Origin: Amaurobius ferox
Lineage: Eukaryota; Arthropoda; Arachnida; Araneae; Amaurobiidae
Direction: 5' to 3'
Assembly: GCA_951213105.1 (NCBI GenBank)
Contig: OX578147.1
Location: 128,783,322 to 128,847,321, forward strand
Length of the DNA: 64,000 nt
Of this stretch, positions 1 through 64,000 are shown piece after piece (positions within the stretch are counted from its first letter, which is position 1; each line of letters begins with the position of its first letter). The notes beneath the pieces are model-generated. The model ran no database searches. It had not been told where the DNA came from and was given only the letters and a program-made list of their open reading frames with translations. A program made the position numbers and the translations under genes.

Positions 1-532
1 CATGTTTCTCAGTAAGAAATATTTTTTTTTATTTTATATGACTTTTTGATAATTTTTTTGAAAAATGTGTAATATCTCGAGAACGCTTAATGTTAGCGTT
101 CTAAAATTTATGCCAATCATTTTCTAATGAAAAATTACATAAGAAATGTCTATTTGCGTAACTTTATTAGCGGTTTTGATTTTTTGACGATTTTTTCAAA
201 ATTTCACTCGAAAATTTAGGGGGGTTCTGAACATTCGATTGCGTATAAAAACAATAAACTTCCAGTGTTTATGGATTGTGATTTTTGTACCAAATTTCGT
301 TCGAATCGGTCCATTCGTTCGTCAGTTATCGTCTCCACAAACTCACTAACATACACACACACACTTTCACACACACACACATACTTTCACACACACACAC
401 ACAGATATCACTTCAAAAATGTTTGATTCGTGATCAAGGATGCTTGAAACGTGCTCTCCCGTCGAAAACTCGAATTCGAATTTTCGACCCCGTCACAATA
501 CTTTCCTTATACATTATGTATATAAGGAAAGT
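1..532 (-). mobile_element. Family A (HINE-like) element, cut by window edge
   Basis: Reading the minus strand from 532, the family A head is seen: the ACTTTCCTTATA hairpin, the GTGACGGGGTCGAAAATTCG block, a (GT)n tract (the CA-rich stretch at 350-402), the block ACGAAATTTGGTACAAAAAT and the conserved CGAGATATT. The 3' part, with the terminal stem-loop, lies outside the window. It has no coding capacity; the ORF across it only reads repeat sequence. Other copies at 13947, 24419, 30005, 33014, 34145, 37801 and 45244 define the family. Confidence 0.8.
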
Positions 533-587
533 AATATATACACCGGCATATCAAGATAATGTTGCCAGATACTATTCAGCTGAAGTT

Positions 588-850
588 CTCCACCATGGAG
601 TTAGAGAAAAGAAGATAAAACTCCTATAGATGAAACGCTTGAAAATGCCATAATGTTTTGAGAATTGTATTTAGGTGTCGCTGGTGTTAGCAAAGCGCCC
701 TTTGCTTTCTTTGACACAATAGAGAGACATAGTATTGAGTATTTGTATTTTTGATTACTTTTAAATTTAGATTCCCTAAATATCAGTATAATTATTCTAG
801 TATTTTTTCGCAGTTATAGGACAGAGTTCAGAATATAGAAAGATAAAAAT
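588..850 (+). repeat. Dispersed repeat Z, copy 1
   Basis: About 260 bp that match 13232-13490 in the same orientation. Shared landmarks include CATGGAGTTAGA, GATGAAACGCTTGAAA and GTATTTTTTCGCAGTT/CATAGTT. Its right edge coincides with the start of the large inverted repeat at 851. No coding capacity or terminal structure was recognised, so its class is unknown. Confidence 0.65.
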
Positions 851-1626
851 ATATCAATCAATAGAATGAAAGTAATGCAATAGTAAAATCTTCAGGGGGC
901 TAGTACTATACATCAGCTGTATTTAGCACATTTCATTTATTGACCTGTTACTGTGAACAAAAAGTCAATAGAAGCCCCTATGTGCTATAAATGGAAAATG
1001 ATTAAGAAATTTGAGAAACTAAAAAGAACTTAAGAAATTGAACAAATAGAATTCACTTACACGTGTGTTGAAGTTCAAACAGCTAAATCAACTCAACATA
1101 ATGTGCAAAGATGGTGTCGCCAACTCTAAAGAGTATGTCCATGTTGCCATTCTTAAAAATTGTAAATAGTAAATCCATTCTAAAGTATTAGAAAATATAA
1201 AAATAAGATAAACTGCATTCAAAATACAACGAGTGCTTAGTAATACATATAAATAAAAATGATAATCATTATTAACCCTATAAAATAATTTAAAGAATTA
1301 ATAAAATATGAATCGAGTAGACAGTCGAATATATTCATCGATTGTAAAAATTAGACAAGGCTTTCCACTGACTCCATCTCCTGGCGAAATGCGCTGTTGG
1401 ATGATGCAAGTGTAGAGAAATGCATTATAATAGAAAATATAACTATAACAATCTATCTGTTAACTTAGACCTAGATAAATATATAGTATATAAAATAGCA
1501 TGCCACAGCCATTAGAAGCTTTTAACGTGCGGAAATATCATATCTTAAAATCATTACAAACTATTCTAGATAACAGTCAAGAATTAATTGTTAAATTGCA
1601 TTTAATTGACAACATCGTTGGCTTCC
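851..1626 (+). repeat. Left arm of large inverted repeat
   Basis: This arm pairs with 2371-3150. Landmarks are TGACCTGTTACTGTGAACAA, AAGCCCCTATGTGCTATAAA and GCATGCCACAGCCATTAGAA, all present reversed on the right. Divergence between the arms, for example around 1110-1140 against 2860-2900, suggests an old structure. No ORF of note. Confidence 0.75.
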
Positions 1627-2230
1627 AAAACTTTGATTTTAAAGATCTCTTTAATAATATTAATATTCAAGATCATTAGAATCATAATTAATATCTTATC
1701 CCTTTATAACACATTTGTTACAAAACATGCCGATCACATTAAAATCAAAAACTTTCCTAAACTTATTTGTTTTATTTAAGAACTTTGTTTTATTATAACT
1801 TTGTTTTATTTAAAAACTTTGCTTTATTATAACTTTGTTTTATTCAAAAACTATATTTTTCAGGCAAACCAATTACGTTTTAACTGTGGAAACTATTAGG
1901 CGCATATTAACTATGTGTATATTAACTATGCGTTGAATCTACTAATAGTATTATTTATAATTTATATGATAAAAAAAGCAATTTTAATTTTAATATCAAT
2001 AAATCAAAATTGATATTAAATTACCTTCTACTTTTCGTAATTGGATTCAAATTTTTAGTAACATCATTAAAAATCAATTGTTTCGAATTTATAGATAATC
2101 AGATAAAAAGTTTCATCAATTACATATAAAAAACCTTATTCAAGCTAGTAACTCATACTTTTATCCATTATATTTGATTGATAGTATAGTAAACAATTTT
2201 AAGGTAGAGTTGTTAATGCATTTTATTATG
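1627..2230 (+). pseudogene. Decayed Penelope-like RT fragment
   Basis: Plus-strand frames with stops and shifts give peptides matching the intact PLE reverse transcriptase at 4216-5451. At 1632 the reading FDFKDLFNNINI matches RT motif A of the intact copy almost exactly. Near 1944, IIYNLYDKKSNFNFN parallels MVINLYDKRQDFKFN. Near 2035-2200 a stretch like RNWIQIFSNIIKNQLFRI parallels the C-terminal helices. The motif B and YLDD core is missing, so it is inactive. It is diverged well beyond recent duplication and represents a second PLE insertion opposite in orientation to the one at 4216-6963. Confidence 0.75.
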
Positions 2231-2370
2231 TTAAATCGCTATAGGATTTTAACCTTTCCCCATTAATTCCCTATCATTAACTAACTGATACTCATGATGA
2301 TATTTTCTATTATTACGCATTTTGTAATACTTGCATCATCTAACAGGGGATTTTGCCAGGAGATAGATGC

Positions 2371-3150
2371 CAACGATGCCAACGATGCTGTCAATTAAAT
2401 GCAATTTAACAATTAATTCTTGACTGTTATCTAGAATAGTTTGTAATGATTTTAAGATATGATATTTCCGCACGTTAAAAGCTTCTAATGGCTGTGGCAT
2501 GCTATTTTATATACTATATATTTATCTAGGTCTAAGTTAACAGATAGATTGTTATAGTTATATTTTCTATTATAATGCATTTCGCTACACTTGCATCATC
2601 CAACAGCGCATTTCGCCAGGAGATGGAGTCAGTGGAAAGCCTTGTCTAATTTTTACAATCGATGAATATATTCGACTGTCTACTCGATTCATATTTTATT
2701 AATTCTTTAAATTATTTTATAGAGTTTATAATGATTATCATTTTTATTTATATGTATTAATAAGCACTCGTTGTATTTTGAATGCAGTTTATCTGGTTTT
2801 ATACCTTCTAATACGTTAGAATGGATTTACTATTTACAATTTTTAAGAATGGCAACATGGATATTACTCTGTAGGGTTGGCAACACCACCTTTGCACATT
2901 ATATTGAGTTGGTTTAGTTGTTTGCACTTCAACACATGTGTAAGTCAATTCTATTTTCTCAATTTATTCAATTCCTTTCAGTTTCTTAAATTTCTGAATC
3001 ATTTTCCATTTATAGCACATAGGGGCTTTTATTAACCTTTTGTTCACGGTAACAGGTCAATAAATGAAATGTGCTAAATGAAGCTGATGCATAGTAGGAG
3101 CCTCCTGAAGATTTTGCTATTACATCTCCTGCATTCTATTGATTGATATT
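2371..3150 (-). repeat. Right arm of large inverted repeat
   Basis: Reverse complement of 851-1626. Just inside it, 2285-2395 repeats part of the arm in direct orientation (TTGCATCATCTAACAG against TTGCATCATCCAACAG at about 2590), so the inner edge carries a partial tandem duplication. Confidence 0.75.
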
Positions 3151-3343
3151 CCAATTTTTTATTAATGCATTTGTTTTAAATTTGATGGGAGGTTTCCTGG
3201 TTTTTCATGTTTATGACTGATATTCTCTTGAGTTTTTCTGGTTGGCAATTGAATACTTTTGTTTGTTATGGATGCTTTACAATTTCTCTTTTTAATAATT
3301 CTATTTTAATACATCTTTATTATATATATATATATATATATAT
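3151..3343. other. Spacer ending in (TA)n
   Basis: Low-complexity AT-rich sequence ending in a (TA)n run at about 3320-3345, next to the first 50-bp direct repeat. No gene signal was seen. Confidence 0.5.
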
Positions 3344-3393
3344 ATATTTGAAATGTAAAAATAAGAATTATGTAAAAATAAAAAAATACAATT
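3344..3393 (+). repeat. 50-bp direct repeat flanking the PLE, copy 1
   Basis: This sequence, beginning ATATTTGAAATGTAAAAATA, is identical over 50 bp to 7755-7804 and lies in the same orientation. A (TA)n tract precedes copy 1 and another follows copy 2. The pair brackets the 4.36-kb segment that contains the PLE ORF. It could be an unusually long target duplication or a terminal repeat of the element. Confidence 0.75.
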
Positions 3394-4083
3394 CAAGTAA
3401 TATTAACATCACCATAGAAGCAAATTCAAAGCCATAATGCCGATAAGAGAAAAGAACAGCACCATCCCAAATTCGATGATTAATTAGAATTAAATTCATC
3501 GTCAGGTCTGAGTATTCAATTCCAATTAACCCAAACAAATGCCTGTTTCAGATTAAGCAATAGTACATTACTATAAATACTTAAACTCAGACTACAGGCA
3601 ACAAAAAATGAAAAAAGGATACATTAAGAAAATTGTATTACCATGCGGCATGAACCATTCTTCTACCACGTGTATACACGATCAACCTCAACAGCTTAAT
3701 CTAGAAGCACCGGAATGAACAAGTCGAAATTCTACCAGGGAGGCAGTACGAACGTTCACGGAGTTACTCCCAAACCCGTCCAGTGAGTCTAAGCTGGAGA
3801 CTGGACAAGCAATTCAGAATACAACTTCCCAAATATGCAAACATGAATATGAATATGAATCAAAGATGAAAATTCCTACTAAACAAGTAATTCATATGAA
3901 AAATGGATAATCGAGAATGCCACTATACACCATTATAAGGGCGCTCAAAACGTAGTTTCAATACTGACAAAAGTTACATTTTTTTGCGAAAATAAAATTC
4001 AAAACATTAATGTTAATGCATCTTATTTTCCTATTTTTTGATTTTTCTAATGTTTTTGACTTAGTTTATTATTTTTCATTTTT
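3394..4083. other. Non-coding segment downstream of the PLE ORF
   Basis: About 690 bp without ORFs, between the left 50-bp repeat and the (TA)n tail of the PLE. It is slightly less AT-rich around 3640-3830. No similarity to the other repeats in the window was recognised. Confidence 0.4.
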
Positions 4084-4104
4084 ATTTATATAATTAATAA
4101 TTAT

Positions 4105-4109
4105 ATATA

Positions 4110-4141
<32 letters not shown>

Positions 4142-4155
4142 ATATATATACACAC

Positions 4156-4204
<49 letters not shown>
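4105..4204. repeat. (TA)n / oligo(A) tail next to PLE 3' end
   Basis: On the minus strand the RT stop codon is followed within about 10 bases by roughly 18 A residues and then (TA)n broken by CACACA. The position fits a 3' tail of the retroelement, but (TA)n tracts are common in this window. Confidence 0.6.
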
Positions 4205-4215
4205 CCTACTGTATG

Positions 4216-5451
4216 TTAGTCACTATAATTGGGAATGTTTTCTAGGATGTTATCGAGTGAAATTTGATACACTGAGTTGATAATTTTAATAACAAACTTG
4301 GGGGGATATGCATTATTAGTCGCTGTACTCAATAATTCCACAAAGTGCGCTAATTTATAATCTTCATCACAAATTTTATTGATTCTAAGAGCCTGGTTTA
4401 TTATAATATTTCTAAATACAGATATATGCAAACAAGAGTCAAAATGTTGAATTTTTGATGTATTAAATTTAAAATCCTGTCTTTTATCATACAAGTTTAT
4501 AACCATATTACAATTTTGTAAATTTAAATTTAAATCTAAAAAGTTTGCAACATTTGTGTCATTATTACTTGCATTTAATTGTAAATTTTTGGGATAAAAG
4601 TTTAATACTATAGGGATATTATTATTTGGGGATACACATAAAATGTCATCTAAATATCTAAACATGTGTATATTATGCAAGCTTGGATTAATGTTTTTTT
4701 CATAGAAGAATAAATACGGATTAGCTAACAATGATGAGGCACACACCCCTTGTGGGATACCAACCTGTTGTTTAAAAAAAGTACCACCATGTTGAATATA
4801 ATTCTCATAAAGAGTGAAGTTAAGTAATTTTTTAAATAGAAAATTTGAATATTTTAGGTTGATATTATATTTTTCAAAAATTCCTAATATAACTTTATAC
4901 AGATCATCTATATTAATATTATTAAACAAATCTTTGAAATCAAAGGTATAAATACTACGAATATTTGTAAGAGTTTTCAATTTCTTAACTAATTCAAAAC
5001 TGTTTTTTACAATATGACAATTATTTGAGATTTCATCTGACAAGGATATTTCATGTAATATCTTTAATAATAATTTTCCAGCATTAGTAATGTAAGAATT
5101 ATGCCCACTGGTAATGGTTCGAAAAGCAACAGGGGATTTATGAAACTTGGGTACTAAAACAATATATGGAATGTTATTACAACTATTTTTTAGATGGATT
5201 TGCTTATATTTGGCTGATATTCTATTGTATAAGATTTTAAGGTTAGTTTTATGTAAATTATAGATTTGATTATTAAGTAAGTGTGACTGAAGGGTATTTT
5301 TATAATAATATTTACATATAATTGAGTAGTTTCCACATGCTTTATCGACATATGTAATGACAAAATCATTTTGTATTTCTTTAATATCATTTCTAATTGA
5401 ATTAAGTTTATATGAATTATTAATTTTCTGATTATATATATAATGATTTAA
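4216..5451 (-). CDS. PLE reverse transcriptase part of the ORF, downstream of the stop
   Basis: This is the same frame as the upstream endonuclease ORF, open from the codon after TAA 5452-5454 to the stop at 4216. RT landmarks appear in order: FVITYVDKACGN (5' finger region), VLVPKFHKSP and AFRTITSGH, motif A IYTFDFKDLFNNI with the catalytic Asp, motif B VGIPQGVCASS, and motif C FRYLDDILCV with the DD pair. All catalytic positions visible here are intact. A Penelope RT copies its RNA by target-primed reverse transcription. The first part, about 5044-5451, lacks an ATG, so this piece is not an independent gene; it is the C-terminal part of a longer protein. Confidence 0.85.
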   Translation of the reverse strand, partial: LNHYIYNQKINNSYKLNSIRNDIKEIQNDFVITYVDKACGNYSIICKYYYKNTLQSHLLNNQIYNLHKTNLKILYNRISAKYKQIHLKNSCNNIPYIVLVPKFHKSPVAFRTITSGHNSYITNAGKLLLKILHEISLSDEISNNCHIVKNSFELVKKLKTLTNIRSIYTFDFKDLFNNINIDDLYKVILGIFEKYNINLKYSNFLFKKLLNFTLYENYIQHGGTFFKQQVGIPQGVCASSLLANPYLFFYEKNINPSLHNIHMFRYLDDILCVSPNNNIPIVLNFYPKNLQLNASNNDTNVANFLDLNLNLQNCNMVINLYDKRQDFKFNTSKIQHFDSCLHISVFRNIIINQALRINKICDEDYKLAHFVELLSTATNNAYPPKFVIKIINSVYQISLDNILENIPNYSD

Positions 5452-5454
5452 TTA
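5452..5454 (-). other. Single in-frame TAA interrupting the PLE frame
   Basis: Codons before read WRVLIEQ; the next codons read LNHYIYNQ in the same frame and lead into the RT. One base change would remove the stop. It is TAA, not TGA, so the selenocysteine recoding reported for some Naiad-type elements is not suggested. A simple inactivating mutation is most likely. Confidence 0.8.
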
Positions 5455-6963
5455 TTGCTCTATTAAGACTCTCCAGGGTTTAAAGGCTTCTACAGGGATT
5501 TGATATTTATAACTGATTTTATAGATAAATTTATTTAAGTCAAGAAAAAAACCTTTACAAATTAATTTATGTTTAAATTTAGTAGGTAGACGGTACTTAG
5601 TACCCAGTAACATCAGTGATCTTAGTGCATCAAAATTAATAATATTTAGATTTCCCGTTATAACATGCCCATGGTGTTTATCTACGAAGTCTTTGTATTT
5701 TTCTAAATGACAGTGGCAATATGACTCTTTATCCAATTCATAGTTTTGATTAATATCTACTGATTTGGCAATTTGATTATAGTTGAAAATATAACGTCCT
5801 AGCGGTTTATCATATTTATAAGCAATTTTAGGATTTACATGTTTGACTGGAAAGTAATTGGAAACCGATTTTAAAAAATTATTTATCTTCAGATTATCTA
5901 AGACAGAATTAGTAAAATTCAAGGTACAATATTCGTTTATTTTAGTATTTTGTTTTGATTCGTCATTAAAGTTTACGTCTGTGACATATAAATAACCATT
6001 AAGATTTTTACTTCTGGTAATGAGCAAATCATAGAATAAATGTTTAAAATGAACGTTATCAAATGCAGTACTTAGAAAAAGGTTATATACCATATTTAAT
6101 TGCTGTTTTTTAATTGCGAAAATCCAGTTTTTACATTGTTTCCAATCAAAAGTAATTTTAAAATTTGCATGTTGCTGAAGGATGGCATTTTTTAGTTCAG
6201 ATAATGATGGCAATTTTTTATTATATTTACTTGCTCTTTTAGTTCTTTTTGATTTACTTTTATGATTGTTGAAGGAATTATAAATATTATTGGTCTTCAT
6301 TAGGAGAATTAAAGGACTTTTAACTATATTATGATGATTAAATATTTGATTGAGTCCATATGGAAAAATAGTTTTATGTGCACAAATGAATTCATTTTCA
6401 AGAAACAATCTGTCATAGTAATTTTTTTGAATACACAGAATACTAATTTCAATGTTGTCGAACCCATGTTTAGAAAAATGTTCGTATTCAAATTTTGATT
6501 CATTAAAGGAAGTTGCATTATTTGAAAAAAATTTTATGTGATTCCTGTGTACGTTAATTCGGAGATGCAGAGGGTTGCTGGTTTGACCTATATATGACAT
6601 ATTACATTTTTTACATACAATTTGGTAGATACAATTATATGTTTTACAGAAGACAAGATTATTGTTACAATTGATCTGATTACTATTAGCAAACGGACAA
6701 GTTTTACATCTATTAGATTTACAAGATTTAAATTTAAGTGTGTTATTTAGTGATGCATGGCTGTACGATTGAAAGTTATATGAAGTGAACAAGGAATACA
6801 GGCTGGAAGTACCGAATGAAGATGGAATAGTCATAGAGGATAAAGGATATTGTTGGTAGCTGGATAACGATCTAGGAGAACCCCAACAAGTTCTCGAATA
6901 CCGAGCTTGGATGTTAGAGAGCATCCAGTTGCCAGTCGCTAATTTTTTATAATAAGACATCAT
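5452..6963 (-). CDS. PLE N-terminal part with GIY-YIG endonuclease
   Basis: 503 codons from the first ATG after an upstream in-frame stop. Residues 81-89 carry a C-x4-C-x2-C cluster (CKSNRCKTC). Residues 111-140 form a GIY-YIG-like core: CIYQI, then CKKCNMSYIGQT with YIG at 124-126, then R135 and an HRNH segment. The first G of GIY is replaced by C. Further on are a basic KSKSKRTKRASKYNKK stretch and the linker to RT (CHCH, GHVITGNLNIIN), typical of the conserved region before the PLE RT fingers. The ORF ends at TAA 5452-5454, but the frame stays open on the other side. An N-terminal GIY-YIG places it with permuted PLEs. Confidence 0.85.
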   Translation of the reverse strand: MMSYYKKLATGNWMLSNIQARYSRTCWGSPRSLSSYQQYPLSSMTIPSSFGTSSLYSLFTSYNFQSYSHASLNNTLKFKSCKSNRCKTCPFANSNQINCNNNLVFCKTYNCIYQIVCKKCNMSYIGQTSNPLHLRINVHRNHIKFFSNNATSFNESKFEYEHFSKHGFDNIEISILCIQKNYYDRLFLENEFICAHKTIFPYGLNQIFNHHNIVKSPLILLMKTNNIYNSFNNHKSKSKRTKRASKYNKKLPSLSELKNAILQQHANFKITFDWKQCKNWIFAIKKQQLNMVYNLFLSTAFDNVHFKHLFYDLLITRSKNLNGYLYVTDVNFNDESKQNTKINEYCTLNFTNSVLDNLKINNFLKSVSNYFPVKHVNPKIAYKYDKPLGRYIFNYNQIAKSVDINQNYELDKESYCHCHLEKYKDFVDKHHGHVITGNLNIINFDALRSLMLLGTKYRLPTKFKHKLICKGFFLDLNKFIYKISYKYQIPVEAFKPWRVLIEQ

Positions 6964-7754
6964 GTAATAGGGAAAGATTGTAACCTTTATTTCCCCAAAA
7001 TAAAGGCACTTGCATTAAAAAAAGTGACTCTTTATCCAAGAATGCACCTTAATTCAATTACAAAGGTGGAGACACAATTAGAACATATGAAAGGTACCAT
7101 TATTTTTCAAACTAATGGATCATCTGAAACACTTTGAAAATATATAAACTAATGTGTAGACACATTAAAACCTGGATTAAATAAATGCTTAGGAATAAGC
7201 AAATCTAGGATAGATAGTGGAAAATATACATATACACATTGACTATTCCAGAATAAATTGATTCAAATTAACATCCATCAATACAACATGAAACACAATT
7301 TTACTTTAGAACTAATATAATCTAAGAATAATATAGGAATAATACAACCATTGCTGTAAATACAGGATTCAAATTCTTCCAATAAATATACATTTATTTA
7401 ATGGTTCAACAAATCAGAGATTCAACGTATGAAAGGCTACGTACGATCACAAAAAACAATAAGATATTCAATATATGAAAAACTAAGATCGATCACAAAA
7501 ACAATAGCTAAGAATAGAGTTATTACCTAGAAATACAATTACAAGACATTTTAAAGTGATAAGATTAGGGATAATGAGATAAAAATAAAGTTAAAATTTG
7601 ACACCAATTCAGCGCAAATGCAGCTAACTTTAGTGTAATTCAGTTCTAACTAATTAAAAATGAATATTACCACAGAAACTCGTAAACAACTAGACAGAAA
7701 ATAAGAAACCAATATACAATACGCGCATAATGCAGCAGACAAGTATATGGGTAA
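6964..7754. other. Putative PLE 5' untranslated region
   Basis: About 790 bp of ORF-free AT-rich sequence upstream (minus sense) of the PLE start, up to the second 50-bp repeat. The motif pair GAAAGGCTACGTACGATCAC / GAAAAACTAAGATCGATCAC (7430-7500) is a short imperfect tandem. No promoter motif can be assigned with confidence. Confidence 0.4.
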
Positions 7755-8152
<398 letters not shown>

Positions 8153-8274
8153 ACAGTTTGAAAGTCCAATGAAAGAAAAGTGAGAATCTGCAACTCAATA
8201 TACCTAACTTTCTAAAACATTGAATGAAATGTTTGAAAACATTAAACAGAAACATGAAATTTTTTATCAGATAA

Positions 8275-8309
<35 letters not shown>

Positions 8310-8504
8310 CCATTACTATTTCTCGATAATTCGCTAAATTTTAATAGATTAGAACTTTTTACTAGACTGTGTAATATAGTTTCAGGTCTGTAGGACGTAG
8401 GAAAGTGTGTTTAAAATGCCATCAAAGCTCCTGAAACAGACATCGGTCATGATAAGTTAAGTAAAAGCTTTCAAAAAAAGAACATTTGCAATAAATCAGC
8501 TGTG

Positions 8505-8775
8505 TACCCATATTTCCCAAACGGCAATACTCATTTCTTTTGCTTAACCTTTTCCTCCAGCTGAACTCGGACACCTGCAGTTATCACTCTTTTTTATCGA
8601 ACTAATCGATAGCTAACGTAAGGTAAAGGATACGAAACCCTCACGACTTCATCTTTCAGTCTGGGTCTTCTTTTTTCTTTACTCCCCTGTCATCATTAAG
8701 TCTCGAAAATTCTAGGAATTTTGTTCCAAAACAATGTGATACATTTATGCTCTCCTTCTCCCTCTGGGATAGAAA
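8505..8775 (+). repeat. Dispersed repeat W, copy 1
   Basis: Matches 11950-12240 in the same orientation. Shared landmarks include ACACCTGCAG, the GAATCGATAG-like block, and CTTGAAAATTCTA. No coding capacity recognised. The flanks 8307-8504 and 8776-9062 hold nothing recognisable. Confidence 0.6.
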
Positions 8776-9062
8776 AGATACAGAAAATACCGTTAAGCAC
8801 GATGATAATTTGCAAAATATACTATCCGAGAGGTTAAAATGTATTCTTTATAGAAAACTTTTCGGTTTCGAGATATGATGGAAAATCACGTTTTAAGACT
8901 CTGGTCATATCCCACGTTAGATGAGCGATTTACTATTATTCTCCGTATAGAGTTCGCATTAAAAATCGAAATCCATCACTGTAATTCCCATTCGGTCTTC
9001 GACTCTCCCCTCACCTTTCGCGATCCTGGCTATACATTTTTGCATTTCCAGAAATTTAAAAA

Positions 9063-10432
9063 TCTGATGTGGGCAGCACATGACTTTCCCTGCAGACTTA
9101 CATTCGAGTTCTCTTTATTTTAATTCAAGTCAATTCACTTTTAATTCAATTTTCGTTCTCATTTGGCAACTGGACGTATTTTCAAAGGTGGCGTAGAGAA
9201 AATACGAAAAAACTAAAATATCTCGAGAACGGCTAATTGTAGTGTAATAGGGTTGATCTTATTCTTTTTATCGTTAAAAATTACGTACAAAACAAGCATT
9301 TAATGGATATATTTGAGAATACCTAGTTTTTCTTTTAGATTTTAATGATTTTTACGGGCCATTTCGCAAAAAACGGCAGGTTATTTTTTTCTGAATCGTA
9401 CTAAAATATAATCAGCACCTGGGTAACCCACAAGCGACTTAGCTACCGAATTTTGTGAAATTCGGTCCATTAGTTTTTCATCTAGAGTGGATACAGGTAA
9501 TTTTTGCGGGTCATTTCGCAAAAAAAAAGGCGGGTTCTATTATCCCGAATCGTACTAAAAACTAATCAGCACCAGGGCCACACGCAAGTGACTTACCGAC
9601 CAAATTTTATGAAATTCGGTCCATTAGTTTTTGAGTTAGAGTGGATACATACATTGCTTGCACAGACAGACAGATAGATACACACACACACAGACGTCAC
9701 GCTAAAAACAGTTTTTACCTTCCCTGCAAATACATGGTAATGTATAGGGAAAGTGTTGGAATCATGCCGAAAATCGCAACTCGAGCTTTCGACGGATCTA
9801 CACGTTTCGAGACCTCTAGAATACGAAAAACTATTTTTAGCGTGACGTCTGTGTGTGTGTCTGTCTGTTTGCGCAATGTATGTATCCACTCTAATTCAAA
9901 AACTAATGGACCGAATTTCATAAAATTTATTAGGCAAGTCGCTTGTGGGTTACCCTGGAGCTGCTTAGATATTAGTACGATTCGGAAAAAAATAACCTGC
10001 CTTTTTTTGCAAAATGGCCCGCAAAAATCGTCAAAATTTAAAATAAAAACCTACGTATGCTCAAATATATCCATTAAATGATTGTTTCATACTTAATTTT
10101 TAACGAAGAAAATAATAAATCCAACCCTATTACAATAGGATTAACCGTTCTCGAGATATTTTAGTTTTTTCGTATTTTCTCTACGGCACCTTTGAAAATG
10201 AGTCCAGTTACCAAATAAGAACGAAAATTAAATTAAAAGTGGATTAAATTTAATTAAAATAAAGAGAACGTGGATATAAGTCTGCGGGGAAAGAAAGTCA
10301 TATGCTGCCCACCTCTGATTTTTTCGTATTCTAGAGATCCCAAAATGTGTAAATCCGTCGAAAACTCGAGTTGCGATTTTCGGCATGATTCCAGTCCTTT
10401 CTCTATACATTACCATGTATTGCAGGGAAAGT
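9063..10432 (-). mobile_element. Family B (HINE-like) element B1, split by a nested B2
   Basis: Minus-strand family B: the 3' stem-loop (TCTGATGTGGGCAGCACATG) lies at 9063 and the 5' head (GCAGGGAAAGT as read on plus) ends at 10432. The element is interrupted between 9716 and 10319 by a complete opposite-strand B2. Removing B2 rejoins CAGTTTTT to CGTATTCTAGAG, the normal family B order. The 5' head, GTGACG-type block and CTCGAGTTTTCGACGG are intact. Non-coding. Confidence 0.8.
9717..10318 (+). mobile_element. Nested family B element B2
   Basis: Complete 602-bp plus-strand copy from ACCTTCCCTGC to the stem-loop ending CTCTGA, inserted in B1. T-runs flank it (9712-9716 and 10319-10324). The nesting defines the element ends without outside data: first base A of A(C)CTTTCC, last base A of CAGA. 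It also creates a large palindrome with B1, so the two strands carry mirror-image ORFs. Confidence 0.8.
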
Positions 10433-10437
10433 AAAAA

Positions 10438-11176
10438 TCTGATGTGGGCAGCACATGACTTTCCCTGCAGACTTATATCCACATTCTCATTATTTTAATT
10501 AAATTTATTTCACTTTTAGTTCAATTTTTTTTCTCATTCGGTAACCGGACTTATTTTCAAAGGTGGAGTAGAGAAAATACGGAAAACTAAAATATCTTGA
10601 GAACGGCTAGTCCTAGTTTAATGGGGTTGGTCTTATTCTTTTCTTCGTTAAAAATTACGTATTAAAAAAGAATTTAATGATTTTTGCGGGCCATTTTGCA
10701 AGAAAAGGCAGGTTATTTTTTTCCGAATCGTACCAAAATCTAATCAGCACCAGGGTGACCCACAAGTGACTCGTCTACCGAATTTTGGGAAATTCGGTCC
10801 ATTAGTTTTTCAGTTAGAGTGGATACAAACTTTTGCGGGCCATTTCGCAAAAAAAAGGCGGGTTATTTTATTCTGAATCGTACCCAAAACTAATCAGCAC
10901 CTGACTCGCCCACAAGTGACTTACCTACCAAATTTTGTGAAGTTCGGTCCATTAGTTTTTTAGTTAGAGTGGATACAAAATCTGCTCAGACAGACAGACA
11001 GACAGACACACAGACATACAGACAGACACACAGACACACACACAGACGTCACGCTAAAAATGGTTTTTTGTATTCTAGAGGTCTCGAAACGTGTAGATCC
11101 ATCGAAAACTGGAGTTGCGATTTTCGACATGATTCCAATACTTTCCTTCTACATTACCATGTATTGCAGGGAAAGT
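10438..11176 (-). mobile_element. Family B element B3
   Basis: Full-length minus copy, 739 bp. Its 3' end is separated from the head of B1 by only AAAAA (10433-10437), a head-to-tail join. The middle module (AATCAGCACC ... GTTAGAGTGGATACA) is present twice, at about 10743-10825 and 10892-10975. The head-side tract is (CAGA/CACA)n, 10985-11045. Confidence 0.8.
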
Positions 11177-11295
11177 AAAAAATATGGCCTTCTGTGCATA
11201 GGATGTATACTATGTATGTGTATTTCATTATCGGTCTGTTTGTAGTGTAACGTGCTTAACATTTTATGTTTAGAAGCGTTCACACGCGCAACATG

Positions 11296-11419
11296 TTACA
11301 GAGTCTACCTCGACAATAAGAACTTGCAATTTCGGCTCAGTGGCTCGCCAGTTCGGAGATCCGGGGTTCGAAGGTTGGGGCAGCAAATCCGGGGTTGGGG
11401 CAGCAAGGTTTTTTTACGA
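11296..11419 (+). repeat. TRIM 5' LTR, copy 1
   Basis: Begins near ACAGAGTCTACCTCGAC and ends TTTTTTTACGA next to the putative primer-binding site. It contains a diverged A-box-like GGCTCAGTGGCTCGCC and a partly duplicated segment around the B box (GGGGCAGCAA occurs twice, 11380-11410). Confidence 0.7.
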
Positions 11420-11461
11420 TGGCGCCGCCCGAACAAATAAATCTTGTAGAATAGTGCAAAG

Positions 11462-11551
11462 ATGTCTGAGTCTGAAAGTGACCCTAGTACGACTAGCACG
11501 GATTCAGTGGACTCTGAGATATGGAGCGCCGATTTCAAGTTAGGAGGGTAA
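11462..11551 (+). CDS. 29-codon acidic ORF inside TRIM copy 1
   Basis: ATG at 11462 gives a short Ser/Glu/Asp-rich peptide, MSESESDPSTT..., ending in a stop at 11549-11551. The homologous place in TRIM copy 2 (about 22850-22775, minus) has a frameshift and early stop, so there is no sign of conservation. It may be the relic of a gag start. Expression is unlikely. Confidence 0.3.
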   Translation: MSESESDPSTTSTDSVDSEIWSADFKLGG

Positions 11552-11677
11552 CGACCACGCAGGATACTAACCTGGGAAAAAATAGTAGTATCAGTAGGCT
11601 AACCTGAGGTAAAAATAACAGGAGGTGGTCAGTCAGATTGCCAGTTGCACGTCAATCTGGCATTAGAAGGTGGAGGA

Positions 11678-11801
11678 TGCAGAATCCACTTCGACAATAA
11701 GAGCTTGGCGTTTCGTTCCAGTACCTCAACGGTAGAACATTGGCTCGCCAGTTCAAAGATCCAGAGTTCGATTCCCGGTTGGATCAGCAAGGTTCTTTAC
11801 A
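11678..11801 (+). repeat. TRIM 3' LTR, copy 1, with tRNA-like module
   Basis: 124 bp from TGCAGAATCC to TTCTTTACA. It contains ACCTCAACGGTAGAACA (A-box-like, D-arm) and AGAGTTCGATTCCCGG (B box/T-arm). Its length is identical to the solo LTR at 31987 and the LTR at 22510. Confidence 0.8.
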
Positions 11802-11949
11802 ATATTTTGTTAATTTCGTAATTAATTCGTAATAATTTTTCGAAAATATAATTTTTCTCCGAACTTGGAAAACGCAATGAAAATTAATGTATTACAGAAA
11901 AAAAGTATAAATAATTAAATATTTTTCCAGGATAAGCACTGCCAATTGC

Positions 11950-12240
11950 AAAATATGTGCAAAATATGGCCCACACGTGACGGTGGAATCACCCAATATT
12001 CATTTCTCTTTCTTAACCTTTATCTCCACCGGAATTCGACACCTGCAGATGTCACTCTTCTCGGACGAATCGATAGTCAACGTGAGGTAAGGGTACGATA
12101 TCGTCAAAGTTCCACTTTTCTTTGGGTCTGGTTTTTCTCATCTTTTCCTCTGTAGTCTTGAAAATTCTAAGAATGTGCTCAAACTAATGCGGTATCGCCA
12201 TTTATATTTTTTCTGGCTCTTGGGTTAAAAGGAAAGGGAG
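11950..12240 (+). repeat. Dispersed repeat W, copy 2
   Basis: Second copy of the 8505-8775 repeat, same orientation and similar divergence along its length. Function and class unknown. Confidence 0.6.
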
Positions 12241-12430
12241 AACAAGGATCTGTTGAGAACATTGATAACGCTCGAATGGCATTTTTGAAGTTCCTTTACA
12301 TGTTTATCAAAAGAATTGATATTGCTTTCCCTACAATGCATAATATACATGTTGTTCTAAAAGGTTAGCAATAGGTTAGCAAAGGTTAGAAAATTTCTCT
12401 TTAAATGATCTTTAACCTATACTTAAACAA

Positions 12431-12530
12431 TATACTTGCAATTACAAATCCTCGACATATTCTTGCAATTACAAATCCTCGACATATACTTGCAATTATA
12501 AATCCTCGACATATACTTGCAATTACAAAG
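12431..12530 (+). repeat. 27-bp tandem repeat
   Basis: About 3.7 copies of a 27-bp unit starting TATACTTGCAATTACAAATC, at 12431, 12458, 12485 and 12512, with one or two changes per unit. Because 27 is a multiple of three it keeps a repetitive ORF open on both strands; this is a by-product. Confidence 0.9.
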
Positions 12531-13231
12531 GTTCTTAACCTCTTCAAAGTCGACTGGAGACCCAGACTGCATACATTTAGGCTCATATAGAGAGGGGTTT
12601 GCCGGTACAAATTCCGGGGCCCGTTTTGTCTGCTGATTCCGGGTCTGGATTTATGAAGAACAATTTCCATCTACATGAATTTTTTTCCTCGTCCCGAAGC
12701 CCAAAATTATAGTTTTCTTTGGACCTGGGCGTCAGACATTTGAAATTATAACTATAAAAATTCCGGGCTTTGAATGGACTCGCTCATATGCGAGCTGTGA
12801 AAATATTTCAAATTAAGGTTTCATTTAACAACTAATTATGTAATTAGAAGTATAAAAAATTAATTTCAGAATTTGAGAATACTAACACAACAGAACTCAT
12901 AAGTTTTTAGAATTTGAATATTAAATGAAACAAATTTGAATACAGGAAAACATTGAAATCAAAGTAACATATTACAATCGCAAAAAAAGTATTTAATATA
13001 CTGGTGTACGTTCAAAATCGCACTGCATGCAAGTGCACAAGCGCTTTGATGAGTTGTTTAAAAGGTGTTGTTGACTCGTTGTTTGTAGGAAGCATCGCGA
13101 GCATGTGCAGTTTAAAATTGAGCGTTTCGCTCTTATATCAATTTGTTTTAACAATTGAAATTGCGATTCTGCAAATCTGCGTGTCATTTTACCACGTATG
13201 TATGCTAAATTTCATCTTCATATACCTATTG
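12531..13231. other. Unassigned non-coding stretch
   Basis: No repeat partner or convincing ORF was recognised. 12600-12800 has some GC-richer patches (CCGGGGCCCG, GGACCTGGGC). Confidence 0.4.
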
Positions 13232-13490
13232 TAGCATGGAGTTAGAAAGAAGGAGATAAAACTTCTATGGATGAAACGCTTGAAAGTGCCACATTGCTTC
13301 GAGAATTATATCTAGATGTCTCTAGTGTTAGTATAGTAGCCGCTACTGTTAGTTGACATAATAGAAAAGCGTAGTACTTAGTATATGTATTTCTGATTAT
13401 CTTTAAATTAAGCGTTCCTAATTATGAGTATGATTAACCAGTATTTTTTCATAGTTGTAGGATAGAGAACAGAATATAGGGAGATAAAAA
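13232..13490 (+). repeat. Dispersed repeat Z, copy 2
   Basis: Second copy of 588-850. The flanking sequences differ, which helps define its limits. The stretch 13491-13946 that follows holds nothing recognised. Confidence 0.65.
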
Positions 13491-13946
13491 AAAATTGAAA
13501 GGTAAAATAATTTTGAATACGTAGGAATATTCTTCATTTATTTCAGTTCTACTTTGCATTGCGCTAATAATTTATTTTTACAAAATTGGAAGTTTAAATA
13601 AATATTGTAGGCCTTTCGCCATGGAAATGCATACAATGCAGGGATACTTATTCCATCCCAGAGCCACCTGAATGATTGTTTCAAACGATATTGGCGCTTT
13701 TTTAATATGGAGTTCTATCTCCTCTTACCCCCATGTATTGTAGTTTTTAAATGAAAGGGATCACAAAACTCAGGCAAATGTAGATTTTCCTTCGTTAGGA
13801 ATGGAGAATGGACTTCGCTTCGTTTCTCCATAATTACATTTTCAAGAACTAAAATTTCAATAATTCTGCATTAATAATTCTACATTGGGAGAAGGGAAAC
13901 TAAATCTAATTCTAAAGATAAATCTTTGTCAACACAAGTAAAAAAA

Positions 13947-14864
13947 TCTGATGTGGGCAACACATAACTTTCCTTATATAATGCAATGAATTTACTACTT
14001 TTACAATAAAACAATAGGTTTTTTTTACAGTATATACTTGTATTCTTTCCAAGATATTGAATTTTCGTCAATTAGTCGTTATTTTCATTGATTTAGCGTC
14101 ATTCTTATCCATTTGGCTATATTTTCGTTAATTTGGCAACATTTTAAAAAGTCGCCAAGTTGGCGACATTCCACCAAATTCGTCGTCAAAATCCAGCCAA
14201 GCGTTATAAGCGGAGAAATAAGTTACTCTTATAGCAGATAAATGAATATTGGTGTTTAAATACAAAAGTATTACTCAAAGTATCTTTTCTCATGAATGGA
14301 ACGAACTAGATCCACGAGAATAATGTCACTCAATTTATCGCATGATATTACATATGAAAAGTGAACATGTTTCTCAGCAGTTAGTATATTTTTTTTAATT
14401 TATGGGATTTTTTGATAAATGTATTTAAAAAATGTGCAATATCTCGAGAACGGTTCATGCTAGCGTTCTAAAGTTTATGTCAATCGTTTTTTAAGGAAAA
14501 ATTAGATAAGAAATGTCTATTTGCGTAACTTTATTAAAGGTTTTGATTTTTTGATGATTTTTTCAAAATTTCATTCGAAAATTTAGGGAATTTCTGGACA
14601 TTCGATTACGTTTAAAAACAATAAGCTTCCAGTATTTACGGATTGTGACTTTTGTACCAAATTTCATTCAAATCGCTCCATTCGTTCGTGAGATATCGTC
14701 TCCACAGACTCACTGACACACACACACACACACACACACATCACTTCAAAAATGTTCGATTCGTGATCAGGGATGCTTGAAACGTGCTCTCATGTCGAAA
14801 ACTCGAATTCGAATTTTCGACCCCGTCACAATACTTTCCTTATACATTATGTATATAAGGAAAG
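13947..14864 (-). mobile_element. Family A element, full length
   Basis: 918 bp, from the terminal stem-loop (TCTGATGTGGGCAACACATA at 13947) to the 5' hairpin ending at 14864. It contains the GGCGA/GTCGCC-rich module (14115-14220), the CTCGTGGATCTAG-like block, CGAGATATT and a short (CA)n tract. Adjacent A residues fit insertion at a T-run on the element strand. Confidence 0.85.
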
Positions 14865-15441
14865 TAATAATTAATAGTGTTCCAACTGGCATGATATTTC
14901 GATTTGGATCCATTTCTCCTCTTTCTGGATTCGCTCAGAAAAAAGTGCCAACTATTCGAATCTATTCTTATTTGTTCCTTATACTTTCAAGCGTCACTTA
15001 CAATGAATGATATGTACAAATGAGAGAATTTTCTGAATTGTGCCAAATGCTGAAATGCAGTGAATGTGCCAAATGAAATGCTTAACTGATCATCTGTTCT
15101 TATTGTGAAGGATTTCACAAAGAGTTTTCCATCCAAAATGTAAATGAGAATAAAATCAGTGCCCATGCATCAAATGAGATCAAAACCAAGGTTCTGTCTT
15201 AAGTAAAGTGCTCAATTATTTTAAAAAGCGGATTTTGAGTGTTTTAATTATCTCTTCGTCTAGTCCCCCCCCCCTCATTCTAATTTTCTAAATTTTATAT
15301 GTTTTTCCCTTTTGTCTCGAAGCTGAGACGGATCGAATGACATCAAAACTAAGATTCTAACTTTTGGGAAAAAGCTTGATCATGTTGATAAATTAACCTC
15401 TCACTCATTCTGTCAGTTTTGTGCACATTATACTATATATT
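14865..15441. other. Unassigned non-coding stretch
   Basis: No partner repeat in this window and no convincing ORF. Contains a C-run (15266-15275). Confidence 0.4.
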
Positions 15442-16259
15442 GCTTTCTCTGCAATACATGGTATGTATAGGGAAAGTATTGGAATCGTATCAAAAGTCAG
15501 AATTCAAATTTTCGACAAATCTACATTTTTTAGCACTCTAAAACTTGAAAACACTAGTGTTAGTCTAGCGTCCGTGTGTATCGGTCTGTCTATGGAATGC
15601 ATTATCCACTCTAACTAAAAACTAATGGATCAAATGTCACAAAATTTTGTAGATAAGTCACAAAAACTTTGTAGATAAGTTTGTGGATTACCGTGGTGCT
15701 GATTACATTTTGGGATGATTTGGGAAAAAAAACATACCATTTTTTTGTGAAATGACTCTCAAAACCGTATGTATCTACTCTAACTGAAATACTAATTGAC
15801 CAAATTGTATAAAAATTTGGTAAAGTTATCTGTGGTCGCCCTGATGCTGAATAGATTTAGGTACGAGTTTAAAAAAAGAACCTGCTTTTTTATATGCGAA
15901 ATGGGCCGCAAAAATGGTCAAAATGTAAAATGAAACACTACGTATGCTCAAACGTATCCATTAAATGCTTGATTTATACGTAGATTTGGATAACGTAAGA
16001 AATAAGACTAACCCCATATATACTATAAAGCTAACTGTTTTCGAGATATTTTAGTTTTTCGTATTTTTGCCACATCGCCTTTGAAATTACGTCCAGTCTT
16101 CAAATGAAAACGAAAATTGAATCAAAACTGCAAATTCAGGGTCATTTCAAATAATTATCCGGGTTATTTTGTGCACTTAAACTCAATTTAATGAATTATG
16201 AATGAAAGAAAGCGAAAATGAATGAGTCTGTAAGGAAAGTCATGTGCTGCCCACATCAG
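15442..16259 (+). mobile_element. Family B element
   Basis: Diverged plus copy. Head GCTTTCTCTGCAATACATGG, then GTCAGAATTCAAATTTTCGAC, two copies of the ACTCTAACT...TGATTACATTTTGG module, a CGAGATATTTTAG motif and the end GTCATGTGCTGCCCACATCAG. Confidence 0.8.
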
Positions 16260-16341
16260 TTTTTAATCGCTTGTCCACTAAAATCCCTATTGTATACTTA
16301 AAAAAATGTATCTACTTTAGATATCTCTAGTACATAAAAAT

Positions 16342-16716
16342 AGGATGTGGTCAGCGCATAACTATATGATATGGAACAATATGATGTGATCAGCGCATGA
16401 CTATATGATGTGGTCAACGCACAACTATATGATGTAGAAAAATATGATGTGGTCAGCGCATGAATATATGATTTGGTCAACGCATGACTATATGATGTAG
16501 GTGAATATTGTGTGATCAGAGCATAACTATGTGATGTAGAAAAATATGATGTGGTCAGCGCATGACTATATGATGTGGAAAAGTATGACGTGGTCAGTGC
16601 CATGACTATACGATGTGGTAAAATATGATGTAGTCAGCGCATGACTATATGATGTAGAAAAATATAATGCGGTCATCGCATGACTTTGGAAAATTATGAT
16701 GTGATCAGTGAGTGTG
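16342..16716 (+). repeat. Minisatellite built from the family B terminal stem-loop
   Basis: About nine degenerate units of roughly 39 bp, each with ATGATGTGGTCAGCGCATGA followed by CTATATGATGTAGAAAAAT-like spacer. The core GATGTGGTCAGCGCATGACT resembles the terminal GATGTGGGCAGCACATGACT of family B/A (minus sense). It lies about 80 bp beyond the end of the family B copy at 15442-16259. The Tyr/Ser/Thr-rich ORFs on the minus strand only read the repeat. Confidence 0.8.
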
Positions 16717-16734
16717 TGCGCGCGATATTTCACG

Positions 16735-17150
16735 AATGTTTGGCGCCATTCCAAAGTTTTTAAAATTTAGTAATTATATACCTTGAGGGTTATCCTAATA
16801 TTGATTTGATTTTGGCATGGTTCGGGAACATATATATAATCGACCCTTTTTTGGGAAATAGCCCGCAAAGATCTTGAAGAACTGAAATAAATGACTAAAA
16901 TTGTTGGTACGTATTCATTGAATACTGGTTCTGCATGTAATTTTTGACAAAACAGCGAATAAGACTGACCCCCATGACTCTAGGATGAACCGTTCTCGAG
17001 ATACATTTTAGTGTATTGGAAGTTTGAGGAACTGGGGACTTTAAAGTGCATTAACTTGCCAAATGAAACGAAAATGCCCTTACAAATGCAAGTTAGATAT
17101 AACATCAGAAATATACCCATGCATCTAAACTCAATTTAATGCATCATGAA
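16735..17150 (+). mobile_element. Family B internal fragment
   Basis: Diverged plus-strand family B sequence: TGATTTTGGCATGGTTCGGG, the AAATAGCCCGCAAAGATC block, GAACCGTTCTCGAGATACAT and TTGCCAAATGAAACGAAAAT. The start and terminal stem-loop are missing; repeat F replaces the end. The CAAATGAAACGAAAA stretch shows the empty version of the site where the solo LTR sits at 31987. Confidence 0.65.
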
Positions 17151-20100
17151 ATAAAACAAGAAAGATCAATCATGCATAAAGCATTCATTATGAAACACTT
17201 TCCAACTGCAATGCAATTTTATTTAAACATCTCTAAAATGCGATACATTCAGCAGTCATATTTTTAAAATTATCACAATATTACATTAATTTATTATATT
17301 TGAAGACTTAAAACTTTATCGAAAAAACTGAACTTTATTCAAATAACGTCATTGAAATATAAATCGCCTGGCTCTCTATGTAAAAGCTGTAAATATTTCA
17401 TTCATACACTTTTTAACACTTTACAACAAAGTTTAAAAGTGTTTATGACTTTGTTCATTCTGTCTGTCTGTCTGTCCGTTAGCACGATAACTACAGTAGA
17501 AATGACTTACTCAAAATGAAATTTTAGTATGTTGTTCAGACGGTCTGTAGGACCTATGGGAATATAAATGAATAATATCACCCAATTAGTTTTAGATTGA
17601 ACCCGGGTTGAAAAAATGAACTACATTGAACCCTATGGGACCTAATTCTTCAAACATTTTTAAACGGATTTAAAATTCACAAATTGCTTCCAAAATTTTA
17701 GATAATATTCAAATTATTCCATAAAATATATAAAAAAATTTCAGCAAAATATATTCAGTAGTTTTTTAAATAAAATTTAAAATAAGAATTACACCTCATA
17801 TATGAAGCGATCACGTGACCATGATATAAAAAGATCACGTGACTCACTTCAAAATGATATATGGCATCCATCTTGTCTCAAAATCGTGATTTTTAAAGTT
17901 CTTTTTAATTCATATTGAATGTTGTATCCGTCCTAAAACCACTTTATTTTTGCTTAAATTCTGTGCATCTCCATACTGAAACAACGCAATTACAATATAT
18001 TTGAGTTTAAATGATCATCCAAATTTGATTATTTCTACAACGAAGCCTATTTTTCACTTATGTAAAATGTAAACAGCAAAATATGTGGAATGAGTTGTAC
18101 AAAAATTGCTATATTTCTTTAACGCAGAATTATTTAGCTCATGGAGTCTGCATAGCTGATATGAATGAAATATTCATTGATTTTACAGAGAGAAGGACGA
18201 TTTTTTTCAATGAAGTTTTAAGCATAGAGTTGAATTACTTGTAGTTCCATGGTCTTAAGTTGTTAAATAAAATAAATTATTTTAGTACTGTGATGAATGA
18301 AATGAATGAAATCCTGCTTTTATAGAGAGATCCAGGCGTGTTATTTTTTCTATGATGTCATTTGAATGAATTTCAGTTGTTTTCGATGAAGTTTTAAAAT
18401 ATAATAAATTATTGTAGTATTATGATAATTTTAAAAATGTTACCGAGGAATGTATCGCATTTTAGAGATGTTTAAACCAGGCAATTTATATTTCAATGCC
18501 GTCATTTGAATGAAGTTCATTTTTTTCGATAAAGGTTTAAGTTTTCAAATATAATAAATTAATGTAGTATTGTGATAAGTTTTAAAATATTACCGAGGAA
18601 GGTATTGCATTTTAGAGATGTTTAAATAAAATTGCATTGAAGTTGGAAAGTGTTTCATAATCAATGCTTTAAGCATAATTGATCAATGCTTTAAGCATCT
18701 TGAATTCTATTCCTTTCATTCATTCCAATACTACAATAATTTATTTTATTTAATAACTTAAAACCATGGAGGTACAAGTAATTTAACTCTATGCTTAAAA
18801 CTCCATCGAAAAATCGTCTGCTTCTCTATGTAAAATCAATGAATGTTTCATTCATATCAGCTATTTTCCAGACTCCAGAGCTAAATAATTTTGAGTTAAA
18901 GAATAGAGAAATTCAGCAATTCTTATACAACTCATCCTGCATGTTTATTTGTTTACATTTTCCATAAGTGAAAATTAGGCTTCATTGTAGAAATAATCAA
19001 AGTTTGATGATCATTTAAAATCAAATATATTGTAATTGCGTTGTTTCAAAATGTAGATGCACAAAATTTAAGCAAAAATAAAGCAATTTTAGGACATATA
19101 CAACACTACATATAAACACGAAAGATCAATCATGCATAAAGCATTGATTATGAAACACTTTCCAACTTAAGCAATTTTATATAAACATCTCTGAAATGCG
19201 ATACATTCCTCGGTAATATTTTTAAAATTATCACAATACTACATTAATTTATTGTATTTGAAAACTTCATCGAAAAAAATGAGCTTCATTCAAACGACGG
19301 CATTGAAATATAAATTGCCTGGTTTAAACATCCCGAAAATGCGATACATTCCTCGGTAATATTTTTAAAATTATCATAATACTACAATAATTTATTATAT
19401 TTAAAAACTTCATCGAAAACAAATGAACTTTATTCAAATGACGTCATCGAAATATAAATCGCCTCTCTATAAAACAGCATTTCATTCTTAAACATTTTTC
19501 CAATCGTTTCATTCATCACAATACCATAATAATTTATTTTATTTAAAAATTTGTTATCTACCATATTCTTAAACATTTTTCCAATCGTTTCATTCATCAC
19601 AATACCATAATAATTTATTTTATTTAAAAATTTGTTATCTACCATATTTATTTTAAAATGTGAAACCTTTCTTACATATAAATAATTCAACTCTTGGAAA
19701 GATATTTATTATATAATATAACTCTTTTTTCTTTCTGGAGGATATAGTAAGAGTCAGAATTTAATTGATTTTGTTTTTCTCCCTATATGAAATAATTTTT
19801 ATTTAAAAAACTACTTAACATATTTTATTGAATTTTTTTTATATATTTTATGGGATAATTTGAATATTTTCTAAAATTTTCGAAGCAATTTGTGAATTTT
19901 AAATTTGTTTAAAAAATGTTTGAAAAATTAGGTCCCATAGAGTTAGTTCAATGTATTTCATTTTTTCAACCCGGGCTTAATCCAAAACTAATTGGGTAAT
20001 ATTATTCTTTTATATTCCCATAGGTCCCACAGACCGTCTGAACAACATGCTAAAATTTTATCTTGATAAAGTCATTTTTACAGCAGTTATCGTGTTGACA

Positions 20101-20158
20101 GACAGACAGAATGAACAAAGTCATAAACACTTTTCAACTATATTGTAAAGTGTTAAAA
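17151..20158. repeat. Array of repeat F in both orientations
   Basis: A mostly complete plus unit (17411-18690) begins TTTTTAACACTTTACAACAA, has (TCTG)n at 17456-17478, and ends with GTTGGAAAGTGTTTCATAAT. Minus-oriented pieces lie at 17151-17400, 18684-19125 and 19126-20158. The outer ends, 17411-17805 and 19780-20158, form inverted repeats of nearly 400 bp. A single plus copy exists at 59416-60800. No coding capacity was recognised; the class is unknown. Confidence 0.7.
19484..19648 (+). repeat. 80-bp tandem duplication within repeat F
   Basis: Two nearly identical 80-bp units starting ATTCTTAAACATTTTTCCAA at 19484 and 19564. The near identity shows a recent duplication. Confidence 0.85.
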
Positions 20159-20214
20159 AAAATTGAAAATGAATTTAAGTCTGTAGGGATAGTCATGTGC
20201 TGCCCACATCAGAT
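20159..20214 (+). mobile_element. Family B 3' terminal fragment
   Basis: About 55 bp with AATTTAAGTCTGTAGGGATA and GTCATGTGCTGCCCACATCAGA followed by T's. Only the 3' end is present, directly beyond repeat F. Confidence 0.7.
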
Positions 20215-20504
20215 TTTTTCATTTTCTTATTTTGCAGCATCCGAAAAAGAAAAATTACCACAATTTTATAGTTTGGCAAAAATATGATATATTTTCGCAT
20301 TCTAATAAGAAAAAATGTTTTTCTTAATTAGTCTGTTTTCTGAATTTCTCTTAATTATCAACCCAAAACTTAAAAATCGAAATTTTCGATTTAATTTTTT
20401 TCTCCGGTTCGCTGAGAGCTGCTATGGGGAGAAGTGGATGTTCATAGGCATGCGTGGCAAATAGTCGTGCACGACTACACTTGTGTTGAAATTAAAGGAT
20501 TTGG

Positions 20505-21135
20505 ATTGAAACGAAAGGTGAATGATTTTGGTTCAAAACAGGAGATTTGTGGTACGACAGCCCAGTGGTTAGCGCGCGGGTATTGCGGACGAACTGAGAT
20601 CGATTCCCGTCTTTGGTTCAAATTGCCGCCGTGTTCACGCGGAGTCTGGACACGTTAAATATGTGGATCCGTAAGTCCTTCCGCGATGTTGGTGGTAGGG
20701 TTAGGAGGATACGGTCCCTGTGGATACCACCCCCACTGGATTCCGGTCTAAATTGAATGGCACTTTCCGGTCGCCCAAACAGATAGGTTACCCCTTCGAG
20801 TAGGTTGGACGGTCCTGGGTCGAAAAAAAAACAGAGAGATTTTGAAATTGAGTGGTGTTATTTGCATCTTTACTATTCACGTAACGCGCCCTTTTTTAAA
20901 ACACTGGCAACGGCGAGTTATTCGTTTTGGTTCTAAATATCCTGAAATTTGTTCAAAGCATTCCTCCCGGCTTGTTTTTACTCCGCCCCTTTATTCTAAA
21001 TATCGTTCAGAATACTAATGACTTTTGTAAGCCATTTGTTAATCAACAGCACGCCCAAGCGTGCACCAAGAATCACATCCTGTAGGCGTGGCAAATTGCG
21101 TGCATCGAAAACAAGATCGTAAAAATAGAAATTAT
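20505..21135 (-). repeat. Dispersed repeat R, copy 1, with nested SINE
   Basis: 20505-20552 joined to 20832-21135 matches 46727-47045 in reverse. Landmarks are AATGATTTTGGTTCAAAACA, ACTGGCAACG and AAGTCATTAGTATT-type blocks. The SINE at 20553-20831 interrupts it; the other copy is the empty version. Confidence 0.65.
20553..20831 (+). mobile_element. tRNA-derived SINE, copy S1
   Basis: Head: AGCCCAGTGGTTAGCGCGC (A box) and GAGATCGATTCCCGTC (diverged B box). Body: GTGTTCACGCGGAGTC, GTAAGTCCTTCCGCGATG, TTCCGGTCTAAATTG and GGCACTTTCCGGTCG. It ends with GGTCCTGGGTCGAAAAAAAA. It sits inside repeat R. The peptide reading KLPPCSRGVWTR... is not a gene. Confidence 0.8.
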
Positions 21136-21212
21136 GAAACAAGAACAGGTCTTGTTATATCAAATGCCAGAAAAGATTTTAAACCGGGAAGACAACCGAG
21201 TTTTTCGTTTTT

Positions 21213-21413
21213 ACTTTCCCTATGGTAATGTAACGGAAAAATGCCGAAAATCGCAACTCGGGTTTTCGACGGAACAACATGTTTCAAGCACTGTAGAACG
21301 CGAAAAACCTATTTTTAACATGACTTGTGTGTGTGTGTGAAATAGGTAATTCTGTTATCGGTTAACTTGACACTAAGTAGATTTTGGTATGGTTTAAAAA
21401 AAAATAGAACCTA

Positions 21414-21457
<44 letters not shown>

Positions 21458-21560
21458 CCAAAATGGTACTCAGAAATCGTCAAAGTATAAAATAAAAAGC
21501 TAAATATGGTTAAATGTATCGCTTAGCTCTTTGTCTTATAGGAAATATTTTACGGAGAAG
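21213..21560 (+). mobile_element. Family B fragment with long T-run
   Basis: Diverged family B head (ACTTTCCCTATGGTAATGTA), CTCGGGTTTTCGACGGA, a short (GT)n, then TAGATTTTGGTATGGTT, a T-run of more than 35 bases (21418-21457), and the CAAAATGG...AAATCGTCAAAGTATAAAAT block. The 3' end is lost. Confidence 0.65.
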
Positions 21561-21969
21561 ATTTCGTAAAAATCCATTGTTTGTGGCAGCTATCGTGTAA
21601 ACAAGAAATCGACCACTGACATACGACAGACGGACATAACTCTAAAAATAGTCAAAACGTGCTCAAGAGCTCCTAAAACATATAACTTCAAAGTCTCGAA
21701 TCACAAATTTTCGCGAAAACAATACTTGCTCTATATTCTATATAAAAAAGTAAAAATAAATTATTAATTGCTTTAAGAAAGCACGTGACTTTGAGCACTA
21801 TGCATAATATACTGGTTCACAACGTAGAATGCATCACAAATCAAGATAAATCAGCAAGCGTACGTTTCAGATATCAATTGTTCAGTGTAAAAAATCTAGA
21901 TCTGATCTGAACGCCCAAATAATGTCAAGACTATGTTGGCCAAACCGAAATGGCCTTCACAGCGAAGTA
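21561..21969. other. Unassigned non-coding stretch
   Basis: Contains ACATACGACAGACGGACATA. This resembles the (CAGA)n-type tracts of families A/B, but no boundaries can be set. Confidence 0.3.
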
Positions 21970-22265
21970 ATGATGTGCAAGATCCACATAACAATGATTT
22001 TGTCGTTGAATTAACACTGTGTAAATTGAAATTGAGCGTTTTGGCAACTTATTAGTCAAAACGAATGACTTATTCATACACACGTGCAAAATCCGCACTA
22101 AAATGCAATTGATATTTAATTAATATCTATTGTATGAACTAAATTATTTTTGGGGAATTCTTGAGCATCAAAATATAAAACGATTACAAAATGTATCTTC
22201 TCTCGTGAATGGAATGATCCAGATTCACGAGAATGATGTTGCAAAATATTTCAGATGGAGAGTAA
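21970..22265 (+). repeat. Dispersed repeat V, copy 1
   Basis: Matches 31085-31390. Shared landmarks include GTTGAATTAA, TTGGCAACTT, and ATCTTCTCTCGTGAATGGAA followed by CACGAGAAT. The last part also resembles the CATGAATGGAACGAGCTAGA block of family A, so V may be a distant relative of it. Confidence 0.6.
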
Positions 22266-22509
22266 TAGTCATAAATAGTCATAATATAGTCATAATAAAA
22301 AACACATTATTGTAAATCATCCGGAACAGTGGGTATGCTAACAAGATTTAAGAAAGAGTCCAATACTGAATAACAGGACCGTCAGTAGCTAATGCGGGGG
22401 CCAAAGCAAAACATAGTTTTGGGGCCCATACAAATAAGAAAGTAAAATATATATACATATATATATCAAAATTACAATGTACTGTTATAAATATAAAAAT
22501 TTCACACTC

Positions 22510-22633
22510 TGTAAAGAACCTTGCTGCCCCAACCGGGAATCAAACCTTAGATATCCGAACTGACCAACCGACGTTCTACCGTTGAACTACTGGGACGAAA
22601 TTGCAAGCTCTTATCATCGAAGTGGACTCTGCA
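22510..22633 (-). repeat. TRIM 3' LTR, copy 2, with tRNA-like module
   Basis: In minus sense: TGCAGAGTCC..., GTAGTTCAACGGTAGAACG (D-arm/A box), GGTTTGATTCCCGG (T-arm/B box), TTGGGGCAGCA, TTCTTTACA. GTCCCAG and TTGGGGC can pair as an acceptor-like stem. Confidence 0.8.
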
Positions 22634-22889
22634 TTCTCCACCCTCTAATATCAGATTGGTGTGCAACTGACATTCTGATTGACCACCTCCTGCTATTTTT
22701 ACCCCAGGTTAGCCACCTGATAGTACTATTTTTACTCAGGTTAGTATCCTGCGTGGTCGTTATCCTCTCACTTTGAAATCGACGTTCAGTCTTCCAGAGT
22801 CCACTGAATCCGTACTAGTCGTACTAGGTCACTTTTAGACTTCCGACATCTTTGCAATAACCTATAGGGTTAAATTGTTCTGGTGCCAC

Positions 22890-23016
22890 TGTAAAAATCC
22901 TTGCTGCCCCAACCGGGAATCGAACCCTGGATCTCCGAAATGGTCAGCCGACGCTCTACTGTTGAGTTGTTACTGAGATGAAATTGCAACCTCTTATCAT
23001 TGAAGTGGACGCTGCA
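22890..23016 (-). repeat. TRIM 5' LTR, copy 2, with tRNA-like module
   Basis: 127 bp. In minus sense: TGCAGCGTCC..., CAACAGTAGAGCGTCGGC, GGGTTCGATTCCCGG (perfect B box) and GGGGCAGCAAGGATTTTTACA. Confidence 0.8.
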
Positions 23017-23461
23017 ACTTAACTAACAACGTTTGATCATGGAATTGGGTATGAAACTATAACTTCAATAACATTATTTTTTCAGGGCTTTCAATTCAGT
23101 AAAATCATTTATAAGACATTCAAAATGCAAATTTTAACAGATTTTGTGTTCGATGGATAACTCGATTAAATTATTTAATCTACTTTGAGTCATTTTCGTT
23201 CATAGGTAATTTATTTTTAATTAATTTTTGCTTTGAAAAGCATCTCTCGACTGTGACCACAGGTACAGTTAACAAAATCCTCAAAGAAATTGTAAAATTC
23301 GGAAATAAACCACAAATTACTATTATTATAAATCACAAATTAATTTTATATCTCACATAAGGCTACATAAAACCTTTTATTTTCGGCGGCCGTGCCCCGG
23401 TCCTGTTCAAAAAGCGGGGTTTGGCATGGATCCCGCTCGCCCCTGGCTAAGAACGTCCCTG

Positions 23462-24418
23462 CTGGATAAGTGATGTTTTATTAAAAGGACCCGTAAGCGT
23501 AAACATGAGCAATACACAGCCAATAACACTGTAGTGATCTAACAATATTACAAAACAACTGTCAGGTCCAATAAAACAGCAATTAAATGCGCAAATAATT
23601 CACAAAATAACAATACTATTCTCGAAACACTGACACATCTCGCAATTCAATTTAGCTGGTATCACGTCAACAACGTCCAACTGTGCGATGACTCCCTTAT
23701 ATACTCTCCATAGAAATTTGTAGTAAGTGCTCGTGTCTCCAAGAATATTTAATATTTCGAGAAAATTGAAATATTGAATATTCTTGGAGATATTCAATAT
23801 TTCGACAATTATCAATATTTCGGCGATAAATCGCCGAATCTGGCAACCATGCTCCGACATTTATAATATTAAAATTCTATATTCACGTAATAGAAAAAGC
23901 TGTTGGTTGAGCAATTAAAGGCTCAAGAAAACAGAAAATCTTCTCATTCACAATTCACTTATAGATGTATCACGCCCTCACATCCATTCAGTCCAACTGA
24001 ACGAAGATCAATTTATATACCTTTTACTGAAAGATCTAGAAAAATCAACCTAAATCTGAACTAGAAAATTCGAGCCATTTCCAAGACTCGAAAAAGTTAG
24101 CAAGTTGGCGATATTTCACCCAATGTATCATAAAAGTTAAGTGATCCGGATCTTCAAAAACAGAAATGGTTGCCTTTAAATGTCGTTTTACCTGGGAGAC
24201 AGGCAATGGGCTGGGAAAGCATTTGGGTATACATTACATTATGGAGTCCCAGCGGCTCTCGTTGTAAGAAAGACATTCTGTGTAATTATTTTTTCATAAT
24301 ATTAGAATTTGCGAATCTGTTTTGTAAGTCATTTGTTAGATGCATCAGAATTTTTAAATTAAAGCTGTTATCACCTATACTGTAAAAAGAAAGGACTTCT
24401 GTTATGATATAAATTTTT
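23462..24418. other. Unassigned stretch with a long hairpin
   Basis: 23738-23787 forms a hairpin with arms of about 20 bp (CCAAGAATATTTAATATTTC and its near complement) around a short AT loop; nearby TATTTCG motifs extend it. Otherwise no repeat partner or ORF of interest. Confidence 0.5.
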
Positions 24419-25333
24419 ACTTTCCTTATATACATAATGTATAAGGAAAGTATTGTGACGGGGTCGAAAATTCGAATTCAAGTTTTCGACGGGAGAGCAC
24501 GTTTCAAGCATCCCTGATCACGAATCAAACATTTTTGAAGTGATGTCTGTGTGTGTGTGTGTGTCAGTGAGTCTGTGGAGACGATAACTGGCGAACGAAT
24601 GGACCGATTCGAACGAAATTTGGTACAAAAATCACAATCCGTAAACACTGGAAGCCTATTGTTTTTATACGCAATCGAATGTTCAGACCCCTCCCCCTAA
24701 ATTTTCGAGCGAAATTTTGAAAAATTCGTCAAAAAATCAAAACCTTTAATAAAGTTACGCAAATAGACATTTCTTATGTAATTTTTCATTAGAAAACGAT
24801 CAACATAAATTTTAGAACACTAACATGAACCGTTCTTGAGATAATGCACATTTTTCAAAAAAATTATCAAAAAGTTATAAAAAATAAAAAAAATATTTCC
24901 TATTGAGAAGCATGTTCACTTTTCATATGTAATACCATGCGATAAATTTGGTGACATCATTCTCGTGGATCTAGCTCGTTCCATTCATGAAAAAAGATAC
25001 TTTGAGTAATACTTTTGTATTTGAACGCCAATAGTCATTTATCTGCTGTAAGAATAACTTATTTCTCCGTCCATAACGCTTGGCGAGGTTTTGGCGATGA
25101 ATTTGACAGAATGTCCCTAACTAGGCGGCATTTTTAATTGTTGCCAAATTAACAAAAATCTTGCCAAATTGATAAAAATGATGCTAAATCAATGAAAATG
25201 ACGACTCATTGAAGAAAATTCAATATCTTGGAAAGAATATAAGTATCTACTATAAGAATAATATTTTTTTAAACTGTAAAAGTAGTAAATTCATTGCATT
25301 ATATAAGGAAAGTCATGTGTTGCCCACATCATA
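24419..25333 (+). mobile_element. Family A element, full length
   Basis: 915 bp from ACTTTCCTTATATACATAAT to the stem-loop CATGTGTTGCCCACATCATA. It carries the (GT)n tract at 24548-24562, the CGTTCTTGAGATAATGCACA block and the AATTTGGCGGA-type module. A T-run lies on both sides. Confidence 0.9.
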
Positions 25334-26997
25334 TTTTTTTGATTGAGGTGTAGTGTAGAAGGGTTTGAGTTCGATTTCATAAAATGTCTATTCTATTGCA
25401 ATCATTGGCAATTTTCAGCTTTTAGCAATTTTTCTGTGGGGAAAAATTGATTTCCTTGAAAATCATATTCCTCGTAATCATATAGGTAGCAGCGGAAGTA
25501 ACGAACGGTAGAAGCGAAACCCTTTTTCAACCCCCCCCCCCCCCCCCCCGCGCCCAATATTTTTGTTGTGGGTTCTTTGAACCCTTAATATTTTTGCGCG
25601 CATTTAATTGGTAAAATGTACACATATATGCATAAATTTTTGGTTTTTGTTATCAACTCCTCAAGTTTTTCATTATTCCTTCCCCGTTTATACTATACTA
25701 TAGGAAGTGTGTACAGAAATTTTACCTTCAGACTGTTTTCTATATTCGGAAGACAAGATTTTAACTTGTCTTTCGGTGGTTTAAATAGACAGTTGCTGAC
25801 ATTTTAACATTGGTAAAACTACCTAAAAATAAATGTTATGCTTTTTGTTACGTTTATAAAGATAATTGAGTTGGAAATTCACAAAATATCTATATATTGC
25901 GTACATATAGTAATGTTGACATTCCAAAGCAAAATAAATTAAATGAATAATTCTCTACAGAATTTTTTTTCTGTACTTAACAATTATTTGCTTCATTTCA
26001 GTATTTCAAGTGTCTTATGCCAGATAATCTGACTGAGTGAAATTTAAATTAGGCTTAAATCCTTTAACACTTCCGGTTCTTTCCTCATTTCAAAAATTTT
26101 CATTTTATTTCAAACACCTATCTCTCGGGATTGGCTATAGATAGAACTTAGGTGATAACATATGGATTCAGCATATTATTCCAGAGGTGATAAGGGTTGA
26201 GACAGTCATCTAAAGATTTCCGTTTCCGGTTCTGGTGATGCCAATACTGGGCTTTTCCTAAAAATGCATATAACTGCATGAAATAAGTATGCAAAGGGAT
26301 TAAAAATACTTAATAGCTCCGTCGAAAATGAAGTGTGCACATTATTTGCCATACCATTTAAAGGCCCCAGGTGCGTAACTATAAGCGTGGTTGAGCGACG
26401 CTTATAAAGGCTCAAACGTAGGATCCCAGAGCAAGCTCGAATACTAGCGGCACCTTTAACAAAATTATTTGTTTTCTCAAAACTTTTTATTGAAATATAG
26501 GAATATTTTATTGTTATCATAACGATTATACGCATTAAGTCATTAATGACACATTAAACCGATTTTTAAGATAAATACGAAAACAATTTCACGCAAAATA
26601 TCCAATTATTTGTTAAACATAAATAAAAATGTTTCTAAAATGTTTGAAAAATGTGGAGCCCTGTCAAGCGCGAAGTGGTCAACCAGGACGAGACCAAACG
26701 CGTGCGTTTAACGACGACTTTACTTCGCAATTTCCTTCATTTCGCAGCAGGGAATAACACATGTAGTCTCAAGACATTTTCTATTAGGAATAGAAATCTG
26801 GGGATCTGGTCGACTATGGTAGTATATTAGTACCCCGTATATATTCCCGTGAAATCTTTGTCGTATATGGACGGGAGTCATCATGTTGAAATAAGGCGTT
26901 ATTCACACCATTTATGAAAGAGATGCGCAGCTACAGGTTTTAAGATTTCAGCAATATAACGTCAAACTGATACATTGACGTCAATAACTGCTTGTCA
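25334..26997. other. Unassigned stretch with a 19-base C-run
   Basis: A C-run at 25531-25549. 26030-26170 contains CATTTTATTTCAAACACCTA and related blocks that resemble, in reverse, the degenerate repeats at 47230-47750. No convincing gene; the 109-codon minus ORF at 26206-26535 has no recognised domain. Confidence 0.4.
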
Positions 26998-27297
26998 GGG
27001 TGGGATAGCCCAGTGGTTAAGGCACGTGGATTGCACTCGGACGACCCGAGTTCGATTCCCGACTCTACCCAAATTGTCAAGATGTTCACGCGGAGTACGC
27101 GTACGTTAAATATGTCGGTCAGTAAGTCCTTCCGAGAGGTTGATGATGAAGGAAGGCAGTCAAAATCCCCGTGGTTGCCGCCCTCACTTGGTTCCGGTCT
27201 AAATTGGATGGCACTGTTACGGCCGTCTCCAAACAGGTACCTTACATCTTCTGGTTGGTCGAACGGTCTGGGTCAAACGAACAAACAACAACACATG
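26998..27297 (+). mobile_element. tRNA-derived SINE, copy S2
   Basis: The best-preserved tRNA-like head: GGTGGGATAGCCCAGTGGTT (A box) and CCCGAGTTCGATTCCC (perfect B box), with TCTACCC at the end of the tRNA-like part. Then the family body (TTCACGCGGAGTACGC, AGTAAGTCCTTCCGAGAGG, GGTTCCGGTCTAAATTGG) and the tail GGTCTGGGTCAAACGAACAA. Segment P follows directly. Confidence 0.85.
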
Positions 27298-27430
27298 TAG
27301 CATGGGCGCCCTTAAGAAAGGGCAAGGGGAGGGGACTTCTCCCCACCTGAATGTTCAAAATCACAAAGGCAAACATCAAGCTAGTCGATATTGTACTTCT
27401 TATCCTTGAGTTTGTCCCCTCCTGGAAAAT
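27292..27430 (+). repeat. Segment P following the SINE, copy 1
   Basis: ATGTAGCATGGGCGCCCTTA, a GGGGA-rich stretch, and CAAGCTAGTCGATATTGTAC. Copies on minus are at 54208-54312 and 55378-55452. It follows the SINE here and at 54313-54740, so it may be a longer 3' end of one SINE subfamily. Confidence 0.65.
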
Positions 27431-28369
27431 GTGCTATGGGCACTCATAACATGTAGTGTAAATGTAGTCATGACATGTAGTGTAAATGGTATAAGCTGAA
27501 GCAGTGAATAGTTTCTGAAACTATTTTAACACATTTGAAAATAATTTTCATTCAACTTTCTAGACATAAATTTGAGTAAAACTAGTGGAGCTGCAAAAGA
27601 AGAACAAAGGGAACAAAATGAGAAATTAAAGAAAAATTAAAAAAAATAAATTTTTTCAATTATGAAAATGGCTTCTTAAATAAAAGGATTTCTTTAAATT
27701 ACATATGGAGAGGATCCCCAGAAATAAAAATATTTTTGTAAATAATTTTTTTAGGGGGAAGGAAACTAAAATTTTGGCTCCGAAAATTCTAATTTTAGGA
27801 AAACTGAATTTATGGGAGCTCTTTTATACATATTGCTTAAGGAACTAAAATTGCAAGTTACGGCGCCTTCTTTTGATAAAATCAGTTAAGGTTACATCCA
27901 CTTCAAAATCTGAAAATGGCTCGTTTATTTATATTATCATCATCATCAATGGCTCGACCGCCCATTGTGGGCCTTGGCCTTCCTCAGAAGATTCTTCCAA
28001 GCTGTCCTCCTGGGAGCACTACTTCTCATTTGTTTATAATATAGCACTAATCACGAATCCCTGGGGAAGTGATTTTTTTCAACAAATTTTAACGCCGCTG
28101 ATTTTAGCAAAAGCTAGTTTAAATTTACGTCATATTTGCGGAACATGATGTGTGTTAAAAATGAAAGTTTTAATCATAACTGGAAGTCGAATTCTGAGAC
28201 CAGCCCACACAAATCCTTACAAATAGCATGCCCGTGATATTGTGTTATCTTTAAGGATTTAAAGATTTTAAAATTGTATAATTAAAATCAGGAACACTAT
28301 TAATCAGCTGTTTGTGTGACCCGTACTCTAAAACAATAATTTATAGAACCAGGATTACATGAAATCCTG
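27431..28369. other. Unassigned stretch with ATC-repeat block
   Basis: At about 27930-28030 lies ATCATCATCATCAATGGCTC followed by GGGCCTTGGCCTTCC. It resembles 3' ends of arthropod retroelements that carry (TGA)n-like tails in the reverse sense; this is a weak suggestion. Nothing else recognised. Confidence 0.35.
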
Positions 28370-28420
28370 GGTGCGCGTATGTGCGTGTGTTTAAGTGTGT
28401 GTGTGTATATGTGTGCGTGT

Positions 28421-28456
<36 letters not shown>

Positions 28457-29999
28457 CTGTCTGGAGACGATATCTGACTTACGAATGGAGCAATTCGAAC
28501 GAAATTTAGTACAAAAATTACAATCCATCCATGAATCTGGAAGACTATTGTTTTTAAACGCAATCAAATATTCAGAACTCCGCTAAATTTTCGAGTGAAA
28601 TTTTGAAAAAATCATTAAAACATCAAAACCTTTAAGTTGGGCAAATAACCATTTCTAATGTAATTTTCCATTAGAAAACGATTGACATAAACTTTAGAAC
28701 ACTAGCATGAACCCTTTTTCGAGATATTGCACACTTTTCAAATAAATTTAACAAAAAATCACAGAAAATAAAAAAAAATTTTAACTATTGCGGAATATGT
28801 TCACTTTTCATATATAATATCACGCGATAAATTTGGTGACATCACTCTCGTGGATCTAGCTCCTTCCATTCATGAGGAAAGATACTTTGGATAATACTTT
28901 TGCAGTTGGGCGCCAATAGTCATTTATTTATCTGCTATAAGAATTACTTATTTCTTTGGCCATAACTCGTGGCGGCACATTTGGCGCCAACTTGGCGACT
29001 TTTTTAAATATTGCGAAATTAACGAAAATATCGCCTAATTGATAAAAATTCGCCTTATTGATTAAACTGACGCTAAATGAATGAAAATAATGAACTAATT
29101 GACGCTAAATAATGAACTAATTGACGAAAATTCAATATGTTGGAAAGAATATAAGAATCTACGAGTACTATATGAAAAACCTATTTTTCCGTCCGTAACG
29201 TTTGGATAAAATTTTAATGACGAATTTTTCGGAATATCTCCAACTTGGTGACTTCTTAAATGTTGCCAAATTGATGAAAATGTCACCCAATTGATAAAAA
29301 TTCGCCAAATTGATGAAACTGACGCTGAGTCAATTAAATGACGACTAATTGATGAAAGTTCAATATCTTGGAAAGAACATAAGGATAGACTATAAGAATA
29401 ACCCATTTCTCCGTCCGTCCATCCGTAACACTTGGCGAGAAATTTAACTGGACGTCACCAACTTGGCGACTATTTTAAATGTTGACAAAGGGACAAAAAT
29501 ATCGCCAAATTGATAAAAATGACGCCAAATGAAAAGTAATGTTTCGCAAATTCTGATTTCCGTCATGTGACGAGCATACATTCTAGTATATAAGAAATTC
29601 TTTTCTCTCCGTTTGTCTGTAACACTTGATGTATCGTCAACTCGGTGATATTTCGTCCCAGATTGACGAAAATTTCGTCAAAATTGATAAAATGACGCTA
29701 AATTAATTAAAATGACACCTAATTGATGAATTAATTATTAAAATATTTTAATATATGGACTGTATCACTTATTTAGGATGCTTGCAATATTGATAATTGT
29801 TAATTTCGAGTTGTGTGGAATATAAGTTAATTGGGTGCTTTAAAATAGTATTACGTGCTGTCATCCGGAAAATCGTCCAATGTATAATCCAACCTTAAAA
29901 ACGCAGTACCGTGGATCTTATACATTCTTTTTTTACTGTAAAAGGATAAAATTTATTGCATTATATAAGGAAATAAATTCATGTGTTGTCTACATCAGA
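28370..29999 (+). mobile_element. Family A element, expanded internal module, 5' end lost
   Basis: Starts inside the (GT)n tract; head hairpin absent. The GGCGA/TTGGCGAC module with TTCAATATNTTGGAAAGAA and CGTCCGTAACGCTTGG occurs at least three to four times in tandem (about 28960-29770, period about 220 bp), making the element 1.6 kb. It ends CATGTGTTGTCTACATCAGA at 29999 and is followed by TTTTT and the next family A copy. Confidence 0.8.
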
Positions 30000-30004
30000 T
30001 TTTT

Positions 30005-30956
30005 ACTTTCCTTATATGCATAATGTATAAGAAAAGTATTGTGACGGGGTCGAAAATTCGAATTCGAGTTTTCAACGGGAAAGCACGTTTCAAGCACCTC
30101 TGATCACGAATTAAACATTTTTGAGGTGATGTCTGTGTGTGTGTGTGTGGTGTGTGTGTGAAAGTATGTGTGTGTGCGTGTGTGTGTCAGTGAATCTGTG
30201 GAGACGATATCTTACGAACAAATAGAGCGATTCGAATGAAATTTGGTACAAAAATCACAATCCGTTAATACTGGAAGCCTATTGTTTTTAAACGTAATTG
30301 AATGTTCAGACCCCCCCCCCCCTAAATTTTCGAGTGAAATTTTGAAATCATCAAAAAATCAAAACCTTTAAAAAAGTCACGCAAATAGACATTTCTTACG
30401 TAATCTTTCCTTAGAAAACGATTGACATAAACTTTAGAACGCTAGCATGAACCGTTCTCGAGATATTGCACATTTTTTAAATAAATTTATCAAAAAATCC
30501 CATAAATTAAAAAAAATATATTAACTGTTGAGAAACATGTTCACTTTTCATATGCAATATCATACTATACATTTGATGACATCGTTCTCGTGGATCTAGC
30601 TCGTTCCATTCATGAGAAAAGATTTTTTGAGTAATACTTTTGTATTTGAACGCCAATAGTTATTTATATGCTATAAGAATAACTTATTTCTCGGTCCATA
30701 ACGCTTGGCGAGATTTTGGCGCCGAATTTGGCGGAATGTCGCCAACTTGGCGACTTTTTAAATGTTGCTAGATTAACGAAAATCTCGCCAAATGGATAAA
30801 AATAACACTAAATCAGTGAAAATGACGACTAATTGGCGAGAATTTAATATCTTGAAAGGAATATAAATATCTACTATAAGAAAAACCTATTTTTTATTGT
30901 AAAAGTAATAAATTCCTTGCATTATACAAGGAAAGGCATGCGTTGCCCACATCAGA
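30005..30956 (+). mobile_element. Family A element, full length
   Basis: 952 bp, head ACTTTCCTTATATGCATAAT, (GT)n tract, C-run at 30311-30322, CGTTCTCGAGATATTGCACA and terminal CATGCGTTGCCCACATCAGA. Exactly TTTTT separates it from the previous copy. Confidence 0.9.
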
Positions 30957-31084
30957 TTTTTTGTAATTAGGAAAATGATTAAAATAATCAAGGTATTAAC
31001 GCTGTCTGTAAATAAAGAAATTAAGCATTTTGTATAATGCAATGGTTTTACTTCTTCCACAGTAAAATATAAAATAATGGTGTA

Positions 31085-31390
31085 CGAGATATGTCACAAT
31101 CTTTTTGGCGTTGAATTAATACCACGTAAATTGAGATTGGGCTATTTTGGCAACTTGCCTAAATAGAATGACTTATCTTTATCAAAATTCAAGCACAAAA
31201 TCCTTATCAAAATGCAGTTGACAATTTTTTACATCTTGTGATATAAAGGACTATTGACGAATTCTTTGAGGTCAAATAACAAGACTATTACAAAAGTATC
31301 TTCTCTCGTGAATAGAACGAATTAGATCCCCGAGAATAATGCTAAAAGATTCGTCGCCGAATGTTGCATGTGGAAAGTTAACCTATTGGA
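31085..31390 (+). repeat. Dispersed repeat V, copy 2
   Basis: Second copy of 21970-22265, same orientation. Confidence 0.6.
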
Positions 31391-31690
31391 GGATACATAC
31401 AAATTTTTTATTTTATATAATTTTATTATCAATTTATTTAAATAAAAACTTCCAATATCCCGAGAACGGTTCCTGCTAGCATTCGTTATCTAATGAAAAA
31501 GTGCGTATAAAATCTTTTAAATAATCGAAAATCGTGCGATACCTCATAAATGGTTCATACTAGCGTTCTATAGTTTGTATCATTATTTTTGTAATATAAA
31601 ACGACGGCTGAAATAGTAAAATGATTAATTTGATAGGGAATTAGTAACAGTTTCTTTGGTTATATATAATACTTACAGGGAAAAAAAACC

Positions 31691-31721
31691 TCTCCCCCTC
31701 TCTCTCTCTCTCTTTCTCTCA

Positions 31722-31784
<63 letters not shown>
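31691..31784. repeat. (CT)n(TA)n compound microsatellite
   Basis: CTCTCT-rich run followed by (TA)n. The surrounding 31391-31690 shows ACGGTTCCTGCTAGC and similar pieces of family A-like sequence, too diverged to delimit. Confidence 0.9.
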
Positions 31785-31787
<3 letters not shown>

Positions 31788-31789
31788 CT

Positions 31790-32275
31790 CAAAAATTGAT
31801 GACAAATTCAAAATAAATGACTAAAATTGCTTAAAATTATTAATTATATACTTGTTCTTTGTGTAATTTTGACAACAAAACAAATAAGACTGACTTTAAG
31901 CTGAACCGTTCTTGAGATATTTCGGTGTTTTTTTTATTAAATTTTGTGAAACATAAGACGTTTTAAAATGCATTACGTTGTCAAATTGCAGAGTCCACTT
32001 CAAAGATAAAAGCTTGCAATATCGTCGCGGTAGCTCAACGGTAGAGAGTCGGCTGGCCAGTTCGGAGATCTAGAGTTCGATTCCCGGTTGGGGCAGCGAA
32101 GCTCTTTACAAAATGAAACGAAGATGCATTAAAAATGAAAATTGGACATAATTCCAGAAAAGTAACCTTGTTATTTTCTGCAATTAAACTCAATTTAAGG
32201 CACCATATACGTAACATAAAAAATAAGAAAATGAATTTGAGTCTGTAGAGAAAGTCATGTGTTGCCCACATCAGA
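31790..32275 (+). mobile_element. Family B 3' part with a solo TRIM LTR inside
   Basis: Family B blocks TGACTAAAATTG, GAACCGTTCTTGAGATATTT, TTGTCAAAT | GAAACGAAGATG, and the terminal GTCATGTGTTGCCCACATCAGA. The TRIM solo LTR splits it at AAAT. The next family B copy starts 6 bases after its end. Confidence 0.75.
31987..32110 (+). mobile_element. Solo LTR of the TRIM, with tRNA-like module
   Basis: 124 bp, TGCAGAGTCC ... CTCTTTACA. It is flanked by a perfect 4-bp duplication AAAT (31983-31986, 32111-32114). Removing it restores TCAAATGAAACGA, found unoccupied in the family B fragment near 17070. The tRNA-like part has GGTAGCTCAACGGTAGAG (D-arm, A box) and GAGTTCGATTCCCGG (T-arm, B box). A solo LTR with target duplication supports an LTR-type element rather than a SINE. 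The anticodon arm is not tRNA-like, so it is not a tRNA gene. Confidence 0.85.
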
Positions 32276-32280
32276 TGTTT

Positions 32281-32999
32281 ACTCTCCCTGCAATACATGG
32301 TAATGTATATGAAAAGTATTTGAATCGTGTCGAAAATCGAGTTTTCGACGAATCTACTCTAACTCAAAAACTAATTGACCAAATTTCATAAAATTTCATA
32401 GGTATGTTACTTGTGAGTTTTCCCGGTGCTGATTAGATTTTGGTGCGATTTAAGAAAAAAGAACCTGTCTTTTTTTCTATGAAATGGCCCTCAAAAATTT
32501 TATTTATCCACTTTAGTTGAACAATTGATTGATCAAATTTCACAAAATTTGGTAGATGAGTTACTTGTGGGTTACTCTGGTGCTGATTAGATTTTGGTAT
32601 GATTTGCAAAAAAAACCCCTACTTTTTTGCGAAATAGTCCTTAAAAATGATCAAAATTTAAAATAAAAGACTACTTATACTTAAACGTATCAATTACATG
32701 ATTGCTTTATACGCAATTTTGAACGACAAAAAGAATAAGACCAACTTCATAACCCTAGCACTAACCGTTCGCGAGATATTTTTTTTTTCTTTTGCATTTT
32801 TGCCACGTCATCTTAGAAAATACGTCTCGTCCCCAAATAAAAACGAAAATTGAATTAAAACTATAAATTCAGAGTAATTTCAAATAATTATCCGAGTAGC
32901 TTTGTACCATTAAACTCAATTTAATGAATTGTGAAACAAAAAATGAAAGAGGAAATGAATTTGAATCGACAGGGAAAGTCATGTACTGCACACAACAGA
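32281..32999 (+). mobile_element. Family B element
   Basis: 719 bp, head ACTCTCCCTGCAATACATGG, no (GT)n tract, two copies of the TGATTAGATTTTGGTNYGAT module, CGCGAGATATT, and end GTCATGTACTGCACACAACAGA. A T-rich 14-base spacer leads to the next family A copy. Confidence 0.85.
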
Positions 33000-33013
33000 T
33001 TTTTCACTTTATT

Positions 33014-33149
33014 ACTTTCCTTATATACATAATGTATAAGGAAAGTATTGTGACGGGGTCGAAAATTCGAATTCGAGTTTTCGACGGGAGAGCACGTTTC
33101 AAGCATCCCTGATCACGAATCAAACATTTTTAAAGTGATGTCTGTGTGT

Positions 33150-33202
<53 letters not shown>

Positions 33203-33983
33203 TATGTGTGTGTGTCAGTGAGTCTGTGGAGACGATAACTGACGAACGAATGGACCGATTCGAACCAAATTTGGTACAAAAATCACAATCCGTAAACACT
33301 GGAAGCCTATTGTTTTTATACGTAATCGAATGTTCAGAACCCCCCTAAATTTTTGAATGAAATTTTGAAAAAATCGTCAAAAAATCAAAACCGCTAATAA
33401 AGTTACGCAAATAGACATTTCTTATGTAATTTTTCATTAGAAAACGATTGGCATAAATTTTAGAACACTAACATGAACCGTTCTCGAGATATTGTACATT
33501 TTTAAAAAAAATTATTAAAAAGTCATAAAATAAAAGAAAAAATATTTCCTATTGAGAAACATATTCACTTTTCATATGTAATACTATGCGATAAATTGGG
33601 TCACATCATTGACGTGGATCTAGTTCGTTCCATTCATGAAAAAATATACTTTGAATAATACTTTTGTATTTAAACGCCAATAGTCATTTATCTGCTGTAA
33701 GAATAGCTTTTTTCTTAGTGCATAACGCTTGGCGAGATTTTGGCGACGAATTTGGCGGAATGTCGCCAACTTGTCTACTTTTTTGAAATGTTGCCAAATT
33801 AATGAAAATCTCGCCAAATGAATAAAAATGATGCTAAATCAATGAAAATGACGACTAATTGTCGAAAATTCAATATCTTGGAAATAATATTAGTATCTAC
33901 TATAAGAAAAACCTTTTTTTTTACAGTAAAAGTAGTAAATTCATTACATTATATAAGGAAAGTCATGTGTTGCCCACATCAGA
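33014..33983 (+). mobile_element. Family A element, first unit of a tandem duplication
   Basis: 970 bp with an intact head, a long (GT)n tract (33142-33198), CTCGAGATATTGTACA and terminal CATGTGTTGCCCACATCAGA. With its 3' flank it forms a 1131-bp unit repeated at 34145. Confidence 0.9.
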
Positions 33984-34144
33984 TTTTTTTATTAGACTGC
34001 GAAGGGTCTTATTTACCTTAAAAATGCACATCATTTTTAAAAACGTATAAAATGTATAAAGCAGGCAGATACAATACGTATATATGTATTAGTGTTATGC
34101 AGTTCATGTATTATACGTAGGTATTATAGATTTTTCACTATATT
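33984..34144 (+). repeat. Flank repeat (unit 1)
   Basis: GGTCTTATTTACCTTAAAAA ... GTATAAAATGTATAAAGCAG ... TATTATACGTAGG. Repeats at 35089-35222 and, without an intervening family A copy, at about 35240-35300. Confidence 0.8.
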
Positions 34145-34269
34145 ACTTTCCTTATATACATAATGTATAAGGAAAGTATTGTGACGGGGTCGAAAATTCG
34201 AATTCGAGTTTTCGACGGGAGAGCACGTTTCAAGCATCCCTGATCACGAATCAAACATTTTTGGAGTGA

Positions 34270-34309
<40 letters not shown>

Positions 34310-35088
34310 TATGTGTGTATGTGTGTGTGTCAGTGAGTCTGTGGAGACGATAACAGACGAACGAATGGACCGATTCGAATCAAATTTGGTACAAAAATCA
34401 CAATCCGTAAACACTGGAAGCCTATTGTTTTTATACGTAATCGAATGTTCAGAACCTCCCTAAATTTTCGAATGAAATTTTGAAAAAATCGTCAAAAAAT
34501 CAAAACCGCTAATAAAGTTACGCAAATAGACATTTCTTATGTAATTTTTCATTAGAAAACGATTGGCATAAATTTTAGAAGGCTAACATGAACCGTTCTC
34601 GAGATATTGTACATTTTTCAAAAAAATTATGAAAAAGTCACATAAAAAAAATTCCTATTGAGAAACATGTTCACTTTTCATATGTAATACCATGCGATAA
34701 ATTGAGTGACATCATTCTCGTGGATCTAGCTCGTTCCATTCATGAAAAAATATACTTTGAATAATACTTTTGTATTTGAACGCCAATAGTCATTTATCTG
34801 CTGTAAGAATAACTTTTTTCTTAGTGCATAACTCTTGGCGAGATTTTGGCGACGAATTTGGCGAAATGTCGCCAACTTGGCGACTTTTTGAAATGTTGCC
34901 AAATTAACGTAAATCTCGTCAAATGGATAAAAATGACGCTAAATCAATGAAAATGACAACTAATTGTCGAAAATTCAATATCTTGGAAAGAATATTAGTA
35001 TCTACTATAAGAAAAACCTATTTTTTTACTGTAAAAGTAGTAAATTCATTACATTATATAAGGAAAGTCATGTGTTGCCCACATCAGA
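34145..35088 (+). mobile_element. Family A element, second unit of a tandem duplication
   Basis: 944 bp, very close to 33014-33983 (both share GAACCGTTCTCGAGATATTG and TTTTTTCTTAGTGCATAACNCTTGG). The period to the previous copy is 1131 bp including the flank. Confidence 0.9.
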
Positions 35089-35222
35089 TTTTTTTATTAG
35101 GCAACTAGGTCTTATTTACCTTAAAGATGCACATTATTTTTAAAAACATATAAAATATATAAAGCTGGCAGGTACAATACGCATACGTTTCATGTATTAT
35201 ACGTAGGCATTATAGACTTTTT
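35089..35222 (+). repeat. Flank repeat (unit 2)
   Basis: Matches 33984-34144; the third partial flank follows from about 35240. Confidence 0.8.
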
Positions 35223-35294
35223 AATTTATTTTATTAGACTAAGGGTCTTACCTTAAAGATGCATATTATTTTGAAAAACAAAAAATGTATAAAG

Positions 35295-35420
35295 CTGGTA
35301 CGTATAATACGTAAGTATGTACGTATAATACGTTGCGTACGTATGTACGTATGATACGTTATGCATGTATGTACGTATAATATGTTGCGTACGTATGGTA
35401 TTATACGTTTCACATATTAT
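35295..35420. repeat. ACGTATAATACG-type tandem repeat
   Basis: Four to five degenerate units of about 30 bp, built on GTACGTATAATACGTTGCGT. Strongly palindromic (ACGTATAATACGT; GTACGTAC-like). It grows out of the TATTATACGTAGG motif of the flank repeat. Confidence 0.8.
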
Positions 35421-35454
35421 GCGTACCACCTCTGAGTAGGGAAAGTACAATTAG

Positions 35455-35790
35455 TCTAACATTCAACACATTTTATTCTGGTATATCAACAGACGCCAGG
35501 GCTGGAGATTTTACGCAGTTATCCCGTTGTGACTTTAGATTTTAATTCTTTGGTATCTGGGTGCTTCAGGACGACTTTCTTCTTCGGCAGTGCGAAGGAG
35601 CGACCGACCATCTCTATCGATTCTTCCCTTAAATGCGCTCGTCTTGTCGACTCCGTACCCGACGTCACGAAGTCGCCCGCTCAGATTTCTGTCTAAAATG
35701 ACAGACGGTGTCTTCTCCTCCGAGAGTAACTTTTTGTTCTGTAATGCGATTAGCCAGATATTCCAGGCGTTGCTCTTGATTTAATATATG
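35455..35790 (-). pseudogene. Possible decayed coding segment, unrecognised
   Basis: Less AT-rich than its surroundings. The minus strand reads NQEQRLEYLANRITEQKV in one frame, then after an apparent shift GVDKTSAFKGRIDRDGRSLL and a Glu/Arg-rich end with a stop. Such a mixture of charged residues is unusual for repeat DNA here. It could be an old processed pseudogene, an exon, or a transposon relic. No start or splice site could be fixed, and no family was recognised. Confidence 0.25.
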
Positions 35791-35876
35791 TGCGAATTAT
35801 GAACTTATTCATATTGCTTCAAAAAATAAAAAATAAATTCGATTAAAATATTGAATTCAATTCCCCCTCATAAAAA

Positions 35877-36537
35877 CATGATGTGGGCAACACATGACTT
35901 ACCCTACAGACTTAAATTCATTCTCTCTTTATTTTTTTATAATGCATTAAATTGAGTTTTATTGAACAAAATAACATGCATGCTTATTTGAAATGACACT
36001 GAATTTGCACTTTTAATTCAGTTTTCGTTTTTATTTGGTAACTGGGCGTATTTTCAAATGCGCTTAGCAAAAATACGAAAAAACTCAAATATCTCGAGAA
36101 CAGTTAGTCCTAAAGTAATGGTGTTGGTCTTATTCTTTTTATTGTTAAAAATTTCGTATAAAATAAGCATTTAATGGACACTTTTGAGCATACGTGGTGT
36201 TTTATTTTATATTTTAATGATTTTTGCGGAGCAATTTGCAAAATAAGAGAAAGTTCTGTTTTCCTGAATCGTACCAAAATCTAATCAACATCAGGGTGAC
36301 CCACACGTAACTTACATATGCAATTTGGTCAATTCGTTTTTGAGTTAGAGTGGATACATACATTGTACAGACAAACAGGCAGACACACAGACACACACAG
36401 AGACACACACGCAGACGTCACTCTATAAATGGCTTTTTCGTAATCTAGAGGTATCAAAACGTGTAGATTCGTCGAAAACTCGAGTTGCGATTTTCGACAT
36501 GATTCCAATACTTTCCCTATATATTACGTATAGGGAC
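35877..36537 (-). mobile_element. Family B element
   Basis: Starts at the stem-loop CATGATGTGGGCAACACATG and ends at a diverged head (CTTTCCCTATATATTACGTA). It carries the (CA)n-rich tract at 36383-36410 and CTCGAGAACAGTTAGTCC. Confidence 0.8.
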
Positions 36538-36544
36538 ATCCTGC

Positions 36545-36785
36545 ATACGATTTTTGCGGGACCATTTCGCAAAAAAAGAAGGCAGGTTTTTCTTTTATCC
36601 GGAATCGTACCAAAATCTAATCAGCACTAGGCTAACCTACAGGTGACTTATAGAATTTTATGAAATTTGGTCAATTTGTTTTTGAGATAGAGCGGATACA
36701 TACATTGCGCGCGCACACACACACAGAGATGTTACGCTAAAATAGCTTTTTGTATTCTAGAGGTCTATGTGTTGTAAGGAAAGTA
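36545..36785 (-). mobile_element. Family B fragment (5' half)
   Basis: A repeat of the head-side module: CATTTCGCAAAAAAAGAAGG, CCAAAATCTAATCAGCACTA, the GCGCGCACACACACACA tract and TGTATTCTAGAGGTC. It lies directly beyond the head of the previous copy. Confidence 0.7.
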
Positions 36786-36794
36786 ATAAAAAGT

Positions 36795-37110
36795 ATAAGA
36801 TTGTCTGTTTTCGCCATATCTGCGCTACATTTGGAGCTTTTCCGGATGACAACATGTAAAATTAGTACCCTATTAACTTATATTTCACGCAATTTTAAAT
36901 TGACAATTATCACTATTGATAGCATTCGTAATAATCAATATAGGTCATATATTAAAATATTTTAATAATAATTCAACAACTGGACGCCATTATGGGCGAT
37001 TCCATTTTTGGAATTTTTAAGATATGTTGATAATTTGATAACATTTTTTAAAGAAAGTCGCCGAAGGAGTGATATTTCGTCAAATTAGTAGCTAAGTAGG
37101 CAAAACCCGT
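36795..37110 (-). mobile_element. Family A 3' variant fragment
   Basis: In minus sense it matches 29790-29890 and 53815-53960: GATAATTGTCAATTTAAAAT, AATATAAGTTAATAGGGTAC and TGTTGTCATCCGGAAAA. The terminal stem-loop is absent. Confidence 0.65.
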
Positions 37111-37220
37111 GAGTAACCAAAAATCAAGTCAAAAACTGCGGATATGTGTATAGAACAAATAAACATAAAATTTCCGCTACACGACCAACAAACTAACAAA
37201 CAAACAAATCAGCATATTTT

Positions 37221-37793
37221 ACTTTCCCTTAAATACGTGGTAATATATATAGGAAAATATTAAAATCATGTCGAGAATTGCAACTCGGGTTTTCGAAGGA
37301 TCTACACGTTTTGGAACCTTTAGAACACGAAAAAAACTATTTTAGAATGACGTCTGTGTTTGTGTGCAATGGATGTATCCACTCTAATAAAAAAAAAACA
37401 ATTGACCAAATTTCATAAAATTTCACTAAACCCTATAGGTTACTTGTGGATGATTCTGGTGCTGATTAGATTTTGCTACGATTCGGGATAAAAGAACCTG
37501 CCATTTTTTTTTGCGAAATGGCCCGCAAAAATCATTAAAATCTAAATTAAGAGACTGAATATGCTCAACTGTATCAATTAAATGCTTGCTTGCTTTATAC
37601 GTAATTTTTGATGATAAAAAGAGTAAAACCAACCCCATTACTCCAATTTTAGCCCTTTTTAAGATATTTAAATGTTTTCGCATTCTCATTACGCCGTCTT
37701 TGAAAACACGTGCAGTTACCAAATGAAAACGAAAATTGAATTAAAAGTAAACATTCAGTGTGTTTTCAAGTAAGTATGTGTATCATTTTGTAT
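37221..37793 (+). mobile_element. Family B element, 5' part (interrupted by family A)
   Basis: Head ACTTTCCCTTAAATACGTGG, CTCGGGTTTTCGAAGGATCT, and blocks up to TTCAGTGTGTTTTCAAGTAA. Interrupted at about 37793; the remaining 3' end lies at 39090-39175. Confidence 0.75.
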
Positions 37794-37800
37794 AAAAAAA

Positions 37801-38078
37801 TCTGATGTGGGCAACACATGACTTTCCTTATATAATGAAAGGAATTTACTACTTTTACAGTAAAATAAATAGGTTTTTCTTCTAGTAGATACTAATATCC
37901 TTTCCAAGATATTGATATTTTCGACAATTAGTCGTCATTTTCATTGATTTGGCGTCATTTTAATTCATTTGGCGAGATTTTCGTTAATTTGGCAACATTT
38001 CAAAAAGTCGCCAAGTTGGCGACATTCCGCCAATTTCGTCGCCAAAATCTCGCCAAGCGTTATGGACGAAGAAATAAG

Positions 38079-38120
<42 letters not shown>

Positions 38121-38873
38121 CTTATTAGATATTAAAATTTTCGACATATTTTATAGAACTATTATTATATATTTATATATTATATAACTTATTAGATATT
38201 GAATTTTCCACAATTAGTCGTCATTTTCATTGATTTAGCGTCATTTTTATCTATTTGGCGGGATTTTCGTTAATTTGGCAACATTTCAAAAAGTCGCCAA
38301 GTTGGCGCCATTCCGCCAATTTCGTCGTCAAAATCTCGCCAAGCGTTATGGACGACGAAATAAGTTGTTCTTACAGCAGATAGATTGGTGTTCAAATGCA
38401 AAAGTATTACTCAAAGTATCTTTTTTCATGAATGGAACGAGCTAGATCCACGAGAATGATGTCACCCAATTTATCGCATGATATTATATATGAAAAGTGA
38501 ACATGTTTCTCAATAGGAAATTTTTTTTTTCTATTTTATATGACTTTTTGATAATTTTTTTGAAAAATGTGCAATATCTCGAGAACGGTTCATGTTAGTG
38601 TTCTAAAATTTATGTCAATGGTTTTCTAATGAAAAATTACATAAGAAATGTCTATTTGCGTAACTTTAATATTGGTTTTGATTTTTTGACGATTTTTTCA
38701 AAATTTCATTCGAAAATTTTGGGGGGTTCTGAACATTCGATTGCGTATAAAAAAAAAAGAGGCTTCCAGTGTTTACAGATTGTGATTTTTGTACCAAATT
38801 TGGTTCGAATCGGTCCATTCGTTCGTCAGTTATCGTCTCCACAGACCCACTGACACACACACACACATACTTT

Positions 38874-38911
<38 letters not shown>

Positions 38912-39064
38912 TACACACACACACACACACACACAGACATCACTTCAAAAATGTGTGATTCGTGATCAGGGATGCTTGAAACGTGCTCTCCCGTCGAAAA
39001 CTCGAATTCGAATTTTCGACCCCGTCACAATACTTTCCTTATACATTATGTATATAAGGAAAGT
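37801..39064 (-). mobile_element. Family A element inserted in family B, with internal duplication
   Basis: 1264 bp from TCTGATGTGGGCAACACATG to the 5' hairpin. The GTCGTCATTTTCATTGATTT...GCGTTATGGACGA module occurs twice (37912-38077, 38186-38371), separated by a (TA)n tract. The head-side flank TAATAAAGTGAAAAATCTG continues the match to the upstream flank of 33014. Confidence 0.85.
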
Positions 39065-39089
39065 AATAAAGTGAAAAATCTGTTGTGTG

Positions 39090-39175
39090 CAGTAAAAACT
39101 TAATTTAACGAATTATTAAAGAAATAAAGAGAACATAAATTTAAGTCTGTAGGGAAAGTCATTTGCTGTCCACAA
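39090..39175 (+). mobile_element. Family B element, 3' remainder
   Basis: Continuation of 37221-37793: AACTTAATTTAACGAATTAT, AAGTCTGTAGGGAAAGTCAT and the stem-loop ending CCACAACA. A T-run then leads straight into the next family B head. Confidence 0.7.
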
Positions 39176-39188
39176 CACTTTTTTTTTT

Positions 39189-39991
39189 ACTTTTTCTACA
39201 ATACATGGAAAGTATTGGAATCGTGTCGAAAATCTCAACTCGAGTTTTCGACGGATCTACACGTTTTGGGATCTCTAGAACACGAAAAAAAAATTTATTT
39301 TTAGCGTGTGTGTGTTTATTTTTAGCGTGTGTGTCTGTGTGTGTGTCTGTGGAATGTATGCATCTACTCTAACTCATAAACTAATTACCAAATTTCATAA
39401 AATTTTATAGGTAAGTTACTTGTGAGTAACTCTGCTGATTAGATTTTGGCACAATTTGGGATAAAAGAACCTGCCATTTTTTGCAAAATGGCCCTCAAAA
39501 TTCGTATGTATCTACTCTAGTTTAAAAGATAATTGACCAAATTTCACAAAATTTGGTAGATGAATGATTTGTGGGTTACCTTGGTACTCATTAGATCTTG
39601 GTACGATTCGTGGAAAAAGAACCTCCCCCTTTTTTTTTTTTGCAAAATGACCCGCAAAAATAATCGAAATCTAAAATAAAATACTACGTATGCTCAAATG
39701 TATCATTTAAATGCTCGTTTTATATATATTTTTTGACAATAAAAAGAATGACCAACCCCATTACTCTAGGATTAGCTATTCTTGAGATATTTTAGATTAT
39801 TTTCATTTTTGCTGCGCCGCCTTTAAAAATACGTCCAGTTACAAAGAGAAAACGAAAATTTGATTTACATTGCATATTCAGTGTCATTTAAAATAACTTT
39901 GCCTGCTATTTTGTGCAATAAAATTCAAGAACGAAAATGAGAGAAAATGAATTTAAGTGTGTAGGAAAAATCATGTGCTTGCCACATCAGA
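39189..39991 (+). mobile_element. Family B element, full length
   Basis: 803 bp, shortened head ACTTTTTCTACAATACATGG, CTCGAGTTTTCGACGGATCT, a GTGT tract with a small duplication (TTATTTTTAGCGTGTGTGT twice), paired middle modules, and end CATGTGCTTGCCACATCAGA. Confidence 0.8.
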
Positions 39992-40184
39992 TTTTCTATT
40001 ATTATAGATAGAGTATGAAGAGTTAAGCATAGCATGTGAATTCAAATACTTTATTTTATAATATTTCATTATGCAAATTATTATAAATGACTTTCTGGCG
40101 TTTCGTTGTATTTTCTTTCCGGGTTACCACTTAAACCGCGTTTCGTTTTATTTTGTTTTTAATGGGTACCACTTTGTGCTCCTT

Positions 40185-41190
40185 ATCAGCTTTAATTTCA
40201 ACAGCAAACTACAAATGAAATAAATATTCCCCAACTAACACTCCCGTGACTGACGATACTGGCATAATTCCATTATTCCTTGCACAACTACAATTTTCTC
40301 TTTAATAATGGTAAAAGAAAAAAATCTGATGTGAGCAGCACATGACTTTCCCTGCAAACTCAAATTCATTTTTTCTTTATTTCTTTAATAATTCATTAAA
40401 TTGAGCTTAATTGCACAAAATAACACTGAATTAATTTAATTCAATTTTTGTTTTTATTTGGCAACTGGAAATGTTTTCAAAGGCGGTGTAACAAAAATGC
40501 AAAAAATATCATCTCGAGAACGGTTAGTCATAGAGTAATGGGGTTGGTCTTATTTTTTTTCTCGTCAATTACGCATAGAACACGCATTTAATTGATACAT
40601 TTAAGGAAACTTTCTTTCATTTTAGATTTCGGCGATTTTTGTGGGCTATTTCGTAATAAAATGGCAGGTTCTACTTTTCCGAATAGTACCAAAACCTAAT
40701 CAGCACTAGGGCATCTCACAAGTGATTTATCTACTAAATTTTTATTAAATTTGGCTAATTAATTTTTTATCTAGAGTGAATACATCGATTTTTGTGGACT
40801 ATTTCGCAAAAAAGGGCGGGTTCTTCCATACCGAACCGTACCAAAATCTAATCAGCACCAGGATCACCCACAAGTGACTTACCTACAATTTTTATGAAAT
40901 TCGGTTAATTAGTTTTTTAGTTAGAGTGGATATACATACATTGCACAGACAGGTAGACACACATACACAGACGTCACACTAAAACTGTTTTTTTTTTATC
41001 TAGGGTGTCAAAACGTGTAAATTCGTCGAAAACTCGAGTTGCGATTTTCGACACGATTCCAATACTTTCATTATGCATTACCATGTATTACAGGGAAAGT
41101 AAAGGAAAGTATCTACCAATAACGCCGTTTTAAAAACGACATCATAAAAGCAGACAATTTGGAATTTCAACTGTAATTAGAGACGATAAC
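40185..41190 (+). repeat. Dispersed repeat Q, copy 1, split by a family B element
   Basis: 40185-40324 joined to 41101-41190 aligns with 44630-44890: CAGCTTTAATTTCAACAGCA, ATACTGGCATAATTCCATTA, TAATAATGG, and AATTTGGAATTTCAACTGTA. The second copy has no insertion. Confidence 0.65.
40325..41100 (-). mobile_element. Family B element, full length
   Basis: 776 bp from TCTGATGTGAGCAGCACATG to CAGGGAAAGT, in the A-rich centre of repeat Q. Two middle modules and a (CACA/CAGA) tract (40948-40972). Confidence 0.85.
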
Positions 41191-41623
41191 ATAAGCTCGT
41201 ATTTGAGTAAAATTATGAAAAGGGGGGGGGGGCAGTAAAAACAATTTAAAAATTCAACCTGTACGTGTATCCTTATAAGATATCGATATACTAATTTAAC
41301 AGAGAATATATTTAGCTATATCGCTAAGAATATTTTGATAGGTTGATCTAGATAAAATGTTTTGTAGCGTGCATAACAATGAAAAATAATATTCTATATT
41401 TAAAATTTTGAAAACATTGTTTGCTATATTGATAGTTCCTGGAAAATAAATAATAATACGTAAGCCATATAGTAAAATTTAGTTATTTTGACTTAGCTAT
41501 GTATGTATACGGGCATTGAAAGTGTATTTAATAGTACCAATAAATTTGCATAAAAATATGCATCTTATTTTAGAAATCTGAATACTCATTGACAACTTTG
41601 AAAAAAAAATCAATTATCTTTCT
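41191..41623. other. Unassigned stretch with G-run
   Basis: A 10-base G-run at 41223-41232; otherwise AT-rich with no recognised repeat or ORF. Confidence 0.4.
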
Positions 41624-42000
41624 ACTTTCTCTACATACATAGAAAAATGATTAGGAGTTTAAAGTATTGTGACGGTGTTGAAAATTCATATTCGACTGAA
41701 AAGCACGTTTCAAGCATCCTTGAACTCGAGTCGAATGTTTTTGGATGATGTATGTGTGTGTATGTATGTATGTTAGTGGGTATGCATTTTACTGCGTCTG
41801 TGTATATATGTTAGTGTGTGTGTGTGTGTCTGTGAGTCTGCGGACGCGACGTCAAATTTGGTACGATTATTACAATCGGTGAATAGTGTAACTCTACTAA
41901 TGTTAAACGCGATCGAATGTTTGGAAAATATCCCAATTTTCGAACGAATTTTGAAAAAATCATAAAATCAACCACTGAAAAAGCAGTTTTTGTTATTAAC
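41624..42000 (+). mobile_element. Diverged family A 5' part
   Basis: ACTTTCTCTACATACATAGA, AGTATTGTGACGGTGTTGAA, a GTATGTATGTATG tract, and ACGTCAAATTTGGTACGATT. The stretch 41748-41935 is close to the spacer between the two 5S copies (57275-57460). Confidence 0.7.
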
Positions 42001-44629
42001 ATCTAGTGACGTATTTTAAACAGACAATTGAAATGGGTTGAAATAGGATAATATTCGTTCTAAATTTAATTAAAAATGTAGATGCTCAATAGTATTTTAG
42101 TCGAAAATATTTTATTTCTAGGGTCTCTACTTTGGTATTTAAATTAACCATTTTTCACATAAACTAACACCAGACAGAAAATACTATTAGAGACCTGCTT
42201 ATAATTTATCCATTTGTAAACATACTAGTCGCTACCTTGCCCCCCCCCCCCCCCCTGTTCTTAAATCCTGGAGTCGCCAGTGTTCCTTTATCGAATGTTC
42301 CCTCTGTGCCCGTCTTCCCCATATCTCTGAAAACAGGTGTGTCTGAATACTCTATTTGCATTCTACTGAAAGAGAAACCGAAAAAATTCAAGAGTATGAG
42401 GCGGTCTTTATATAAAAAAACAATAATACCCTACTGTGCGTAAGTCCATTGAACTTATTATTTGCTATAACACATGTTCATAAGTTAGCTAAAAACATTA
42501 ATCAAACGTTAATCATGGAGTTGTCTAATACAGGTCCCTCAATAATGCCTATTTACTAACATGTATAGTGTTTTGCAAAATACAGTGTTTTGCAAAAATG
42601 GAGAACAAGTTTACAACCCCGGAACCATTTGTTTCAGCTTTGTTGCCAAATGCTTTTAGTATAAAAGAAATTGTAAGTCGAGAGCAAAATTTTTTCAAGT
42701 CAATTTTTGATTGAGGGGACGTATACATAATAAATTCTAAAATGAAAAATTTTATATCATTATTTTACAAAAATATGACTATCTAAAATATTTTCCATCG
42801 CTCCTTGAATTCGTCAAAAATAACTCTATTAAATAATAATAATATAGCTTAAATAGATAGCTAAAATAGCTTAAATAGATTATTCTCTATCCCAAAAATT
42901 CTCAGAGTTATACGCTAAACAAGCATGATACTCAAAATTAGGCATTTACTTTTTAAAAATGGCAACACGTACTCAGTGATGAAAGGAGAAAATGAGAATA
43001 AAAAATATAGATATTTTTATGTCAATTTTTTTTTGTTTCCCTTTACCTTTAAGGAAAGCTAACAATTAAAATAAAAATAACTATAATGAAAATAAAGAGT
43101 GAGATATTTATTTTGGAGACAGTCCCCTACTTCTGGCACAAAACGGGTTATGCTTCGGCTGTGAAGAGACATAAAAAGTGGCTTAAATCAGATATTGTTT
43201 GACTCAATAACTCCACTCTTTATTTGGATTTATATTTTGTATTTGCATGAGCACGGGATGAAATTTTACGGGGATTACTTTTTTCATAAAACTTATAGCT
43301 CCAAACTCCAAAAGAACATATGTCAAATGTTAGTTCTTAATTTTTATGCGACTTCCTAGTTAAAAATTCAAATAAAAAATCTTCTCTCGATTTACAATAT
43401 TTTTATATCAAAATGATATGTTTAAAACAATTGGTTCTGAAGTTGCAAACTTGTTCTCTATTTCTTCCCATCCAAGACTCTCAGCAACTGATATCAGCAA
43501 CTAATGCCATCTACTGATGTCAGCAACTGACCTCCTTCTCAGCAATTGATTTCACGCCCTCGGATTTCCGGTAGTTCTGTACTGGGCAAATATCCCGGCC
43601 TACTTGGGGAAGATGCACTCGCTCACTGTGTTGAACTTAAAAAAAAAAACTATTATAGCAAGCTATCGTAATCCAAACAGAAATATTACATCATGTTGCA
43701 ATATGTGTCTCCTAGTTATATTTGTCAAAAAGATGCAGTGACCTATGTTGCCAAAACACACACACGTGCGTACACAAGTCTGCAAAACCCTACTTCACTC
43801 AAAACTACATTTTAAATCATAATTATATTAAAATTCAAAGGGTTATTATGACTAAGACCCGCATATTGATGACCTAAAAATCCCCCCCCCCCAAAAAAAA
43901 TGCCCTTAAAAAACGAATGCTCTTAAAGGATGGGAAAATGCCCTTAAAATTAGGGGGGGGGGGATCTCCCTAAAACAGCTTCTGTTATATTTCTTCAAAA
44001 TTATAAATTGAATAACTTTAGACAATTCCTAGATTAAAATGTTCTCTTTTTCATGTATATAAAATACATTACAAAAACTCAAAGGAAAAGAAAAAAAATC
44101 AAATAAATACCTGTTAAAAATAAATTTTATAATAATCTGTACTCTAATAACTTGCAAGTGCATCAGAATTACACTGGACTGAATAATGAAATAGTCCAAG
44201 GAATCCTCAGGTGCCCAGGTGAACAATTGTAAACTCTAAAAATCAGAAACAGTTGAAATGTTATCAACAGTACAAAAAAGAAGCTCTAAATTTGAATTGT
44301 TTTGTTCACTACACTCTCCACAGTCCCTTTAAAAGGAAACATTATGGAATCTATTTCCTCAAAATTTGGTAACATTAAACAGTGTTTTAAGTTGAGTTGC
44401 CAGAATGAAAAGATTTTTTGCTTTGTTCAATTGGCAAGCCTGGTTTACAGTGTTGCAGCTTGAAAGTATACTCCTTATGAAAATTTCATTCAAAGGAAAA
44501 TAGCAGAAAATTCAAAATAAATGATGTAAAATAAAGAAAATGCTTTTAAAATATAAAAAATGGCACCAAACTCGAAAAATGCCATGAAAACTGATAAGTT
44601 TTATTTTATGCTTCTTATTAGCTTTAATC
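42001..44629. other. Largest unassigned stretch
   Basis: 2.6 kb with no recognised repeat, ORF or RNA. C-runs at 42240-42255 and 43883-43891, a G-run near 43956-43965. The minus-strand ORF at 42206-42391 reads a poly-G translation and is not supported. Confidence 0.4.
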
Positions 44630-44890
44630 TATGAAAGACAGCATACAGTAAAATCAGGTTGTAAATAGATTACATATTCTCCTATAGCACTAACACATCT
44701 GTACTTTAAAAATACTGGCATGATTCCATTACTCCTTTTGCAACAGCAATTTTCTCACTAATAATAGTTGCAGAGAGAAAATAATTCTAATAATGATGCC
44801 ACTTTACTAATTCCAAGGAGAATAATATGATAGCAGCAGACGATCTTGAATTTCAACAGTATGATAACAAAACCGCGCCCTGGAACAAAA
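44630..44890 (+). repeat. Dispersed repeat Q, copy 2 (empty site)
   Basis: Partner of 40185-41190 without the family B insertion; GAGAGAAAATAATTCTAATA occupies the insertion point. Confidence 0.65.
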
Positions 44891-45243
44891 TTAAGAGCAG
44901 CAAACAGAATTTAGAACTCCGAAATTTGCCCATTACTACTATTATATATATTTTACTACTGTATATATTTGCCCATTACTACTGTATATATTTTTTTTTT
45001 TCAAAATTCTGCTTGTTCGACATGTTATTGCCATAATCTACAAGTTTGTTCATTGATTTGGAATTGAGTATAATTTTATTCACAGTAAAATAATTAATAA
45101 GTGAAAATCAGAATTATCGATCGAAATATTTTTAATAAGCACTTATTATTTTATATAATACTGGCAGATACACTCGGCGTTGCTTGTGAGTTTAAATATG
45201 TGCAAATTCTAGTAGTATTTTAAATAATATTGTTCTTAAAAAA

Positions 45244-46049
45244 TCTGATGTGGGCAGCACATGACTTTCCTTATATAATGCAATGAATTTACTACATTTA
45301 CAGTAAAAAAAATAGATTATTTTTACAGTAGTTATTTATATTCTTTCCAAGATATTGAATTTTCGTCAATGAGACGTCATTTTCCATGTCGTCATCATCA
45401 ATGAGTCATCATTAATTTAGCGTCATTTTTATCCATTCGGCGAGTCCTTCTTTAATTTAGCAACATTTAAAAAAGTCACCAAGTTGGCGACAATCCGCCA
45501 AATTCGTCACCAAAATCTCGTCAAGCGTTATGGATGAAGAAATAAGTTATTCTTACAGCAGATAAATGACTACCGGCGTTCAAATACAAAAGTATTACTC
45601 AAAGTATCTTTTTTCATGAATGGAACGAGCTACATCCACGAGAATGATGTCACCAAATTTATCGCATGTTATTACATATGAAAAGTGAACATGTTTCTCA
45701 ATAGGAAATATTTTTTTTTATATGAATTTTCGAGATTTTTTTGGAAAAAGGTGCAATATCTCGAGAATGGTTCATGTTAGCGTTCTAAAATTTATGTCAA
45801 TCGTTTTCTAATGAAAAATTACATAAGAAATGTCTATTTGCGTAACTTTATTAGCGGTTTTGATTCTTTGACGATTTTTTCAAAATTTCACTCGAAAATT
45901 TAGAGGGGTTCTGAACATTCGATTGCGTATAAAAACAATAGGCTTCCAGTGCTTACGGATTGTGATTTTTGTACCAAATTTCGTTCGAATCGGTCCATTC
46001 GTTCGTCAGTTATCGTCTCCACAGGCTCACTGACATACACACACGCACG

Positions 46050-46080
<31 letters not shown>

Positions 46081-46254
46081 GCACGCACAAACACACACAA
46101 ACACACACAAACACAAACATACAGCGACATCACTTTAAAAATGTTCGATTCGCGATCAGGGATGCTTGAAACGTGCTCTCCCGTCGAAAACTCGAATTCG
46201 AATTTTCGACCCCATTACAATACTTTCCTTATACATTATGTATATAAGGAAAGT
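45244..46254 (-). mobile_element. Family A element, full length
   Basis: 1011 bp from TCTGATGTGGGCAGCACATG to the 5' hairpin. The stem-loop has the family B-type GGGCAGCAC version on a family A body, showing how close the two families' ends are. Long mixed (CA/CGCA)n tract at 46034-46115. Confidence 0.9.
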
Positions 46255-46726
46255 AAAAATCTATTCATATATTTAATTTAATCCTCTAAAAAGAATATCT
46301 GTTTTGGCTATATAAAATTATCTTCGCAGACTCGCTACAGGCTAACTTGAATATGATATGTACTAATCACTCACTTTTGTGTCCATACGCCCATTATGAT
46401 TACATTGGCTAACTATATAACTAAGCGGGGGTTTATAGTTTTTTCTATACCTCTCTGTTGTCAAAAGAGTAGGTTTGCCGCGAGTATAGTAAGAAAGATG
46501 AAATGTTGGTACATTTTAAACTTTCAATTATATATTTATCTAGAATTCCGATCGACTTCCAATCGAAGATCCAATACACTTTCCACTTGAAATGCTATTG
46601 AAATAGTTGAAACCAGCAGACGTACCCGTTGTTGCCCGGGAAAATACGAAAATAAAATTACCTCTGTACAAAATCCAAAATACTATTGGCAAGACCTGTT
46701 CTTAATTTATGCTTTCTATTTCTACG
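46255..46726. other. Unassigned non-coding stretch
   Basis: No repeat partner seen in this window and no convincing ORF. Confidence 0.35.
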
Positions 46727-47045
46727 GTCTTGTTTTCGATGCACGCAATTTGTCCCACCTATAGAATGTATTTTATGCACTCTTAAAGCACGCTTGGGCG
46801 TTTTGTTGATTAACAAATGGTTTACAAAAGTCATTAGTATTTTGAACGATATTTAGAATAAAGGGACGGAGTAAAAAACTAGAGGAGTGCTTTGAACAAA
46901 TTTCTGGAATATTTTGAACTGGAAAGAATAACCCAGCGTTGCCAGTGTTTTAAATAAGCGCTCGTTACTTACATAATACATATACAGATAACAGCACTCA
47001 ATTTCCACATCTTCTGTTTTGAACCAAAATCATTCCCCTTCATAT
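46727..47045 (+). repeat. Dispersed repeat R, copy 2 (empty site)
   Basis: Reverse-complement partner of 20505-21135 without the SINE; the junction reads AAAACAGAAGATGTGGAAAT in minus sense. Confidence 0.65.
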
Positions 47046-47750
47046 GATGGCAAATGGTGCGTTGTGTACGCTTTATTTATGACCGAAATATTAAGCATTT
47101 TAATTCCCTTTTACGTATTTTGTGCAGTCATGCGAATTTTTGAAAAACTGGAAGTGATATATCTAAATCCGGATCTGGAAATCCTTCGTGAACTCACCTA
47201 CTTCCGTCAGAATTTTATGCTGAATCCATACCAATCATAATCTAAGCTCTATCTATAGCTAACATGGAGAAATAAATGTTTAAAAAAACTTTTTTTACCT
47301 AAAATGAAAAAGAATTGGAAAAAGAAAATCCTTTGTGAATCCCTAACCCATCTGGGATTTGATACAGAATCCATATCAGTTATCATCTAAGCTACCTACA
47401 CCCATAACAGATTCTATGTAATAGATGTTTCAAGGAAAATGTTAATTTTGCAATCGAAAGTAACATCTCTAGAATCAGAAGTGGAAATTCTCAGTGAGTC
47501 AGTCCCTTAAACCCCGCCAAATTTGTTAATGCTGAATTAATTAATTCTGAATATATTGATGAATTGTTAATGCATCATTGTCATAAGTTCTAGTTAGAGT
47601 CTAATAAGAGAAATGGATATTTCAAGTAAGTTTCAAGGATGTTTCAAGTTCAAGTTTTGAAACGAAATTGGAAAAAGTAACCGGCAATGAAAATCCTTTG
47701 TGGACCATCTATCTCTTCTAGAATTGGATGCAGAATTCATGTATTTTGCG
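47046..47750 (+). repeat. Degenerate repeats of about 150 bp
   Basis: Blocks such as GAAAATCCTTTGTGAATCCC, GATACAGAATCCATATCAGT and ATAGATGTTTCAAG recur with spacing of roughly 150 bp (near 47180, 47330, 47690). Similar sequence in reverse at 26030-26260. Possibly an old satellite or part of one element. Confidence 0.45.
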
Positions 47751-47869
47751 TACCACCAAAACCAAAATTCAGAAATTTTAGCGCCACCAGCAAAAACATG
47801 TTTCGCATACAAATAGGAAGTCAAGACTGTGCAACTTAATTAAGTTATTGTTACATATTACTTTCCCAA

Positions 47870-48480
47870 TACACATGGTATAATGTATAGGGAAAGTATT
47901 GTGACGGGGTCGGAAATTCGAATTCGAGTTTTCAAAGAAAAGGCATGTTTTAAGCATCCCTGATCTCGAATCGATAGTTTATGAGGTGATGTCTCTGTGT
48001 GTGTGTGTGTGTGGCCGTCAGTCTGTGGAGACGATATCTCACGAATAAGTGGAGAGTTTCGAACGAAATTTGGTACAAAAGTTACATTCAGTGAATACTG
48101 AAAGCCTATTGATTTTTAACGCAATCGGATGTTCAGAACATCACCAAATTTTCGAATGAAATTTTGAAAAAAATCATCGAAAAATCAGAACTTTTAATAA
48201 TATTACGTGTCGCCAAATTGATCAAATATCGTCAAATCGATAAAAATGTCGCCAAATTGATAAAAATGTCGTCAAATAGATAAAAATGACGTCAAATCAA
48301 TGCACAGATATTTGCATTTTGAAAGAAGATAGTATTGTAATGATGTTTTGGTAGCGTTTTGTCTGCCAGTATAACTGTCCCACTTTCTAACAAATTTAGC
48401 GACTTTTTGAAATGTCACCAAATTGATGAATGCCGCTAAATTAATGAAAATGACCCCTGATTGAAATTTTAATTCTTTCC
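47870..48480 (+). mobile_element. Family A element, 3' end diverged or lost
   Basis: Head ACTTTCCCAATACACATGGT, GTGACGGGGTCGGAAATTCG, short (GT)n, ACGAAATTTGGTACAAAAGT, then a run of short GTCGCCAAATTGATAAAAAT-type units (48212-48300). No terminal stem-loop found. Confidence 0.7.
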
Positions 48481-49721
48481 AAAATTAAGTTCAATTTCCT
48501 TGATATCCCTTCCTCCCCCACATACACACCACCACCATCACCACCACCTCTCTGTCGTTTTGTAGAAATTAAAAAACATTTTCTGTAAATTTATTAATAT
48601 TTTATTTTTCAGATAATATTTTATTTTTCAAATCGGCCTGTGAAGATAATTTTATGTAGCGAGAACAGATATTCATATACTTCTTTTTAGGAGAAATTTT
48701 AATAGAATGTTTTGAATAACAAAGTCGTTTAAATAAGGAATTTGCACATAATTGTGGATTTTAAATTTCTTTATATTATGAAGCATTAAACATTATGAAG
48801 CATTAGTTATGAAGCATTAAACTTTATGACTTAAGTCGCATTTCCGCGCATAAAAATGTCCCGTTTCAAGCAACCAACCAATCAGGGACCGTATTGACCA
48901 TTTTTCCAGGCAACCAACCAATCAGGGACCGTATTGACCATTTCTCAGCACAAAAAGTGCTCCAAATTTAAACAGCTACAAGTCAGTCAATTTTGTTCGT
49001 TAAAGGATGATTTTTTTTTTTTTTTTGCATAAAATTGCATAAGGATGATTTTCCTAAATATAATAGGTAGGACCGGGGACTGTGTAAAAATTTATATTTC
49101 GTATTTCTTTCAGAAATGCATTTATTGACTAATTATTGATTTAAACTGTTTCTAAGATAATAGATTTTGAAATTTAAAACATTTTTGCAATTGGAAGTGT
49201 GACTAACAGTTGAGGATATAGCCATTGGGCACCGATAGCACTGGACACTCCTATATATAAAAAATAATGTTTAATGAAAATTTATGTAAAATTATATCTT
49301 TAAAATGCAAAGTAAAAAAATACATTTCAGAAGTTTTTTACACATGCATTATGTCTTAATACAAAATTTTCAATAAACGTTTAAAAATTATTGACATCGT
49401 AATAGCTAATTTATATAATAATAATAAAATTTATAGGACATGATAATAAAATACTTGGTAAATACCTGTATATAGCATAAAACAATAATTTAAAAAAACT
49501 TTCTTGCTTTTGCTCGGTTGGCCGCTATGTCATTTTATTTTTAAGGAATCCGGTTTTGTTCTCTTCCCTCGAAAACCTGTTTCACCTTTAAATTATTGTT
49601 TTATATTATATATTAATTTCGAAGTTATTTATTATAATTTTCTTTTTATCAACCGTTTAAGTGACTTTTTCCCTTTCTAATAATTTATAGAGCTCGTCTC
49701 GCTTAACAGTAAAAGTAAAAA
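48481..49721. other. Unassigned stretch with a short tandem
   Basis: At 48872-48945 AACCAACCAATCAGGGACCG and the next 15 bases occur twice in tandem, about 40 bp apart. Poly-T at 49010-49026. Nothing else recognised. Confidence 0.5.
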
Positions 49722-50473
49722 TCTGATGAGGCCAGCACATGAGTTTCCCGCCAGACTTATATCCACGTTCTCTTATTTTAATTAAATTTAATTCACTTTT
49801 AATTCAACTTTCGTTCTCATTTGGTAACTGGACTTATTTTAAAAGGTGGCTTAGAGAAAATACGAAACAACTAAAATATCTCGAGAACGGCTAGTCTTAG
49901 TGTAATGAAGTTGGTCTTATTTTTTTCTTCGTTAAAAATTACGTATAAAACAAGCATTTAATGAATATATTTGAGGATACGTAGTTTTTTATTTTAGATT
50001 TTGATGATTTTTGAGGGCCATTTTGCAAAAAAAAGGCGGGTTATTTTTTTCCGAATCGTTTCAAAATCTAATCAGCACTACGGTATCCTACAAGCGACTT
50101 ATGTGCCGAATTTTGTGAAATTCTGTTCATTAGTTTTCACCTAGAGTGAATACAGGCAATTTTTGAGGGCCATTTCGCAAAAAGAGATGGATTCTTTTAT
50201 CCTGAATCGTACTAAAAACCAATCAGTACCAGGGTCACACCCAAGTGACACCACACCTACCCAATTTTATGAAATTCGGTCTATTAGTTTTTAAGTTAGC
50301 GTGGATACATGAATTGCACAGACAGACAGACACACACACAGACGTCACACTAAAAATAGTTTTTTCGTATTCTAGAGCTCTCAAAACGTGTAGATCCATC
50401 GAAATCTCGAGTTACGATTTTCGGTATGATGCCAATACTTTCCATATACATTACCATGTATTGCAGGGAAAGT
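49722..50473 (-). mobile_element. Family B element, full length
   Basis: 752 bp, start TCTGATGAGGCCAGCACATG, double middle module, (CAGACA)n tract at 50319-50340, head ending GCAGGGAAAGT at 50473. Confidence 0.85.
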
Positions 50474-50478
50474 AAAAA

Positions 50479-51468
50479 TTTGATGTGGGCCGTACATGAC
50501 TTTCCCTGCAGACTTATATCCCCGTTCTCTTTATATTAATTAAATTTAATTCACTTTTAGTTCAATTTTCATTCTTAGTAATTGGACTTATTTTCAAAGG
50601 TAGTGTAGAGAGAATACGAAAAACTAAAATATCTCGAGAACGTCTAGTCCTAGTGTAAATGGGTTGGTCTTATTCTATTCTTCGTTAAAAATTACGTATA
50701 AAACAAGCATTTAATGGATATATTTGAGCGTACGTAGTTTTTTATTTTAGATTTTGATGATTTTTGCGGGCCATTTTGCAAAAGAAAGGCAGGTTATTTT
50801 TTTTCGGAATCATACCAAAATCTAATCAGCACCAGGGTAACCCACAAGTTAATAGGGTAACCCACAAGCTAGATTGGATACAGACAATTTTTGCAGACCA
50901 TTTCGCAAAAAAAAAGCGGGTTAATTTATCTCGAATCATACCCGAAACTAATCAGCACCAGGATCACCCACAAGTGACGTACATACCAAATTCTATGAAA
51001 TTTGGTCCATTAGATTTGAGTTAGAGTGGATACATTGCACAGACAGATAGACAGACACACACACACTGACGTCAGGCTAGTAGTTTTTCGTATTTTAGAG
51101 GTTTCAAAGCTTGTACATCCGTCGAAAACTCGAGTTGCGATTTTCGGCATGATTCCAATTTAAAATAATGGCAGGCCATTTTGCAAATAATGGCAGGTTC
51201 TTTTATCCAGAATCGTGCCAAAATCTAATTAGCACCAGGGTAACCCACAGATAACTTACCTATAAAATTTTATGACATTTGGTAATAAGTTTTTAAGTTA
51301 GAGTGGATACATACATTGCATAGACACACATACAGACGTCAAGCTAAAAATATTTTTTTTTGTATTCTAGAGGTCCCAAAACGTGTAGATCCGTCGAAAA
51401 CTCGAGTTATGATTTTCGGTATGATTCCAATACATTCCCTATACATTACCATGTATTGCAAGGAAAGT
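50479..51468 (-). mobile_element. Family B element with internal duplication
   Basis: Separated from the previous copy by AAAAA. The head-side half (CATTTTGCAAAT... to GTCGAAAACTCGAGTT) is present twice, 50880-51160 and 51175-51440; the first lacks the terminal hairpin. Head ends at 51468. Confidence 0.8.
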
Positions 51469-51924
51469 AAAAATACTATTTGTTCTATACAGCGGCAAGG
51501 AGGACACACACTATAATAATTTCCAAAATTCAACTAACGTTAACCTTAAAATCAAAAGTTTAAGAAAACTAGGAGTTGAGATTACATTTTCTAGAGTCTG
51601 GTCATGCTAGTGTTTACGATGATCGCCTTAATGCTAACATTAAAATAATCAACATAAAAACTGTTACATTCGTCATTTTATTCTAAAAAAGCCAAATAAC
51701 TGTTGCCAAGTTTTTCAAAAATAGTTTTAGCCTATTGTGATAAAAAATAGCCAAATTGGTTAAAATTAGCCAGACCTGGCGGCCGTCTATCTGTAATGCT
51801 TGATGATAAATTTAGCGAACTTTGTGACTCATGGCTCAATATCGCCAAATTAGAGATATTTTGCTCCAGATTGACGAATATATCGAAAAATGGCGCTCAG
51901 TTAAGGAAAATGATGCCAAACTGA
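51469..51924. other. Unassigned stretch
   Basis: 51700-51920 contains ATGGCGCTCAGTTAAGGAAA and GTAATGCTTGATGATAAATT, like the GGCGA module of family A, but strongly diverged. It ends in (TA)n at 51925-51977. Confidence 0.4.
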
Positions 51925-51926
51925 TG

Positions 51927-51974
<48 letters not shown>

Positions 51975-51979
<5 letters not shown>

Positions 51980-52162
51980 TGTAAGCAGATAAGGACGGGA
52001 GTGACCATATGAATTACATAAAAATGGCAGGGATGGATTGCGACACCTAAAAATATTTATACACACCTAAAATTATTAATAATATTTACGACACCTAAAA
52101 ATATTAAAAATATTTTTATGTAATTCATTTGGTCACTCCCGTCCTTATCTGCTTACATTCAT
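51975..52162. mobile_element. Short foldback/MITE, 188 bp
   Basis: Inverted arms of about 50 bp: ATGAATGTAAGCAGATAAGG ... CATATGAATTACATAAAAAT and its near-perfect complement ending CTTACATTCAT. The centre repeats ACACCTAAAAATATT. It directly follows a (TA)n tract. Confidence 0.75.
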
Positions 52163-52277
52163 GTATTCAACTAGGGAATTTGAGCAGCATTTGCGCCTCC
52201 TCCTTTGTAGTGAATCGTTCTTTAAATTTCAGGCTTCTATAGGAAATATCCTATCTTTGTTTCACTTTATTGTAATA

Positions 52278-52334
<57 letters not shown>

Positions 52335-52453
52335 GCAAATGTAAAGTATTCTGAGATAGCTACATGAAAAAAATTTCTCGTTCGTAAAATATGCAAACAT
52401 GGCGCTAAGCTGCCCTTGTACACATTTACAAATATATTTTCCAAAAAGAATAC

Positions 52454-53220
52454 CTAAGTACAGAAAAGCAAAAGATGAATGTGAAAAACGAAAAGTATCA
52501 CAAGTGGCCGGGGGGAGTGGTGACCCCCACTCTCGGGTTAAGCAATACTTTATGCCATGGCGACACTCCCGGAAGCCGATACTTATACATGGAATGGCCT
52601 TAATACCATCAATTACCGAACAGCAAAAACCACAATGTGTCTCTGTGTGTGTTTTGTTGAGACGGGTTATATCGGCAAGTTCATTTGTAGACACATTGAG
52701 TGAATTGAATAGTTTTTCCGTGTGTCATCCAAATTGTGTTTTTGAATTTTTGCTGTTCGGTAATTGATGGTATTAAGGCCATTCCATGTATAAGTATCGA
52801 CTTCCGGGAGTGTCGCCATGGCTTAAAGCATTGCTTAACCGGAAAGTGGGGGTCACTACTCCCCCCGGCCACTTGTTGTTGTTGAGACCCAGACCGTCCG
52901 ACCTACCAGAAAGGTGTAAGGTAACTGTTTGGACAGCCGGGAAGTGCCACCCAATTTAGACCGGAACCCAGTGGGGGAGGCATCCACAGGGACCGTACCC
53001 TCCTTCCCCTACCACCAACCTCTCGGAAGGACTTACGGACCCACATGTTTAACGTGATCGTACTCCGCGTGAACACGGCGGCAGTTATGGCAGTGGCTGG
53101 AATCGAACCCGGGCCAACCGAGTGCAACTCCAGCGCGCTAACCAATGGGCTACCGCGCCCCCCCGGCCACTTGTGATACTTTTCGTTTTTCACATTCATT
53201 TTTTGCTTTTCTGTGCTTAG
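52454..53220. mobile_element. Foldback/MITE M interrupted by a SINE
   Basis: Arms of roughly 190 bp: the left arm begins CTAAGTACAGAAAAGCAAAA and runs through GTATCACAAGTGGCCGGGGG and CATGGAATGGCCTTAATACC to ACCGAACAGCAAAAA; the right arm is its complement at 52748-52876 plus 53171-53220. The loop is about 110 bp. (TA)n tracts border both ends. A SINE with target duplication splits the right arm. Confidence 0.8.
52877..53158 (-). mobile_element. tRNA-derived SINE, copy S3, with target duplication
   Basis: In minus sense: GGTAGCCCATTGGTTAGCGC (A box), CCCGGGTTCGATTCCAGCC (B box), GTGTTCACGCGGAGTACG, GTGGGTCCGTAAGTCCTTCC, GTTCCGGTCTAAATTGGGTG, tail GGTCTGGGTCTCAACAACAA. CCCCCCGGCCACTTGT occurs on both sides (52861-52876, 53159-53174), a 16-bp target duplication. 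The 130-codon ORF across it reads SINE sequence. Confidence 0.9.
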
Positions 53221-53251
<31 letters not shown>

Positions 53252-53768
53252 CAAGGTAGGATCAAAAAGTTTGAAAACTGTGCTGATATCTCCAACCCTG
53301 ACTGGAGGAGAGAGGAACTATTTTACTGTGGCGTAGAGGCACATGTGACGCGCACTGTGAAAAGAAAGAAGCAGGTTTTTCAAACAATGCGTGTCAGTGA
53401 ACTGTAGTCGTTCGCGTTCGTCGAAAACGGAAATGGCGTTTGAAGAGCAACGTGCGAATATCAAATTCTGCCAGAGTTTGGGTAAATTACCGACAGAAAC
53501 ATTGCATCAGCTGCAGCAGATGCAATGTTACATGTTCTTCTACGGTGTGTTTATACGTTCTTCAAACGCCATTTCCGTTTTCGACGAACGCGAACGACTG
53601 CAGCTCACTGACACGCATTGTCTGGAAAAACCCTGCACTGCGGACCTGCTTCTTCCTTTTTACATCTCGCTTCACATGTGCCTCTACGCCATGGTAAAAT
53701 AGTTCCGCTCTCTTCCAATCAGGGTTGCAATTATCAGCACAGTCTCCGAACTTTTTTATCCTACCTTG
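53252..53768. mobile_element. Palindromic mariner-derived MITE
   Basis: Ends CAAGGTAGGATCAAAAAGTT and complement CCTACCTTG, flanked by TA on both sides, as for Tc1/mariner elements. Arms of about 200 bp (53252-53455 and 53563-53768) both derive from the transposon's 5' end, including the start of the transposase on each strand. It is an inverted duplication of one end, 517 bp, non-autonomous. Confidence 0.8.
53433..53522 (+). pseudogene. Mariner transposase N-terminal fragment
   Basis: Reads MAFEEQRANIKFCQSLGKLP followed by TETLHQLQQ, the helix-turn-helix start seen in mariner transposases (pattern EQR-IKFC-LGK-ETxxxL). It breaks off after about 30 residues, where the inverted arm begins. 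Confidence 0.7.
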
Positions 53769-53804
53769 TACACACACACACACACATATATATATGAATT
53801 CTAT

Positions 53805-54062
53805 TGATTATTGTTGATACTAGCAATAACGATAATTGTCCTTCAGAGTTGCGTGGAATATAAGTTAATTGGATACTTATCACCAGTGGAATATAAGTTG
53901 GAATATAAGGTAATTGGATACGAAATAGTTTTATTTGTTGTCATCCGGAAAAGCAGCCAATGTACAATTCAGCATTAAAAACATTGTGCTTTAGAGTTTA
54001 TAAATCATTCTTTTACTGTGAAAAAAAGAATATAGGGAAAGTGATGTGCTGTCCACATCATA
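53805..54062 (+). mobile_element. Family A 3' end variant
   Basis: Same 3' module as 29790-29999: GATAATTGTCCTTCAGAGTT, GAATATAAGTTAATTGGATA, TTGTTGTCATCCGGAAAAGC, then GGGAAAGTGATGTGCTGTCC and ACATCATATTTTTTT. Contains a small duplication of GTGGAATATAAGTT. Confidence 0.75.
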
Positions 54063-54207
54063 TTTTTTTAATTCATTTCAAATTACAAATTGAACAAAAA
54101 AATAAATGTTAACAAATACGATTAACATATGAATAACAATATTATTAACAAAGATATTTAATGGGGGACTTGTCCTTCTTCTTCGATCCAGACCGTCCGA
54201 CCTGCCC

Positions 54208-54312
54208 GAAGGTACAACATCGACTAGTTTGATGCTTGCCTCTGTAACCTCAAACTTTCAGGTGGAGCAAGTGCCCCTCCTTTCCCTCCCTTAAGGGCGC
54301 CCATGCTACATG
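54208..54312 (-). repeat. Segment P, copy 2
   Basis: Minus copy of 27292-27430, again joined to the 3' side of a SINE (54313-54740). It ends against GGTCGGACGGTCTGGATCG. Confidence 0.65.
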
Positions 54313-54493
54313 AGATGTTCGACTTAGTTGTTCGTTCGACTTACTAGAAGATGCAAGGTATTTGTTTGGACTGCCGGAAAGTACCACCCCATTTAGGCCG
54401 GAAACATGTGTGGGTGATATCCACAGGGACTATACCCTCCTTCCCCTATCACCAACCTCTCGGAAGGTCTTACGCATTCACATATTTAACGTA

Positions 54494-54652
54494 CCTCAGT
54501 GCTTCTTTCAGACCTTTTTGCCCGGGGGGGGGGGGGACGAATGAAATTTTAAGGGGGAAGTTTTCTATTTGCCCTATATAAGAGACTAGATTAACATAAA
54601 ATGTCTCTGGAGGTATGCCTGAAAGAAACACTGGGCGTACTCCGCGTGAACA
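54494..54652. mobile_element. Short hAT-like insertion with CAGTG ends
   Basis: Inverted ends CAGTGCTTCTTTCAG and CTGAAAGAAACACTG surround about 160 bp with a G-run (54527-54537). The SINE sequence CGTAC occurs on both sides of the insert, an imperfect short duplication. CAGTG-type ends and a short target duplication fit hAT-like MITEs. Confidence 0.6.
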
Positions 54653-54740
54653 CGGGGACTGTTTGGGCAGAGGCGAGAATCGAACTCGCGTCGTCCAAGT
54701 GCAATGCTCCAGCGAGCTAACTTCTGGGCAGCCTCACCCC
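54586..54740 (-). other. Pol III-type head of SINE S5
   Basis: Contains A-box-like AGAAGTTAGCTCGCTGG and B-box GAGTTCGATTCTC, which would drive Pol III transcription of the SINE if intact. The insert sits about 60 bp downstream of the B box. Confidence 0.5.
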
Positions 54741-54873
54741 CGGGACTTGTGTTTGTTTGACAGCAATGCACTGGCAGAAAAAAAAATCAGCGTGGTACAA
54801 CTATAAACGCCCTCTATCACACAGTTCGTGTGAAAACTTGGCCAAACAGTAGGGGTTGATATTCAATAGTCCG

Positions 54874-55047
54874 ATGGGTTGTATAGGATCTTCATGCTAC
54901 TGTGACGATGGAAATTTAGTGTCGACCACCGAGATCGAACCATCATCGGAATCAAATAAAGTAGACGTCGCGATGAATTTTTTATCTGAATGTTGTTTCT
55001 CTTGTATCGAAGCTTGTTTCAACGGAGTTTGTTGCGGTAACTGTTGA
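54874..55047 (+). CDS. Small cysteine-rich ORF, 57 codons
   Basis: ATG at 54874, stop TGA at 55045-55047. It begins MGCIGSSCYC and ends SCIEACFNGVCCGNC; ten of 57 residues are Cys. Gly2 with Cys3 would fit N-myristoylation plus palmitoylation, so a membrane-anchored small protein is conceivable. The coding sequence uses balanced codons (GAC, GTC, ATC, ACC), unlike the AT-rich neighbours. It is not part of any repeat seen elsewhere in the window. No signal peptide and no recognised family. It may be an exon, a retrocopy, or chance. Confidence 0.35.
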   Translation: MGCIGSSCYCDDGNLVSTTEIEPSSESNKVDVAMNFLSECCFSCIEACFNGVCCGNC

Positions 55048-55377
55048 TCATTCGCAGTTCCACAAGTTGCACAAAATCGCCATGGTGTTCTTATAACGAA
55101 AATTACGGTTATTCAAATTAAGTTTTGTCTGCTTCTGCAACCACCTGACAACAATTATGCCAAAGGAGTGGGAGATTTCCCACAGAAAGGGAAGAAAAAC
55201 GGCTGGAGTAATGATTGTTTTATATTTATAAAGTAAAATTTTGCTTAGGTAAGTATGAAAATTATTAACGTCACTAAAGCTTCTATTTGATTATTTGTCA
55301 AAACATAAAAAATGTTTGTGCATATTATAATATATGCAATAAAAATGTTTCTCAACCTTTTTACTATCCCTATCTCC
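55048..55377. other. Downstream region of the small ORF
   Basis: Non-coding; 55048-55200 is slightly less AT-rich (CCATGGTGTTCTTATAACGA, GCTTCTGCAACCACCTGACA). AATAAA at 55339-55344 could serve as a polyadenylation signal, but such motifs are frequent here. Confidence 0.3.
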
Positions 55378-55452
55378 CGAAGGTACAACATCGACTAGTT
55401 TGATGCTTGCCTTTGTAACCTCGAACTTTCAGGTGGGGCAAGTGCCCCCCTT
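55378..55452 (-). repeat. Segment P, copy 3
   Basis: Minus copy without an adjacent SINE: GAAGGTACAACATCGACTAG to GGGGCAAGTGCCCCCC. Confidence 0.65.
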
Positions 55453-56889
55453 ATAATCAATTAATACAGACTATAATGTATAGGGCAAATATTGTGACTG
55501 AGTCAAAATTTCGAATTTAAGTTTCCGACAGGAGCGCACGTTTCAAGTATCCCTAAACTCGAATCGATCGTTTTGAGGTGATGTGCGTATGCGTGAGCCT
55601 GTGGAGACGATATTTCACGAACGAACCGAGCGTTTCGGATGAAATTTGGTACAAAAATTACAATCAATGAATACTTGAAGTCTATTTATTTTAGACGCAA
55701 TCGAATGTACGAAGATCCATACATTTTTTAACAAAATTTTGAAAAAATCATCAAAAATTTAGAAGTTTCATCAATGTTACGTAAATAATCATTTCTTATG
55801 TAATTTTTCATTATAAAACGATTGACATAGATTTAAGAAAGCTAGCATGAACTGTTCTTGAGATAATACACTTTCTCAAATAAATTAGTAAAAAAAATCT
55901 CATGAAATTAAAAAAAAAACTATTGATTATGGTGAAATAATCTCAGTTTTCATATGTGATATTATGCAATAAATTTGTTATCATTTCCGTGGATCTAGTT
56001 TGTTCCATTCACGGGAGATGATACTTTGTGTAACGGTTCTATAGTTTGCCGCCTAACAATTTTATAAATGAAAATATTTTATAAATAAGAAATGATCTTC
56101 TCTCCGTTTGTCTGTAACGCTTGATGATCAATCTGGCGAATTCGATGACTCATTTAGCGAATTATGGCCATCTTGGTGGTATTTCGTCCCGTATTGATGA
56201 AAATATCGTTAAAATTACAAAAATGACACTGAGTTAACGAAAATGACGCCAAATTGATGAATCAATTATTAAAAAAATTTTATGTATGGACTATTGCTTA
56301 ATGCGGATGCTATCAATATTGATAATTGTCAATACACACTTGCGTAAAATATAAGTTAATTAGCCGAATACCTGTTGAAAATCAACGGTCTCACAATAAG
56401 CAACTCCCGAATAACATGCCCTTTTGAATAATTCGATTTTCCCCAGCGATCCTTTTCAAACTATTCACCCGTACACCAAATTTCAAATATCGGTCTCACT
56501 TCAAACTGGACATTTCTCATTTATTCACCCAATTAAGCATTTGAGTGTGCTGCATCCCTAAATTGGCAAATATTAGAAAGCTGAAATTATACACTTTATT
56601 CCTATCTAAAGATCTTATCCTTACACCCATTTTAAAGTCTGTATCTCATTGCAAAATCAGTTTTACTATCATTTCACATTTCGAACGTTTTAGTGTGGAG
56701 CACCATTAAATGAACATTTTTGAAAAATACGTTTTATTCCTGAAGTTACCTCGATTGGTTAACCCGTACATCAATTTTCAAGTTTTTATCTCTCATTTCA
56801 CCTTTCGAACGTGGAGCACTCCTCGTCCTGTACTAAGCATTTTTAAAAAATTCGATTTTTCTGAGGATTTTATTGAATAATTGACCTGT

Positions 56890-57140
56890 TGAGACCCAGA
56901 CCGTCCGACCTACCAGAAAGGTGTAAGGTAACTGTTTGGACGGCCGGGAAGTGCCACCCAATTTTGACCGGAACCCAGTGGGGGAGGCATCCACAGGAAC
57001 CGTACCCTCCTTCCCCTATCACCAACCTCTCGGAAGGACTTACGGACCCACATGTTTAACGTGATCGTACTCCGCATGAACACGGCGGCAGTTGTGGCAG
57101 CGTGCAAATCCAGCGCGCAAACCACCGGGCTACCACGGCC
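56890..57140 (-). mobile_element. tRNA-derived SINE, copy S4, part of the composite
   Basis: GGCCGTGGTAGCCCGGTGGT (A box), then a deletion that removes the B box region (GGATTTGCACGCTGCC joins to CACAACTGCCGCCGTGTTCA), then the normal body and tail. Loss of its own B box means this copy could not use the tRNA promoter. Confidence 0.8.
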
Positions 57141-57147
57141 AAAATGT

Positions 57148-57265
57148 GCCAACAGCACGCGGTGTTCCCAGGTGGTCACCCACCCAAGTACTAACCGCGC
57201 CCGATGCTGCTTGACTTCGGTGATCTAACGAGAACAGGTATTTTCAGCACGGTAAGGGCGTTGGC
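57148..57265 (-). rRNA. 5S rRNA-like copy 1 (in composite SINE)
   Basis: 118 bp with full-length 5S layout in minus sense: GCCAACGCCCTTACCGTGCT, the internal control region AAGTCAAGCAGCATCGGGCG and GGTTAGTACTTGGGTGGGTG, and the end CACCGCGTGCTGTTGGC. A-box, intermediate element and C-box are all preserved, and TTTT follows 4 bases later. It could act as a Pol III promoter for the composite. It lies in a retroposed unit, so it is not taken as a functional ribosomal gene. Confidence 0.8.
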
Positions 57266-57274
57266 CTGGATGAT

Positions 57275-57460
57275 GTATGTGTATGTATGTATGTATGTTA
57301 GTGGGTATGCATTTTATTGTGTCTGTGTATGTATGTTAGTGTGTGTGTGTTCGTGAGTCTGTAGACGCGACGTCAAATTTGGTACGATTATTACAATCGG
57401 TGAATACTGTAGCCCTACTAATGTTAAACGCAATCGAATGTTTGGAAAATATCCCAATAT
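57275..57460 (+). repeat. Family A-derived spacer between the 5S copies
   Basis: Closely matches 41748-41935: ATGTTAGTGGGTATGCATTT, ACGCGACGTCAAATTTGGTA, TTACAATCGGTGAATACTGT and AATCGAATGTTTGGAAAATA. A fragment of a mobile element thus joins two 5S copies. Confidence 0.75.
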
Positions 57461-57469
57461 CCAAAATGT

Positions 57470-57587
57470 GCCAACAGCACGCGGTGTTACCAGGTGGTCA
57501 CCCACCCAAATACTAACCGCGCCCGATGCTGCCTGACTTCGGTAATCTAACGAGAACCGGTGTTTTCAGCATGGTACGGCCGTTGTC
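57470..57587 (-). rRNA. 5S rRNA-like copy 2 (5' end of composite)
   Basis: 118 bp in minus sense: start GACAACGGCCGTACCATGCT (one mismatch to the expected GCCAACGG), ACACCGGTTCTCGTTAGATT, AAGTCAGGCAGCATCGGGCG, GGTTAGTATTTGGGTGGGTG, end CGTGCTGTTGGC. It starts three G residues inside the left target duplication, so transcription of the composite could have begun here. Slightly more diverged than copy 1. Confidence 0.8.
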
Positions 57588-59415
57588 CCCGAATAATTGA
57601 CCTGTGTAAAAATTTCCAAATCTCTATCTCACTTAAAAGAAGACATTTATCATTTATTCGGTATATCGAACATTTTGATACGAGTAAGATCTAAGGTAGC
57701 AAATATTGAAAAATTTAAATTGTGCACTTCCTTTCATTCAAACTATCTACCCGTACATCAAATTTGAAGTCTCCCTCTCATTACGAAGTATGCTTTTCTA
57801 TCGTTTCACGTTTCGAACGTTTTGATGTGGAGCGTCCCCTCTACAGAATATTTTTGAAAAATTCGAGTTTTCCAGAAGGTTTTATTGAACGATTGACCAG
57901 TGTACCAAATTGAAAGACTCTGTCTCACTTAAAATAGGCGTTCTTAATTTATTCGTTAAATCGAACATTTTAGCGTACAGCACCTCTAAAGTATCAAATT
58001 GTGGGAAACTGAAATTGTACACTTTTTCTTGTCCAACTATCTACCATTACATCAAATTTAAAGTCTCTCTCTCATGCGTATGTTTTTCTATACTTTAACG
58101 TTTCGAACGTTTTTGTGTGGAGTCCCCACTCCCTTAAATGAGATTTTTGAAAACTCTATTCTTCTTGACATTTTATCAAATGATTGGCCTATATACCAAA
58201 TTTCAAGCTTCTATCACATTTTAAATGAGACGTTTCTCATTTATTCGGCAAATCAAACATTTTGATGTGCGGCACCCGCTAAAGTTGTAAATATTGGAAA
58301 ACTCCAGTTGCACACTTTCTTTCTTTTTAATTATCCATCCATACACCAAATTTGAAGCCTCTATCCCATCGCTAAGTATGCTTTTTCTATCATTTCACCT
58401 TTCGAACGTTTTTATGTGGAGAACCCACACCCTTAAATGAGCATTTTTTAGAAATTCTATTCTTTTGGGGGTTTTATTAGCCCATGTACCAAATTTTAAA
58501 CCTCTATCACATTTTAAATAAGGTGTTGTTTCTCATTTATTCGACAAATTGAACATTTTAGTGCGTGGCAACATCTAAAGTAACAAATATTGGAAATTTG
58601 AAATTGTATACTTTCTTCCTTTCAAACGATTTATCCAAATAATAAATTTGAAATCTCTATCTCATCGCAAAGCATGCTTTTCTAACACTTCACTTTTCAA
58701 ACGTTTTGGTGTGAAGCACCATCTCTATAGAACATTTGCGAAAATTCGATTTTTCCAAGGGGGGTGGGGGGTTATAGAACGATCGACCCGTGTACCAGAT
58801 TGTCTATCTATTCAGGAAATGCCTACAAATGAATGGAAAACAGACTGATACTTGGCGCTACGTATATACAGATAGATAGATTGGGTACTCCGAAATAGTT
58901 TTACATGTTGTCAACCTCATAATCCACCCTCACCCTGGAACTAGCCGCCGTCGAGATATTTCAGTTTTACTCGCATTTGTTGTATTGTCGCTTTTGAAAA
59001 CACGTCTAGTCACCAAAAGAGAAAACAAAATTGAATTAAAATTGTAAATTCAGTGTAATTTCAAGTAATTATCCGTGTTATTTTGTGCAATTGAACTCAA
59101 TTTAAGGAATTATTACAGAAATAAAGAGAAAATGAATTTAAGTCTGTAGGAGAAAATCCTGTGCTACCCGTATCAGATTTTTCTCTCTTTCTTAGTGCAG
59201 TTGACTAATTTAATTTCGAAACCGGTCTCTTTACTTTCTGGTCAGTCTTCTCTTTCTGATTAATCGTAATCCATTTAGCGTCTGAAATTGGTTGGTTCCT
59301 TTATTTGTAACTCCTCTGTTATTTCTTTTCCTGATGAAGATGCCTATGTTATTTTTTAATACGGGTTGTTTTAGAAACAGGTTTTTAAGACTTTCCAACA
59401 TAGTCGTAAAGTGTT

Positions 59416-60800
59416 TATGATTTTTAACACTTTACAACAAAGTTGAAAAGTGTTTATGACTCTGTTCATTCTGTCTGTCTGTCTGTCCGTTAGCACGATA
59501 ACTGCCGTAAAAATGACATCAAAATGAAATTTTAGTATTTTGTTCAGACGGTCTGTAGGACCTATGGGAATATAAATGAATAATATCACCCAATTAGTTT
59601 TGGGTTGAACCCGGGTTGAAAAAATGAAATACATTGAGCCCTATGGGAAATAATTTTTCAAACATTTTTTAAGCGGATTTAAAATTCACAAATTGCTTCG
59701 AAAATTTTAGATAATATTCAAATTGTTCCATAAAATATATAAAAAAAAAAAATTCAGCGAAATATATTCAGTAGTTTTTTAAATAAAAATTAAAATAATA
59801 ATTACACCCCTTATATGAAACGATCACGTGACCATGATATGAAACGATCACATGACCCACTTCAAAATGATATATGGCATCCATCTTGTTTTCATTCTGT
59901 TTGTCTGTCCGTTCGCACGATAACTGCCGTAAAAATGACTTTATCAAAACTAAATTTTAGTATGCTGTTAAGACGGTCTTTGGGACATATGGGAATAAAA
60001 ATCAATAATATCACCCAATTAGTTTTGAATTGAACCCGGGTATAAAAAAATAAAATACACTGAACCCTGTGGGACCTAATCTTTTAAGCATTTTTTAAAC
60101 GGAGTTAACATTCACAAATTACTTCGAAAATTTTAGAAAATATTCAAATTATCACGCAAAATGTGTAAAAAAATATTCAGCAAAATATACAAGGTGGTTC
60201 TATTAAATAAAAATTGAAATAATCATTACACCCATATTAATAAAGAGATCACGTGACTCATTTTAAAATAAAATATGGCATTCATTTTTTTCCCTGTGCA
60301 AAAATTGTGATGTCTGAAGATGTTTAAAATGTATATTTAGTGTTCCATCCGTCATACAACCACTTTATTTTAGCATATTATCTGTGTATCAAAATTTTGT
60401 GCCAACGCAATTACACTATTTTTTATTTTAAATGATCATTAAACTTTGACTATTCCGACAACGAAGCCCAATTTCTATAGCATGCAGAATGTAAACAAAT
60501 CAAGCGATTGTAAAATGAGTTGTAAAAGAATTGCTGATTCTTTTTCATGCAAAATTATTTAGCTCTGGAGTTTGGAATATAAGGGATATGAATAAAATAG
60601 TCATTGATCTTACATATAGAAGCAGACGATTTATGTCCTTTCTACATGCAGTTTTAAGTTTCCAAGCATAATAAATTATTGTAGTACTGTGATAATTTAA
60701 AAAAATACCCGTGCTAAATGTATCGCGTGTTAGAGATGTTTAAATAAAATTGCATTTAAGTTGGAAAGTGTTCAATAATCAATGCATTGTGCATGATTAA
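59416..60800 (+). repeat. Repeat F, single plus copy
   Basis: Begins TTTTTAACACTTTACAACAA, (CTGT)n, GTTAGCACGATAACTGCCGT, AGTTTTGGGTTGAACCCGGG, later GAGATGTTTAAATAAAATTG and AAGTTGGAAAGTGT. A 5' segment (TCATTCTG...AACCCGGG) is repeated at 59893-60050, so this copy has an internal duplication of about 430 bp. The non-coding stretch 59178-59415 before it is unassigned. Confidence 0.75.
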
Positions 60801-60897
60801 TCTATCTTGTTTTCATTAGACTCAAATAAATTTCCTAGACATATATTTATAAACTAATGTTGCAGTGATCTGAAAGATTTTTTCCCTAATGTTTATT

Positions 60898-61188
60898 ACT
60901 TTCCCTACAATACATGGTAATGAATACTGGAAGTATTGGAAGCTTGTCAAGCATCGCAATTGGACGAATCTACACATTTCGAGCACTCTAGAACCCGAAA
61001 ACACTATTTTCAATATGACGTCTGTGTGATAATGTGTGTGTCTGTGCACTGTCTCAAAAACTCCGTGTTATATTGTGCAATTAAACTCACTTTAATATTT
61101 TATGAAAGAAATGAAGAGAAAATGAATTTGAGTGTGTGGTTTAAAAATGAATTTGAGTCTGTTTGATTTATGTACTGCCCATATCAGA
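60898..61188 (+). mobile_element. Family B deletion derivative (291 bp)
   Basis: Has the head (ACTTTCCCTACAATACATGG), the GTGTGT tract and the 3' end (AATTTGAGTCTGTTTGATTT, TGTACTGCCCATATCAGA), but the middle modules are deleted. It shows how MITE-size versions arise. Confidence 0.8.
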
Positions 61189-61423
61189 TTTTTTTGTTTC
61201 ACTCATTTTTTCACACCTCTAAAGAGTTTTTTTTTTTTAATATTATTTTTTCCATTTGGCAACGCCTATCTTCCTGAGGCGCTTGAACATTTTATTTCAA
61301 ATATTCCAACGAAGAAGGTTCTTTTTGCCTTCGAAACCGATTGATACATTTAATCAACATCCTTATGCTGTGAATAATGGATTATTTAATGTTCAGATTG
61401 CAGAAGGAATGACTATCATCTCA

Positions 61424-61492
61424 CTAGCTCAATTGATAAAACATTGTCTGGCCATCGGAAGATCGGTGACTCGAATCTCCGCTGGTACATAA
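61424..61492 (+). other. tRNA-like sequence, probably a SINE or tRNA relic
   Basis: TAGCTCAATTGATAAAACAT (A-box/D-arm-like) and GGTGACTCGAATCTCCGC (degraded B box) at tRNA-like spacing. It precedes a family B 3' stub ending TGTACTGCCCATTTCAGA at 61532. No convincing cloverleaf. Confidence 0.4.
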
Positions 61493-61532
61493 CTTCTTTA
61501 TAAAAGTCATCATGTACTGCCCATTTCAGATT

Positions 61533-61943
61533 TTTCAATTGTGCCGACAATGGCAAAGGCAAAAAAAATTGAAAGACAAAGAAAAAAGTTCCAAGACCAA
61601 GTAAGAACACTTAAAATGACATGCTGCAGTTATAACAGGGGATGGGAGTTCCATTATTCATTACAAAGGAATAAGAATTGGAGGAGGTCAAGGTATAATA
61701 AATGTTCTTGGATCTCGGCCAAAGCACACTACGGGGATTCTAGCTCTCTTAGTGACACCAATTCTATTTTATATCTTTAATTATGAATATTTTTCATTTC
61801 CTTGTCTCAGCTGCGAGTGTTAACATTTATAAACTAGAAGGTTACGTCCGTCATATGACGGGGGATTAACTCCCATCCTCCCTCCTGCAGCACTTTCGCT
61901 CCTACTATTCGCAGGCACATGTGAGACACACATGTCCCAATCC
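61533..61943. other. Unassigned stretch
   Basis: The 79-codon ORF 61541-61780 (Lys/Arg-rich start) has no recognised domain and no support. Confidence 0.35.
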
Positions 61944-62040
61944 ACCTCTGGGTTCCGGTCTAAATTGGGTGGCACTTCCTGGCCGTCCAAATAGTTACCT
62001 TACACCTTTCTGCTAGGTTGGATGGTCTGGGTCTCAACAA
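61944..62040 (+). mobile_element. 5'-truncated tRNA-SINE, copy S6
   Basis: Only the 3' third: CTGGGTTCCGGTCTAAATTG to GGTCTGGGTCTCAACAAAA. 14-bp duplications ACACATGTCCCAAT lie at 61930-61943 and 62042-62055. A 5' truncation with a target duplication is the signature of LINE-driven target-primed insertion. Confidence 0.85.
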
Positions 62041-62195
62041 AAACACATGTCCCAATAAATATTATTTCTTATACGATTCCTTATCGCAACATGCATACTA
62101 TACTATCCGATATCAAAACGCAATTAATGGACGACATCCCAGACCTTCTAACAAAACGTACCTGCCCCACGAAAAGTATTGAAAGTCACTATATT

Positions 62196-63035
62196 ACTTT
62201 CCCTGCAATACATGGTGATGTATAGGGAGAGTATTGGAATCATGTCGAAAATCGCGCAAATCGAGTTTTCGAAGGATCTGCACGTTTTGAGACCTCTAGA
62301 ATACCAAAAAATTATTTTTAGCGTGACATCTGTGTGTGTGTGTGTCTGTGAGTCTGTATGTCTGTGTGTGCAATGTTTCTATCCACTCTAGCTCCAAAAT
62401 TGATAGACCAAATTTTATAAAATGTTATACGTAAGTCACTTATAGGTTACTCTGGTGTTGATTAGATTTTGGTACGATTCGGGATAAAATAACATGCCTT
62501 TTATATTTGCGAAATGCCCCGCCAAAATTGTCTGTATCCACTCGAGCTAAAAAAACTAATTGATCAAATTTCTCAGAATTTGGCAGATAAATCATTTGTA
62601 AGTTATCGTGGTGCTGATTAGATATTGGTATGATTCGGCAAAAAAGAACCTGAACTTTTTTTTGCGAAATGGCCCGAAAAAATAGACAAAATCTAAAATA
62701 AAAGACTATACTATGCTCAAATGTATCCAGTTGAATGCCTGTTTTATACGTAATTTTTGACGGGAAAAAAAAAAAAGATCAACTCCATTACTCTAGGATT
62801 AACCGTTCTCGAGATATATGAATATTTTCGGCATTTTGATACACCGATTTTGAGAATACGCCCAGTTACCCAATGAAAACGAAAATTGGTTTAAAAAAAA
62901 GTGCAAATTCAGTATCATTTTAAATAATTATGCGTGTTATTTTGTGCCATTAAACTTAATTTAATGAATTATTAAATAAATAAAGAGAAAATGAAGTTGA
63001 GTCTGTAGGGAAAGTCATGTGCTGCCCACATCAGA
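62196..63035 (+). mobile_element. Family B element, full length
   Basis: 840 bp from ACTTTCCCTGCAATACATGG to GCTGCCCACATCAGA, with GTGTGTGTGTGTGTCTGTG tract, two TGATTAGATNTTGGTANGAT modules, and GGATTAACCGTTCTCGAGAT. Confidence 0.9.
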
Positions 63036-63370
63036 TTTTTTTAAATCATGAATATGAAAGTTATCCAATTACGAGCTCAGAGAGCATGTGCCTGCACTGC
63101 AGAGGAAATTAAATTGAGATAGAGAAAGAGAGAGAGTTGATTTGCATCCAAGATGAAGGGAGGAAAGATGCAGATTAGAAAATGGATGATAAACGGAAGA
63201 CTAAGTGTTGAAGGACAGTGAAACTCAATCCATGGAGTACATGAAGGTATAGTCGTAATTAATAAAATATACAGGAATGGAAAACTAAAAAGTACTTTTA
63301 CAATCATCCAAAATATCAAATATTTATGAACTGAATTTTCCATTTTTATTATGTATTTTTTGCTGTTTGT

Positions 63371-63378
<8 letters not shown>
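63036..63378. other. Unassigned stretch
   Basis: Purine-rich 63105-63200 on the plus strand; the 187-codon minus ORF across 63077-63640 mixes this, (CA)n/(TA)n and a mariner fragment and is not a gene. Confidence 0.4.
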
Positions 63379-63419
<41 letters not shown>

Positions 63420-63475
63420 ATAAAGGCAAGGTATCTGCCAGCGTTATATATATATATATATATATATATATAACG
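63379..63475. repeat. (CA)n, (TA)n and a hairpin
   Basis: (CA)n at 63379-63405, then CTGCCAGCGTTATATA ... TATAACGCTGGCAG, a palindrome centred on a (TA)n tract. Confidence 0.85.
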
Positions 63476-63772
63476 CTGGCAGAATTTGACATTCAGCAGG
63501 TGCAATGTTTCTGTCAGCGATTTCCCCACACGCTGGCAGAATTTGATATTCGCAGGTTGTTCTTCGAACGACATTTCCGTTTTTGACGAACGCGAATGAC
63601 TACAGTTCACTGACGCGCATTGTCGGGGAAAACCCTGCACTGCTGACCTGCTTCTTCCTTTTCACACCTCGCGTCACATGTGCCGCTTCGCCACTGTAAA
63701 ATAGTTCCCCTCTCCTCCAATCAGGGTTGGAGATATCAGCACAGTCTCCGAACTTTTTGATCCTACCTTTTG
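63470..63772 (-). mobile_element. Mariner end fragment, copy 2
   Basis: In minus sense: AAGGTAGGATCAAAAAGTTC, the CACTGTAAAATAGTTCCC-complement block, and a transposase start reading FEEQPANIKFCQRVGKSLTE. A 20-odd bp piece (GCTGGCAGAATTTGA) is duplicated at 63473 and 63530. Clearly related to 53252-53768 but not palindromic. Confidence 0.75.
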
Positions 63773-63778
63773 TGTGTG

Positions 63779-63832
<54 letters not shown>

Positions 63833-64000
63833 CCTCTAATCACCACAAAATAATCACCTCAAAATTTCTGTTTACGGCCTTCATCGATATCCCAATTGCT
63901 TCTGTAAGAATTAAATTAGTTCCGAACTGAACTGCTTGTTAAATATCCACACATTACAGTACCAGAACTTTCAACAGTTGGTTACGGTTACCATGTCCGC
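63773..64000. repeat. (TA)n/(GT)n microsatellite and short unassigned end
   Basis: (GT)n, (TA)n, (GT)n to about 63830; the last 170 bases hold nothing recognised. Confidence 0.8.

Follow-up and report, generated by a model that had tools for sequence, protein, structure and literature searches.

Within the window, the whole 64-kb stretch of DNA from which every copy analysed here was taken, five copies of an LTR of about 124 bp each were located, arranged as two pairs and one solo copy. The initial annotation had described a common unit of about 124 bp at three loci, paired at two of them and solo at the third, and the copies were found at these places. The pairs bound two elements, of which element 1 lies on the plus strand (11297-11801, 505 bp from coordinates) and element 2 on the minus strand (23016-22510, 507 bp from coordinates). 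The start of element 1 had been given as 11296, but the 4-bp flank puts it at 11297. The individual features are as follows.

11293..11296, plus strand: left 4-bp flank ATGT of element 1 (3 of 4 bases match the right flank)
11297..11418, plus strand: 5′ LTR of element 1 (box A missing through a 22-bp gap; partial duplication around box B)
11420..11435, plus strand: primer-site-like stretch TGGCGCCGCCCGAACA of element 1 (begins 1 nt past the 5′ LTR)
11462..11551, plus strand: longest ATG frame of element 1 (29 codons and stop)
11665..11677, plus strand: purine tract AGAAGGTGGAGGA of element 1 (one T; precedes the 3′ LTR)
11678..11801, plus strand: 3′ LTR of element 1 (tRNA-like block 11715-11786)
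11802..11805, plus strand: right 4-bp flank ATAT of element 1 (mate of ATGT)
22506..22509, minus strand: GAGT, the 4-bp flank on the 3′ side of element 2 (identical to AAGT in 3 of 4 bases)
22510..22633, minus strand: 3′ LTR of element 2 (tRNA-like block 22525-22596)
22634..22646, minus strand: purine tract AGAGGGTGGAGAA of element 2 (one T; precedes the 3′ LTR)
22876..22888, minus strand: primer-site-like stretch TGGCACCAGAACA of element 2 (begins 1 nt past the 5′ LTR)
22890..23016, minus strand: 5′ LTR of element 2 (box B perfect; box A broken by a 3-nt insert)
23017..23020, minus strand: AAGT, the 4-bp flank on the 5′ side of element 2 (mate of GAGT)
31983..31986, plus strand: AAAT duplication left of the solo LTR (perfect match to the right copy)
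31987..32110, plus strand: solo LTR (tRNA-like block 32024-32095)
32111..32114, plus strand: AAAT duplication right of the solo LTR (perfect match to the left copy)
61398..61505, plus strand: strongly decayed lone LTR relative, a sixth copy (profile match 61412-61504; TGCAG at 61399)

The two LTRs of element 2 match at 82.8% over 128 columns (E 1e-32), or at 85% when ungapped columns are counted. The gap and the partial duplication in the 5′ LTR of element 1 allowed no more than a piecewise match to its 3′ LTR (best piece E 1.6e-5); in ungapped columns the two are 79% identical. With identities of 79 and 85% within the pairs, the copies were judged to be old. Elements 1 and 2 match each other at 82.2% over 410 bp (E 5e-113), the first ~110 bp of element 1 lying outside the match, and their interiors share 203 of 254 positions (79.9%). 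The annotated TG and CA ends hold as a feature of the family, but the 5′ LTR of element 1 begins with TA, unlike the other copies, which begin with TG. A profile built from the five LTRs, which recovers those five by construction, had no match in 21 null 64-kb sequences (one reversed window and 20 simulations). The sixth copy is a weak nhmmer match to this profile (E 5.6e-4). Its alignment to the solo LTR scored 8 (500 shuffles: mean -16.6, sd 4.5, maximum -4) and that to the 3′ LTR of element 2 scored 4 (shuffles: mean -15.4, sd 4.2, maximum -2), while inspection of its flanks revealed no clear duplication.

The primer-site-like motif and the purine tract that had been noted after the 5′ and ahead of the 3′ unit, respectively, are present in both elements. 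The primer site, which we take to be tRNA-Lys(UUU)-like, equals the complement of this tRNA, the only one compared, over 10 gapless nucleotides in element 1 (11426-11435) and matches it at 11 of 13 positions in element 2; it is thus imperfect in both old copies. As had been proposed, the AAAT duplication around the solo copy is perfect, and it is the only perfect one of the three pairs of 4-bp flanks, since ATGT/ATAT and AAGT/GAGT differ by one mismatch each. The longest ATG frame of element 2 has 19 codons and no ATG frame of either element exceeds 29 codons. The 29-codon frame of element 1 is perhaps the start of a gag gene inherited from a parent element.

Searches with the Rfam tRNA model matched three of the five LTRs, one of them at the gathering score of 29 (3′ LTR of element 2, 29.1 bits; E 0.057 in the window search) and two below it (3′ LTR of element 1, 18.0 bits; solo LTR, 15.2 bits). 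The 5′ LTRs of both elements gave no match; they are homologous to the other copies, but their box A is lost or interrupted. The assignment of a box A to each LTR does not hold for the 5′ LTR of element 1, while it does for the solo LTR, in which box A (at 32031) has no mismatch and box B (at 32074) has one, 43 nt from start to start. Box A/B pairs by themselves were dropped as evidence: with up to two mismatches per box the window contains 16, and one of six simulations (4, 7, 5, 16, 10 and 8 pairs) equals this count. ARAGORN with the bacterial code predicted no genes, and neither viral contigs nor contigs of prokaryote genomes contained a match when scanned for exact patterns.

Boxes A and B in a tRNA-like head also characterize tRNA-derived SINEs, and a tRNA-headed SINE family is present in the same window. 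The paired units might thus be SINE units that met by chance about a spacer. This reading is highly improbable, however, and was rejected on the 4-bp flanks, the common interior and the contrast with the SINE near 53 kb. A chance pairing does not fit an interior held in common by two separate loci, nor a primer-site-like stretch and a purine tract that are correctly placed in both elements; SINEs lack these two features as well as LTRs. Furthermore, no tail follows the solo unit, and the duplication around it spans 4 bp. The genuine SINE of the window (53158-52876) differs clearly, in that its duplication measures 15 bp and its end, CAACAACAA, is rich in AAC. This duplication is confirmed by an empty counterpart of the target at 52459-52575, the left part of which matches at 55 of 57 positions. 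The candidate elements display 4-bp flanks and LTR pairs and have no such 3′ tail.

Taken together, the copies are very probably old insertions of a Helenus-type TRIM, a miniature LTR retrotransposon that is not autonomous. The initial annotation knew of no animal counterpart of the tRNA type, but Helenus comprises tRNA-type TRIMs from six animal phyla, fungi and one plant, and the arthropod hosts given there are wasps only (Kojima, 2024; PMC10886601). The window elements thus add an ancient representative to a kind already known, as this arrangement was described in 2024. Helenus elements measure 311-1263 bp, a range that includes both elements of the window, and animal families have 4-bp duplications, tRNA-Lys among their primers and Gypsy as the likely partner (PMC10886601). 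Further points of likeness are the short, non-coding format, the tRNA-like block with boxes A and B in the LTR, a Lys-like site for a tRNA 3′ end as primer directly behind the 5′ LTR, a purine tract ahead of the 3′ LTR and the occurrence of solo LTRs. Cassandra of plants likewise has a Pol III promoter within the LTR of a TRIM, but there it is derived from 5S, unlike the tRNA-like block of the window elements (PMC10886601).

A Pol II-transcribed TRIM similar to PbTRIM of ants and unrelated to Helenus appears even less credible than a SINE dimer. The size class (480-781 bp) and the 4-bp duplications of PbTRIM would fit, but it has a TATA box, LTRs of 152-184 bp and a leucine-tRNA primer site, and the consulted sections of its report make no mention of a tRNA-like block (PMC3532108). 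The LTRs of the window are about 124 bp long, TATAAA is found in none of the five and the primer site is lysine-like in the comparison with tRNA-Lys(UUU).

A TRIM with a tRNA-like promoter block in its LTRs, as first proposed, remains the best fit to the anatomy, the activity of Pol III being predicted. RNA polymerase III would bind box A and box B of the 5′ LTR, begin transcription near LTR position 38, i.e., at the onset of the tRNA-like block, read across the ~257-bp interior and stop within the 3′ LTR or beyond it. A Gypsy-type element that uses tRNA-Lys as primer would presumably provide packaging and reverse transcription of the RNA in trans, and the integrase of that element would insert the copy with a 4-bp stagger. 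Solo LTRs would arise by recombination between LTRs. An autonomous partner was not seen in the window among the nine of 20 listed frames that were run through Pfam. As the LTR ends vary (TTCTTT in both 3′ copies, CTCTTT in the solo copy, T7 and T5 in the 5′ copies of elements 1 and 2), the predicted transcription stop could not be pinpointed.

Counting against this explanation are the two LTRs, both 5′, without a tRNA match and the single copy at the gathering score. The latter would also suit a TRIM transcribed by Pol II, in which a SINE or tRNA gene that had at some time inserted into the LTR left the tRNA-like block behind as a passenger with no role as promoter; Kojima (2024; PMC10886601) likewise calls the use of Pol III by Helenus unproven. 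Such a passenger is unlikely, though it deserves more weight than the other alternatives, as the boxes of the solo LTR with their single mismatch and 43-nt distance, the lack of TATAAA in all five LTRs and the recurrence of the same layout in many published Helenus families (PMC10886601) argue against it. A more specific version of the Helenus reading, rather improbable as a whole, would see a lineage of an unlisted animal group in which the weak, T-rich TTCTTT at the LTR end, as a leaky terminator for Pol III, yields both a short tRNA-like and a full genomic RNA, analogous to the poly(A) signals in R of Pol II elements.

The copies add to a recently named and little-tested group of mobile elements that combine a SINE-like promoter with an LTR life cycle. 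Young copies in a host would permit a direct test of whether Pol III makes the genomic RNA. Elements of the Helenus type moreover lead to false calls of tRNA genes.

No T4 run occurs on the sense strand of the interiors (254 and 256 bases). This absence was dropped as evidence, as it is frequent in shuffles too (87 and 86% of dinucleotide shuffles, 70 and 62% of base shuffles). A two-row fold of the interiors reached -40.5, as compared to a mean of -31.0 (sd 4.3) for column shuffles, of which one in 200 was as low; two sequences are too small a basis for any conclusion. When the final 62 bases were folded separately, a hairpin that had been noted in passing did not appear. A protein search with one Penelope-like frame found eight related proteins. 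The Pfam matches among the nine frames fell exclusively in two Penelope-like frames.

Five copies of one LTR are present in the window, two pairs of them each flanking an interior of about 257 bp, as in a TRIM (a mini retrotransposon), and one standing alone:

11297-11801, + strand: element 1, paired LTRs with interior
23016-22510, - strand: element 2, paired LTRs with interior
31987-32110, + strand: solo LTR

Four of the five copies start with TGCAG and one with TACAG; likewise, four end with TTTACA and one with TTTACG. With exact LTR ends, the 5′ and 3′ LTRs share 79.0% identity in element 1 (83/105 ungapped columns) and 84.7% in element 2 (105/124), and the two interiors are 79.9% identical (203/254). 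As all these identities lie between 79.0 and 84.7%, both elements are old and have decayed apart.

Further hallmarks of LTR retrotransposons were found at the inner and outer borders. In both elements a primer-site-like stretch starts 1 nt past the 5′ LTR. The only tRNA compared with it was tRNA-Lys(UUU), using what we take to be its 3′ end; element 2 matches the complement at 11 of 13 positions, and element 1 shows 10 gapless matches after an altered start. The purine tracts AGAAGGTGGAGGA and AGAGGGTGGAGAA directly abut the 3′ LTRs. The 4-bp flanks are AAAT/AAAT at the solo LTR, ATGT/ATAT at element 1 and AAGT/GAGT at element 2.

Against the Rfam tRNA model (gathering score 29 bits), the 3′ LTR of element 2 scored 29.1 bits (E 0.057, window search), with the whole cloverleaf model aligned and four positions flagged as lying outside a standard pair among the columns shown. 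The 3′ LTR of element 1 and the solo LTR scored 18.0 and 15.2 bits, and neither 5′ LTR was matched by this model. The Pol III promoter boxes A and B are by themselves not significant, with 16 box pairs in the window versus 4, 7, 5, 16, 10 and 8 in six simulations. It is the model score of one copy, together with the homology of the other copies to it, that points to a tRNA-like block in the LTRs. The initial annotation placed a box A in each LTR, which is wrong for one of the five: in the 5′ LTR of element 1, a gap of 22 alignment columns takes in box A, and the box B region is partly duplicated.

A profile of the five LTRs, which gave zero matches in 21 null sequences, picked up one more relative, the sixth, at 61412-61504 (E 5.6e-4). 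Just ahead of this match, beyond a gap of 16-17 columns, is a TGCAG start (61399). Since agreement in the segment separating its boxes (CTGGCCA, CGG, AGATC) is as good as in the boxes themselves, it is read as a relative of the TRIM's family rather than as just any tRNA-like sequence.

A tRNA-like unit could also belong to a SINE, and a SINE dimer, recognizable by tails and long duplications, had been named as the alternative. Within this one window the comparison speaks for the LTR reading, since the TRIM copies have neither a long duplication nor a tail, unlike the SINE copy at 53158-52876. The latter is flanked by 15 identical bases (53173-53159 and 52875-52861) and has an AAC-rich end, CAACAACAA. 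Its duplication is real, because the same 15 bases stand once and unbroken, on the opposite strand at 52501, in an empty counterpart of the target (52459-52575; 55/57 identity on the left side, the right side alike by eye). Pieces of this SINE family, whose members have a tRNA head and a common body, lie at 26999-27285 (+), 53158-52876 (-), 20556-20833 (+), 57082-56893 (-), 54705-54296 (-) and 61948-62033 (+).

TRIMs whose LTRs contain tRNA-derived sequence have been described as Helenus (Kojima, 2024; PMC10886601). According to that paper, they occur in six phyla of animals, besides fungi and a single plant; animal members have 4-bp duplications and Gypsy-like primer sites, and hymenopteran families use tRNA-Lys, Leu, Trp or Arg as primers; the arthropod hosts named there are wasps only. 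The same paper was the only one retrieved for Helenus retrotransposons with tRNA since 2023 and, judged by titles, the only relevant one for TRIMp3 in the full-text literature; titles and opening lines of the papers listed in wider searches showed no further tRNA-type case. The kind is thus known, and both elements and the solo LTR are, by their anatomy, very probably a further member of it.

From this anatomy we infer a life cycle in which Pol III would start inside the 5′ LTR, read through the interior and stop in or past the 3′ LTR, and in which reverse transcription and insertion would be provided in trans by a Gypsy-type element that uses tRNA-Lys as its primer. The sense strand of neither interior contains a T4 run, although dinucleotide shuffles of the two are also T4-free in 87% and 86% of cases. 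No autonomous partner was found among the nine frames of the window compared with Pfam. The longest ATG frame of element 1, which follows its primer site, comprises 29 codons, and that of element 2 comprises 19; as a guess, the former may be a gag start left over from a parent element. Of 200 column shuffles, 199 gave a higher value than the two-row fold of the interiors. A possible hairpin at 11639-11662 (+), with an equivalent in element 2, lies immediately ahead of the purine tract and shows, by eye, one pair-keeping double change (TGCCAG/CTGGCA versus TGTCAG/CTGATA); it does not appear, however, when the last 62 bases are folded separately.

Other repeats are also present in the window; their style and the 5S-like sequences suggest, as no more than a guess, that the DNA comes from an arthropod. 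An element at 4216-7014 (-), presumably Penelope-like, encodes a reverse transcriptase domain and a GIY-YIG domain in adjoining frames, and eight related proteins share 25-44% identity with the second of these frames. Four arrays (9348-9649, 10682-10979, 32374-32648 and 40633-40932) each hold about two copies of a similar-looking 150-154-bp unit. At 23734-23792, about 59 bp form an AT-rich inverted repeat that several microRNA models matched below their thresholds; it is perhaps a small inverted-repeat element. Two 5S rRNA-like units, 57147-57265 and 57469-57587 (-; 96.3 and 92.4 bits), lie about 200 bp apart, and at most about 7 bp from the first begins a SINE copy with its head at 57140-57102 and a body reaching 56893, which could be a 5S-plus-tRNA composite.
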